From positions 1-37,982 of the forward strand of contig QQVI01000299.1 in assembly GCA_003388545.1 (NCBI GenBank): a stretch of DNA of 37,982 nucleotides, given 5' to 3'. This DNA is from Actinomycetota bacterium. GTDB taxonomy: Bacteria > Actinomycetota > Acidimicrobiia > Spongiisociales > ZC4RG35. The notes under the pieces are model-generated. The model ran no database searches and was not told the origin of the DNA. It saw only the letters and a list, made by a program, of their open reading frames with translations. Position numbers and translations under genes: made by a program. Shown one piece after another: positions 1 to 37,982 of this stretch; within the stretch, counting starts at the first letter, position 1; each line of letters starts with the position of its first letter.

Positions 1-998
1 GGTTCACATCGGCGCCGATGTGCGATGCTTTCCTCATCCTCGCCCAGGCGCCGGGCGGCCTCTCCTGTTTCCTACTGCCGCGATGGACCCCTGACGGCGA
101 GCTCAACCCATTCCACATCCAGCGTCTCAAGGACAAGTTGGGCAATCGGTCGAACGCTTCGTCTGAAGTCGAATTCCAGGACACAGCCGCCTTCCTCATC
201 GGCGAGGAGGGCCGTGGCATTCCAACGATCATCGAGATGGTCAATGGCACGAGGCTCGACTGCGTCACAGGATCGGCAGCGCTCATGCGACAGGCCCTGG
301 CTCAGGCCGCCTGGCACGCGAACCATCGCCACGCGTTCGGGGGCCCACTCCTGGACAAACCGCTCATGCAGAATGTTCTCGCCGACCTAGAGATAGAGAC
401 ATCAACGGCTTCTCTGATGATGATTCGACTGGCAGCCGCCTTTGATCGATCGGAAAGCGACTCATTCGAAGCTGCCTTCAAACGTGCGGCACTTCCGATA
501 GCCAAGTATTGGGTCACCAAGCAAACGACTTCGGTGGTGCGGGAGGCCATGGAGTGCCTCGGTGGCAACGGGTACGTCGAAGAATCGATTCTTCCCAGGT
601 TGTTTCGCGAGTCGCCGCTCAATGCGATATGGGAAGGATCTGGAAACGTCATCGCGCTCGACTTTCTCCGGGCCGCCCGCCGCGAGCCCGAAGCGATAGA
701 CGCCTTCTTCGAGATCATCGTCCACGATGCAGGCGACAACAGGGCCGTCCACGAGGCGGTGCGTCAGGCCAAGGACTCTCTCACTGAAACGTCGAGCCCG
801 GAGGCGTCGGCGAGGAGAATCGTCGAATGGCTGGCCAAGGCCTGGGCCGGAGCACTGGCCAACCGCAGCGAGGACCAGGATCTTGTCGACGCATACTCGG
901 CCTCGAGACTCAGCGAGGATCACGGCATGCAGTACGGGACGCTCGATCCGCGACTTCCAATTGAGAGACTCGCGCGAAGGGCTGTGCCTCAGGCGTGA
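1..998 (+). CDS. aidB: AidB-like acyl-CoA dehydrogenase, 3' part
   Basis: The gene enters from the left edge in the third frame, so its start and N-terminal domain are outside the window; about 332 residues remain. It belongs to the acyl-CoA dehydrogenase superfamily and most resembles the AidB branch. The stretch LKDKLGNRSNASSEVEFQD and the later LPRLFRES followed by NAIWEGSGN are close to Escherichia coli AidB. The Glu in WEGSGN sits where the family's catalytic base lies, and EAMECLGGNGY is the usual flavin-side motif. AidB is a flavoprotein induced during the alkylation response, with weak isovaleryl-CoA dehydrogenase activity and DNA binding; whether this homologue protects DNA or only oxidises acyl-CoA cannot be told. 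It ends 8 bp before a convergent small gene. Confidence 0.85.
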   Translation, partial: FTSAPMCDAFLILAQAPGGLSCFLLPRWTPDGELNPFHIQRLKDKLGNRSNASSEVEFQDTAAFLIGEEGRGIPTIIEMVNGTRLDCVTGSAALMRQALAQAAWHANHRHAFGGPLLDKPLMQNVLADLEIETSTASLMMIRLAAAFDRSESDSFEAAFKRAALPIAKYWVTKQTTSVVREAMECLGGNGYVEESILPRLFRESPLNAIWEGSGNVIALDFLRAARREPEAIDAFFEIIVHDAGDNRAVHEAVRQAKDSLTETSSPEASARRIVEWLAKAWAGALANRSEDQDLVDAYSASRLSEDHGMQYGTLDPRLPIERLARRAVPQA

Positions 999-1006
999 AT
1001 CGAGCC

Positions 1007-1342
1007 TCAGATCCGGGTGCGTATTTGAAACGTCTCCTGCGGAGAGAAGACACCCAGGGGTGTGTAGGGGGTCCCGTCAAATTCGATCCGGCCCATTGTC
1101 GGCGCACCCGAATGCTCGACCCCGTTTGCATCGTCCAGCACATCCGCCTGCCTGGCGAACCGACGCCGGTCGATTGGGCCTGCGAGAGGCCGGATATATC
1201 GCACGCTCACGTGTGCGCACAACTCACACACGATTCGTTGAAGACCACAGGTGATGGTGGTCAGGGTCTGCTCGTGCCCGCACACATCGGGACGGGTCCG
1301 CTTTACAGCAACGTGAAGGCCTCCCAGGGCAATTTCCGCCAT
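1007..1342 (-). CDS. small Cys-rich protein, possible zinc-binding
   Basis: Hypothetical protein of 111 residues. Residues about 20-50 contain a Cys-x-His, a lone Cys, then CELC followed by HVSVRYI, which looks like a treble-clef or zinc-ribbon type metal site; I do not recognise a named family. The minus strand is preferred over the overlapping plus-strand frame because of this motif and because TATCTA (1350-1355) lies exactly 7 nt before the ATG, as at several other probable leaderless genes here. There is no ribosome binding site. It is convergent with the aidB-like gene. Function unknown; moderately sure it is a real gene. Confidence 0.5.
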   Translation of the reverse strand: MAEIALGGLHVAVKRTRPDVCGHEQTLTTITCGLQRIVCELCAHVSVRYIRPLAGPIDRRRFARQADVLDDANGVEHSGAPTMGRIEFDGTPYTPLGVFSPQETFQIRTRI

Positions 1343-1519
1343 GGATCAATAGATACCGATCAAACGGACTAGGCACTATGGGCCGACCGACCCAAAGGTG
1401 TGGAAAATACCGCGCGATCTTGTCCACAAGTGCTAGCGGTGGCGGCCGCCATCGACTATTCGGCAGGGGTTCGGAGAGACAAGTAGGGTGCCGGCAACAG
1501 AGTCCACAAGGAGGACGTA

Positions 1520-1798
1520 GTGGGAGACGTGCTGGGAACGATCATCGGTGCTCTGCTCGCCGGGTTGATCATCGGGCCTCTCGCCCGGTTGGTGCTCCCG
1601 GGCAAGCAGAACATCTCGCTAGGCATGACGATCGTCGTGGGTGCGATCGGCGCGCTAGTCGGGGGGTTCATCGCCCAGGCTCTGGGGGTGGGCGAGACCG
1701 ACGGAATCGACTGGATCAAGCACGCGATCCAGGTCGGCGTCGCCGCGATAGTCGTTGTCCTTTACGGATCGATGACTGGCCGAAGTTCCACTAGCTGA
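1520..1798 (+). CDS. GlsB/YeaQ/YmgE-family small membrane protein
   Basis: Protein of 92 residues with three hydrophobic segments rich in Gly and Ala (about residues 5-24, 33-54 and 70-86), the pattern of GlsB/YeaQ/YmgE (transglycosylase-associated) membrane proteins often induced by envelope or general stress. The GTG start is chosen because AAGGAGG (1508-1514) precedes it by 5 nt. A strong hairpin terminator follows 46 nt after the stop. A second member of the family is at 35245-35493. No SigB-type promoter with the spacing seen at that copy was found here. Confidence 0.8.
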   Translation: MGDVLGTIIGALLAGLIIGPLARLVLPGKQNISLGMTIVVGAIGALVGGFIAQALGVGETDGIDWIKHAIQVGVAAIVVVLYGSMTGRSSTS

Positions 1799-1844
1799 GG
1801 ATCGGGCGGAGGTGCCACAACGCCTCGCCAAAGTCACGAAACAC

Positions 1845-1870
1845 GAGCCGGCCCGCGGGCCGGCTCTTGT
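1845..1870. terminator. perfect GC-rich hairpin, probable bidirectional terminator
   Basis: GAGCCGGCCC and GGGCCGGCTC form a perfect 10-bp stem around a 2-nt centre (1845-1866), followed by TTGT. It lies between the convergent GlsB-like gene and the metallothionein gene, whose stop codon starts at 1872, so it probably serves both. Confidence 0.7.
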
Positions 1871-2037
1871 CATAGGGCCAAGTCCAACGGTGGATCCGTT
1901 ATCGCCGGGCTGAATTCACACTCCGCATGGGCGCAACTGCAGTACGGCCCGTCCCCCATATCTGTGGCGCAGGCCTCACTGCAGAACCCGTCACCAGAGG
2001 TCACCTGACAGCTGCAGCTTCCGTGTGCACATTCCAT
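1870..2037 (-). CDS. metallothionein
   Basis: Protein of 55 residues with nine Cys and two His in the first 42 residues: MECAHGSCSC, then GFCSEAC, then YCSCAHAEC. This is the pattern of bacterial (SmtA/BmtA-like) metallothioneins, in which CxCxC-type clusters plus FCSEAC chelate zinc, cadmium or copper in the cytoplasm. The start at 2037 rather than an upstream codon is set by AAAGGAG 5 nt before the ATG. An upstream GTTT-N16-GGGTA element (2065-2089) matches the SigB/SigF-type promoters found elsewhere in this window, so the gene is probably stress-induced. The acidic, Cys-free tail of 13 residues is unremarkable. Confidence 0.85.
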   Translation of the reverse strand: MECAHGSCSCQVTSGDGFCSEACATDMGDGPYCSCAHAECEFSPAITDPPLDLAL

Positions 2038-2064
2038 GAGGCTCCTTTCATTGATTGCACTGAG

Positions 2065-2089
2065 TACCCCTCCCATGAGGCCTCAAAAC
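2065..2089 (-). promoter_or_regulatory. SigB/SigF-like promoter of metallothionein gene
   Basis: Read on the minus strand: GTTT (2089-2086), 16 nt, GGGTA (2069-2065). This fits the SigB/SigF consensus GTTT-N14/16-GGGTA. The predicted start near 2058 gives a leader of about 20 nt containing AAAGGAG. Confidence 0.65.
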
Positions 2090-2164
2090 TGCGCTTCCTA
2101 GTCGTTTCCATGTCAACCCCAAGGCGGCTGTTCGATCATGCCGGGGAGAAGGAAAGGAAATGAG

Positions 2165-2311
2165 ATGTTCCCCCTCGCCGACAGAGTTGCCGAAGCCATA
2201 CGCGACGACAGAGAGCGCAAAGCCTCGGCCAGGAGGCGCGCCGCGGCCGTCCAGTGCTCACTCAGGGCCAGGTCGCTGCGCTCCTCTCACCCAAACAGGA
2301 CAAGACCCTGA
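2165..2311 (+). CDS. small basic protein, hypothetical
   Basis: Open frame of 48 codons encoding an Arg/Ala-rich, probably helical peptide (begins MFPLADRVAEAIRDD). It is supported only by a good purine-rich ribosome binding site (GGAGAAGGAAAGGAAA) just upstream of the ATG and by the amphipathic N-terminal half. No family recognised. The tail is Ser/Arg-rich, which could mean that the frame is real only in part. The 271 bp from here to the next gene hold no further supported feature. Confidence 0.35.
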   Translation: MFPLADRVAEAIRDDRERKASARRRAAAVQCSLRARSLRSSHPNRTRP

Positions 2312-2582
2312 AATGCCCGCCCCCGAGAGCCATGGGGGTGGGGAGGAGTCGACGAGAGCTCTGCTTCACAGACGTCCTCCAATCGACCGGATCCCCGCTC
2401 CTGACCGCACCCTGGAGATGTCCCTCGGCTTCTCCTCACAGGGCGAAGGAAAGGGCTGCAACCAAATGCCCGATCGCGACGTCGAAGACGGGCACAAGAA
2501 CGATCGATGGTGAGCGCGGGCGAAACCCGGGCGTGCGGTTCCGGCGCGGTCGCTCCCTGAACGAAAGAAGAGAAAGAGAATC

Positions 2583-3170
2583 ATGTCAGCTTCGACAAAC
2601 CGAAGAATCTCCAAGCGAGACGGCCTGATCGCGGCCGCCGTCGTGATCGCCGCAGTGGCGATTGTCGCCTGGCGCACGACGGCGACTGCAGAGCCTGGGC
2701 CCTCGCCGGAGCCAACAACCACAACCTCAATACCTGATACCACCACGACGCCCCCTCAGGCAGCCCCCGTGCCCGATGGCAAGTCATTCGCCTACGTGAA
2801 GGAGATCGACGGCGACCGGATAGTCATCGATCCGGCGGACCTGCTCACCGGCGAAGAGGCCCGGAAGGCAGCTGTCGAGGACGGCTTGATCGGAGAGGGC
2901 GAGGACTTGCCCAACGACGTTTACATCCGCAACACGGACAAAGAGTCGTTCGAGCTGGGCGTAGCGCCCGACGCCAAGATCGTGGTGTTGGTCTTCGACG
3001 ACAGCGGCAGCATCGTCGAAGAGCAGATCAAGCTCAACCAGCTCGAAGTCGCATTCACCGGTAGCTTCAACGGGCTCACGATCTACGGTCTCGTCGCGGG
3101 AGAGTTCCCGGTCACAGTCGAGATCGAAGGTGGCGTCGTGACGGGCTTCCAGCAGGTCTACCTACCGTGA
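2583..3170 (+). CDS. membrane-anchored or secreted protein, unknown function
   Basis: Protein of 195 residues. A charged N-terminus (RRISKRD) precedes a hydrophobic segment at about residues 14-30 (an anchor or uncleaved signal), followed by a Pro/Thr linker at residues 37-63 and a folded extracytoplasmic domain. The domain contains DLLTGEEARKAA and NDVYIRN, a pattern I have seen in uncharacterised actinobacterial secreted proteins, but I cannot name a function. GAAAGAAGAGAAAGAG precedes the ATG. The stop overlaps the next gene by 4 nt (GTGA), so the two are translationally coupled and likely work together at the membrane. Confidence 0.75.
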   Translation: MSASTNRRISKRDGLIAAAVVIAAVAIVAWRTTATAEPGPSPEPTTTTSIPDTTTTPPQAAPVPDGKSFAYVKEIDGDRIVIDPADLLTGEEARKAAVEDGLIGEGEDLPNDVYIRNTDKESFELGVAPDAKIVVLVFDDSGSIVEEQIKLNQLEVAFTGSFNGLTIYGLVAGEFPVTVEIEGGVVTGFQQVYLP

Positions 3171-3553
3171 GCGGCGGATATCGCGCAATCGATGCCCTGA
3201 AGACACTTGGCATCGCAGCTGGCGGGTATGCAATGGTGCTGCTGACTGGCTTCGTCGTCGGACGCCTGTTCGCAACCGGTGACTCCCTCGCGGACCTGGG
3301 CATCTATGCGCTCACCGCAGTCTTCCTGGCGCCCCTAGGCGCCGCTGCCGGGGCCTACGTGGGGCTGAGAAGGTACGGAAATGGAGGGAGCCGCTCTTCG
3401 CTGCTTGGCGTAGGCCTCGTGCTGTTGGCCGGCGTAGGTGCCCTCGTCGTGACCCGGTCCCCATTCGCCGTCACCGTGGCATTGGTCGGAGTCGCAGTCG
3501 TGACGGCCTATCAGGCCGGCCGGGGCCCAGACCCGCGGGGAACGGCCCATTGA
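3167..3553 (+). CDS. small integral membrane protein
   Basis: Protein of 128 residues with four hydrophobic segments (about residues 13-34, 44-66, 78-95 and 100-116) and a short hydrophilic C-terminus. The GTG start overlaps the stop of the preceding membrane-anchored protein gene by 4 nt, indicating coupling. No family recognised. A 13-bp perfect hairpin lies directly after the stop. Confidence 0.7.
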   Translation: MSGGYRAIDALKTLGIAAGGYAMVLLTGFVVGRLFATGDSLADLGIYALTAVFLAPLGAAAGAYVGLRRYGNGGSRSSLLGVGLVLLAGVGALVVTRSPFAVTVALVGVAVVTAYQAGRGPDPRGTAH

Positions 3554-3557
3554 GTGA

Positions 3558-3592
3558 GATGACCTGGCGCTATCAACTGGCGCCAGGTCATC
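3558..3592 (+). terminator. 13-bp perfect stem-loop after membrane gene pair
   Basis: GATGACCTGGCGC (3558-3570) and its exact complement GCGCCAGGTCATC (3580-3592) form a 13-bp stem with a 9-nt loop, 5 nt after the stop codon. There is no T-run, so it may be a T-poor actinobacterial terminator or a transcript-stabilising hairpin. Confidence 0.55.
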
Positions 3593-3610
3593 GGCATATT
3601 CTGGGCAACT

Positions 3611-3641
3611 CATATTGCCGCAATATGCATTGCTGTAGGAT
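3611..3641 (+). promoter_or_regulatory. 17-bp palindromic operator with -10 of HTH gene
   Basis: CATATTGC-C-GCAATATG (3611-3627) is a perfect inverted repeat, and a further ATTGC half-site follows at 3629-3633 (GCAAT-ATGC-ATTGC). TAGGAT (3636-3641), preceded by TG, is a good extended -10. The palindrome covers the -35 position, the layout expected for autorepression by the HTH protein immediately downstream. Confidence 0.6.
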
Positions 3642-3647
3642 TTCGAC

Positions 3648-3992
3648 ATGAGCGGTGTTAGTGATGACCCTGTCCTCGTTGCGCTGGAGAATCTCGTCGC
3701 GGCCTTGAAGGAGAATCTCACGGCGAGCACGGCCGCAATCGAGCGCGCTGAGCAGATCGCCGCTCTCCGCAAACAAGGGCTCGGCTTCGCCGAGATCGCC
3801 GACGAGACCGGGAAGCCCTTGGTGGTGGAGCTCATCACAGAGAATTTGCAGCGTCTCCGCACAGCCGGTGCCGCTCTTCGCACCGCACAAGCGCAGGCCT
3901 TACATGATGAAGGACTGACGATGGATCAGATCGGCGAGCTGTTCGGAGTCACGAGACAGCGGGTTTCGGCAATCCTGAAGCGGACAGTCTGA
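3648..3992 (+). CDS. small helix-turn-helix protein
   Basis: Protein of 114 residues. A helical first half (residues 8-45) with a possible first HTH (KQGLGFAEIADETG) is followed by a clear C-terminal HTH of sigma-region-4 type at residues 84-112 (EGLTMDQIGELFGVTRQRVSAIL). Such proteins bind DNA through the C-terminal helix. The start lies only 6 nt after the -10 TAGGAT, so the transcript is probably leaderless, although the AGGA inside it could act as a weak ribosome site. The perfect palindrome overlapping the promoter suggests it represses itself. It is convergent with the glucan phosphorylase gene. Confidence 0.75.
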   Translation: MSGVSDDPVLVALENLVAALKENLTASTAAIERAEQIAALRKQGLGFAEIADETGKPLVVELITENLQRLRTAGAALRTAQAQALHDEGLTMDQIGELFGVTRQRVSAILKRTV

Positions 3993-4021
3993 AGATCGTC
4001 TGTCGAGCACTGCAAACGCCG

Positions 4022-5953
4022 TCAGGTCAGGTAGACGGTCTCCTCGTAGTCCCTGAGCATCCGCGCCGCCGTGACTCGCGGACCTAGCGTCCTCCACGAG
4101 CTTCGGATCCTCGCAATGAACTCCTCCGGACGTTGGTGGTAGAGAAGAGCGATTTCCTCGAGAAGAGAAAGAGTCGCCCTGGCCTCGGCCTGATCGCGTG
4201 TCTCGGCGTCATCTGTCTCGGGGATTGCCCAACCGTTGTCGGACTCGAACATCTCGGCCCACCAGCCGTCCAATATCGAGCAGTTGAGCCCACCGTTGAG
4301 GGCCGCCTTCTGCCCGCTCGTGCCTGAGGCCTCCCTCGGCCTTATCGGTGTGTTGAGCCAAATGTCACATCCGGCGACAAGGGCACGGGCTATGTCCATG
4401 TCATAGCCCGGGATAAAAGTGAACCCACCACCGGCCCCTCGTCGCTCGGCGAAGTCGACAATCTTGGAGATCAGCTCTTTGCCGGGCTCGTCCATCGGGT
4501 GTGCCTTGCCCGCGTAGAGGAAGTGCACAGGGCGGTCCTGGTCGTCGAGCAGATCGGTCAGGGCGTCCTCTTGTTCGAATAGGAGCGCGGCCCTCTTGTA
4601 TGGTGCAAAACGGCGAGCAAACCCGATCACCAGCGAGTCGGGACGCAGTTTGTGCCCCGTCGCAGCGCCCACCAAGTCGGCAAGATGCGCCACATTCGCA
4701 TCTTTGATCGCTTTGATGCGCTCGCCGTCGAGTTGCGCGATCCGCTGCCAGGCATCGACGTCGCCGGAGTCCCACGACGTGCCGGCTACTTCGTCGAAAA
4801 CGGATTGCCCCTCTTCGGAGACCCAGGTTCGGGCGTGCACCCCGTTGGTGACATGGGTTATCGAGTCGCCCATGCCCACACCGGAGAACAGGTTCCTACT
4901 GACCTCACCGTGGAGCTGCGAGACCCCATTCGCCTGGCGGCATAGCCTGAGGGCCAGTGCTGCCATATTGAAGCTATCCGCATGCTCCGGGTCGGCCCCT
5001 AGCTCCCAGACCTGTGCGAGGTCCGTTCCCCAACGCTCAGCCCAAAGTGCGAGATAAGGGGTGATGAGGTCTGCGTGGAAGCGATCTATTCCGGCCGGAA
5101 CAGGAGTGTGGGTCGTGAAGACGAGACTTGACCGGACCGACTCGATGGCCTCTGCGAGGCTCCCCCCATTCATCACTCGGTCCATCAGATCCAATGTGAG
5201 GAATCCGGCATGACCCTCGTTCAGGTGGAAGACCGAGATCTCCATTCCCAATGCCTCGAGCGCCCGCGATCCGCCTACTCCGAGCACCATCTCCTGTTCG
5301 AGGCGATGCCGTCTGTCTCCACCGTAGAGCCGGTCGGTGATCGCCCTGTCCTCCGCCCCGTTCCCTTCGACATCGGTGTCCAAAAGCACAAGATGGACAC
5401 GGCCCACCTCCAGGACCCAGATCTTTGCCGAGACCTCACGCCCGGGCATGGGCACGGTCACGACCTGTCCGGTGTCGCGGGCGCCGATCAGGGCAGGGTC
5501 CTGGACTACGTAACGCTCGGCCTGGCCGCCGTCCTCGATGAATTGTCGAAAGAATCCTTCCCGGTAGAACAGCCCGACGCCCACCAAAGGCAGCTTTGCG
5601 TCGCTTGCTGCCTTCAGATGATCGCCGGCTAGGACTCCCAGCCCACCCGAGTATTGGGGAAGTCGTGCCGTGATCCCGAACTCGGGCGAGCAGTAGGCGA
5701 TGCGTGGTGCAGGGGCATCTCTGACGATTGCTTCGAGGTCGGCCAGCTCGGCGCTCAGCGCAGAGACGTGATCCCCGTTGGATGCGTATTCCTCGAGCTC
5801 CGACTGTGACATCTGGCTGGCCACTTCGAAGGGATGCCGTCCGGGAGCCGAGCCGGGAAGCGAGTCGAGCAGCGAGCGAGCCGAGAACTTCCAGGTCCAG
5901 CGATGGTTGGCGGCGAGTCTCAATAGCCCTTCGCGAAGCGAGTGGTGGTCCAT
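4022..5953 (-). CDS. glgP: alpha-glucan phosphorylase
   Basis: Protein of 643 residues in the short bacterial branch of glycogen/maltodextrin phosphorylases (GT35), which release glucose-1-phosphate from alpha-1,4-glucans with pyridoxal phosphate (PLP). The N-terminal segment has IAYCSPEFGI and YSGGLGVLAGDHLKAASD; the middle has FHLNEGHAGFL and VFTTHTPVPAG; the C-terminal half has IGFARRFAPYKRA and EASGTSGQKAALNGGLN, whose Lys is the expected PLP-binding residue. The ATG at 5953 is chosen over upstream codons: AAAGGGA precedes it and the domain begins with MDHHSLREGL. It stands alone and convergent with the HTH gene, with no other glycogen gene nearby, so its role is inferred to be storage-glucan mobilisation. 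Confidence 0.9.
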   Translation of the reverse strand: MDHHSLREGLLRLAANHRWTWKFSARSLLDSLPGSAPGRHPFEVASQMSQSELEEYASNGDHVSALSAELADLEAIVRDAPAPRIAYCSPEFGITARLPQYSGGLGVLAGDHLKAASDAKLPLVGVGLFYREGFFRQFIEDGGQAERYVVQDPALIGARDTGQVVTVPMPGREVSAKIWVLEVGRVHLVLLDTDVEGNGAEDRAITDRLYGGDRRHRLEQEMVLGVGGSRALEALGMEISVFHLNEGHAGFLTLDLMDRVMNGGSLAEAIESVRSSLVFTTHTPVPAGIDRFHADLITPYLALWAERWGTDLAQVWELGADPEHADSFNMAALALRLCRQANGVSQLHGEVSRNLFSGVGMGDSITHVTNGVHARTWVSEEGQSVFDEVAGTSWDSGDVDAWQRIAQLDGERIKAIKDANVAHLADLVGAATGHKLRPDSLVIGFARRFAPYKRAALLFEQEDALTDLLDDQDRPVHFLYAGKAHPMDEPGKELISKIVDFAERRGAGGGFTFIPGYDMDIARALVAGCDIWLNTPIRPREASGTSGQKAALNGGLNCSILDGWWAEMFESDNGWAIPETDDAETRDQAEARATLSLLEEIALLYHQRPEEFIARIRSSWRTLGPRVTAARMLRDYEETVYLT

Positions 5954-6303
5954 GGAGTCATCCCTTTCGACACAAAGCCACCGAACATCGAACCCCGTCC
6001 GGTGGCAGCTAAGGGCGCAATTGTAGGTCAAGCAGGTTTCTCGTCTATTTCGGTCGCGAAATCCGAGAATCCTGACCTCGCTTCGCTTGAGCGACAGTCC
6101 ATACTGCCGTCGGCATGACCCTCCCGGCACGTCTCGTACAAGCGGTGCGGCCGCAGGCCTCCCCAGGCGTGCTCGCCGGGACCGCCGCCGGTGTCATCTT
6201 TGCCATAGAGGTCGGGCGTGCCAGGTCTGGCCCTGGGTCACCCGGCCGGCTCGAGTCGGGCTGACTCTGGATCAACCCTGAGCCACCGTTAGCCTGAGTG
6301 GTG
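5954..6303. other. 350-bp intergenic region between divergent glgP and lipoprotein genes
   Basis: The region holds a possible glgP promoter on the minus strand: TAGACG (6047-6042), 16 nt, TACAAT (6025-6020). A 49-codon plus-strand frame at 6115-6264 with a short hydrophobic stretch has no ribosome binding site and is not called. No repeat or hairpin of note was seen. Confidence 0.35.
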
Positions 6304-7101
6304 ATGCGGTCCCCAGCCAAAGTCATCCGCCTCCCCTTCGTCGCCATCCTCGCTCTGTGCACAGCTGCCTGCGCCGGGAGTGCCTCAGTAGCACCGGTGC
6401 TCCCATTCGAAGAGATCCAGGCCTCCGAAGTGACGATCGACTTCGATGCGTCTGCGACCTCCGCCATCCTGCGGGTCGAGACAACCGTCCCGGTCGTTTG
6501 CGCAGTGGTGTATGGCACGGACGGAGATTTCGGGATGATCGCCACGGACGACGACATGCGAGGCGGCGCACACAGCCAGCATGGACCGCTGATGGGAGGG
6601 CTCGAGCCGGAAACGGAGTACTCATATCGGCTCCAAGGGTCGGACTCGGAGGGCAACATTTACGCATCCGAGACAATGACCTTCCGGACGCCTCCGGCGT
6701 CGGAGTCAACAGCTCCGGGAACAAATGTGGCGACGCAAGCCTCGGTTGCCGAGGTCAGCTCCGAGTTCTCATCCAGCTTCGCCGCTTCGAATGCGATAGA
6801 CGGCGACCCGACGACCGAGTGGTCTTCGAACGGAGATGGTGATGACGCCTATCTCACGCTGGACCTGGGAGGCGAGACATCGATCGTCGCCGTCGCCTTC
6901 CGTACCCGTTCGATGTCCGATGGATCCTCCATCACCGAGACGTTCACCGTCACCATCGGCGAAGAGACATTCGGGCCATTCCCCGCCGGGGACGATCCCG
7001 TCGAGTTGGTCGCCACTGCTGATCTGATCCGTTTTGATGTCGAGTCTTCGACCGGTGGAAATACCGGGGCGGTCGAGATAGAGGTTTACGCCTCCGACTG
7101 A
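6304..7101 (+). CDS. lipoprotein with fibronectin-like and discoidin-like domains
   Basis: Protein of about 265 residues. It has an Arg/Lys N-terminus, a hydrophobic segment and a probable lipobox ending TAAC near residue 22, so it should be lipid-anchored outside the cell membrane. Residues about 45-125 resemble a fibronectin III or purple-acid-phosphatase N-terminal beta domain (GLEPETEYSYRL is a typical strand and turn). Residues about 145-262 match an F5/8 type C (discoidin) fold with SNAIDGDPTTEWSSN and LDLGGETSIVAVAFR, domains that bind carbohydrate or other surfaces. No catalytic domain is seen. In-frame GTG codons at 6298 and 6301 are alternative starts; no ribosome site separates them. 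Confidence 0.75.
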   Translation: MRSPAKVIRLPFVAILALCTAACAGSASVAPVLPFEEIQASEVTIDFDASATSAILRVETTVPVVCAVVYGTDGDFGMIATDDDMRGGAHSQHGPLMGGLEPETEYSYRLQGSDSEGNIYASETMTFRTPPASESTAPGTNVATQASVAEVSSEFSSSFAASNAIDGDPTTEWSSNGDGDDAYLTLDLGGETSIVAVAFRTRSMSDGSSITETFTVTIGEETFGPFPAGDDPVELVATADLIRFDVESSTGGNTGAVEIEVYASD

Positions 7102-7195
7102 TCAGATCGAAGCGCAGTCTCCCGCATGTCGAGCGACGACAAGACCGACTGCGTCGTGGTCGCCGGCAGCGGGGAGAACCTGGCAGCCGAGATCC

Positions 7196-8491
7196 TCAGT
7201 CGTGGATCTCAGGGAGGCGGGCGGCGACGATCGCTCCAATGAGCCCAGCAAGGGCGAGGGCTACCAAGGTCCATTGCGGCCCTACACCGGTGAGCAATGC
7301 CCCGCCAAGCCCGACCAACAACAGAATGGCTCCGATCAGAGTGTTCGAAACGGCCACATACCTGGTCCTCTGGTCGCCGGTGCCCAGATCAACGACATAC
7401 GTCTTGCGCCCCATGCGGGCACCGGCATGGGCGACGGCAAGAACGAGGTATGTCACGGGGCCGAGCCACGAGGAGGAGTCGAGTCCGGCCAGGCGGAGGC
7501 CCAGATAGGCGAGAATCACCACCCCGCCGGAGCCGGCGGCAAGCGACATCACAAGCCGGGAAGACCGATCGGCGAACCGACCCCAGATCGGCGACGCCAC
7601 GAGGCCCGCGACACCCGTGGCCACAACAAAGGGGCCAACACCCGAGATGCCCGACTCGCTAACCGCAGCAGAGAGTGTGACAACGAACGGGGGGCTCAAG
7701 GCTGTGACGAGGAGCAACGTCCGAGCCATTACGAACCGACGGAAGGTCTGATCCTCCCGGAAGACTTTGAGTGAATCCCGCAGAGATGTCGCGGGATGGG
7801 TCTCATGCACGTCACTTCGGTTTTCGTCCACCGTGAGGAAGACGGCACCTGCGGCCACCCATAGCAGCGACGCCCCGGCCACGAGGAGGCCCAAAGCCGC
7901 AGGGTCTAGCTCCTTGGCAAAGGCAAGCAACAGGAGGCCGGCACCGACCGCAGCCAGACCGGCGACCGAAGCCGCGATCCCGGTCAGTTTGCCTCTCTCG
8001 CCGCGAGGGATCGTCTTTCCCAGAACGTCCTTGGCTGTGATCGAGCTCACGGCCCGGGAGAGAGCAAACCATGCCAGTGCCACCAGCACGGCGAGACCGG
8101 CGCCGAGCCCGTTGAGCGTCACCCCGGCAAGACCGATCGCAGCAACTGCGAGACCTTGCCCGAGAGCGCCGGCCGCCCAAATACGGCTACGAATACCGAA
8201 ACGCCTCACGAGCGGGACCAGAGCAGCCTGAGGCAGCAGCGATCCCGATTCCCGGATCGGCACCAGCATCGCAATCACAAAGCCGGGAGCGCCCAAGCCA
8301 GTGAGCATCCAGGTGAGCACGGTCTTTGGGTCGGCAATGCGGTCGCCGAGCTTCTGAAGCGTGAATCCGCCCACCAGACGTGCCGCGTTGCCCGGCACCT
8401 CTCTCAACATCGACTCAGGCAGATCACCCTGTCCATGGTCTTCGTCGTCGTCGACGAGGGCTGAGTAGAGCTTTTCGGTCAGGTCGGGCAC
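7196..8491 (-). CDS. MFS transporter
   Basis: Protein of 431 residues with about 12 hydrophobic segments from residue 60 on and a hydrophilic N-terminal tail of some 55 residues rich in Asp and Glu. The basic loop between helices (RFGIRSRIWA), the central loop after half the helices and PIWGRFADRSSRLVM, an A-motif-like sequence at the start of the second half, support the major facilitator superfamily. The substrate cannot be read from the sequence. GTG start; no good ribosome site. The 94 bp after its convergent neighbour hold nothing supported. Confidence 0.8.
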   Translation of the reverse strand: MPDLTEKLYSALVDDDEDHGQGDLPESMLREVPGNAARLVGGFTLQKLGDRIADPKTVLTWMLTGLGAPGFVIAMLVPIRESGSLLPQAALVPLVRRFGIRSRIWAAGALGQGLAVAAIGLAGVTLNGLGAGLAVLVALAWFALSRAVSSITAKDVLGKTIPRGERGKLTGIAASVAGLAAVGAGLLLLAFAKELDPAALGLLVAGASLLWVAAGAVFLTVDENRSDVHETHPATSLRDSLKVFREDQTFRRFVMARTLLLVTALSPPFVVTLSAAVSESGISGVGPFVVATGVAGLVASPIWGRFADRSSRLVMSLAAGSGGVVILAYLGLRLAGLDSSSWLGPVTYLVLAVAHAGARMGRKTYVVDLGTGDQRTRYVAVSNTLIGAILLLVGLGGALLTGVGPQWTLVALALAGLIGAIVAARLPEIHD

Positions 8492-8538
8492 CCGCCGAGG
8501 CTATCCCGCCATGCGGAAGCGAGTGTTTCGGAGGTGGG

Positions 8539-8574
8539 CGCGCTCGGGAGGACTCGAACCCTCAACCTTCCGAT
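8539..8574 (-). pseudogene. tRNA-Arg 3'-end remnant (possible att site)
   Basis: 36 bp match the 3' half of the intact tRNA-Arg(ACG) at 11601-11674 with only two mismatches (34/36), from the 3' anticodon stem through the T-arm and acceptor to the discriminator base. The 5' half (D-arm and 5' acceptor) is absent. Orientation equals that of the intact tRNA. This is the classic product of integration into a tRNA 3' end, with the element lying between the fragment and the intact gene, but no integrase remains. Confidence 0.65.
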
Positions 8575-8641
8575 TCACTGCCTCTTGTTGGTGGCTCAAT
8601 CAGAGATGGTCAGGAGGTGCCCGGCGCGGCGATGTCCGAGC

Positions 8642-8917
8642 TCATACCGGAGGCGGAGGCGTCGGATCATCGAGGGCGGGCCCCTCTGCTCCTTCAGGTG
8701 CGAGGCTCATCTCGACCTCCACCTCATCGGCGCCCGCGGCCCTCAGGCGATCGACCATTGCGTCGTGATTCTCTTCTTCAACCTCCAGGGCGATACGTGT
8801 GCCGCGGTCCGACCCCTCGACTCTCGTGCGCATCGGATTCAGGCCCTCAGCGGCGAGCTCGCCGAGGAGTCGATCAGCAGCCCCGATGTCTTCGAATATC
8901 GCAACGACAGAGATCAT
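8642..8917 (-). CDS. small acidic protein, unknown function
   Basis: Protein of 91 residues, acidic, with an alternating beta/alpha pattern (ISVVAIFEDIGAADRLLGEL at the start, then TRIALEVEEENHDAMVDRLRAAGADEVEVEM) and a proline tail. The opening resembles the first beta-alpha unit of the 17M-like stress proteins at 33999 and 37954, which suggests a similar ferredoxin-like domain. The ribosome site is weak (GGAAAAG). It lies between the tRNA remnant and nhaA and is transcribed away from nhaA. Function unknown. Confidence 0.6.
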   Translation of the reverse strand: MISVVAIFEDIGAADRLLGELAAEGLNPMRTRVEGSDRGTRIALEVEEENHDAMVDRLRAAGADEVEVEMSLAPEGAEGPALDDPTPPPPV

Positions 8918-9285
8918 GCGTGAAGTCTTTTCCAGAAGAGATTGTGGCGCATCGGAGGGTCCTTACCCGCAGTGCGTCTGATCATGCATAAACCACGTGT
9001 CCCTTCTGTACGCCGGTTGCCACACTTCGTTTCGTTTTCGCGAGTCGAACTCTGCAAAGGGATACGCAAGTCGATGAGCAGGGCGACTCCTTCATGGGAC
9101 CTCTTCGACGATCGTCCTGCCAGGTTTCGTCCATGCCGTCCGCGTCGACAGAGCGACGACGAGCACCGACGAATACGACTCATGTCTGCAGAGCAGTCGA
9201 CGTGGCACCGTTCAGAGCCCACGAATATTGAGATGCCTGACCCAAGACTTAACCTGGGCCGCACAGCATGGAGGAGAGTCGCACG
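8918..9285. other. gene-poor region upstream of nhaA
   Basis: About 370 bp between the divergent small protein gene and nhaA. A plus-strand frame at 8942-9289 and an opposing frame both look like shadows (Arg/Ser/Pro-rich, no ribosome site). GGGTA on the minus strand at 8968-8964 has GTTT 21 nt upstream, too far for the SigB-type promoter seen elsewhere. The region is long enough for a regulatory leader, but I recognise no riboswitch. Confidence 0.3.
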
Positions 9286-10482
9286 TTGAAGACGAACCCG
9301 CGCCCCCGGCCACTGACCGACTTCCTCCGCACAGAGAGTGGTGGAGCAGCAGTGCTCCTCGCCGCCACGGCGCTCGCTCTGCTCTGGGCGAACAGCCCCT
9401 TCGCCGACGGCTACGTCAGCTTCTGGGGCACCGAGCTGTCCATCGGGTGGGGAGATCTCTCGATCACCGAGGACCTGCAGCACTGGGTCAACGACGGGCT
9501 AATGGCGATCTTCTTCTTCGTCGTGGGCCTGGAGGTCAAGCGCGAGCTGGTAGAGGGCGAGCTCCGTGACCCGCGCGCCGCTGCCCTCCCTGTCATCGCG
9601 GCAATTGTCGGGCTGGCCCTGCCGGCGGCGATATATCTGCTGTTCGCATCCGGAACCGAAGCAACAGCTGGTTGGGCCATTCCCGTAGCCACCGACATAG
9701 CCTTCGCCCTGGGGATCCTCGCCCTCCTCGGCGATCGCATCCCGAAAGGACTCAAGGTGTTCTTGTTGACCGTGGCGATCGCCGACGACATCGGTGCAAT
9801 CCTGATAATCGCCATTGCCTTCTCGAAGGGCATCGATCCGATTTGGCTGGCAACTGCGGTGGGAGGCCTCGCGGCCATCGCGGTGATGCGCCGGTTCATC
9901 CACGAGCCCTGGGCCTATGTGCCACTCGCGTTGATCGTTTGGATCGCGACTCTCGAGTCCGGGATACACGCGACCCTCGCCGGTGTGGCTCTCGGACTTC
10001 TCACCCCAACCGGTGAGATCGACGGTCGGCCGATCCTGATCGATCTCGAGCACCGATTCCACCCGATCTCGAGCTACGCAGTACTTCCGATCTTCGCACT
10101 GGCCAACGCCGGCGTCGTCATCAGCGGGGAGATCCTCGTCGAGTCCCTGACCGGCCCGATCGGGTTGGGCATCGTCGCGGGTCTGGTTCTGGGCAAGAGT
10201 CTCGGGATCTCCGCCGGAGTCGGGGGCGCGCTCGCTTCGGGAATCGGGAGAAGGCCCATCGGGATCAAGCGGCGGCAGCTGATCGCAGTGGCTCCCCTGG
10301 CAGGGGTCGGCTTCACCGTCTCCCTCTTCATATCCGATCTCGCGTTCGACGATGCCGGGATGCTGGCCGCTGCCAAGATCGGTGTCCTGGTGGGATCGTT
10401 ATTGAGCGGCCTGCTCGGGGCGGCGCTCCTGCTGGCGGTGACAAAGGGCCAGGGGAGCGCAATCACCGACAAGACAACGTGA
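9286..10482 (+). CDS. nhaA: Na+/H+ antiporter NhaA
   Basis: NhaA exchanges sodium for protons across the cytoplasmic membrane in salt and pH homeostasis. The protein has about 398 residues and 11-12 membrane segments, with family hallmarks in order: GLMAIFFFVVGLEVKREL, GWAIPVATDIAFALGILALLG, VAIADDIGAILIIAIAF containing the paired Asp of the transport site, SGIHATLAGVALGLL, and PIFALANAGV. A TTG start at 9286 is proposed because GGAGGAG (9270-9276) sits 9 nt upstream; an in-frame ATG at 9268 overlaps that site and has no ribosome site of its own. It is followed by a CaCA exchanger, so the pair looks like a cation-homeostasis unit, and it fits an organism that also imports ectoine. Confidence 0.92.
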   Translation: MKTNPRPRPLTDFLRTESGGAAVLLAATALALLWANSPFADGYVSFWGTELSIGWGDLSITEDLQHWVNDGLMAIFFFVVGLEVKRELVEGELRDPRAAALPVIAAIVGLALPAAIYLLFASGTEATAGWAIPVATDIAFALGILALLGDRIPKGLKVFLLTVAIADDIGAILIIAIAFSKGIDPIWLATAVGGLAAIAVMRRFIHEPWAYVPLALIVWIATLESGIHATLAGVALGLLTPTGEIDGRPILIDLEHRFHPISSYAVLPIFALANAGVVISGEILVESLTGPIGLGIVAGLVLGKSLGISAGVGGALASGIGRRPIGIKRRQLIAVAPLAGVGFTVSLFISDLAFDDAGMLAAAKIGVLVGSLLSGLLGAALLLAVTKGQGSAITDKTT

Positions 10483-10582
10483 AAGATCCTGGGCTCGTCG
10501 GTGAAGAGATCCTCGACTTCCAACGGCCTCAGTCGGAGCCGTTTCTGGCCGTCGGAGCTCCCTGAGTACTCTGCATTATTCG

Positions 10583-11560
10583 GTGCTACTCGCTGTCGTA
10601 TTCATCGTCGTTGGTCTCGTGATGCTCATCGGCGGGGCGGAGGGCCTCGTCCGCGGAGCCGCCTCCTTGGCCGCCAGACTGAGGATCTCACCGCTCGTGA
10701 TCGGGCTGACCATCGTCGCCTTCGGAACCTCGGCACCCGAACTGACGGTCAACCTCATAGCAGCAGTCCAGGGATCGGCGGACATCGGGATCGGCAACGT
10801 CGTTGGCTCGAACATCGCGAACATCCTTCTGATACTCGGAGTCTCTTCGATGATCGTCCCCCTCACCGTCAAACGCGGCACGGTCTGGAAAGAGATCCCG
10901 CTCGCCCTCCTCGGAGTCGTTCTGCTCTTCATCATGGGCAATGATCAACTATTCGACAGGGTCGACTTCAACGCTGTCACCCGCACCGACGGGCTCGCCT
11001 TGATGAGCCTGTTCTTCATCTTCGTCTACTACATCACAGGTCTCGCCCGCTCCGAGCGCGCCGAGGCAGAGGCGATTGTGACTGTGGAGGACGACGTGAT
11101 GCAGTACACGCCGTTGATCTCCGGTGCACTGACGCTCGGGGGCCTCGCCGGGCTCGTGGTCGGGGGACGGCTCCTCGTCGATGGCGCAGTCACCCTGGCT
11201 GAAGCGGCCGGGCTATCCGAGGCGCTCATCGGTCTGACGATTGTCGCGGTCGGAACTTCGCTACCCGAGCTCGCCACCTCGGCTGTGGCGGCAATCAGGG
11301 GTCACGCTGACATCGCCATCGGGAACGTCATCGGATCGAACATCTTCAACGTCTTCTGGGTGCTGGGTCTCACTTCCACCGTCCTGCAGCTGCCATTCAA
11401 CCCGGCGACCAATGTCGACGTTCTCGTCTCCGTCGGCTCGACCGCATTGCTGTTCGGGCTGATGTTCCTCGGCAAGAAGCGACAATTGGAGCGCTGGCAG
11501 GGTGCCTTCCTGGTCCTGCTCTACGCGGGATACATCCTGTATCTGGTCCTGCGGGGTTAG
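10583..11560 (+). CDS. calcium/sodium antiporter, CaCA family
   Basis: Protein of 325 residues with about ten membrane segments in two homologous halves. The alpha repeats are clear: FGTSAPELTVN with GNVVGSNIANILLILG in the first half, and VGTSLPELATS with GNVIGSNIFNVFWVLG in the second. These carry the acidic residues that bind Ca2+ and Na+ in YrbG-like and K+-dependent exchangers. Likely role: calcium extrusion using the sodium gradient. The GTG start has no ribosome site; in-frame codons continue upstream to about 10562 without a better standard start, so the N-terminus could be a few residues longer. It lies 100 bp after nhaA. Confidence 0.88.
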   Translation: MLLAVVFIVVGLVMLIGGAEGLVRGAASLAARLRISPLVIGLTIVAFGTSAPELTVNLIAAVQGSADIGIGNVVGSNIANILLILGVSSMIVPLTVKRGTVWKEIPLALLGVVLLFIMGNDQLFDRVDFNAVTRTDGLALMSLFFIFVYYITGLARSERAEAEAIVTVEDDVMQYTPLISGALTLGGLAGLVVGGRLLVDGAVTLAEAAGLSEALIGLTIVAVGTSLPELATSAVAAIRGHADIAIGNVIGSNIFNVFWVLGLTSTVLQLPFNPATNVDVLVSVGSTALLFGLMFLGKKRQLERWQGAFLVLLYAGYILYLVLRG

Positions 11561-11600
11561 TCAGGCACATCCGAGATGAGGATGGCCGGCAGTTGGATTG

Positions 11601-11674
<74 letters not shown>

Positions 11675-11735
11675 ACGGGGAAGGTCACAGGATAATGGCC
11701 GGATCGATCGTGTACGAAGTCGACCGTTCCTGTCA

Positions 11736-11760
11736 GTTTGGGCCCCCGCCGTATCGGGTA
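11736..11760 (+). promoter_or_regulatory. SigB/SigF-like promoter upstream of structured element
   Basis: GTTT (11736-11739), 16 nt, GGGTA (11756-11760), the same element and spacing as at the stress genes of the right-hand block. It points at the structured stretch 11772-11851 rather than at an open reading frame, so it may drive a small RNA. Confidence 0.5.
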
Positions 11761-11767
11761 CTGAGGC

Positions 11768-11851
11768 GCCCGAGCCCGCGGGTCTCTTGAGAGGGGTCTG
11801 AACACCCCCGCTGAGAGGTTCGCCAATGGGCGGATTGAGAACCGCGGGCTC
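11768..11851 (+). ncRNA. candidate stress-induced small RNA
   Basis: GAGCCCGCGG (11772-11781) and CCGCGGGCTC (11842-11851) can close a 10-bp stem around 60 nt containing three smaller hairpins: CTC-TTGA-GAG, GGGGT-CTGAAC-ACCCC and CGCC-AATG-GGCG. The predicted start of the upstream SigB-like promoter falls near 11767. No open reading frame fits. Transcription would run antisense into the 3' end of eutB. I could not match it to a known riboswitch or to 6C RNA. The fold was paired by eye; it might instead be a 3' structure ending the eut transcript on the other strand. Confidence 0.4.
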
Positions 11852-11863
11852 CTCCTCCCACTA

Positions 11864-12856
11864 TCACTTGGGCTCGCCGGGATCTGGACTGCTCTGTCCC
11901 AGGGCCTGCAGATGCTCGGGTTCGACGTTCGACCCCGAGCAGACGATCACGGCATCTGCCCCCGGGTCGACCATGGATGAGAACATCCCAGCAATCCCCA
12001 CCGCGCCGCCGCCCTCGAGTACGAGGCCGTGACTGTTCCACGCCCAGAGCATCGCCTGCCAAATCCTCTCCTCGGAGACCAACACCACCTCATCTACCAG
12101 CTCGCGGACCATGCGAAAGGTGTACCGATTCTCCAGGCCGATGCCCCCCTGAAGACTGTCGGCAAGTGTCGGGACCTCGGCCATCTCCACCGGATGGCCG
12201 GCTTGAAGGCTCTGCGCCATCACAGCGCCGCCGCTCATCGAAACCCCGATGACTGAGACGTTTGGGATTCGCTCCTTGAGAGCCAGTGCAACACCCGAAA
12301 TCAGGCCGCCGCCTGACAGCGGCACGAGGACGTGACTAATCGACATCATCTTGTCTGCAAGCTCCAGGCCGATTGTTCCCTGGCCGGCGATCACGTCACC
12401 GTCGTCGAATGGGTGGACCAGAGTCATCCCGTCCGAATTGACCAGATCCTCTGCCGTCTGCATCGCCTCGTCCTGAGAGTCTCCTCCGACGATTACCTTG
12501 CACCCACTGGCGCGGAGACTCTGGATCTTTCCATCCGGCACCTTCTCCGACACGCAGACGATGACGGGCACATCGAGCTTTCGGCCGACGTGGGCGACTG
12601 CCCGTCCGTGATTTCCGGTCGAGGCGGTTACGACTCCCCGGGCCTTCTCGTCATCACCAAGCGAAAGGATCTTCGAGGCTGCTCCACGGACCTTGAAACT
12701 GCCGGTTGGCTGCAGACCCTCCACCTTGAGTGAGACTCGAGACCCGGAGATCCTCGTCAAAGCCGGGGACTCAACGACCGGCGTGCGTACCGCGATCCCT
12801 TCGATCCGCTCCCGAGCACTCTCGATGTCGGCGATGGTGACGGAGTCAGGTCTCAA
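11864..12856 (-). CDS. eutB: hydroxyectoine utilisation dehydratase EutB
   Basis: Protein of 330 residues, a fold-type II PLP enzyme of the threonine dehydratase/hydroxyaspartate lyase group. GSFKVRGAAS carries the PLP lysine (near residue 54), TASTGNHGRAVAH binds the substrate carboxylate and PLSGGGLISG holds the phosphate. The whole, including DSQDEAMQTAEDLV and ADSLQGGIGLENRYTF, matches the EutB family proposed to act with EutC in converting hydroxyectoine-derived intermediates. It starts at TTG 12856, overlapping the end of eutC by 11 nt, and has no strong ribosome site of its own, implying translational coupling. It is the last gene of the minus-strand arm. A diverged paralogue is at 20327-21322. 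Confidence 0.85.
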   Translation of the reverse strand: MRPDSVTIADIESARERIEGIAVRTPVVESPALTRISGSRVSLKVEGLQPTGSFKVRGAASKILSLGDDEKARGVVTASTGNHGRAVAHVGRKLDVPVIVCVSEKVPDGKIQSLRASGCKVIVGGDSQDEAMQTAEDLVNSDGMTLVHPFDDGDVIAGQGTIGLELADKMMSISHVLVPLSGGGLISGVALALKERIPNVSVIGVSMSGGAVMAQSLQAGHPVEMAEVPTLADSLQGGIGLENRYTFRMVRELVDEVVLVSEERIWQAMLWAWNSHGLVLEGGGAVGIAGMFSSMVDPGADAVIVCSGSNVEPEHLQALGQSSPDPGEPK

Positions 12857-13832
12857 TGGTCGTGCCGAGCCCGAGCTCCTGACAGCGCCGCACTGCCAAC
12901 GACGCTATCGCTGTGTCCTGCGCCCCCGTCCCGGTCAGATCACAGATCGTCACCTGATCGTCTGACACTCGCCCGAGCGTTGGGTCTGATACGACCTGGC
13001 CGAGCTCGAGCGCCTTGGCGACATCCATACCCGACTCTTTCACCGCCCGAAGCTCGCCAAGCCGGGTGCTCTGAGCAATCGAGTCGCAGACGAACACATC
13101 GGCCGACGCAACTGCTTCCGCCTCGAGTTCCTGCTTGCTCTCAGCATCGGAGCCAACGGCGGTGATGTGCAGCCCGGGATGGAGCATTCCTGCAGTCAAC
13201 AGTGGTTCGGTGGCAGGGGTCGTTGTGGCTACGACATCTGCCGCCGCGAGCAGAGCTGCGACATCGTCGACGGGCTCGATGGGTATCCCCATGGAGCCAG
13301 CCACGTCATTGGCGAACTTGGACGCGGCCTCGGGGCGCCTCGCCCACACCACTGCCCGAGCCACGTCTCGAACGAGAGCGAGAGACTCGAGCTGCAGAAG
13401 GGCTTGGACACCTGCTCCGACAACTCCCGCTGTCAGTTCGCCCCTTGGCGCGAGGTGCTTGGCGGCGACGGCGCCGGCCAGACCCGTTCGCAGATCTGTG
13501 AGGAAGCCATTGTCGAACAGCGCCGACTGAGGGATACCTGTCTCCGAGTCGAGGACGACCATCAGGCCCCCCAGACTGGGGAGCCCCTTCTTAGGGTTGT
13601 CGAAGAAACCGGCGGACATCTTCACCGCTATGCCGGCGTACCCCGGCAGATAGGCCGACTTGATGTCGATCTCACCGTTGTGCTCAGGAACGTCGATTCG
13701 CATGATTGGCGGCATCGACGCCTCCCCGCGACTGATGATCGGATAGACAGACTCGATCGCGTCGAGCTCCTCCTGGCCGAGACCAACCGCCTTCCGCAGG
13801 TCGGACTCTGTGAGCACGCGAATCGCTGCCAT
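12846..13832 (-). CDS. eutC: ectoine utilisation protein EutC (ornithine cyclodeaminase family)
   Basis: Protein of 328 residues in the ornithine cyclodeaminase/mu-crystallin family. Residues about 60-95 contain IKSAYLPGYAGIAVKMSAGFF with the conserved lysines; GVVGAGVQALLQLESL (about 137-152) is the NAD(P)-binding glycine loop; AVGSDAESKQELE carries the conserved Asp. This branch, next to EutB, is EutC of ectoine/hydroxyectoine operons, thought to be a reductase or cyclodeaminase-like partner of EutB; the exact reaction is still inferred. Its ATG overlaps the stop of the upstream PLP-enzyme gene by 1 nt (TGATG on the minus strand), and its end overlaps eutB. Confidence 0.85.
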   Translation of the reverse strand: MAAIRVLTESDLRKAVGLGQEELDAIESVYPIISRGEASMPPIMRIDVPEHNGEIDIKSAYLPGYAGIAVKMSAGFFDNPKKGLPSLGGLMVVLDSETGIPQSALFDNGFLTDLRTGLAGAVAAKHLAPRGELTAGVVGAGVQALLQLESLALVRDVARAVVWARRPEAASKFANDVAGSMGIPIEPVDDVAALLAAADVVATTTPATEPLLTAGMLHPGLHITAVGSDAESKQELEAEAVASADVFVCDSIAQSTRLGELRAVKESGMDVAKALELGQVVSDPTLGRVSDDQVTICDLTGTGAQDTAIASLAVRRCQELGLGTTIET

Positions 13833-15013
13833 CAGATCATGGAAAGGGCGGAGTCGAGATCGGCGAGCAGGTCCTCGACCGCTTCGATGCCGGTCGAGTA
13901 TCTGACCAATCCCTCGGGGATCCCGAGCGCAGCCCTTCCTTCTGCGGATACTTCAACGTGACTCGTGGTGGCCGGCGGACCGACGATGGTTTCGACAGAC
14001 CCCAGGTTGGCCGCAGCGTGAGCAAGCCTGAGATTCGGGATGAGCTTCTTGACGAGCTCGAGGTCGTCACCGACGCTGAAGCTCAGCATCCCTCCAAACC
14101 CACGCATCTGACGCTTCGCCACATCATGTTGTGGATGTGATGGGAGCCCGGGGTAGTTGACCGTTGTCACCTTCTCGTGGGACTGGAGGTACTCAGCGAT
14201 CTGCTGAGCGTTCTCGCCCTGGCGCTGGACCCGGATGTGCAGGGTCTTCATCCCACGCAACAACAAGTACGCCGCCATCGGATGCAGCGTCGCACCATTT
14301 ATCTCGCGGTAGTGATAGATCCGATCGATGAGATCCCGGCTGCCCACGACCACACCACCTAGTGCATCGGCATGACCGCCGAGGAACTTCGTTGCACTGT
14401 GAACGACGAGATCGGCTCCCATCTCGAGCGGGTTCTGGTTGATCGGGGTGGCGAATGTGTTGTCGACTACCACCGTCGCACCGTGCTCGTGTCCCGCTGT
14501 GATGAGCCGTTCGAGGTCGAGCACCTTGAGCGTCGGGTTCGTGGGTGTCTCCAGGTAGAGGAGGTCGCATCCTGCTGCTACTTCATCCTCGATGGCATCG
14601 AAATCCGTCGTGTCGCAGAGGTCGACCTCTACTCCGTACTCGGGCAGGAACTCGGTGAACACCTTGCTCGTGCCGCCATAGGTGTCCTTGACGCTCACCA
14701 CCCGCTTCCCCGGGCGAAGTAGGGCATACAGAGTGTTTGAGATCACACCCATTCCGGTTGATGCCGAGGTGGCCGCTTCGCCACCTTCGAGCAAGCGAAC
14801 CTTCTCCTCGAATACATCGACCGTCGGGTTGGTGTTGCGGCCGTAGATGTGACCCTCGGCCTTTCCGAGGGCAACGTCGAGCCACTCGTCGACGTCGTCG
14901 TAACCGAAAGATACGGAGTGAACGACAGGCACTTGGGTCGCGCGATCGACGAGATACCGCTCTTCACCACCCCAAACAGTCAGTGTCTCCCTGGATAGGT
15001 CGCGGTCAGTCAT
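13832..15013 (-). CDS. cystathionine gamma-lyase/synthase-family PLP enzyme
   Basis: Protein of 393 residues in the Cys/Met-metabolism PLP family. HIYGRNTNPTVD corresponds to the family's YSR-x-x-NPT substrate region, VVDNTFATPINQNPLEMGADLVVHSATKFLGGH (split here only by reading along it) carries the PLP lysine in SATKF near residue 204, and GLVRYSTGIEAVEDLLADL is the C-terminal carboxylate-binding region. Family members do gamma- or beta-elimination or replacement on amino acids. Its place between the GntR gene and eutC, overlapping both, suggests a role in ectoine breakdown rather than methionine synthesis; gamma- or beta-elimination on diaminobutyrate or its hydroxy form is my hypothesis only. 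AAAGGAG 5 nt upstream sets the start at 15013. Confidence 0.85.
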   Translation of the reverse strand: MTDRDLSRETLTVWGGEERYLVDRATQVPVVHSVSFGYDDVDEWLDVALGKAEGHIYGRNTNPTVDVFEEKVRLLEGGEAATSASTGMGVISNTLYALLRPGKRVVSVKDTYGGTSKVFTEFLPEYGVEVDLCDTTDFDAIEDEVAAGCDLLYLETPTNPTLKVLDLERLITAGHEHGATVVVDNTFATPINQNPLEMGADLVVHSATKFLGGHADALGGVVVGSRDLIDRIYHYREINGATLHPMAAYLLLRGMKTLHIRVQRQGENAQQIAEYLQSHEKVTTVNYPGLPSHPQHDVAKRQMRGFGGMLSFSVGDDLELVKKLIPNLRLAHAAANLGSVETIVGPPATTSHVEVSAEGRAALGIPEGLVRYSTGIEAVEDLLADLDSALSMI

Positions 15014-15704
15014 TCGAGCTCCTTTCGCTGGCACTCCCGTTGAAGTCGGGCGGCAAGAAGCTCACCCGGTCACTGAACCGTTGCAGCAACCGCCTCATGT
15101 GCTCGACCCGGATTCGAGCCAGTTCCGAGCCTTCTCTGCCCTTGAGCGCTTTGATCGTGTCATCGACTTCTTCCCGCATCACGGCGATCTCGGTATCGAA
15201 GTCCATCTCCGGCAGAAACTGCATCCACACTCGCGCCGTCTGTACGTAAAGCAGATCGTGAATACGCGCTAGCGCCTGATTGTCGACTACTTCGAGCATC
15301 ACACTGTGATATCGGTTGTAGAGCGCACCGAGGGCTCTGATGTCGCGACTCTTCTTCACAGCGCTCAGCTCAGACCGGATTGCTTGGAGACGCTCGAGCA
15401 GCTGCTTGTCGACCGGCAGCCGGACGAAGTCACCGACCATCTCGGCGATCTTCAATCGCACGGCCCAGACATCACGCAGCGCCTTCGTATCGAGAGTGGA
15501 GACTCTGGCACCAGCTCCGGGGACCTGCTCCACGAGACCTTCGAACTCCAGGCGGTCGAGCACTTCCCGTATCGGATGCCTGCTGACTCCAAAGTGATCC
15601 GCCAGCCTCTCCTCGCGCAAGCGTGATCCGGCAGGCAGGTCGAGCAACAGGATCTGCTCCCGCAGGTAGGCATGGATTTCGTTCTTATTGGGGCGGTTGG
15701 TCAT
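15006..15704 (-). CDS. GntR-family (FadR/FCD) regulator of the ectoine locus
   Basis: Protein of 232 residues. The N-terminal winged helix (residues about 5-72) has LREERLADHFGVSRHPIREVLDRLEFEGLVEQ, the GntR recognition pattern. The all-helical C-terminal FCD ligand domain (about 80-215) has Arg/His positions such as RYHSVML typical of metal-assisted ligand binding. The start at ATG 15704 fits a minus-strand -10 TACAAT (15747-15742); the longer TTG frame from 15752 would begin upstream of that promoter. The stop overlaps the next gene by 8 nt. It replaces EnuR, the MocR-type regulator of many ectoine operons. Ligand, perhaps an ectoine breakdown product, is inferred. Confidence 0.85.
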   Translation of the reverse strand: MTNRPNKNEIHAYLREQILLLDLPAGSRLREERLADHFGVSRHPIREVLDRLEFEGLVEQVPGAGARVSTLDTKALRDVWAVRLKIAEMVGDFVRLPVDKQLLERLQAIRSELSAVKKSRDIRALGALYNRYHSVMLEVVDNQALARIHDLLYVQTARVWMQFLPEMDFDTEIAVMREEVDDTIKALKGREGSELARIRVEHMRRLLQRFSDRVSFLPPDFNGSASERSSND

Positions 15705-15741
15705 CGACTGCAGGATCCCTCCCAATGTTGGGCACTGCCGG

Positions 15742-15784
15742 ATTGTATCCAACTTGTAGACAGCCCGTTAACAATATGTCTACA
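15742..15784. promoter_or_regulatory. divergent promoter with paired GntR-type operators
   Basis: TGTAGACA (15755-15762) and TGTCTACA (15777-15784) are exact inverted copies. Each is also a TGT-N2-ACA site, the type bound by FadR-family GntR proteins, and their centres are 22 bp apart, two helical turns. The minus-strand -10 TACAAT (15747-15742) of the GntR operon lies next to the first site, so the regulator could shut off its own operon and the ehu/doe operon together. Confidence 0.6.
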
Positions 15785-15956
15785 CTCCGCTCCAGCGATC
15801 GGAGGAGATCCATCCAAAGAGGGACCCGGCGCCGCCGGAGGCATGACATGCCCCCAGCAGCCTCGCTCGCCCCTGCTTTCACAGATGGCTCGCAGATCGC
15901 TTCTTCGCGTTTGGGCTGAGCTCAGCCAACGCTCCAAGAGCAGGAGGAACAATTCA

Positions 15957-16871
15957 ATGCGAACCAAGAAGAGCCGCTCCAGGCTCAAACTCACGGCGAT
16001 AGTCGCCGTTTTGACGCTCATCGTCGCCGCTTGCGGCTCCGACGAGGGTGGTGGAGGCGACGGTGCTGAGGGAGGCATCGAGCAGTACCAGGAGAATGGG
16101 ATAACCATCGGGATCGCCAACGAGATCCCTTACGGGTACGAAGACGAAGCAACCGGTGAGGTCACTGGCGAGGCGCCTGAGGTGGCTCGCATCGTCCTCG
16201 ACGAGCTCGGCATCACAGACCGAGAGTTCGTAGTCGTTGAGTTCGGAGCCCTCATCGGAGGACTGCAGGCGGGCAACTTCGACATGATCGCCGCCGGCAT
16301 GTACATCAACGCAGACCGGGCGTCCCAGATTCTGTTCTCAGACCCTGACTATTGCGTGCTCGAGTCGATGCTCGTACCCGAGGGCAATCCGGACGGTCTC
16401 ACCAACTACAACTCCGTGGCCGACACCGACGCCACCCTTGCGGTTGCATCCGGAACGGTGAACGTCGACTACGCAGTTTGGGCCGGCATACCCGAGGACC
16501 AGATCGTCGAGTTCGCCGGAATCGAGGACCAGTACGACGCCCTGGCCGCAGGTCGCGTCGACGCCGTATCCGGCACGATCCTCACGGTGCAGCAGCACGC
16601 CGATGCAATGGCGGGCTTCGAAGCCCTGCCACCGTTCCCCGCACTGGATGAAGAGGGCAACCCAATCCTCGGATGCGGTGGTTACGGGTTCCTCAACGAG
16701 GACCTGCGCGACGAGTTCAACGAAGTGTTGAACGACAAGCAGGAATCCGGAGAGGTCCAGCAGATTGTCAACGACATCTTTGGGGCCCCTCTTGCGGATG
16801 ACGCAGTGGAACTGACCGTGCAAGAGATCACCGGGTGCGAAGAAGTTCGCTGCCCTGGTGGCGACGAGTAG
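15957..16871 (+). CDS. ehuB: ectoine/hydroxyectoine ABC transporter substrate-binding protein EhuB
   Basis: Lipoprotein of 304 residues. The charged N-terminus, a hydrophobic stretch and a lipobox ending VAAC at about residue 24 anchor it outside the membrane. The mature part is a polar-amino-acid type periplasmic-binding domain; GIANEIPYGYED, FGALIGGLQAGNFDMIAAGMYI, VASGTVNVDYA and DALAAGRVDAVSGT follow the EhuB pattern closely. AGGAGG 9 nt upstream sets the ATG at 15957. It is the first gene of the plus-strand ectoine operon. A strong hairpin separates it from the permease genes, consistent with making more binding protein than permease. Confidence 0.9.
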   Translation: MRTKKSRSRLKLTAIVAVLTLIVAACGSDEGGGGDGAEGGIEQYQENGITIGIANEIPYGYEDEATGEVTGEAPEVARIVLDELGITDREFVVVEFGALIGGLQAGNFDMIAAGMYINADRASQILFSDPDYCVLESMLVPEGNPDGLTNYNSVADTDATLAVASGTVNVDYAVWAGIPEDQIVEFAGIEDQYDALAAGRVDAVSGTILTVQQHADAMAGFEALPPFPALDEEGNPILGCGGYGFLNEDLRDEFNEVLNDKQESGEVQQIVNDIFGAPLADDAVELTVQEITGCEEVRCPGGDE

Positions 16872-16899
16872 CAGACCGGTAGAAGCCGACAGTCGTGCA

Positions 16900-16926
16900 G
16901 TCCCGGGGACATGATGTCCCCGGGAC
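16900..16926 (+). promoter_or_regulatory. stem-loop between ehuB and ehuC
   Basis: GTCCCGGGGACA and TGTCCCCGGGAC form a perfect 12-bp stem with a 3-nt loop in the 80-bp gap after ehuB. There is no T-run. It most likely protects the ehuB message or partly stops transcription, as between other binding-protein and permease genes. Confidence 0.6.
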
Positions 16927-16951
16927 GCCGACCGGCCAGTAGAGGACCGAT

Positions 16952-17638
16952 TTGGACGACCTGATCCTCAATGCGAGGCAATACGGCAACCTCCTGGAGG
17001 GGACCCTGGTAACCATTCAGGTGATCGTGGGATCGTTCGCTCTGGGCACCTTCATGGCAGTCGTCATGGGAGTGGCCCGCCTATCCGACAAGAAATGGAT
17101 CCGGCAGGCGGCTTTGGTCTACATCGAGTTCGCCCGAGGAATCTCGGCGATCATCCTGCTCTTCTGGATGGCTTACGCACTACCTATCCTCTTTGGCGCT
17201 CCTTCGATGCCCCCGATGCTGGCCGGGATCCTGGCCCTCGGGCTCAACATGGGTGCATATGGGGCCGAGATCGTCCGCGGAGCCATCCAGGCCGTTCCCA
17301 AAGGGCAGACGGAGGCGACGATCGCCCTCAACATGACCGATCGGCAGCGACTCCGCCATGTCGTCTTCCCCCAGGCCGTCCCAATCATCCTCCCCCCGTA
17401 TGGCAACCTCACCATCGAGGTGCTCAAGGGCACGGCGCTTGTGTCGCTGATCGCCCTCAATGACCTGGCAAGGGTCGCCCAGGTCATCAGACAGAACAAC
17501 GTCATCTCCGATAGCCCGGTACCCCTCGCCATCCTCTATCTCAACGTGCTGGTCATCTATCTCATCCTCGCCCAGGTCATCGCTCAACTGTTCAAAGTCG
17601 CCGAGAGGCGCTCAGCCCGTAGGTTTGGGAGCACCTGA
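16952..17638 (+). CDS. ehuC: ectoine/hydroxyectoine ABC transporter permease EhuC
   Basis: Membrane protein of 228 residues with about five membrane segments, of the HisM/ArtQ family. The cytoplasmic EAA loop appears as GAIQAVPKGQTEATIALNMTDRQRLRHVVFPQA, which docks on the ATPase EhuA. EFARGISAIILLFWMAYALP is the usual helix preceding the core. TTG start with AGAGGA just upstream. It ends in a TGATG overlap with ehuD, so the two permease subunits are translated together. Assignment as EhuC rests on gene order and the EhuB and EhuD neighbours. Confidence 0.88.
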   Translation: MDDLILNARQYGNLLEGTLVTIQVIVGSFALGTFMAVVMGVARLSDKKWIRQAALVYIEFARGISAIILLFWMAYALPILFGAPSMPPMLAGILALGLNMGAYGAEIVRGAIQAVPKGQTEATIALNMTDRQRLRHVVFPQAVPIILPPYGNLTIEVLKGTALVSLIALNDLARVAQVIRQNNVISDSPVPLAILYLNVLVIYLILAQVIAQLFKVAERRSARRFGST

Positions 17639-18315
17639 TGACACGTTGGGATTGGGACTACGCATGGGAGATCACACCCGGTCTCATCCAGGGGATGCTC
17701 ACAACGATCCTCGCCACGCTCCTCGGCATCACAGTGGCAGTGATTCTCGGCCTATTCCTGGCAATCGGCCGGCGGTCGGACCGGAAGTGGATCTCTTACC
17801 CGCTCGCGTGGATCATCGAGTTCATACGTTCCACTCCTCTGCTGATCCAGCTCTTCTTCCTTTTCTACGCCCTGCCCCTCATCACATTCATCCCGGAGCC
17901 GATCAGGTTTCTCAGCCCGCTAACGGCGCTGGTCGTGGGATTGGGCGTCCACTACGCCTGCTATTGCTCGGAGGCCTATCGCGCCGGCATCAACAGTGTC
18001 GACAAGGGCCAGTGGGAAGCTTCCACGTCACTGAACCTCAAGATGACCACGACGTGGAGATCGGTGATCCTCCCCCAGGCGATTCCCCGAGCATTACCCC
18101 CTCTCGGCAACTACTTCGTCGGAATGTTCAAGGACGCTCCGCAGGGCTCTGCAATCACAGTCGCCGGCGTACTCTTCGTGGCCCGGGCCCTTCAGTCAGC
18201 CGACTTCCGCACCGTCGAGCCCTACACAATCGCAGGGATCCTGTTCCTGATCGTCAGCATTCCGGCCGCCATCTTCGTGCGCTCTCTCGAGAGGAGAACC
18301 TTCTATGAAACCTGA
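17638..18315 (+). CDS. ehuD: ectoine/hydroxyectoine ABC transporter permease EhuD
   Basis: Membrane protein of 225 residues, a paralogue of EhuC. EFIRSTPLLIQLFFLFYALP marks the first core helix, and the EAA loop is GINSVDKGQWEASTSLNLKMTTTWRSVILPQAIPRALPPLGNYF read across about residues 118-162. It forms the membrane channel with EhuC. Its ATG overlaps the ehuC stop by 1 nt, and its own end overlaps the start of ehuA by 11 nt. Confidence 0.88.
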   Translation: MTRWDWDYAWEITPGLIQGMLTTILATLLGITVAVILGLFLAIGRRSDRKWISYPLAWIIEFIRSTPLLIQLFFLFYALPLITFIPEPIRFLSPLTALVVGLGVHYACYCSEAYRAGINSVDKGQWEASTSLNLKMTTTWRSVILPQAIPRALPPLGNYFVGMFKDAPQGSAITVAGVLFVARALQSADFRTVEPYTIAGILFLIVSIPAAIFVRSLERRTFYET

Positions 18316-19096
18316 TAACAAACGAACCGGGGCCAGCGTCGCGATGAGACAGGTAGTCAAGGCCTTCGGTGAGAACGTCGTCTTGAACAAGCTCGACCTC
18401 GACGTCGATCCTGGTGAGGTGGTCGTGATCATCGGCCCAAGCGGATCCGGCAAGACGACGATCCTTCGGGTGATCATGACCCTCGAGAGGATCGACGAAG
18501 GCACGATCGAAATCGACGGCAGGCACCTCTACCACGAGCAGAAGAATGGCGTGCTCACGCCCGCGTCGGAAAAGCACATCAGGTCGGTCCGGTCAGACAT
18601 CTCGATGGTCTTCCAGCATTTCAACCTCTTTCCCCACATGAGCGCGCGAGAGAATGTGATGCTGGCGCCGATGAAGGTGAAAGGGATGACCGAGGACGAG
18701 GCTGACGTCCAAGCACAGGAGCTTCTCAACAAAGTCGGCCTCGGGGACAAGCTGGACCACCGGCCATCGGAGCTGTCCGGTGGGCAGAAGCAGCGTGTCG
18801 CCATCGCTAGATCCCTGGCAATGGAGCCCAAGGTCATGCTCTTCGACGAGGTGACCTCGGCTCTGGATCCCGAGCTCGTTGGGGAGGTGCTCACGGTCCT
18901 GCGAGAACTTGCCGCCAGCGGTGAGATGACGATGATGATGGTCACCCACGAGATGGGCTTCGCCAGCGAGATGGCCGACCGAGTCCTCATGTTCGACCGC
19001 GGCCAAATCCTGGAGCAGGGCCCGCCCGACAAGCTCTTCAAAGATCCTGACCACGAAAGGACAAAGACGTTCCTGAGGGCAGTGCTTAGTCACTGA
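18305..19096 (+). CDS. ehuA: ectoine/hydroxyectoine ABC transporter ATP-binding protein EhuA
   Basis: ATPase of 263 residues of the polar amino acid uptake type. Walker A is GPSGSGKTT (about residues 46-54), the Q-loop lies in MVFQHFNLFPHM, the signature is LSGGQKQRVAIARSL, Walker B is VMLFDEVTSALDPEL and the switch His is in VTHEMGFA. It powers uptake through EhuC/EhuD. The ATG at 18305 lies inside the end of ehuD with GAGAGGAGAA just upstream. The gap of 49 bp to the ectoine hydrolase gene contains only that gene's ribosome site. Confidence 0.92.
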   Translation: MKPDNKRTGASVAMRQVVKAFGENVVLNKLDLDVDPGEVVVIIGPSGSGKTTILRVIMTLERIDEGTIEIDGRHLYHEQKNGVLTPASEKHIRSVRSDISMVFQHFNLFPHMSARENVMLAPMKVKGMTEDEADVQAQELLNKVGLGDKLDHRPSELSGGQKQRVAIARSLAMEPKVMLFDEVTSALDPELVGEVLTVLRELAASGEMTMMMVTHEMGFASEMADRVLMFDRGQILEQGPPDKLFKDPDHERTKTFLRAVLSH

Positions 19097-19145
19097 GGTA
19101 AGAGGTATGGCGCTCTGACGCCCCCGCGAGAGCTCGGAGGTCGAC

Positions 19146-20327
19146 ATGGCAGACGTGAAGCTTCCTTTCACCCGGGAGGAGTACGGGCGTCGGTTGGACA
19201 AGGTCCGTGCGGCCATGGCCCGGGACGGAATCGACGTCCTCGTGATCAGCGACCCGTCCAACATGGGATGGCTCACCGGCTACGACGGCTGGTCGTTCTA
19301 CACCCATCAGGCGGTGCTGGTCGACCATGAGAATGACCCGATCTGGTGGGGCCGAGTCCAGGACGGCAACGGAGCGAAACGCACCGTCTACATGGAGCAC
19401 GATCGCATCATCGGCTATCCCGATCACTTCGTGCAGTCGACCGAGCGTCACCCCCATCAGCACCTCGCCGCGCTGATGGCCGATATGGGCCTCGTCGGGC
19501 GGGTCGGCGTCGAGATGGACAACTATTACTACTCGGCTTCTGCCCACTCCTACCTATCAAAGGAGCTGCCAGATTCGTCGTTTCACGACTCCACGGGTCT
19601 GGTCAATTGGCAGAGGGCCGTCAAGTCCGAACAGGAGCTTGCGTACATGCGCGCTGCGGGAGGGATCGTGGAGAAGATCCATGATCGAATCCTCGAGATA
19701 GCAGAGCCAGGCATGCGCAAGAACGAGCTCGTGGCCGAGATCTATCACACAGGCATTGTTGGGACTGATGAGTACGGCGGCGACTACCCGGCGATCGCTC
19801 CCCTGCTGCCCACGGGTGCCGACGCCTCTGCTCCTCACCTGACCTGGGACGACCGACCCCTGCAGGTAGGCGCAGGCACCTTCTTCGAGGTCGCTGGGTG
19901 TGTGAAGCGCTACCACACACCGCTCTGCCGAACCCTTTTCCTTGGCGATCCACCCGAAGAGATGCGAAGAGGCGAGCAAGCCCTCGTCGAAGGGCTCGAG
20001 GCCGGCCTGGATGCGGCCCGAGCGGGCAACCGGGCCTCAGATGTCGCAACCGCGCTGTATGCCGCCTTGGACAAGGCCGGCATCGAGAAGGAGGGAAGGT
20101 GCGGATACCCGATCGGGCTCAGCTACCCACCCGACTGGGGTGAGCGGACGATCAGCTTCCGCAAGACGGATCACACCGTGCTCGAGCCGAACATGACGTT
20201 TCACTTCATGCCAGGGCTATGGATGGACGACTGGGGCCTCGAGATCACCGAGAGCATCGTCATCACCGAAGACGGGCCGGCAGAGACCCTCACCAACTAT
20301 CCCCGAAAGCTGTTCGTGAAGAACTGA
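19146..20327 (+). CDS. doeA: ectoine hydrolase DoeA/EutD
   Basis: Protein of 393 residues with the creatinase N-terminal domain (residues about 8-150) and an M24 'pita-bread' domain (about 165-390). It opens with FTREEYGRRLDKVRAAMA and has ISDPSNMGWLTGYDGWSFYTHQAVLV, close to characterised DoeA/EutD proteins, which open the ring of ectoine to N-acetyl-2,4-diaminobutyrate. Metal ligands of true M24 peptidases are only partly kept, as is usual in DoeA. GGAGG precedes the ATG. It follows the ehu transport genes directly and overlaps the next gene by 1 nt (TGATG). Hydroxyectoine is probably also a substrate, by family knowledge. Confidence 0.9.
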   Translation: MADVKLPFTREEYGRRLDKVRAAMARDGIDVLVISDPSNMGWLTGYDGWSFYTHQAVLVDHENDPIWWGRVQDGNGAKRTVYMEHDRIIGYPDHFVQSTERHPHQHLAALMADMGLVGRVGVEMDNYYYSASAHSYLSKELPDSSFHDSTGLVNWQRAVKSEQELAYMRAAGGIVEKIHDRILEIAEPGMRKNELVAEIYHTGIVGTDEYGGDYPAIAPLLPTGADASAPHLTWDDRPLQVGAGTFFEVAGCVKRYHTPLCRTLFLGDPPEEMRRGEQALVEGLEAGLDAARAGNRASDVATALYAALDKAGIEKEGRCGYPIGLSYPPDWGERTISFRKTDHTVLEPNMTFHFMPGLWMDDWGLEITESIVITEDGPAETLTNYPRKLFVKN

Positions 20328-21322
20328 TGTCAGCTCCGCTCGTAGACGACATCAAGCAGGCAAGAGAGCGGATCCGCGGATTCGCGCACACGTCACCGAC
20401 CATCGTGTCTTTCCCCCTATCGAGGCTGCTGGACGCCGACGTACGCCTCAAACTCGAATGTTTCCAGGACACGCGAGCGTTCAAGGTTCGTGGGGCCGCA
20501 AACGCCATCCTCACCAGCCGAGAACGGGGTGACGTCAATCATCTCGTGACCTATTCGACGGGCAATCACGGCCGGGCCACAGCTCTTGTCGGCGCCCGCC
20601 TCGGCATCCCGACCAGCGTGGTGATGTCGAACATGACCACGGACGACAAGAGACAGGCGCTGACAGATATGGGGGCGGAGCTGCACTTGGTAGGCAAGTC
20701 TCAGGATGAGGCGCAAGCTCATGCGATGGAGCTCGCTTCTCGGGGGATGACTCTGATCGACCCCATCAACGACCCGGCCTCAACCGCAGGGCACGGGACG
20801 ATCGCTTTGGAGATTATCGAGCAATTTCCTGAGGTGGACACCGTGGTGGTCCCGGTCTCCGGTGGCGCCCTCGCCTCAGGCGTGGCGATTGCCCTCAAGG
20901 CTGAGAGGCCCGAAACGAGAGTCGTTGCCGTATCGATGGACCGGGGCGCTGCAATGTACGAGAGCCTGCGCGCCGGAAAACCCGTCGAGGTGCCCGAGGT
21001 AGAGAGCCTGGCCGACTGCTTGCAGGGCGGAATCGGGCTCGAGAACGATCACACATTCGCCACCGTCCGAGACCTCATCGACGAATTCGTCCTGGTCACC
21101 GAGCAGGAGATCGGTGTGGCGATGGCCGAGGCGTATTACGTGGAGCGACTCATCCTGGAGGGGGCAGGTGCGACTCCGATCGCTGCCGCAATCAAAGGCG
21201 ATCGAAGCATCTTTGGAGATCACATCGCCCTCATAGCAACCGGTGGCAACACGACCACAGCAAAAGCTGCGGCGGTGGCGGAACAGCATCGTCGCCTACT
21301 GCCGGAGCGATTCCAGCCATGA
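20327..21322 (+). CDS. second EutB-like PLP ammonia-lyase/dehydratase
   Basis: Protein of 331 residues, fold-type II PLP family, clearly related to EutB at 11864-12856 (shared SQDEA, ADxLQGGIGLEN and the same length). The PLP lysine is in RAFKVRGAAN (near residue 51), STGNHGRATA is intact, and the phosphate loop is changed to SGGALASG. It differs in the lysine-flanking residues (RAFK instead of GSFK) and the active-site entrance, so it may act on a different substrate, for example the open-chain product of DoeA and the deacetylase. It is coupled to doeA by a 1-nt overlap and to the M20 gene by an ATGA overlap, so it is made together with both. Exact reaction unknown. Confidence 0.8.
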   Translation: MSAPLVDDIKQARERIRGFAHTSPTIVSFPLSRLLDADVRLKLECFQDTRAFKVRGAANAILTSRERGDVNHLVTYSTGNHGRATALVGARLGIPTSVVMSNMTTDDKRQALTDMGAELHLVGKSQDEAQAHAMELASRGMTLIDPINDPASTAGHGTIALEIIEQFPEVDTVVVPVSGGALASGVAIALKAERPETRVVAVSMDRGAAMYESLRAGKPVEVPEVESLADCLQGGIGLENDHTFATVRDLIDEFVLVTEQEIGVAMAEAYYVERLILEGAGATPIAAAIKGDRSIFGDHIALIATGGNTTTAKAAAVAEQHRRLLPERFQP

Positions 21323-22482
21323 GAGAGCTGCGGGACCGGACGATGATGACCCTGGGTGACCTGGTCGGTTTCCCCACGATCACCGAGGCGTCCAACCTGG
21401 ATCTCATCGACTACGCCAACATCATGCTGGAGCCTCTGGCGTCAGACATACGAATCACCCACGACGAGAACGCAACGAAGGCCAACCTGTTCGCGACGAT
21501 CGGCCCGAATGTCGACGGCGGAGTGATCCTCTCAGGCCATACCGACGTCGTACCTGCCGAAGACTTCGATTGGACGGGACCGCCGTTTCTCGCCACCAGA
21601 CGGAAGCAGAAGATCTACGGACGTGGCACTGCCGATATGAAGGGTTTCATCGCGTGTGCCCTTGTCATGGCAACAGAGTTCGCCGCGGCTCCCCTTCAGC
21701 GACCCGTCCACATCGCCCTCACCTTCGATGAGGAGATCGGCTGCCGCGGAGCGCCCATTCTCATCTCCGACCTCGAGCGCAACGGTCCCAAGCCGGCTAC
21801 CGCAATCGTTGGAGAGCCGACGAGCATGGAGATCGTCACCTCCCACAAGGGTTGCTACGAGTACACGACCTACATCAACGGGATCGAGGGACACGGGTCG
21901 GCGCCTGACCGTGCCGTCAGCGCGGTCGAATATGGCGCGATCTACATCAACCGTCTGTTGGAGCTCGGCGAGGAGCTGAAGGCGCGGGCGCCCGACAGCA
22001 GCCCTTACGACCCGCCTCACACCACGGTGAACGTAGGGATGATGACCGGTGGGACCGCTCGCAACGTCATCGCCGGCGAGTGCATCATCGAGTGGGAGAT
22101 GCGCCCGGTCCGCAAGGAGGATGCCGAGCACGTTGTGCGGGAGATGACGGCCCTGGAGAGCGAGATCACACAGCGAATGCAGGCTGTCAGCCCGGACGCT
22201 TCTATCGCCACGGTCACCGAGGGAGCGGTCGACGGGCTTCAGGACCTCCCCAACGATCCCGCCTTCGATCTCGTGAGCGAGATCTGTGGATCCTCGACCC
22301 GGCAAGTGGCGGCGTTCGGGACCGAAGCCGGTCTGTATCAGCTCGCCGGGATTCCCGCGGTTGTCTGCGGGCCCGGAAGCATCGATGTCGCCCATCGCCC
22401 CGACGAGAACATCAGCCTTGAACAACTGGAACGCTGTCTGGAGATGATGAAAGGACTCATTGGGAAGCTATCAGAGACATAA
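21319..22482 (+). CDS. M20-family deacetylase (ArgE-like), probable DoeB substitute
   Basis: Metal-dependent amidohydrolase of 387 residues, closest in style to acetylornithine deacetylase. Ligand motifs in order: SGHTDVVPAEDFDWTGPPF (His and following Asp), GRGTADMKGF, FDEEIGCRGAP, VGEPTSMEIV, FGTEAGLYQ and the final DVAHRPDENI with its His. The dimerisation domain lies at about residues 180-290. In ectoine breakdown, N-acetyl-diaminobutyrate must be deacetylated; the classic enzyme DoeB/EutE is of the AstE/aspartoacylase type and is absent here, so this M20 enzyme is inferred to take that step. N-acetyl-diaminobutyrate is a close homologue of acetylornithine, which makes this plausible. Four-nt overlap with the upstream gene. 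Confidence 0.8.
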   Translation: MRELRDRTMMTLGDLVGFPTITEASNLDLIDYANIMLEPLASDIRITHDENATKANLFATIGPNVDGGVILSGHTDVVPAEDFDWTGPPFLATRRKQKIYGRGTADMKGFIACALVMATEFAAAPLQRPVHIALTFDEEIGCRGAPILISDLERNGPKPATAIVGEPTSMEIVTSHKGCYEYTTYINGIEGHGSAPDRAVSAVEYGAIYINRLLELGEELKARAPDSSPYDPPHTTVNVGMMTGGTARNVIAGECIIEWEMRPVRKEDAEHVVREMTALESEITQRMQAVSPDASIATVTEGAVDGLQDLPNDPAFDLVSEICGSSTRQVAAFGTEAGLYQLAGIPAVVCGPGSIDVAHRPDENISLEQLERCLEMMKGLIGKLSET

Positions 22483-22544
22483 GATCCGGCTCCGACGGCG
22501 GCCGTAGAAAAGAGAAGCCGTCCACAACAAGGGCGATAGCCTGC

Positions 22545-23030
22545 TTGCTCGCGTTGCTGCTGGCACTCGGTGCCTGCGGAACGGGCGATGAGGAACAGGC
22601 CGTCTCAGACCTCCAACTCGTGGGTGTCGATTTCGAGTTGAACTCGATCATCCTCACCAACGGAGGCACCGACGATCTCACCACGCGAGACATCTGGATC
22701 TATCAGGACGGTGAAGCGTTCATGCTCGACATTTTCAGAATCGAGCCAAGAGATGTGATCCTGTTCAGCGTCAGGGAGCTCGGGCTTCTCGACCCCTCAG
22801 GGGGAGAGATCGCAGTCTATGAAGGGTCCGATTTCGACGACGAGACCACGATGCTCGACTACGTCGCTTGGGGGTCGGGCGGCCACGACAGGCTGGAAAC
22901 GGCCTCAGCGGGCGGTGAGTGGGCCCAGGAAGGCACAGTCGACGTAGAGGCGGGCACCATCGTTCTCCTGCGCCCAGATCCCCTATTCAACGGGCCAGAC
23001 GCGTGGGAGCAGAGTGACGTGATCCCCTAG
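22545..23030 (+). CDS. lipoprotein with lamin-tail-like fold
   Basis: About 161 residues from TTG 22545. The sequence LLALLLALGAC is a good lipobox. The mature part is beta-rich with LTNGGTDDLTTRDIWIYQDGE, PRDVILFSV and MLDYVAWG, resembling lamin-tail (LTD) domains, but this is by pattern only. The start is odd: upstream codons continue in frame (RKEKPSTTRAIAC) and would give the expected positively charged signal n-region, yet contain no ATG, GTG, TTG or CTG back to the M20 gene. Either the short signal is used, or a rare start or a sequence error hides the true one. Confidence 0.6.
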   Translation: MLALLLALGACGTGDEEQAVSDLQLVGVDFELNSIILTNGGTDDLTTRDIWIYQDGEAFMLDIFRIEPRDVILFSVRELGLLDPSGGEIAVYEGSDFDDETTMLDYVAWGSGGHDRLETASAGGEWAQEGTVDVEAGTIVLLRPDPLFNGPDAWEQSDVIP

Positions 23031-23128
23031 TCGAACCTCCCGATCACGGTGCGGGCTCTCCGAAAGCCCGTGTCGGTGGTGAGGGCTCTGGGCTGCGACC
23101 GCGATTGTCCGTAATCGCGCGCCGCGAA

Positions 23129-23134
23129 TACATT
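23129..23134 (+). promoter_or_regulatory. -10 element of cydA, probably leaderless
   Basis: TACATT ends 7 nt before GTG 23142, and TTGTCC (23105-23110) lies 18 nt upstream as a possible -35. A TTG at 23133 would fall inside the -10, which argues for GTG 23142 as the start. Confidence 0.45.
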
Positions 23135-23141
23135 GAGAGCC

Positions 23142-24509
23142 GTGAGATCCGTTCAAATCCTCGCAGATTTGAACCTACTGGCGGCGCGGAACCAAATGGC
23201 CATCAGCCTCGGCTTCCACATCATTCTCGCCGCCCTTGGCATCGGATTTCCGCTGATAACTCTCATCGCTCACTGGCGGGGCCTGCGCACCGGGGACAAT
23301 CACTACCTGGAGCTGGCAAGACGCTGGGCGAAGACCATGGCAGTCCTCTTCGCAGTCGGGGCCGTCTCCGGGACCATCCTCAGCTTCGAGATGGGGATGC
23401 TCTGGCCCGGGCTCATGGGCCCCTACGGCGACGTGATCGGCCTCCCGTTCACTCTCGAGGGCGTCTCGTTCTTCCTCGAGGCGATCTTCATTGGCATCTA
23501 CCTCTACGGGTGGAAGAGGATGTCGGCCCGACTTCACTTCCTCTCCTTGTTCCCGATCGTGCTCGCCGGGATCGCCGGATCCTTTTTCATCCTCACGGTC
23601 AACTCCTGGATGAACTCCCCCGCCGGGTTCGAGATCGTGAACGGGGAGGTGGTCAACGTCGATCCTTGGGCCGCAATGTTCAACGACGCCACCGCCGTCC
23701 AATACACCCACATGCTTCTAGCCGCCTACATGGTCTCTGGCTTCCTCGTTGCTGGGGTCTATGCATGGGGCTGGCTGAAAGGGAGACGGGATCGGCACCA
23801 CAAGCTCGGGTTCATCATCGCCTTCTCGGTCGCAGCCGTCGCCGCACCAATCCAGATTCTGGTCGGTGACACCGCGGCAAGGAGGCTCATCGACGCCCAG
23901 CCTGCGAAGTTCGCAGCCATGGAACTGGTCACAGAGGGAGGAAGCAACGCACCGTTCACCATCGGCGGCATCCTCGTCGATGGCGAGGTGGTCGGTGCGA
24001 TCGAGATCCCGGGACTCGGCTCCCTCCTGGGGACCCGGAGCTTTGATGGAGAGCTGCCGGGGCTCGACGACATACCACCCGATGAGATCCCGCCGGTGAA
24101 CATCGTTCATATCTCGTTCCAGGTCATGGTGGCGATCGGAACTGGCCTACTCCTCCTCTCGGCGTGGTTTGCCATCCGCTGGTGGCGCAAGAAGTCACTG
24201 CCCGAGTCGAGATGGTTCTGGCGACTGGCCGCCGTGTCGGGGGCGGCAGCCGTGGTAGCAATGGAGGCGGGTTGGATCACAACCGAGGTGGGACGACAGC
24301 CCTGGATAGTTTGGCAACAGGTGCGGACTGCCGACGCCGTGACCAACGCCGATGGGCTGATTTGGAGCCTCATCCTGATCACGGTGGTCTATGTCGGTCT
24401 CGCTACGGCTTCGGTGCTGGCCTTGAAACGCATAAGCAGGGGTTTCGCCTCCGGCCAAGACGTCGCCACCCCCTACGGGCCACCCGTGCCTGAGGCAACC
24501 GGCGACTGA
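23142..24509 (+). CDS. cydA: cytochrome bd-type quinol oxidase subunit I
   Basis: Membrane protein of 455 residues. Residues about 10-30 (ARNQMAISLGFHII) carry the His ligand of the high-spin haem side; EMGMLWPGLM and TLEGVSFFLEAIFIGIYLYG hold the conserved glutamates; AVQYTHMLLAAYM has the b558 His; WITTEVGRQPWIVW is the GRQPW quinol-site motif. The Q-loop is the short type, as in cyanide-insensitive oxidases. The enzyme reduces oxygen with quinol and gives high-affinity or stress-tolerant respiration. The GTG start follows a -10 at the spacing expected for a leaderless message. It overlaps cydB by 1 nt. Confidence 0.93.
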   Translation: MRSVQILADLNLLAARNQMAISLGFHIILAALGIGFPLITLIAHWRGLRTGDNHYLELARRWAKTMAVLFAVGAVSGTILSFEMGMLWPGLMGPYGDVIGLPFTLEGVSFFLEAIFIGIYLYGWKRMSARLHFLSLFPIVLAGIAGSFFILTVNSWMNSPAGFEIVNGEVVNVDPWAAMFNDATAVQYTHMLLAAYMVSGFLVAGVYAWGWLKGRRDRHHKLGFIIAFSVAAVAAPIQILVGDTAARRLIDAQPAKFAAMELVTEGGSNAPFTIGGILVDGEVVGAIEIPGLGSLLGTRSFDGELPGLDDIPPDEIPPVNIVHISFQVMVAIGTGLLLLSAWFAIRWWRKKSLPESRWFWRLAAVSGAAAVVAMEAGWITTEVGRQPWIVWQQVRTADAVTNADGLIWSLILITVVYVGLATASVLALKRISRGFASGQDVATPYGPPVPEATGD

Positions 24510-25576
24510 TGCTTCCGAACGTAATCGCTGGGATCATCTGGTTGGGGATCTCGGCGTATGCCATCTTCGGAGGCGCCGATTTTGGTGGTGGTATCTGGGA
24601 CCTTTTTGCAGGGGGGCCGGAGAAGGGCCGACGCCCCCGGGCCTTGATTGAACGCGCGATCGGCCCGGTCTGGGAGGCGAACCATGTGTGGCTGATCTTC
24701 GTGCTCGTATACCTCTGGACTGCCTTTCCCGAGCCATTCGTGTCAATCGCAACAACACTGTGGATCCCACTGACGTTGGCGGCACTGGGCATCATCTTCC
24801 GGGGATCAGGCTTCGCCTTCAGGAAGTGGGCGGACACGGTTGGCAGGCAGCGTTGGTATGGAGCGTGGTTCGCCGGCGCGTCGGCCTTGACCCCCTTCTT
24901 TCTGGGGACAGTCGTTGGTGGCGTTGCCTCCGCGCGCGTGCCGCTGGGGAATGCCGAAGGTGACGTCTTCGGCTCTTGGCTCAACCCGACATCGCTTCTC
25001 GGCGGAGTGATGGCGGTCGTTGCATGTGCCTACCTGGCAGCCGTTCTCCTGACGAGGGAAGCAGTCCTCGACCAGGAAACCGACCTCGCCGAGTACTTTC
25101 GCCTGCGGGGATTGATTGCCGGTGCGGCTGCCGGCGTCGTCGCCATTGCAGGCATATTCGTCTTGCGTTGGGACGCCCCTTCTCTCTACGAGGGTCTCCT
25201 ATCAACCAGAGGAATCGTCCTGATAATCGGTTCGGCAGCCGGCGGCGTGGCCTCGCTCTGGCTGCTTTGGAATCGCCGCTTCCTGGCGGCCCGGCCCACG
25301 GCTGCACTGGCCACAGTCGCCGTTCTTTGGGGGTGGGGCGCTGCCCAGTACCCGTGGGTGCTGGAGGACGCCGCTTCGATTGAGGACTTCGCGGCATCTG
25401 ATCCGGTCCTGACGGCGATGATCATCGCCTTTGCCGCGGCCGCGGTCCTGGTGGTCCCGTCTCTCGTCTGGCTATTTCGGTTGACACAGACCCGATCCCT
25501 CGTGGAGGGCGATATCAGAGCCGACTCAACCGAGGCTCTGATGATCAAGAATCAGACGCCCCGAGAAAAGGCTTGA
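24509..25576 (+). CDS. cydB: cytochrome bd-type quinol oxidase subunit II
   Basis: Membrane protein of 355 residues with about nine membrane segments. It begins VIAGIIWLGISAYAIFGGADFGGGIWDL and has GPVWEANHVWLIFVLVYLWTAFP, the conserved opening of CydB/CioB, and FRGSGFAFRKWAD further on. It pairs with CydA in the bd oxidase. ATG overlaps the cydA stop (TGATG), so the subunits are coupled. No cydX or cydDC genes were seen. Its C-terminal tail (RADSTEALMIKNQTPREKA) is hydrophilic. Confidence 0.93.
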   Translation: MLPNVIAGIIWLGISAYAIFGGADFGGGIWDLFAGGPEKGRRPRALIERAIGPVWEANHVWLIFVLVYLWTAFPEPFVSIATTLWIPLTLAALGIIFRGSGFAFRKWADTVGRQRWYGAWFAGASALTPFFLGTVVGGVASARVPLGNAEGDVFGSWLNPTSLLGGVMAVVACAYLAAVLLTREAVLDQETDLAEYFRLRGLIAGAAAGVVAIAGIFVLRWDAPSLYEGLLSTRGIVLIIGSAAGGVASLWLLWNRRFLAARPTAALATVAVLWGWGAAQYPWVLEDAASIEDFAASDPVLTAMIIAFAAAAVLVVPSLVWLFRLTQTRSLVEGDIRADSTEALMIKNQTPREKA

Positions 25577-25603
25577 CTCTCCCCTTGGGGTAGACGCGAT
25601 AGT
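25573..25603 (+). promoter_or_regulatory. MerR-type promoter with 19-bp spacer
   Basis: TTGACT (25573-25578) and GATAGT (25598-25603) are separated by 19 bp, the over-long spacer typical of MerR-activated promoters. The spacer contains the dyad TCTCCCC-TT-GGGGTAGA. The -10 ends 7 nt before ATG 25611, so the message is probably leaderless and autoregulated. Confidence 0.7.
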
Positions 25604-25610
25604 GGCGGAT

Positions 25611-26450
25611 ATGGAAAGCGAAGCGCTCGGCCGTCTGCTCCCGATTGGGGCCTTCTCCAACATGACGAGACTCTCGATCAAAGCCCTGAGACTCTACGAC
25701 GACATGGGGATCCTGTCCCCAGCCCACGTTGACCAGTCGAGCGGGTACCGCTACTACACGCGGGGGCAGGCGAACCGGGCCGAGGCGATTCGGCTATTGC
25801 GGGGCGTCGACATGCCCTTGGACGAGATCAGTGAGGTTCTCGAGGCCGAGCCCGACGTCGCCCGGAAGTTGCTCGATGCCCATCGGGACCGGCTGGTCGA
25901 TCGCCTTGGCGCTCATCAGAGGATGCTCGCATTCCTCAACGACCTGTTGGACGGAAAGGAGCGTTTGATGCCCTACGAGGTCAATGTCAAGACCGTGCAA
26001 GATCAGCGAGTCGCCGCTCTGCGCAAACACGCAACCCACCAGACGATCGGGGACGAGATCGCCGGGGGTTTCGCCACCCTCATGCAAGCCGTGATGTCAT
26101 CGGGCACCTCCCCCAATGGTGCCCCTCTGATCATCTTCCACGATGTCATCGACGAGCAGAACGACGGCGACATTGAGATCTGCATACCCATAGGCGAAGC
26201 GAACTTCGAAGATGGCGAGGTTGTGGCGCGAACGCTTCCGGGAGGGCCGATGGCCTTCACCATGCACAAGGGCCCTTATCAGGAGGTGACTCCGGCCTAT
26301 CACGCTCTGCTCGCCTGGATCGACGACCGCGGTCATGCAACCCTGGCCGGGCCTAGAGAGATCTATCTGAACGACCCGACTCAGGTAGAGGAGGAGGAAC
26401 TCCTGACCGAAATCCAGTGGCCGATCGACACGGCTGAGGGGGATGTGTAG
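25611..26450 (+). CDS. MerR-family regulator with GyrI-like effector domain
   Basis: Protein of 279 residues. The MerR winged helix (residues about 9-78) has TRLSIKALRLYDDMGILSP and SSGYRYYTRGQANRAEAIRLLRG; a coiled coil follows to about residue 115; residues about 120-272 form a GyrI-like (AraC effector-binding) domain as in BmrR-type multidrug sensors. It should respond to a small hydrophobic or cationic ligand, not identified. ATG 25611 is chosen because the alternative GTG 25602 lies within the promoter's -10. It begins 34 bp after cydB, whose 3' end abuts the operator. Confidence 0.88.
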   Translation: MESEALGRLLPIGAFSNMTRLSIKALRLYDDMGILSPAHVDQSSGYRYYTRGQANRAEAIRLLRGVDMPLDEISEVLEAEPDVARKLLDAHRDRLVDRLGAHQRMLAFLNDLLDGKERLMPYEVNVKTVQDQRVAALRKHATHQTIGDEIAGGFATLMQAVMSSGTSPNGAPLIIFHDVIDEQNDGDIEICIPIGEANFEDGEVVARTLPGGPMAFTMHKGPYQEVTPAYHALLAWIDDRGHATLAGPREIYLNDPTQVEEEELLTEIQWPIDTAEGDV

Positions 26451-26483
26451 GAGTCGATCGGTTTGCTTCTGCTCCGGCCAACT

Positions 26484-27251
26484 TCAGAGGGCGTAGAGCG
26501 AGGTTCCTGAGTCGAGGAGCTCCCGCGCCGCAGCGCGGAGAGTTCGCCGGGTCACGTTGAACAGCAGGCTCCCCGTCGACACCCGTCTGACTCCCAGCTT
26601 GCGAAGCTCCTCGACAGAAGGCGCCACGGGCAGAGCGAGGACGTTGAGAGGAGCTCGGACCTCTTCAACCACCCGCCCGATGTCATCCGAGCTCACCAGC
26701 CCCGGTGCGTATGCGACCTCGGCACCGACCTCCCTGTAGGCGGTCAGCCGGTCGATGGTGTCCGAGAGATCGAGAACACCGTACAGGTGGTTCTCACATC
26801 GTGCGGTCAACACCAGGCCCGTGCGGCCACAAGCCTCTGCAGCCTCGGCCACCGCCTCGACTGCTTCATCGAAAGGCACGACTTGCTTGGCGCTGGGGTC
26901 GTAGTCTTCGATCGAGCATCCCGCCGCCCCAGCTTCGGCAAGCAGTTCCACGCAACGCCGGACCCCTCCCTCTTCTTCGGGAAAGAGCCGCTCCGAGTCG
27001 ACACTCAGTGGCACAGAGATGACGTTTGTGAGCTCGGAGACATGCTGAAGAAGCTCACTGCGGGTGACCTGCTGATCGTCTTTGCCAATCGACCGGCCCA
27101 GTCCCGCGCTCGTGGTCGCCAACGCGGGAAACCCCATCTCTTCGAGCAGGAGGGCCGAGCCACGATCCCAGGGGTTGGGCATGACGAAGATCCCATCCTG
27201 GTGCAGTTCTCGGAAACGGTCGGGGCTGCTCAGAAACGTAGAGACTACCAA
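26484..27251 (-). CDS. isocitrate lyase/PEP mutase-family protein
   Basis: Protein of 255 residues of the phosphoenolpyruvate mutase/isocitrate lyase superfamily. IFVMPNPWDRGSALLLEEMGFPALATTSAGLG is the typical opening barrel strand with the PNPWD motif; VPLSVDSERLFP holds the metal-binding Asp; GCSIEDYDP supplies the Glu-Asp pair; LTARCENHLYG stands where the family has ARTD. The ARTD Asp is thus Glu-Asn here, within the variation seen in uncharacterised members. Such proteins usually cleave or form carbon-carbon bonds next to a carboxylate; the substrate is unknown. TTG start, no clear ribosome site; divergent from the DUF885 gene. Confidence 0.8.
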   Translation of the reverse strand: MVVSTFLSSPDRFRELHQDGIFVMPNPWDRGSALLLEEMGFPALATTSAGLGRSIGKDDQQVTRSELLQHVSELTNVISVPLSVDSERLFPEEEGGVRRCVELLAEAGAAGCSIEDYDPSAKQVVPFDEAVEAVAEAAEACGRTGLVLTARCENHLYGVLDLSDTIDRLTAYREVGAEVAYAPGLVSSDDIGRVVEEVRAPLNVLALPVAPSVEELRKLGVRRVSTGSLLFNVTRRTLRAAARELLDSGTSLYAL

Positions 27252-27323
27252 CGCTCAACGAGGGGTCAGCCAGTACGGTCAATGTCACGCGCCAAGCGCA
27301 AGGCGACCAGAGATCGGAGGAGG

Positions 27324-28979
27324 ATGAGCCTGGACAGAATCGCCGAGGAATACTGGCGACTCGTTTGCGAATACGCGCCGACGATCGCAACCGTGAGGGG
27401 GGAGCACGAATTCGACGACCAGCTGCGCACATTCGACTCCAGCTCACTGGATGTACTTGCTTCACGATTCCGAACGATCGCCGCGGAGGCCGGGGGACTC
27501 GACACCACCGACCTCTCCATCCAGGAGCAGATAACGGTTGGGCTCGTCGCCCACGAGGCAGGAGTCTGGGCAACAGAGATCGAAGACAGGCTGATGGTGG
27601 CTCCGATCGACCCTTATCTGGGTGTACACACACGACTGCTCTCGGACACGAGGATGAACACGGTCCAGACCCGAGACCAGGCGGACGCCCTCCTCGATAG
27701 GTACCGCAAGGTGCAGGATCACCTCCGAGAGGCCCTTGCGTTCACCCGGGACAACGCTGCCCATGGGTTGACACCCACCCTGGCGTCACTCAGGCGCGTG
27801 TTGGATCAGCTCGATCGCTATCTCCGATCAGACCTCTCGGATGACCCATTCCTCAAGCTGCAGGTCCCTGGAGAGGACTCAGGATGGCATGCAATGGCTC
27901 GAGAGATCGTGGAAAAGACGGTTCGGCCCGCCTTCGCCGAATACCGAGCGGGTCTGGCTGACTACATAGCCCCCACTGCCCGACCGGACGACCGCGTCGG
28001 CCTCAAATGGATCCCGGGTGGAGATCGGATATATCAGTCGTTGATCCACCGATACACCCAGCTCGAGAGAACGGCGCAGGAGATTCACGACATCGGTCAG
28101 AAGTGGGGCACCGAGATTCTCGTCGATCAATGGGCTGAGATCGGCCAAGCTGCTTTCGGGTTGGACGATATCGAGCGGCTCTTCGCCCACCTGCACCAGG
28201 ACCCTGCACTCCGCTTTGGCTCCGCCGATGAGATGCTCGAGCATGCCCGGGACGCCGTGGACCGGGCATGGGATGCTGTGGACGACTGGTTCAACCTCAA
28301 ACCGACGGAGAAGTGCGACGTCGTGCCTGTTCCCGAAGCGGTTGCGCCGGCCATGCCGCCTGCCTACTACATGCAGCCACCGACCGACTTCTCACGGCCT
28401 GGGACCTACTTCCTCAACACCCACAAGCCCGAGGAGAGGGACCGGTTTGAATACGAGTCGATTCACTTCCACGAAGCGATACCCGGCCATCACTTCGACC
28501 GCACGATTGCGTCGCGACTCGATGTCCCCACGTTCAGAAAGTTCTCCCAGGTCTACGCCCACACCGAAGGCTGGGGTCTCTACTCGGAGAGGCTGGCCGA
28601 CGAGATGGGTCTCTACTCCTCAGACGTAGATCGCCTCGGCGCAATCAGCGCCGACGCATGGAGGGCCGGCCGGCTCGTCGTAGACACCGGAATGCATGCC
28701 TTGGGCTGGTCGCGGCAACAAGCCATTGACTGGCTGGCGAAGTGGACCCCAATCGGGAGACTTACGATCGAACAGGAGGTCGACAGGTACATCGGGATGC
28801 CCGGTCAGGCCCTTTCCTACAAGATGGGACAGCTCGAGATCCTCGATTTGCGCCACAGGGCGAAAGAACGGCTTGGCGACGAGTTCGACATCAAGGCATT
28901 TCACGACGTCATGCTTGGCTACGGAGCGATGACGCTGCCCATGCTGCGCAGACGGGTTGAAGAAGATCTGTTGACGTGA
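27324..28979 (+). CDS. DUF885-family metallopeptidase-like protein
   Basis: Protein of 551 residues, the normal length of DUF885 proteins, which resemble gluzincin peptidases. HFHEAIPGHHF (about residue 390) is the HExxxGH-type zinc motif, and AHTEGWGLYSERLADEMGLY holds the downstream Glu helix. The C-terminal part has YIGMPGQALSYKMGQLEI, conserved in the family. No signal peptide, so it acts in the cytoplasm. ATG 27324 is chosen for the GGAGGAGG just before it; an in-frame ATG at 27282 adds a very basic 14-residue extension without a ribosome site. Its substrate is unknown. It is convergent with the coiled-coil protein gene, 7 bp away. Confidence 0.85.
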   Translation: MSLDRIAEEYWRLVCEYAPTIATVRGEHEFDDQLRTFDSSSLDVLASRFRTIAAEAGGLDTTDLSIQEQITVGLVAHEAGVWATEIEDRLMVAPIDPYLGVHTRLLSDTRMNTVQTRDQADALLDRYRKVQDHLREALAFTRDNAAHGLTPTLASLRRVLDQLDRYLRSDLSDDPFLKLQVPGEDSGWHAMAREIVEKTVRPAFAEYRAGLADYIAPTARPDDRVGLKWIPGGDRIYQSLIHRYTQLERTAQEIHDIGQKWGTEILVDQWAEIGQAAFGLDDIERLFAHLHQDPALRFGSADEMLEHARDAVDRAWDAVDDWFNLKPTEKCDVVPVPEAVAPAMPPAYYMQPPTDFSRPGTYFLNTHKPEERDRFEYESIHFHEAIPGHHFDRTIASRLDVPTFRKFSQVYAHTEGWGLYSERLADEMGLYSSDVDRLGAISADAWRAGRLVVDTGMHALGWSRQQAIDWLAKWTPIGRLTIEQEVDRYIGMPGQALSYKMGQLEILDLRHRAKERLGDEFDIKAFHDVMLGYGAMTLPMLRRRVEEDLLT

Positions 28980-28986
28980 GGTTCCC

Positions 28987-29262
28987 TCAGAGGTAGTACT
29001 CAGCCTTGGCTCCTGAATCGGGCAGATCCGGAACGCGCTCATACCTGGACGCGTCTCCGGCCTGCTCCCGCGCCAGTCCCACACCCTCGCGGGCGGCCTC
29101 GTCTTTCAGCTCTCCAAGGCGGGCCTCCAATGTCTGTTCCTCGTCGAGCAGCTCGGCTCTTCGCTCATAGCTGTCTGACGGCAGACCTGCTCGCTCGTTC
29201 TCGATCTCGACCAGGCGCGCCCGTATTCTCTCGATTCTGTTGGCGAGTGTTTCCGTAGTCAT
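28987..29262 (-). CDS. small coiled-coil stress protein, hypothetical
   Basis: Protein of 91 residues, highly charged and helical (residues about 2-62 show a heptad-like pattern of Leu and Ile), with a short loop-rich C-terminus. AAAGGAG precedes the ATG. A GTTT-N16-GGGTA element at 29317-29341, overlapping the end of the baeRF gene, gives it its own SigB-like promoter in addition to possible read-through from that gene. No family recognised; stress role inferred from the promoter and neighbours. Confidence 0.7.
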   Translation of the reverse strand: MTTETLANRIERIRARLVEIENERAGLPSDSYERRAELLDEEQTLEARLGELKDEAAREGVGLAREQAGDASRYERVPDLPDSGAKAEYYL

Positions 29263-29316
29263 CGCTGACTCCTTTGCCCCATGCCACCGGAGCCCTTCTC
29301 CGGATCCAGGCCCCGT

Positions 29317-29341
29317 TACCCCACCGTGGGTGGGCGCAAAC
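29317..29341 (-). promoter_or_regulatory. SigB/SigF-like promoter of coiled-coil protein gene
   Basis: Read on the minus strand: GTTT (29341-29338), 16 nt, GGGTA (29321-29317), followed by a leader of about 48 nt to the ATG with AAAGGAG. It lies immediately after the stop of the upstream gene. Confidence 0.6.
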
Positions 29342-29343
29342 CC

Positions 29344-30465
29344 TCAGAACCTGCGGACAGCCACGAACTGTTGACCTGCGATGGGGGTGGAGACCACGGT
29401 GACTTTCGCACCCGTCGTCAGGGCTCGCACTGCGAGGCGGTCGATCATGTCGACACTGTCGTGGCCCCTCTCATCCTGGGGCGTCAGATCGTTCCCGGAT
29501 TCGGCGGCCCATATCGGATCCGCATCTCGGTATAGGACGACCTTCTCGATGCGTCCAGCGGCCGCGTCGGCAAGCGCTTCTTCGACCTCAGAAGTAGCCA
29601 TGCCCCTTCCGAGCGCGTCGACAGCCTCCCGGACCACCTGTTCTTCGAGCTTCGCCCGGTGCTCATCGAAGACGGGGCGGGCGAGCTCAACCACTCTCGC
29701 CTCTTCCAGCCTTGATATGCCGCTGTTTTCCGGACTGAGAAAGTCATCGGAGTAGATAGCGCCGAAACGCTTCACGAGGGGATCATCGCCCAGGACCACG
29801 AGTGGGGAGTCAATGTGAAGTGCCGAGATGGCATCGCCAACAGCCCGCAGGAAACGATTCGTATCGGCCGCCCGATCCGCCGACGGCTCGTGACCATGGT
29901 GTACACCTTGCGAACCGGCACGGTCTGAATGTTGTTGGAGCTGAGACTCACGATCGACGAACCAATTGACATCGTCGAAAGACTCTGGGAGGTCTGCGGC
30001 AATCCTGGCGAGTCGATCCCCCGCAAGCTCGTAGAGCTGCACCGCCCCCCGAGTCAACACGAGAACCGGGAGCCGCAGCGGGTCGATCTCCGACAAGACG
30101 TAGCGCAGATAGAAGTGATCCGAAACCAAGGACGGCACAGTGGTCGTAGCCTCCGAAACGGACACCGGATGGGTTTCGCCGTCGTCGTCCACGTAGACAG
30201 CGAGCATGTCGGACTGGTGCTCCCAGAATTCGACATCTTCAAGAAGGTCACGAGCGTCTGATAGGAGCTCGTCACGGTCCCGACGTCGCACACCCCGACT
30301 ATCCAGAGCCGAGTCGACTTCGGCAAGCTGGTTCTTCAGGCGAATCCGGTCTTGTGACACCTCCCTGCCCTTGGAATGGGTGGGTATCCCGATCGAAATT
30401 AGATGCCTTCCTCCATTGGACACGAGCCACTCGAATAGCTCGGAGTCCATGACTTTTGGCTTCAC
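29344..30465 (-). CDS. baeRF (bacterial release-factor-1-like) family protein
   Basis: Protein of 373 residues. The N-terminal part (about residues 20-105) with ISIGIPTHSKGREVSQDRIRLKNQLAEVDSAL and EDVEFWEHQSDMLAVYVDDD is typical of the bacterial relatives of archaeal/eukaryotic release factor eRF1 (baeRF, probably the baeRF3 group). The C-terminal half carries an RNase H-like/Pelota-type domain with VVLGDDPLVKRF and a final VTVVSTPIAGQQF. Such proteins are thought to act on stalled ribosomes or RNA during stress; this is established only by homology. GTG start at 30465 (ATG 30450 is possible). It follows the peroxiredoxin-fold gene by 44 bp and probably shares its SigB-like promoter. Confidence 0.75.
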   Translation of the reverse strand: MKPKVMDSELFEWLVSNGGRHLISIGIPTHSKGREVSQDRIRLKNQLAEVDSALDSRGVRRRDRDELLSDARDLLEDVEFWEHQSDMLAVYVDDDGETHPVSVSEATTTVPSLVSDHFYLRYVLSEIDPLRLPVLVLTRGAVQLYELAGDRLARIAADLPESFDDVNWFVDRESQLQQHSDRAGSQGVHHGHEPSADRAADTNRFLRAVGDAISALHIDSPLVVLGDDPLVKRFGAIYSDDFLSPENSGISRLEEARVVELARPVFDEHRAKLEEQVVREAVDALGRGMATSEVEEALADAAAGRIEKVVLYRDADPIWAAESGNDLTPQDERGHDSVDMIDRLAVRALTTGAKVTVVSTPIAGQQFVAVRRF

Positions 30466-30509
30466 GCCTGGATCACTTCCCTATGTTGATTGCGGGCGAA
30501 TCGGAAGAG

Positions 30510-30947
30510 TCAAGCTTCGCCGATTCTGCGGACGCGGTCCAGCACGCCCTCGATGTGAACGTTTGGGAACGTGACGGACTCCCTGACGACACAGTCTCGA
30601 TCGGCCACCAGCACTACCGGATGGCATGCTGACTCGAGATTCAGCTCTCGAGCAATCTCGCCACTTTCGTCGGCAAGGAGGGGGATTTCGAGATTGTGCC
30701 GATCGGCGAACTCTCTGACGGTCGATACACGCTCGGATGCCACGGCGAGCACCTGACACTTCGCCAACCCAAATTCGGCCAGATGGTCCTGGAACGGGAG
30801 AAGAGCGTGCAATGAGGCCTTCAGGTCGGGGAGGAACACCATGACGACCGACACCTGACCCAGGTAGTCGGTCCGGGAGATCCTCCCTCCGACGCTGGAA
30901 TGAAGAGTGAAGCCGGGTATCTCGATGAGTGCAGTGGGTGTGCTCAT
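30510..30947 (-). CDS. AhpC/TSA-fold protein lacking the peroxidatic Cys
   Basis: Protein of 145 residues with a thioredoxin/peroxiredoxin layout: FTLHSSVGGRISRTDYLG, then VVMVFLPDLKASLHALLPFQDHLAEF, ERVSTVREFADRHNLEIPLLADESGEIARELNL and HPVVLVADRDCVVRES. Where peroxiredoxins have PxxxTxxC, this has PDLKASL, so the peroxidatic Cys is missing, though Cys remain elsewhere. It may bind rather than reduce a peroxide, or serve as a thiol partner. The SigB-like -10 GGGTA ends at 30961, so ATG 30959 would lie upstream of the transcript start and ATG 30947 is used. It heads the unit with the baeRF gene. Confidence 0.7.
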   Translation of the reverse strand: MSTPTALIEIPGFTLHSSVGGRISRTDYLGQVSVVMVFLPDLKASLHALLPFQDHLAEFGLAKCQVLAVASERVSTVREFADRHNLEIPLLADESGEIARELNLESACHPVVLVADRDCVVRESVTFPNVHIEGVLDRVRRIGEA

Positions 30948-30960
30948 ACAAGTCGGCATC

Positions 30961-30985
30961 TACCCCGGCCCGGGTCGCTTCAAAC
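30961..30985 (-). promoter_or_regulatory. SigB/SigF-like promoter of peroxiredoxin-fold gene
   Basis: Read on the minus strand: GTTT (30985-30982), 16 nt, GGGTA (30965-30961). The expected start near 30954 leaves only about 6 nt before ATG 30947, so the message is nearly leaderless. The element sits in the 65-bp gap after the P-type ATPase gene. Confidence 0.65.
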
Positions 30986-31012
30986 AATCGTGGGTCGTTT
31001 GGGACGCGGCAT

Positions 31013-33685
31013 TCAGACGTTCTTGCGCGACGCCACTCTGACGACCTGTCCGACAACCAGAGGTACCAGGCTGGCACCAAGAACCATCAGCCACTGATAA
31101 CCCTCGAGAGCCACCACCTCCATGACGATGCTGAGGGGTGGGATGTACATCAGGGCGAGCAGTAGGAGGCCGGAGACGAGGATGGCCCCCCAGATCCAAG
31201 GGTTGGTCGTGATTTCAGTGCGGATTACGTCGTCTTCCTCGCTCATGTTGAACACGTGCCACAACTGGGCGAAGGCGAGCGTCAGGAAACTCATGGTCGT
31301 CGCCGTGGAGTCATCGAGACCCAGAGACCGAGTCGCCACGAAGAGGACGACCATCACCGGGATCGTGATCAAGACGCCGTAGCCGGCGATACGCGCCCAA
31401 CGAGTGGGAGTAAGCACGCCTTCATCCTGCGGCCTTGGGGGGCGGTTCATGATCGTCTCGTCGCCCGGAGACACCCCGAGAGCCAAAGCGGGGAACACAT
31501 CAGTGACCAGATTGAGGTAGAGAATCTGCAATGGCAGGATCGGCAGGGGGAGGCTGAGAACGGACCCAATCCCAACGACGAGGATCTCGCTCAGGTTGCT
31601 CGACAACAAATACATGACGAACTTGCGAATGTTGTCGAAGATGATCCGGCCCTCACGGATGGCATCAACAATCGACCGAAAGCGGTCGTCCTGCACGACC
31701 ACGTCGGCTGCCTCCTTGGCGACGTCTGTGCCGCGCTCTCCCATTGCCACACCGATGTCCGCCTTCTTCAAGGCCGGGGCGTCATTGACCCCATCTCCGA
31801 TCATCGCCACGCTCTGACCGCGGTTCTGCCTGGCTGTGATGAGGTCGAGCTTCTGCTCGGGGCTGGTTCGGGCGAATACGTGGGTCTCACCCAGGACCTG
31901 CTCATCGACGTCACCAGAAGCCAGGTCGCTTCCCGTCAAGGCCGGGCCGCTCTCGTCGATCGCAAGCTCTGCGGCGATAGCCGACGCAGTTGCGGGCTGG
32001 TCGCCGGTGACCAGAACCACGTCTATCCCGGCGTTATGGCACTCTCGGATGGCGTCTCCAACATCGCTCCGCGGCGGATCGATCAGCCCCACCAGCCCGA
32101 GGAAGGTCATCTCGGCATATGGGTCAGCGTCCCTGTCGTCTACATTGCGCCGCGCCAATGCAAGAACCCGCATCCCGTTCGCTGCGAGCTTCTCGTTTCG
32201 ATCGAGCCAGTCCTCTATTTCCGCAGGCCCAAGTACGTGCTCACCATCCGGCGTGGAGATTCTCGACGAGGCGTGAAGAACGGCTTCGGGGCCTCCTTTG
32301 ACGGCCCAGAAGAAGCCATCGCCGGCACGATGCAGCGTCGCCATGAGTCTGCGACCAGGATCGAAGGGGACCTCATCGACCTCCGGCGTGTCTTCGATGA
32401 GCTCTTGTCGGTGAATCCCCGCTTTGAGCCCGCCCATCAACAACGCTACTTCGGAAGGGTCGCCGGCAGCGTCAGTCTTGGGATTGGCACCCAAGGTTGC
32501 ATTGGTGCACAAGACGGCCATTCGAAGGGCCTCTTCAAGAAGGGCATCCCCGCTCGCATCACCGTCATCTTTCGTCACCTCACCCTCCGTCGTGAAGCCA
32601 CCACCAAACCGGTACTCTGCTCCAGCCATCACAAGTCTCTGGAGCACCATCTCGTTCTCGGTGAGGGTTCCCGTCTTGTCGGTGAGAATGACGCTCACGG
32701 AGCCCAGGGTCTCGACGGCAGCCAGCTTCTCGATCAGGACGTTCCGCTCCGACATGCGTTTCATGCCCCGCGCCAAAGCCACGGTCGCGACGATGGGCAA
32801 GCCCTCGGGGATAGCCGCCACAGCGAGGGCAATCGCCGTCTCGACGGTGGTGCGGAGGTCGCGACCGGAGAGCACACCAAGGGCCACGATTACCAGGGCA
32901 ATACCGAGCGTGAGCCAGAGCAGCTTGTGTCCGAGTCGTCCGAGCTGCTGCTGGAGTGGAGTCTCGGGTTGATCGGCCTCCGCGACGAGTCGCGTGATGC
33001 GGCCTAGCTCGGTCTCCATGCCCGTGGACACGACAACGCCTTCGCCCGAGCCGTTGGTGACGGCCGTACCCTTGTGGAGCATCGGTGGCCTCTCGGCAAG
33101 CACGGCGTGGTGCTCGACCGGTGCAGGGTCCTTGTCTACCGGTGTCGATTCACCGGTGAGGGTGGACTCGTCCACCGCCACATGACCTTCGAGGAGGCGC
33201 AGATCGGCCGTGATCACGTCGCCGCCCTCGAAGACCACGATGTCCCCCGGCACGAGCTCCTCAGCGTCGACCAGTCGCGTCTCACCGGACCGCCGCACCT
33301 TCGTCTCGACTCTGCCGAGCTCGCGTAGCGATTCCATAGACCTGACAGCCCGGACCTCGGTGACAAACCCGATCGCAGCATTGAGCACGATGACGACGGC
33401 CACGGCTGCGGCCTCGGCCAGTTCGCCGAGCAGGAACGAGACGAGCGTCGCAGCCGCGAGCAACGCGATGATCACGCTCTTGAACTGGTCTACGAGTATC
33501 GACCATGCCGACACCTCTTCGGATGCCTGGAGCTGATTGCGCCCGAATCGCTCGAGTCGATCCTCCACGTCGGCCTGGCTGAGACCATCTCTGTTGGATC
33601 CGAGAGTTTCGAGGACGTCGTCAACCCGCTCAGCCCATACCGGATGCTCTGATCCGGGCAGGGTGGCCTCCTCGGCGCTACTCAT
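31013..33685 (-). CDS. cation-transporting P-type ATPase (type II, Ca2+-like)
   Basis: Protein of 890 residues with the full P-type architecture: an N-terminal cation ATPase domain (PVWAERVDDVLETLG, GLSQADVEDRLERFGRNQL), actuator motif TLTGEST, helix M4 motif IPEGLPIVATVAL, phosphorylation site DKTGTLTENE, nucleotide domain, TGDQPATA and the hinge GDGVNDAPALKKADIGVAMG, then the C-terminal membrane helices. PEGLP and the overall layout fit type II pumps, most likely exporting Ca2+ (or Na+/Mn2+). The ATG at 33685 is chosen over a long upstream extension that would run through the neighbouring promoter. It is divergent from the small basic protein gene. Confidence 0.9.
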   Translation of the reverse strand: MSSAEEATLPGSEHPVWAERVDDVLETLGSNRDGLSQADVEDRLERFGRNQLQASEEVSAWSILVDQFKSVIIALLAAATLVSFLLGELAEAAAVAVVIVLNAAIGFVTEVRAVRSMESLRELGRVETKVRRSGETRLVDAEELVPGDIVVFEGGDVITADLRLLEGHVAVDESTLTGESTPVDKDPAPVEHHAVLAERPPMLHKGTAVTNGSGEGVVVSTGMETELGRITRLVAEADQPETPLQQQLGRLGHKLLWLTLGIALVIVALGVLSGRDLRTTVETAIALAVAAIPEGLPIVATVALARGMKRMSERNVLIEKLAAVETLGSVSVILTDKTGTLTENEMVLQRLVMAGAEYRFGGGFTTEGEVTKDDGDASGDALLEEALRMAVLCTNATLGANPKTDAAGDPSEVALLMGGLKAGIHRQELIEDTPEVDEVPFDPGRRLMATLHRAGDGFFWAVKGGPEAVLHASSRISTPDGEHVLGPAEIEDWLDRNEKLAANGMRVLALARRNVDDRDADPYAEMTFLGLVGLIDPPRSDVGDAIRECHNAGIDVVLVTGDQPATASAIAAELAIDESGPALTGSDLASGDVDEQVLGETHVFARTSPEQKLDLITARQNRGQSVAMIGDGVNDAPALKKADIGVAMGERGTDVAKEAADVVVQDDRFRSIVDAIREGRIIFDNIRKFVMYLLSSNLSEILVVGIGSVLSLPLPILPLQILYLNLVTDVFPALALGVSPGDETIMNRPPRPQDEGVLTPTRWARIAGYGVLITIPVMVVLFVATRSLGLDDSTATTMSFLTLAFAQLWHVFNMSEEDDVIRTEITTNPWIWGAILVSGLLLLALMYIPPLSIVMEVVALEGYQWLMVLGASLVPLVVGQVVRVASRKNV

Positions 33686-33715
33686 CGGGCAGCGACCTCG
33701 AGGAGGACTCGGGCC

Positions 33716-33739
33716 GTTTGTGTGAGTTGGAGCGGGGTA
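33716..33739 (+). promoter_or_regulatory. SigB/SigF-like promoter of small basic protein gene
   Basis: GTTT (33716-33719), 15 nt, GGGTA (33735-33739), continuing AAATCG. The predicted start gives a leader of about 19 nt that contains AAAGGAG. Confidence 0.7.
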
Positions 33740-33765
33740 AATCGATTTCGGATGAAAGGAGACAC

Positions 33766-33930
33766 ATGCCGGTGAAGAGAAGTAAAGACAGCAAAGGCCC
33801 CTATTACCAATGGGGCGAGAAGGGCAAGAAGTACCACTACGAGTCGGGAGACGCCGGCTCGCGTCAGAAAGCCAAGGACAAGGCGGTGAAGCAGGGTCAG
33901 GCGGCCCGGGCATCGGGCTACGAAGGCTGA
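33766..33930 (+). CDS. small basic protein, probably nucleic-acid-binding
   Basis: Protein of 54 residues, rich in Lys, Gly and aromatic residues: PYYQWGEKGKKYHYESGD, then SRQKAKDKAVKQGQAARASG. The pattern of a Tyr/Gly-rich half followed by a Lys/Arg/Ala helix is shared by small phage and archaeal basic proteins thought to bind nucleic acid; this is resemblance only. AAAGGAG 5 nt before the ATG and a SigB-like promoter make it a well-supported gene despite its size. It is probably highly expressed in stress. Confidence 0.75.
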   Translation: MPVKRSKDSKGPYYQWGEKGKKYHYESGDAGSRQKAKDKAVKQGQAARASGYEG

Positions 33931-33946
33931 GCTCCCGACAGAGAAC

Positions 33947-33970
33947 GTTTGCTCACGGAGAGTGGGGGTA
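33947..33970 (+). promoter_or_regulatory. SigB/SigF-like promoter of 17M-like stress gene
   Basis: GTTT (33947-33950), 15 nt, GGGTA (33966-33970) with AAG after it. The spacing is identical to the element at 33716-33739, and the leader is about 20 nt. Confidence 0.7.
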
Positions 33971-33998
33971 AAGCCCCTTCAGAGCTCAAAGAAGGGAC

Positions 33999-34574
33999 AT
34001 GATGCGAACAGTTGTTGGTGTATTCACCGAACGCGAGGACGTTGAGGCGGCCATCTCTACGAGCATTGACCGCGGCGTCGACAAAGATGCCATAGGGGTC
34101 ATGTGGGGTGACCGGACGATCGAACAGCCAGATGAAGTGGAAGTCGTCCGCTACGAAGACCACCATGAGGACGCTGCGTCCGAGGCTGGTAAAGGCGCCG
34201 CGGGCGGAGCCATCGGTGGCGCCACGGCTGGAGCCGGCACGATGCTTCTTGCGTCGGCGGGGGTCGCTCTCCTACCTGGAATCGGCGCGCTGCTCGCTGC
34301 AGGAACGGCTGCCGCCACGGCTGCGGCGGCAGGCGCTGGAGCTGTCGGCGGAGGAGTGACGGGTGGCCTGATAGGGCTATTGATCGGTGCGGGTGACGAC
34401 GAAGCCACCAAGGTGACCGAGCAGCAGACTCGCTACCGAGAGGTCCTCGAGAGCAACGGATACCTCGTTTCAGTCGACGTGGATCCAGGAGAAGCCGACG
34501 ACATCGAGCAAGTGATGCGTAGCGCCGGAGCAACAGATGTCACGACCATCGATGCGGTTCAAATGGCCGGCTGA
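33999..34574 (+). CDS. 17M-like general stress protein with Gly/Ala hydrophobic core
   Basis: Protein of 191 residues. An N-terminal general-stress-17M-like unit (RTVVGVFTEREDVEAAISTSIDRGVDKDAIGVM) is followed by a long Gly/Ala-rich hydrophobic region (residues about 65-130), typical of a glycine-zipper or hairpin membrane insertion, and a C-terminal repeat of the small alpha/beta unit (YREVLESNGYLVSVDVDPGEADDIEQVMRSAGA). Such proteins are widespread in stress regulons but their activity is unknown. GAAGGGA lies just before ATG 33999; ATG 34002 follows directly. A strong terminator comes 23 bp after the stop. Confidence 0.8.
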   Translation: MMRTVVGVFTEREDVEAAISTSIDRGVDKDAIGVMWGDRTIEQPDEVEVVRYEDHHEDAASEAGKGAAGGAIGGATAGAGTMLLASAGVALLPGIGALLAAGTAAATAAAAGAGAVGGGVTGGLIGLLIGAGDDEATKVTEQQTRYREVLESNGYLVSVDVDPGEADDIEQVMRSAGATDVTTIDAVQMAG

Positions 34575-34597
34575 GGCGCATCAGTTCAGCAGCAAGA

Positions 34598-34625
34598 GCC
34601 CCGGTGTTCGCACCGGGGCCTTTTG
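34598..34625. terminator. Rho-independent terminator
   Basis: GCCCCGGTG (34598-34606), loop TTCG, CACCGGGGC (34611-34619), then CTTTTG: a perfect 9-bp stem with a UUCG tetraloop and a T-run. It ends the 17M-like gene and lies next to the stop of the convergent DUF6328-like gene. Confidence 0.9.
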
Positions 34626-35126
34626 TCATTCTTCGCCTCTCCAGTGGACCAGTGGTAGGTAGAACCAAGCCCACCCCGCCACACCGGACATGGCGGTTGT
34701 GGCCGCCATAGCCACGGGATCAGAGAAGACGAGCGAAGACACGAGATACACCACAGACGCGATCGAAACTATGAAGAGCACAGTGCCGGCAACTGCAATC
34801 TTCGTTGCCACCATCACGTGACGCATCGTCCGACGACGAATCCCGCTGATGGGAGCCCGGACCCGCTGATGCACGCTCGGCGCTATGAGCAGCACCGATG
34901 ACAGGGCGGCGCTGGAGAACGCAAGGTAGAAGACGACAGTGTTAGAAGTCGATACCTCGGCGAAGGTTGCCTGCAACGGCAGGATAAGCAGGAACGAGAA
35001 CAGAACCATGACACCGGGGATCGTCGTGCGGAGCCCCTCCATCAAGGACCTGAATTGGTCGTCTATCTCCTGGGTCTTGTCGTCGCGAGCGGTGCTGTCG
35101 ACTGATTCGTCCGATTCCGAGTTCAT
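34626..35126 (-). CDS. DUF6328-like membrane protein
   Basis: Protein of 166 residues. A hydrophilic, acidic N-terminus (about 25 residues) is followed by four membrane helices: LRTTIPGVMVLFSFLLILPLQATF, a second at about residues 63-82, a third at about 108-130 and a last at about 138-158. The opening FRSLMEGLRTTIPGVMVLFSFLL resembles DUF6328 proteins, small actinobacterial membrane proteins of unknown function. An upstream GTTG-N15-GGGTA element on the minus strand is a weaker SigB-like promoter back to back with that of the GlsB-like gene. Confidence 0.7.
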   Translation of the reverse strand: MNSESDESVDSTARDDKTQEIDDQFRSLMEGLRTTIPGVMVLFSFLLILPLQATFAEVSTSNTVVFYLAFSSAALSSVLLIAPSVHQRVRAPISGIRRRTMRHVMVATKIAVAGTVLFIVSIASVVYLVSSLVFSDPVAMAATTAMSGVAGWAWFYLPLVHWRGEE

Positions 35127-35163
35127 CTCTTTTGGCCAGCCTTTCGCTGAGAGAGGTGCTCAA

Positions 35164-35187
35164 TACCCTGCTTGATCCTGATCCAAC
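35164..35187 (-). promoter_or_regulatory. SigB/SigF-like promoter of DUF6328-like gene
   Basis: Read on the minus strand: GTTG (35187-35184), 15 nt, GGGTA (35168-35164), then TTGAGC. The -35 has G for the last T. The leader is about 30 nt. It lies back to back with the promoter at 35192-35216. Confidence 0.5.
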
Positions 35188-35191
35188 CATC

Positions 35192-35216
35192 GTTTGGGCC
35201 GAGGCGCACCCGGGTA
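35192..35216 (+). promoter_or_regulatory. SigB/SigF-like promoter of GlsB-like gene
   Basis: GTTT (35192-35195), 16 nt, GGGTA (35212-35216). The predicted start gives a leader of about 20 nt with AAAGGAG before ATG 35245. Confidence 0.7.
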
Positions 35217-35244
35217 GTGACAATTCCTGACGAAAGGAGCAGAT

Positions 35245-35493
35245 ATGGGCTTGCTGATCTGGCTCGCCCTGGGACTTGCTGTCGGCGCGGTTGCGGCATT
35301 CGGCCTTGCCGACACAAAGGGTGACACGGCGAGCACCGTCGCCCTTGCTCTCGTCGGGGCAGCGATTGGGGGCTTCGTCGGCAATGTCATCGTCGACGGC
35401 AGCTTCGAGGGCAATCCGGCAGGAATCACCGGAGCGGTCGTAGGGACCATCGTCACTCTCGCCATCTATCGAGCGGCGGACACCACCATCTGA
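35245..35493 (+). CDS. GlsB/YeaQ-family small membrane protein
   Basis: Protein of 82 residues with three hydrophobic segments separated by short loops (about residues 2-20, 32-50 and 58-75), Gly-rich as in the GlsB/YeaQ/YmgE family. AAAGGAG precedes the ATG. It has a SigB-like promoter and lies directly upstream of the sigma-fusion gene's promoter, which fits the known stress induction of this family. A related copy at 1520-1798 lacks that promoter. Confidence 0.8.
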   Translation: MGLLIWLALGLAVGAVAAFGLADTKGDTASTVALALVGAAIGGFVGNVIVDGSFEGNPAGITGAVVGTIVTLAIYRAADTTI

Positions 35494-35494
35494 G

Positions 35495-35519
35495 GTTTCA
35501 TCCCAGCGACCATCGGGTA
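35495..35519 (+). promoter_or_regulatory. SigB/SigF-like promoter of the sigma-fusion gene
   Basis: GTTT (35495-35498) preceded by GAG, 16 nt, GGGTA (35515-35519) then CAAC. This is a close match to the SigF consensus GGTTT-N15/16-GGGTA and implies autoactivation. The leader is about 93 nt, longer than at the other sites. Confidence 0.7.
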
Positions 35520-35619
35520 CAACGTCTGAGGTCGACCACTCCTCGCTCAAGTGAGGATCCGGGCTCCCTCGGTGGGGGGACCCGCGTTCCCGGTTGACAG
35601 GAGCGAAAGAGGTAGAAAC

Positions 35620-36732
35620 ATGCCGATCACGATGACCAAGCCAATCCGGACCGAGCTGCCTAATGATCCGGAATCTGCGTTCATAGCTCGCCGATTCATC
35701 AGGGAGAACGCGACTCTCGACTCGATGCGCCAAACGGAAGCCGACCTCCTCGTGACGGAGTTGATTGGCAACGTCATTCAACACGCCCCTGATGCGAGAG
35801 AGATCGAACTGACTCTGGAACAAGACCGGGCGGTCGGGTTGAAGGTGACTGTGTCGCATGAGGCAGAGGCCGGCATCGATGGCGCCGGCCAGGGTGTGGG
35901 GCATCTCGTTGCCGAGAGGCTGTCGCGCCGCTGGGGAACTCATTTTGACAACGGCCGGCTGCACGTGTGGTTCGTGCTCCGCACTCCAGGGTCGGTGACC
36001 CTGTCGCCCGACCTGAGCGATCAAGACCTGTTCAATCGTATGTCCGAGGACCCGTCATCGTTCTCTGGAGAGTTGATCCGACGTCATGGGGATCTCGCGG
36101 AGGCCATCTCGAAGCGCTACCGCGGCAAAGGCATAGATGACGAGGACCTGCGCCAGGTTGCCCAGATGGCGCTTCTCAAGGCAATCCAACGATTCGACGA
36201 TTCGTACGGCGACCTTCGCCCCTTCGCGGCGGTGACCATCTCAGGAGAGCTCAAGAAGCTACTGCGCGATCGGGGATGGTCGGTGAGAGTCCCCCGCACG
36301 CTCCAGGAGCGATCGCTCGAAGTGGCACGCGCCACCGAGCAGTTGACCCAACGCCTCAATAGGCCGCCAACCGACGACGAGGTAGCGGATGAGATCGGGA
36401 TCGACGCTGCGGCGGTCGACGAGGCTAGACGGGCCGGGAGGGCTTACTCATCGAGTTCCATTGAGAAGCCAACCGAGCGAACCGGGTTGACTCTCCTCGA
36501 CAGGCTCGAAGACGACGATCTCTCGGAATTCAATCGAGAAGACAAGATCATGATCACCGAGGCGATCAAGACGCTTCCTGTGCGCCAGCAGCAGATTCTT
36601 CGCCTCCGATTCGAAGAAGACATGACTCAAACCGAGATCGGAGACATCCTCGGGATATCACAGATGCATGTCTCCCGCCTTCTCAGCAAGGCGATTGACG
36701 CGCTGCGTGAGAAACTGGATGAAGGCGACTGA
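35620..36732 (+). CDS. fused RsbW-like anti-sigma domain and SigB/SigF-type sigma factor
   Basis: One open frame of 370 residues joins two normally separate and opposing proteins. Residues about 1-125 form an RsbW/SpoIIAB-like HATPase domain with the N-box ELIGNVIQHA and G2-type GQGVGHLVAERLSRRWG, but the G1 box (DxGxG) is lost: VSHEAEA stands where the free protein next door has VADNGP, so ATP binding and kinase activity are doubtful. Residues about 140-365 are a SigB-like sigma: region 2 with LRQVAQMALLKAIQRFD and FAAVTISGELKKLLRDRGWSVRVPR, region 3 with RPPTDDEVADEIG, region 4 with LPVRQQQILRLRF and TQTEIGDILGISQMHVSRLL. AGAGG precedes ATG 35620. Its own SigB-like promoter suggests autoregulation. 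Confidence 0.9.
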   Translation: MPITMTKPIRTELPNDPESAFIARRFIRENATLDSMRQTEADLLVTELIGNVIQHAPDAREIELTLEQDRAVGLKVTVSHEAEAGIDGAGQGVGHLVAERLSRRWGTHFDNGRLHVWFVLRTPGSVTLSPDLSDQDLFNRMSEDPSSFSGELIRRHGDLAEAISKRYRGKGIDDEDLRQVAQMALLKAIQRFDDSYGDLRPFAAVTISGELKKLLRDRGWSVRVPRTLQERSLEVARATEQLTQRLNRPPTDDEVADEIGIDAAAVDEARRAGRAYSSSSIEKPTERTGLTLLDRLEDDDLSEFNREDKIMITEAIKTLPVRQQQILRLRFEEDMTQTEIGDILGISQMHVSRLLSKAIDALREKLDEGD

Positions 36733-36803
36733 GTGCGCTCGCTTTGTGCGATTGGCCCGCACCCATGTTCCTCGTATTCTGAGGATCGGTGGGGATCTGA
36801 GTA

Positions 36804-37181
36804 ATGGGTCTGAGTGACCAAATGGCTGAACTGAGGATGCGACTCGACTCGACCAAGGATGCCCCTCGAATATCGCGTCAGCGCATAGCTGAGATCAAAG
36901 GTGAGCTCGGCCCCCGGTTCGACGACGTCGCCCTCGTCATCTCCGAGCTCGTGAGCAACAGCGTTCGCCACGCGGGCAATGGATCCTTGCTCGTCTCGGT
37001 ACGCTCGGAAGGCGCAAAGATACGCCTGGAAGTCGCAGACAACGGGCCATGCTTCGACACAGACCACCCAAGGGGTGACGGCCTGGGTCTATCCATCGTC
37101 GACAAGCTGGCCGACTCATGGGGAATCGAGCCTGAGGGGATGTGCACGGTTTGGGCCGAACTGGCCCTACCTGATGACTGA
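36804..37181 (+). CDS. RsbW-like anti-sigma factor/serine kinase
   Basis: Protein of 125 residues, a stand-alone HATPase domain. All boxes are present: N-box ELVSNSVRHA, G1 VADNGPCFD and G2 GDGLGLSIVDKLADSWG. RsbW-like proteins bind a SigB-type sigma factor and inactivate it, or phosphorylate a STAS antagonist. It lies 71 bp after the sigma-fusion gene on the same strand, so that sigma (or another) is a likely target; the convergent STAS gene ends 5 bp after it. The ribosome site before ATG 36804 is weak. Confidence 0.85.
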   Translation: MGLSDQMAELRMRLDSTKDAPRISRQRIAEIKGELGPRFDDVALVISELVSNSVRHAGNGSLLVSVRSEGAKIRLEVADNGPCFDTDHPRGDGLGLSIVDKLADSWGIEPEGMCTVWAELALPDD

Positions 37182-37186
37182 AGGCC

Positions 37187-37525
37187 TCAGGTCAGCAACT
37201 CATCAGGAGATGAGACGATTTGAATCGTTGAGTCCACGCCACTCAGGTCGATAAGGCGCGAGATCGGCCCGTTCGTTACGACCAGGGCGAACTTTCGGTC
37301 GGCTTCCCGGAAAGAGCGGTCGGCCATGACAAGGCACCTCAGCCCGGTCGAGTCCATGAAATCAGATGTCCGCAGGTCGACTGCGAGATTTCCACCGTCT
37401 GACTCGAGAACCGATTTGATCTCCTTGTCGAGCTCGTCCACGGTCGCCAGATCGATCTCGCCAGATACGGCGAGCGACGACCAGTCCGGTCCGAAATGGT
37501 TGCGATCGATCGTGAGGCCCCTCAT
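37187..37525 (-). CDS. STAS-domain anti-sigma factor antagonist
   Basis: Protein of 112 residues covering one STAS domain. SSLAVSGEIDLATVDELDKEI is the first strand-helix unit, and LRTSDFMDSTGLRCLVMADRSF carries the conserved DSTGL serine that RsbW-type kinases phosphorylate in RsbV/SpoIIAA antagonists. The unphosphorylated form would release the sigma factor. ATG 37525 is preferred over a longer TTG frame because TACCAT, preceded by TG, ends 7 nt upstream, fitting a leaderless message. Convergent with the RsbW-like gene. Confidence 0.85.
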   Translation of the reverse strand: MRGLTIDRNHFGPDWSSLAVSGEIDLATVDELDKEIKSVLESDGGNLAVDLRTSDFMDSTGLRCLVMADRSFREADRKFALVVTNGPISRLIDLSGVDSTIQIVSSPDELLT

Positions 37526-37579
37526 CGTGTGAATGGTATCACCGTGTTCAGAGTCGGAGCCGGCCGGCTTCAAATCGAT

Positions 37580-37954
37580 TCAGAGTTCGATCGGCGTGAA
37601 GGCCCATTCCCCGAACTTCCAGATGAATCGGCCACCACATTCCCGCATGATTTTGATGGCAGGGGCGGCGTCGCCGTCCTCGATGTCGACCGATACGGCC
37701 ACATTGCCTTCGGCAACCTCACGATCAAGACGATTGAGAATCCGCCTCTCGTCGCCCAGGGCCGAGGCGAGACGCTTCAAGGATGCCCAGATCCCTTCAT
37801 CTCCCTCGGGGTCGAGGTGGTCGCTGGCTTCCTCTCCTTGAAGTACCTCGATCTCGTATCCGGCTGACGCAAGCTGCTCGGCGGCCGCCTTGGCGTCATC
37901 AGGTGATTCGAAGACCGCGACGACGGTATTTTGCAGACTATGGATATCAGTCAT
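37580..37954 (-). CDS. 17M-like general stress protein
   Basis: Protein of 124 residues, acidic. NTVVAVFESPDDAKAAAEQLASAGYEIEVLQGEEA is the general-stress-17M-like opening shared with the protein at 33999; the rest has an acidic helix and a second alpha/beta unit (NVAVSVDIEDGDAAPAIKIMRECGGRFIWKFGEW) without the Gly/Ala membrane region. GGAG lies 7 nt before the ATG. The promoter is cut off by the window end. It is 54 bp upstream of the antagonist gene on the same strand. Confidence 0.75.
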   Translation of the reverse strand: MTDIHSLQNTVVAVFESPDDAKAAAEQLASAGYEIEVLQGEEASDHLDPEGDEGIWASLKRLASALGDERRILNRLDREVAEGNVAVSVDIEDGDAAPAIKIMRECGGRFIWKFGEWAFTPIEL

Positions 37955-37982
37955 TGTTGAACTCCGTCAAAATGGGGCGGCC

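Follow-up and report, generated by a model that had tools for sequence, protein, structure and literature searches.

An RsbW-fold domain with a degenerate ATP site and a SigB/F/G-type sigma factor in one polypeptide

In the textbook form of partner switching, the sigma factor, its anti-sigma factor and the antagonist are separate proteins whose ratios set the response. An open frame in the 37,982-nucleotide stretch of DNA analyzed here (the window) raises the question of how such a switch would work when an anti-sigma-like domain and a sigma factor share one chain. The initial annotation read this frame as an RsbW/SpoIIAB-like domain followed by a SigB/SigF-type sigma factor, and the reading is borne out by a 370-residue frame, by profile matches and by the fold that AlphaFold predicts, which together define the following features.

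35620-36732, + strand: fused gene, predicted kinase-dead RsbW-like domain plus SigB/F/G-type sigma factor, 370 aa (frame, profiles, full-length homologues)
35620-35979, + strand: N-terminal domain of RsbW/SpoIIAB (GHKL) fold, aa 1-120 (RsbW/SpoIIAB profile matches, AlphaFold and Foldseek)
36073-36279, + strand: sigma region 2 (Pfam PF04542)
36310-36516, + strand: sigma region 3 (Pfam PF04539)
36562-36711, + strand: sigma region 4 (Pfam PF04545)

The frame runs uninterrupted from the ATG at 35620 to the TGA at 36732, with a purine-rich ribosome-binding site (GAGGTAGAAACATG) before the start codon and an in-frame TGA 5' of it at 35527. That two genes were joined by an error of sequencing or assembly is a negligible prospect: the window's assembly is fragmented (358 contigs), but codon composition is even over the junction, with third-position GC uniform at 0.70-0.75 up to codon 300, and the same fusion recurs in 14 independent assemblies, so that the sequencing error of which the initial annotation had warned is ruled out.

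With regions 2, 3 and 4 above the Pfam cut-offs (E 1.4e-11, 2.2e-12 and 6e-19) and a family profile match, the fused protein is a member of the SigB/SigF/SigG family. Its best NCBIfam subfamily is TIGR02980, at 211 bits slightly below the 234-bit cut-off, as in most fused relatives; a tree of sigma parts groups it with SigB/F/G factors, and it is the genome's only sigma factor of this type (213 bits vs. 133 for the next best). Two promoter motifs lie close by.

35495-35519, + strand: SigB/SigF-type promoter GTTT-N16-GGGTA before the fused gene, predicted autoregulation (motif search)
35192-35216, + strand: second SigB/SigF-type promoter, before a Transgly_assoc-like gene at 35245-35493 (motif search)

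Promoters of the GTTT-N16-GGGTA class had been proposed from the sequence at the outset, and the motif is indeed enriched: GTTT-N15-17-GGGTA occurs eight times in the window against 0.1 expected, seven times directly 5' of an open frame, and the genes so preceded include the fused gene, the Transgly_assoc-like gene, and YflT-like stress and peroxiredoxin-like genes. The whole genome holds 64 motifs against 18 for the reversed pattern, and the surroundings of the fused genes in other genomes hold 35 against 0.4 expected. Among 34 genomes, the motif excess is greater in those with a SigB/F/G sigma factor than in those without (p 2e-4, uncorrected for relatedness), G008 and G001 being exceptions. 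Since its genome has no other SigB/F/G sigma factor and the promoter class is enriched there, the fused protein very probably works as a sigma factor, and any inhibition of it would be reversible.

In G008, which belongs to the genus group of G022, 25 motifs were counted against 2 and no SigB/F/G sigma factor was found, possibly through an assembly gap. Two small frames in the window also follow such motifs: a Cys-rich metallothionein-like frame (MECAHGSCSCQV...) that follows a SigB-type motif at 2065-2089 (- strand), in the stretch down to about 1880, and a frame of about 54 residues from 33766 (MPVKRSKDSKGPYYQWG...), preceded by a SigB-type promoter at 33716-33739 (+ strand) and a ribosome-binding site, which sits inside the over-long N-terminus of a P-type ATPase frame (31013-33913). 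On contig C8 of G000, at least 10 SigB-type motifs in 14 kb (15620-29106) form a second stress-regulon cluster, close to genes for a trypsin-PDZ protease and for a protein like a ribosome hibernation factor (S30AE).

The N-terminal domain falls below the Pfam cut-offs (HATPase_c, 21.8 vs. 26.4 bits; HATPase_c_2, E 0.011), so that routine annotation would miss it; in the annotated sigma factors of this order, a regulatory domain thus goes unseen. A profile of the domain and its relatives matches Mycobacterium tuberculosis RsbW/UsfX (1e-22), Bacillus subtilis RsbW (1e-20), and SpoIIAB (2e-14). Because this profile also includes free RsbW proteins, the fold of the window's own domain provides more independent evidence: the AlphaFold model (pLDDT 93.4, pTM 0.87) retrieved with Foldseek the M. 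tuberculosis SigF/anti-sigma complex 8jzt as the top match, as well as SpoIIAB, at TM 0.72-0.76. The domain has the GHKL fold of the RsbW type and, as an RsbW fold without a G1 box, it fits the kinase-less anti-sigma factors of the RsbW1/UsfX type, although a poorly resolved domain tree sets the fused domains apart from the cognate UsfX-type genes. In the full-length model (pTM 0.57, pLDDT 89.9), the two halves are placed with low mutual confidence, no cis interface is seen, and Foldseek retrieved sigma factors only; its domain arrangement was not counted for any mechanism.

The ATP site and the conserved face of the domain are marked by four short features.

35689-35691, + strand: Arg24, invariant, aligned with RsbW Arg23 (alignment; PMC7340262)
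35758-35760, + strand: Glu47 of the N-box, invariant, aligned with RsbW Glu49 (alignment)
35851-35871, + strand: degenerate G1 box VSHEAEA, DxGxG lost (as in 14 of 15 fused proteins)
35887-35901, + strand: residual G2-like motif GQGVG (motif comparison)

Motif comparison confirms the loss of the G1 Asp that had been noted in the window, where the fused protein reads VSHEAEA and the neighboring RsbW reads VADNGP, and the degenerate ATP site proves to be a property of nearly the whole family, with DxGxG absent from all fused copies except that of G306 (VTDPGP). The window's copy keeps the Glu and Asn of the N-box and part of G2 (GQGVG); the Asn, which binds Mg, is present in five others and lost in the remaining copies, and G2 decays in parallel. 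Judged by the N, G1, and G2 motifs that mark a STAS kinase, the domain is not classed as an active RsbW kinase. On one point the initial annotation needs qualifying: a kinase-less RsbW is nothing exceptional as such (M. smegmatis RsbW1 and M. tuberculosis UsfX; PMC7693655). In M. smegmatis the non-kinase RsbW1 is the anti-SigF factor and RsbW2 is a separate kinase (PMC7693655), and UsfX, the nearest solved relative of the fused domain, for which there are crystal structures with SigF region 4 (8jzt) and with the STAS protein RsfB (8ih8), itself lacks G1.

Arg24, Leu43, Glu47, and Trp105 are invariant in 14 aligned fused copies. In RsbW, Arg23 bonds Asp23 of RsbV and Glu49 contacts the RsbV phospho-acceptor Ser56 (PMC7340262); Arg24 and Glu47 are equally invariant in free RsbW-like proteins, and thus identify the conserved binding surface of the fold and no specific partner. 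For the domain, the two most similar pairs give dN/dS values of 0.09 and 0.11, and two pairs further apart, in which synonymous sites are near saturation, give 0.22-0.29, indicating a constraint that is weaker than on the sigma part (0.01-0.15). With G1 lost, Arg24 and Glu47 invariant and dN/dS low, the domain is degenerate as an enzyme yet maintained. Its faster evolution relative to the sigma part and the stepwise loss of its ATP motifs could also describe a decaying passenger with no role, but this is very improbable given a dN/dS of 0.09-0.29, the invariant positions, the lack of any truncation in 15 loci, and the presence of the domain in every member of an old clade in which identity falls to 34%.

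The initial annotation had proposed a search for the two-domain architecture across Actinomycetota. In such searches, 14 genomes, all from one order, proved to carry the fusion at full length, in 15 loci, with homologues 34-56% identical to the window's protein. Of 34 genomes searched in the same family, 12 account for 13 full-length copies, one of them with a pair, and a thirteenth has a fused copy interrupted by the end of its contig; elsewhere in the order, two genomes have a single full-length copy each. Outside the order, the architecture was absent among the listed matches from a class draw (395 genomes) and a phylum draw (396 genomes), the latter searched with a full-length profile and a domain profile of which the eight best outside hits were read, with E-value limits such that a divergent N-terminal domain in another group could escape. 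In a scan of a named genome collection, the matches were all either unfused sigma factors or STAS-sigma fusions.

The tree of sigma parts unites every fused protein, the truncated copy included, in one clade (SH-aLRT 85) nested among unfused SigB/F/G sisters from the same order, a topology consistent with a single old fusion. Although the nearest unfused sigma factors of this order do carry the two domains as separate genes, no member of the fused clade does, which answers the concern that homologues might always carry the two domains apart. The tree of the RsbW-fold domains places the fused ones in two groups, though at a resolution too poor to require two origins. An origin by simple read-through of an ancestral rsbW-sigF pair is not supported: four fused loci still carry a separate rsbW in the ancestral place, and the domain tree, poorly resolved as it is, also fails to join the fused domains with the separate rsbW.

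Two further partner-switching genes adjoin the fused gene downstream.

36804-37181, + strand: predicted STAS kinase, a free RsbW-like protein whose N, G1, and G2 boxes are all intact (HATPase_c E 3e-11, motifs)
37187-37525, - strand: STAS anti-sigma antagonist with DSTG phospho-acceptor motif (STAS E 1e-13, TIGR00377 over cut-off)

Together with a MASE1-SpoIIE-HATPase protein encoded away from this locus, the gene content predicts a complete partner-switching set of sigma factor, RsbW-type kinase, STAS protein, and PP2C phosphatase of the SpoIIE type, which may act jointly. In most fused loci elsewhere, a STAS gene and a separate HATPase gene are likewise present, often with a four-base overlap with the fused gene, and the free HATPase varies in type, orientation, and place between loci. 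The second fused paralogue of G017 (L039:4644-5801) has no STAS or HATPase neighbor in the stretch read, and the stretch read around the G025 copy shows no free HATPase.

The sister unfused sigma factors lie in STAS - kinase-less RsbW - sigma operons. A profile of this kinase-less RsbW retrieved a separate orthologue (E<1e-30) next to the fused gene of G002, G004, G018, and G306 and retrieved none in 10 of the 14 fused genomes, including the window's (best match 8e-8), some of these assemblies being incomplete and the loci themselves contiguous in most. This absence suggests that the fused domain may have replaced the separate anti-sigma factor. From the architecture, its conservation, the selection on it, the motif loss, the neighboring genes, and the promoter enrichment, we infer inhibition, release by STAS, and the kinase and phosphatase roles in a switch to which we give an even chance, in which the fused domain serves a general-stress sigma factor of SigF/SigB type as a kinase-dead anti-sigma, acting in cis and relieved by a STAS protein that free RsbW phosphorylates. 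In the unstressed cell the domain would hold sigma regions, most likely 4 and/or 3, inactive, either in cis or within a dimer that it mediates. Unphosphorylated STAS (37187-37525) would bind the Arg24/Glu47 face and free the sigma factor, which would then transcribe its own gene and the surrounding stress genes from GTTT-N16-GGGTA promoters. As the fused domain is predicted to lack kinase activity, phosphorylating STAS and so resetting the switch would fall to the neighboring free RsbW (36804-37181), and the SpoIIE-type phosphatase encoded elsewhere would reverse the phosphorylation. Of the two releasing factors that the initial annotation had suggested for its intramolecular switch, free RsbW is more likely such a STAS-inactivating kinase. 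The predicted roles would map onto RsbW1 (fused domain), RsbW2 (free RsbW), RsfB (STAS), and the phosphatase (MASE1-SpoIIE-HATPase).

A possible though unlikely alternative is that the fused domain does not inhibit alone and pairs with free RsbW through its first strand and helix, the sigma factor carrying one anti-sigma half and the free kinase bringing the other half and the regulation. RsbW dimerizes through strand 1 and helix 1, both predicted intact in the fused domain, and binds SigB 2:1 (PMC7340262); in M. smegmatis, RsbW1 is bound by RsbW3, which is proposed to antagonize it as a heterodimer (PMC7693655), and a free RsbW adjoins most fused genes. Yet the free HATPase is inconstant in type, orientation, and place, none was found next to the second G017 copy or the G025 copy in the stretch read, and 8jzt, in which three M. 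tuberculosis RsbW/UsfX chains accompany three 69-residue SigF chains comprising region 4, suggests 1:1 binding of anti-sigma to sigma region 4 in the closest relative. The more specific proposal of a group 3 sigma factor of new design, which carries a pseudo-kinase half and is inhibited as a heterodimer with the free kinase, is doubtful; if true, it would tie sigma release stoichiometrically to the kinase/STAS balance and not to anti-sigma abundance.

Improbable, too, is a role purely as a receiver of STAS, in which the fused domain is needed for activation or stability and free RsbW inhibits; this would resemble the sigma-SsdA system, where a fused STAS domain serves as the handle for binding by an RsbW-like domain. 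In that system, the regulator's target is the fused regulatory domain, not the sigma domain, and sigma function is abolished when the former carries a mutation (PMC10733313); residues for STAS contact are retained in the domain studied here. This reading would leave unexplained how 10 of 14 fused genomes came to lose their separate gene for a kinase-less anti-sigma factor. It is mainly this loss that leads us to prefer the cis-acting inhibitor over both alternatives. Some observations count against it: in G002, G018, G004, and G306, which retain a separate kinase-less anti-sigma factor, the fused domain is not the sole candidate inhibitor, the second G017 copy lacks both partner genes next to it, and the window's free RsbW gene has no GTTT/GGGTA promoter before it.

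Among the closest known parallels is the mycobacterial RsbW1/UsfX-SigF-RsfB/RsfA system with RsbW2, which shares the SigF-type sigma factor, a kinase-less RsbW-fold domain, a separate kinase, STAS proteins, and GTTT/GGGTA-type promoters; its anti-sigma factor is a separate protein, whereas here the RsbW-like domain is N-terminal on the sigma factor and a separate kinase-less anti-sigma factor was not found. The Bacillus systems RsbW-SigB-RsbV and SpoIIAB-SigF-SpoIIAA share the domain fold, the conserved Arg and Glu, the sigma family, and a neighboring STAS gene, but RsbW and SpoIIAB are separate ATP-binding kinases and the fused domain has no G1 box. Single chains that join comparable parts include Rv1364c of M. 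tuberculosis (PDB 3ke6; PMC7693655), with fused partner-switching modules and an RsbW-like domain, which has phosphatase, kinase, and STAS parts without a sigma factor. IutY of Pseudomonas putida and other ECF-anti-sigma fusions (PMC5411451, PMC8999054) also unite sigma and anti-sigma in one polypeptide; in these, however, an ECF sigma factor bears a membrane-spanning, C-terminal FecR-like anti-sigma domain and is released by proteolysis, with no HATPase and no partner switching. Sigma-SsdA of Actinoplanes missouriensis, with its partner SipA (PMC10733313), is a SigB/F/G sigma factor with a partner-switching domain in the same chain, but that domain is a C-terminal STAS antagonist, so that the N-terminal anti-sigma-type HATPase found here is not of the sigma-SsdA type. 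Sigma/anti-sigma fusions, sigma-STAS fusions, and kinase-less RsbW are thus already known, and we found no description of an RsbW-fold domain fused to a SigB/F/G sigma factor in the open-access literature, making the combination apparently new.

A fixed 1:1 fusion removes the sigma/anti-sigma ratio as a control knob and splits the anti-sigma role from the kinase role, cleanly and naturally. It also offers a simple system in which to study the sigma surfaces that an RsbW-fold domain has to hold, the possibility of inhibition in cis, and the way in which STAS would release a tethered inhibitor.

Some related domain arrangements were seen along the way. In G006 (L049:4193-4948) and G020 (L050:4078-4818), one HATPase-STAS protein is encoded directly upstream of the fused sigma gene and overlaps it, which may be compared with the sigma-SsdA partner, itself composed of HATPase and STAS domains. 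In Actinoplanes sandaracinus (L084:5803-6987), a STAS domain is C-terminal to the sigma factor, as in sigma-SsdA. The opposite order, with STAS N-terminal to a SigB/F/G-type sigma factor, was found in Planosporangium flavigriseum (L085:5269-6420) and Dactylosporangium fulvum (L110:5488-6645), so that N-terminal STAS-sigma fusions occur in Micromonosporaceae.
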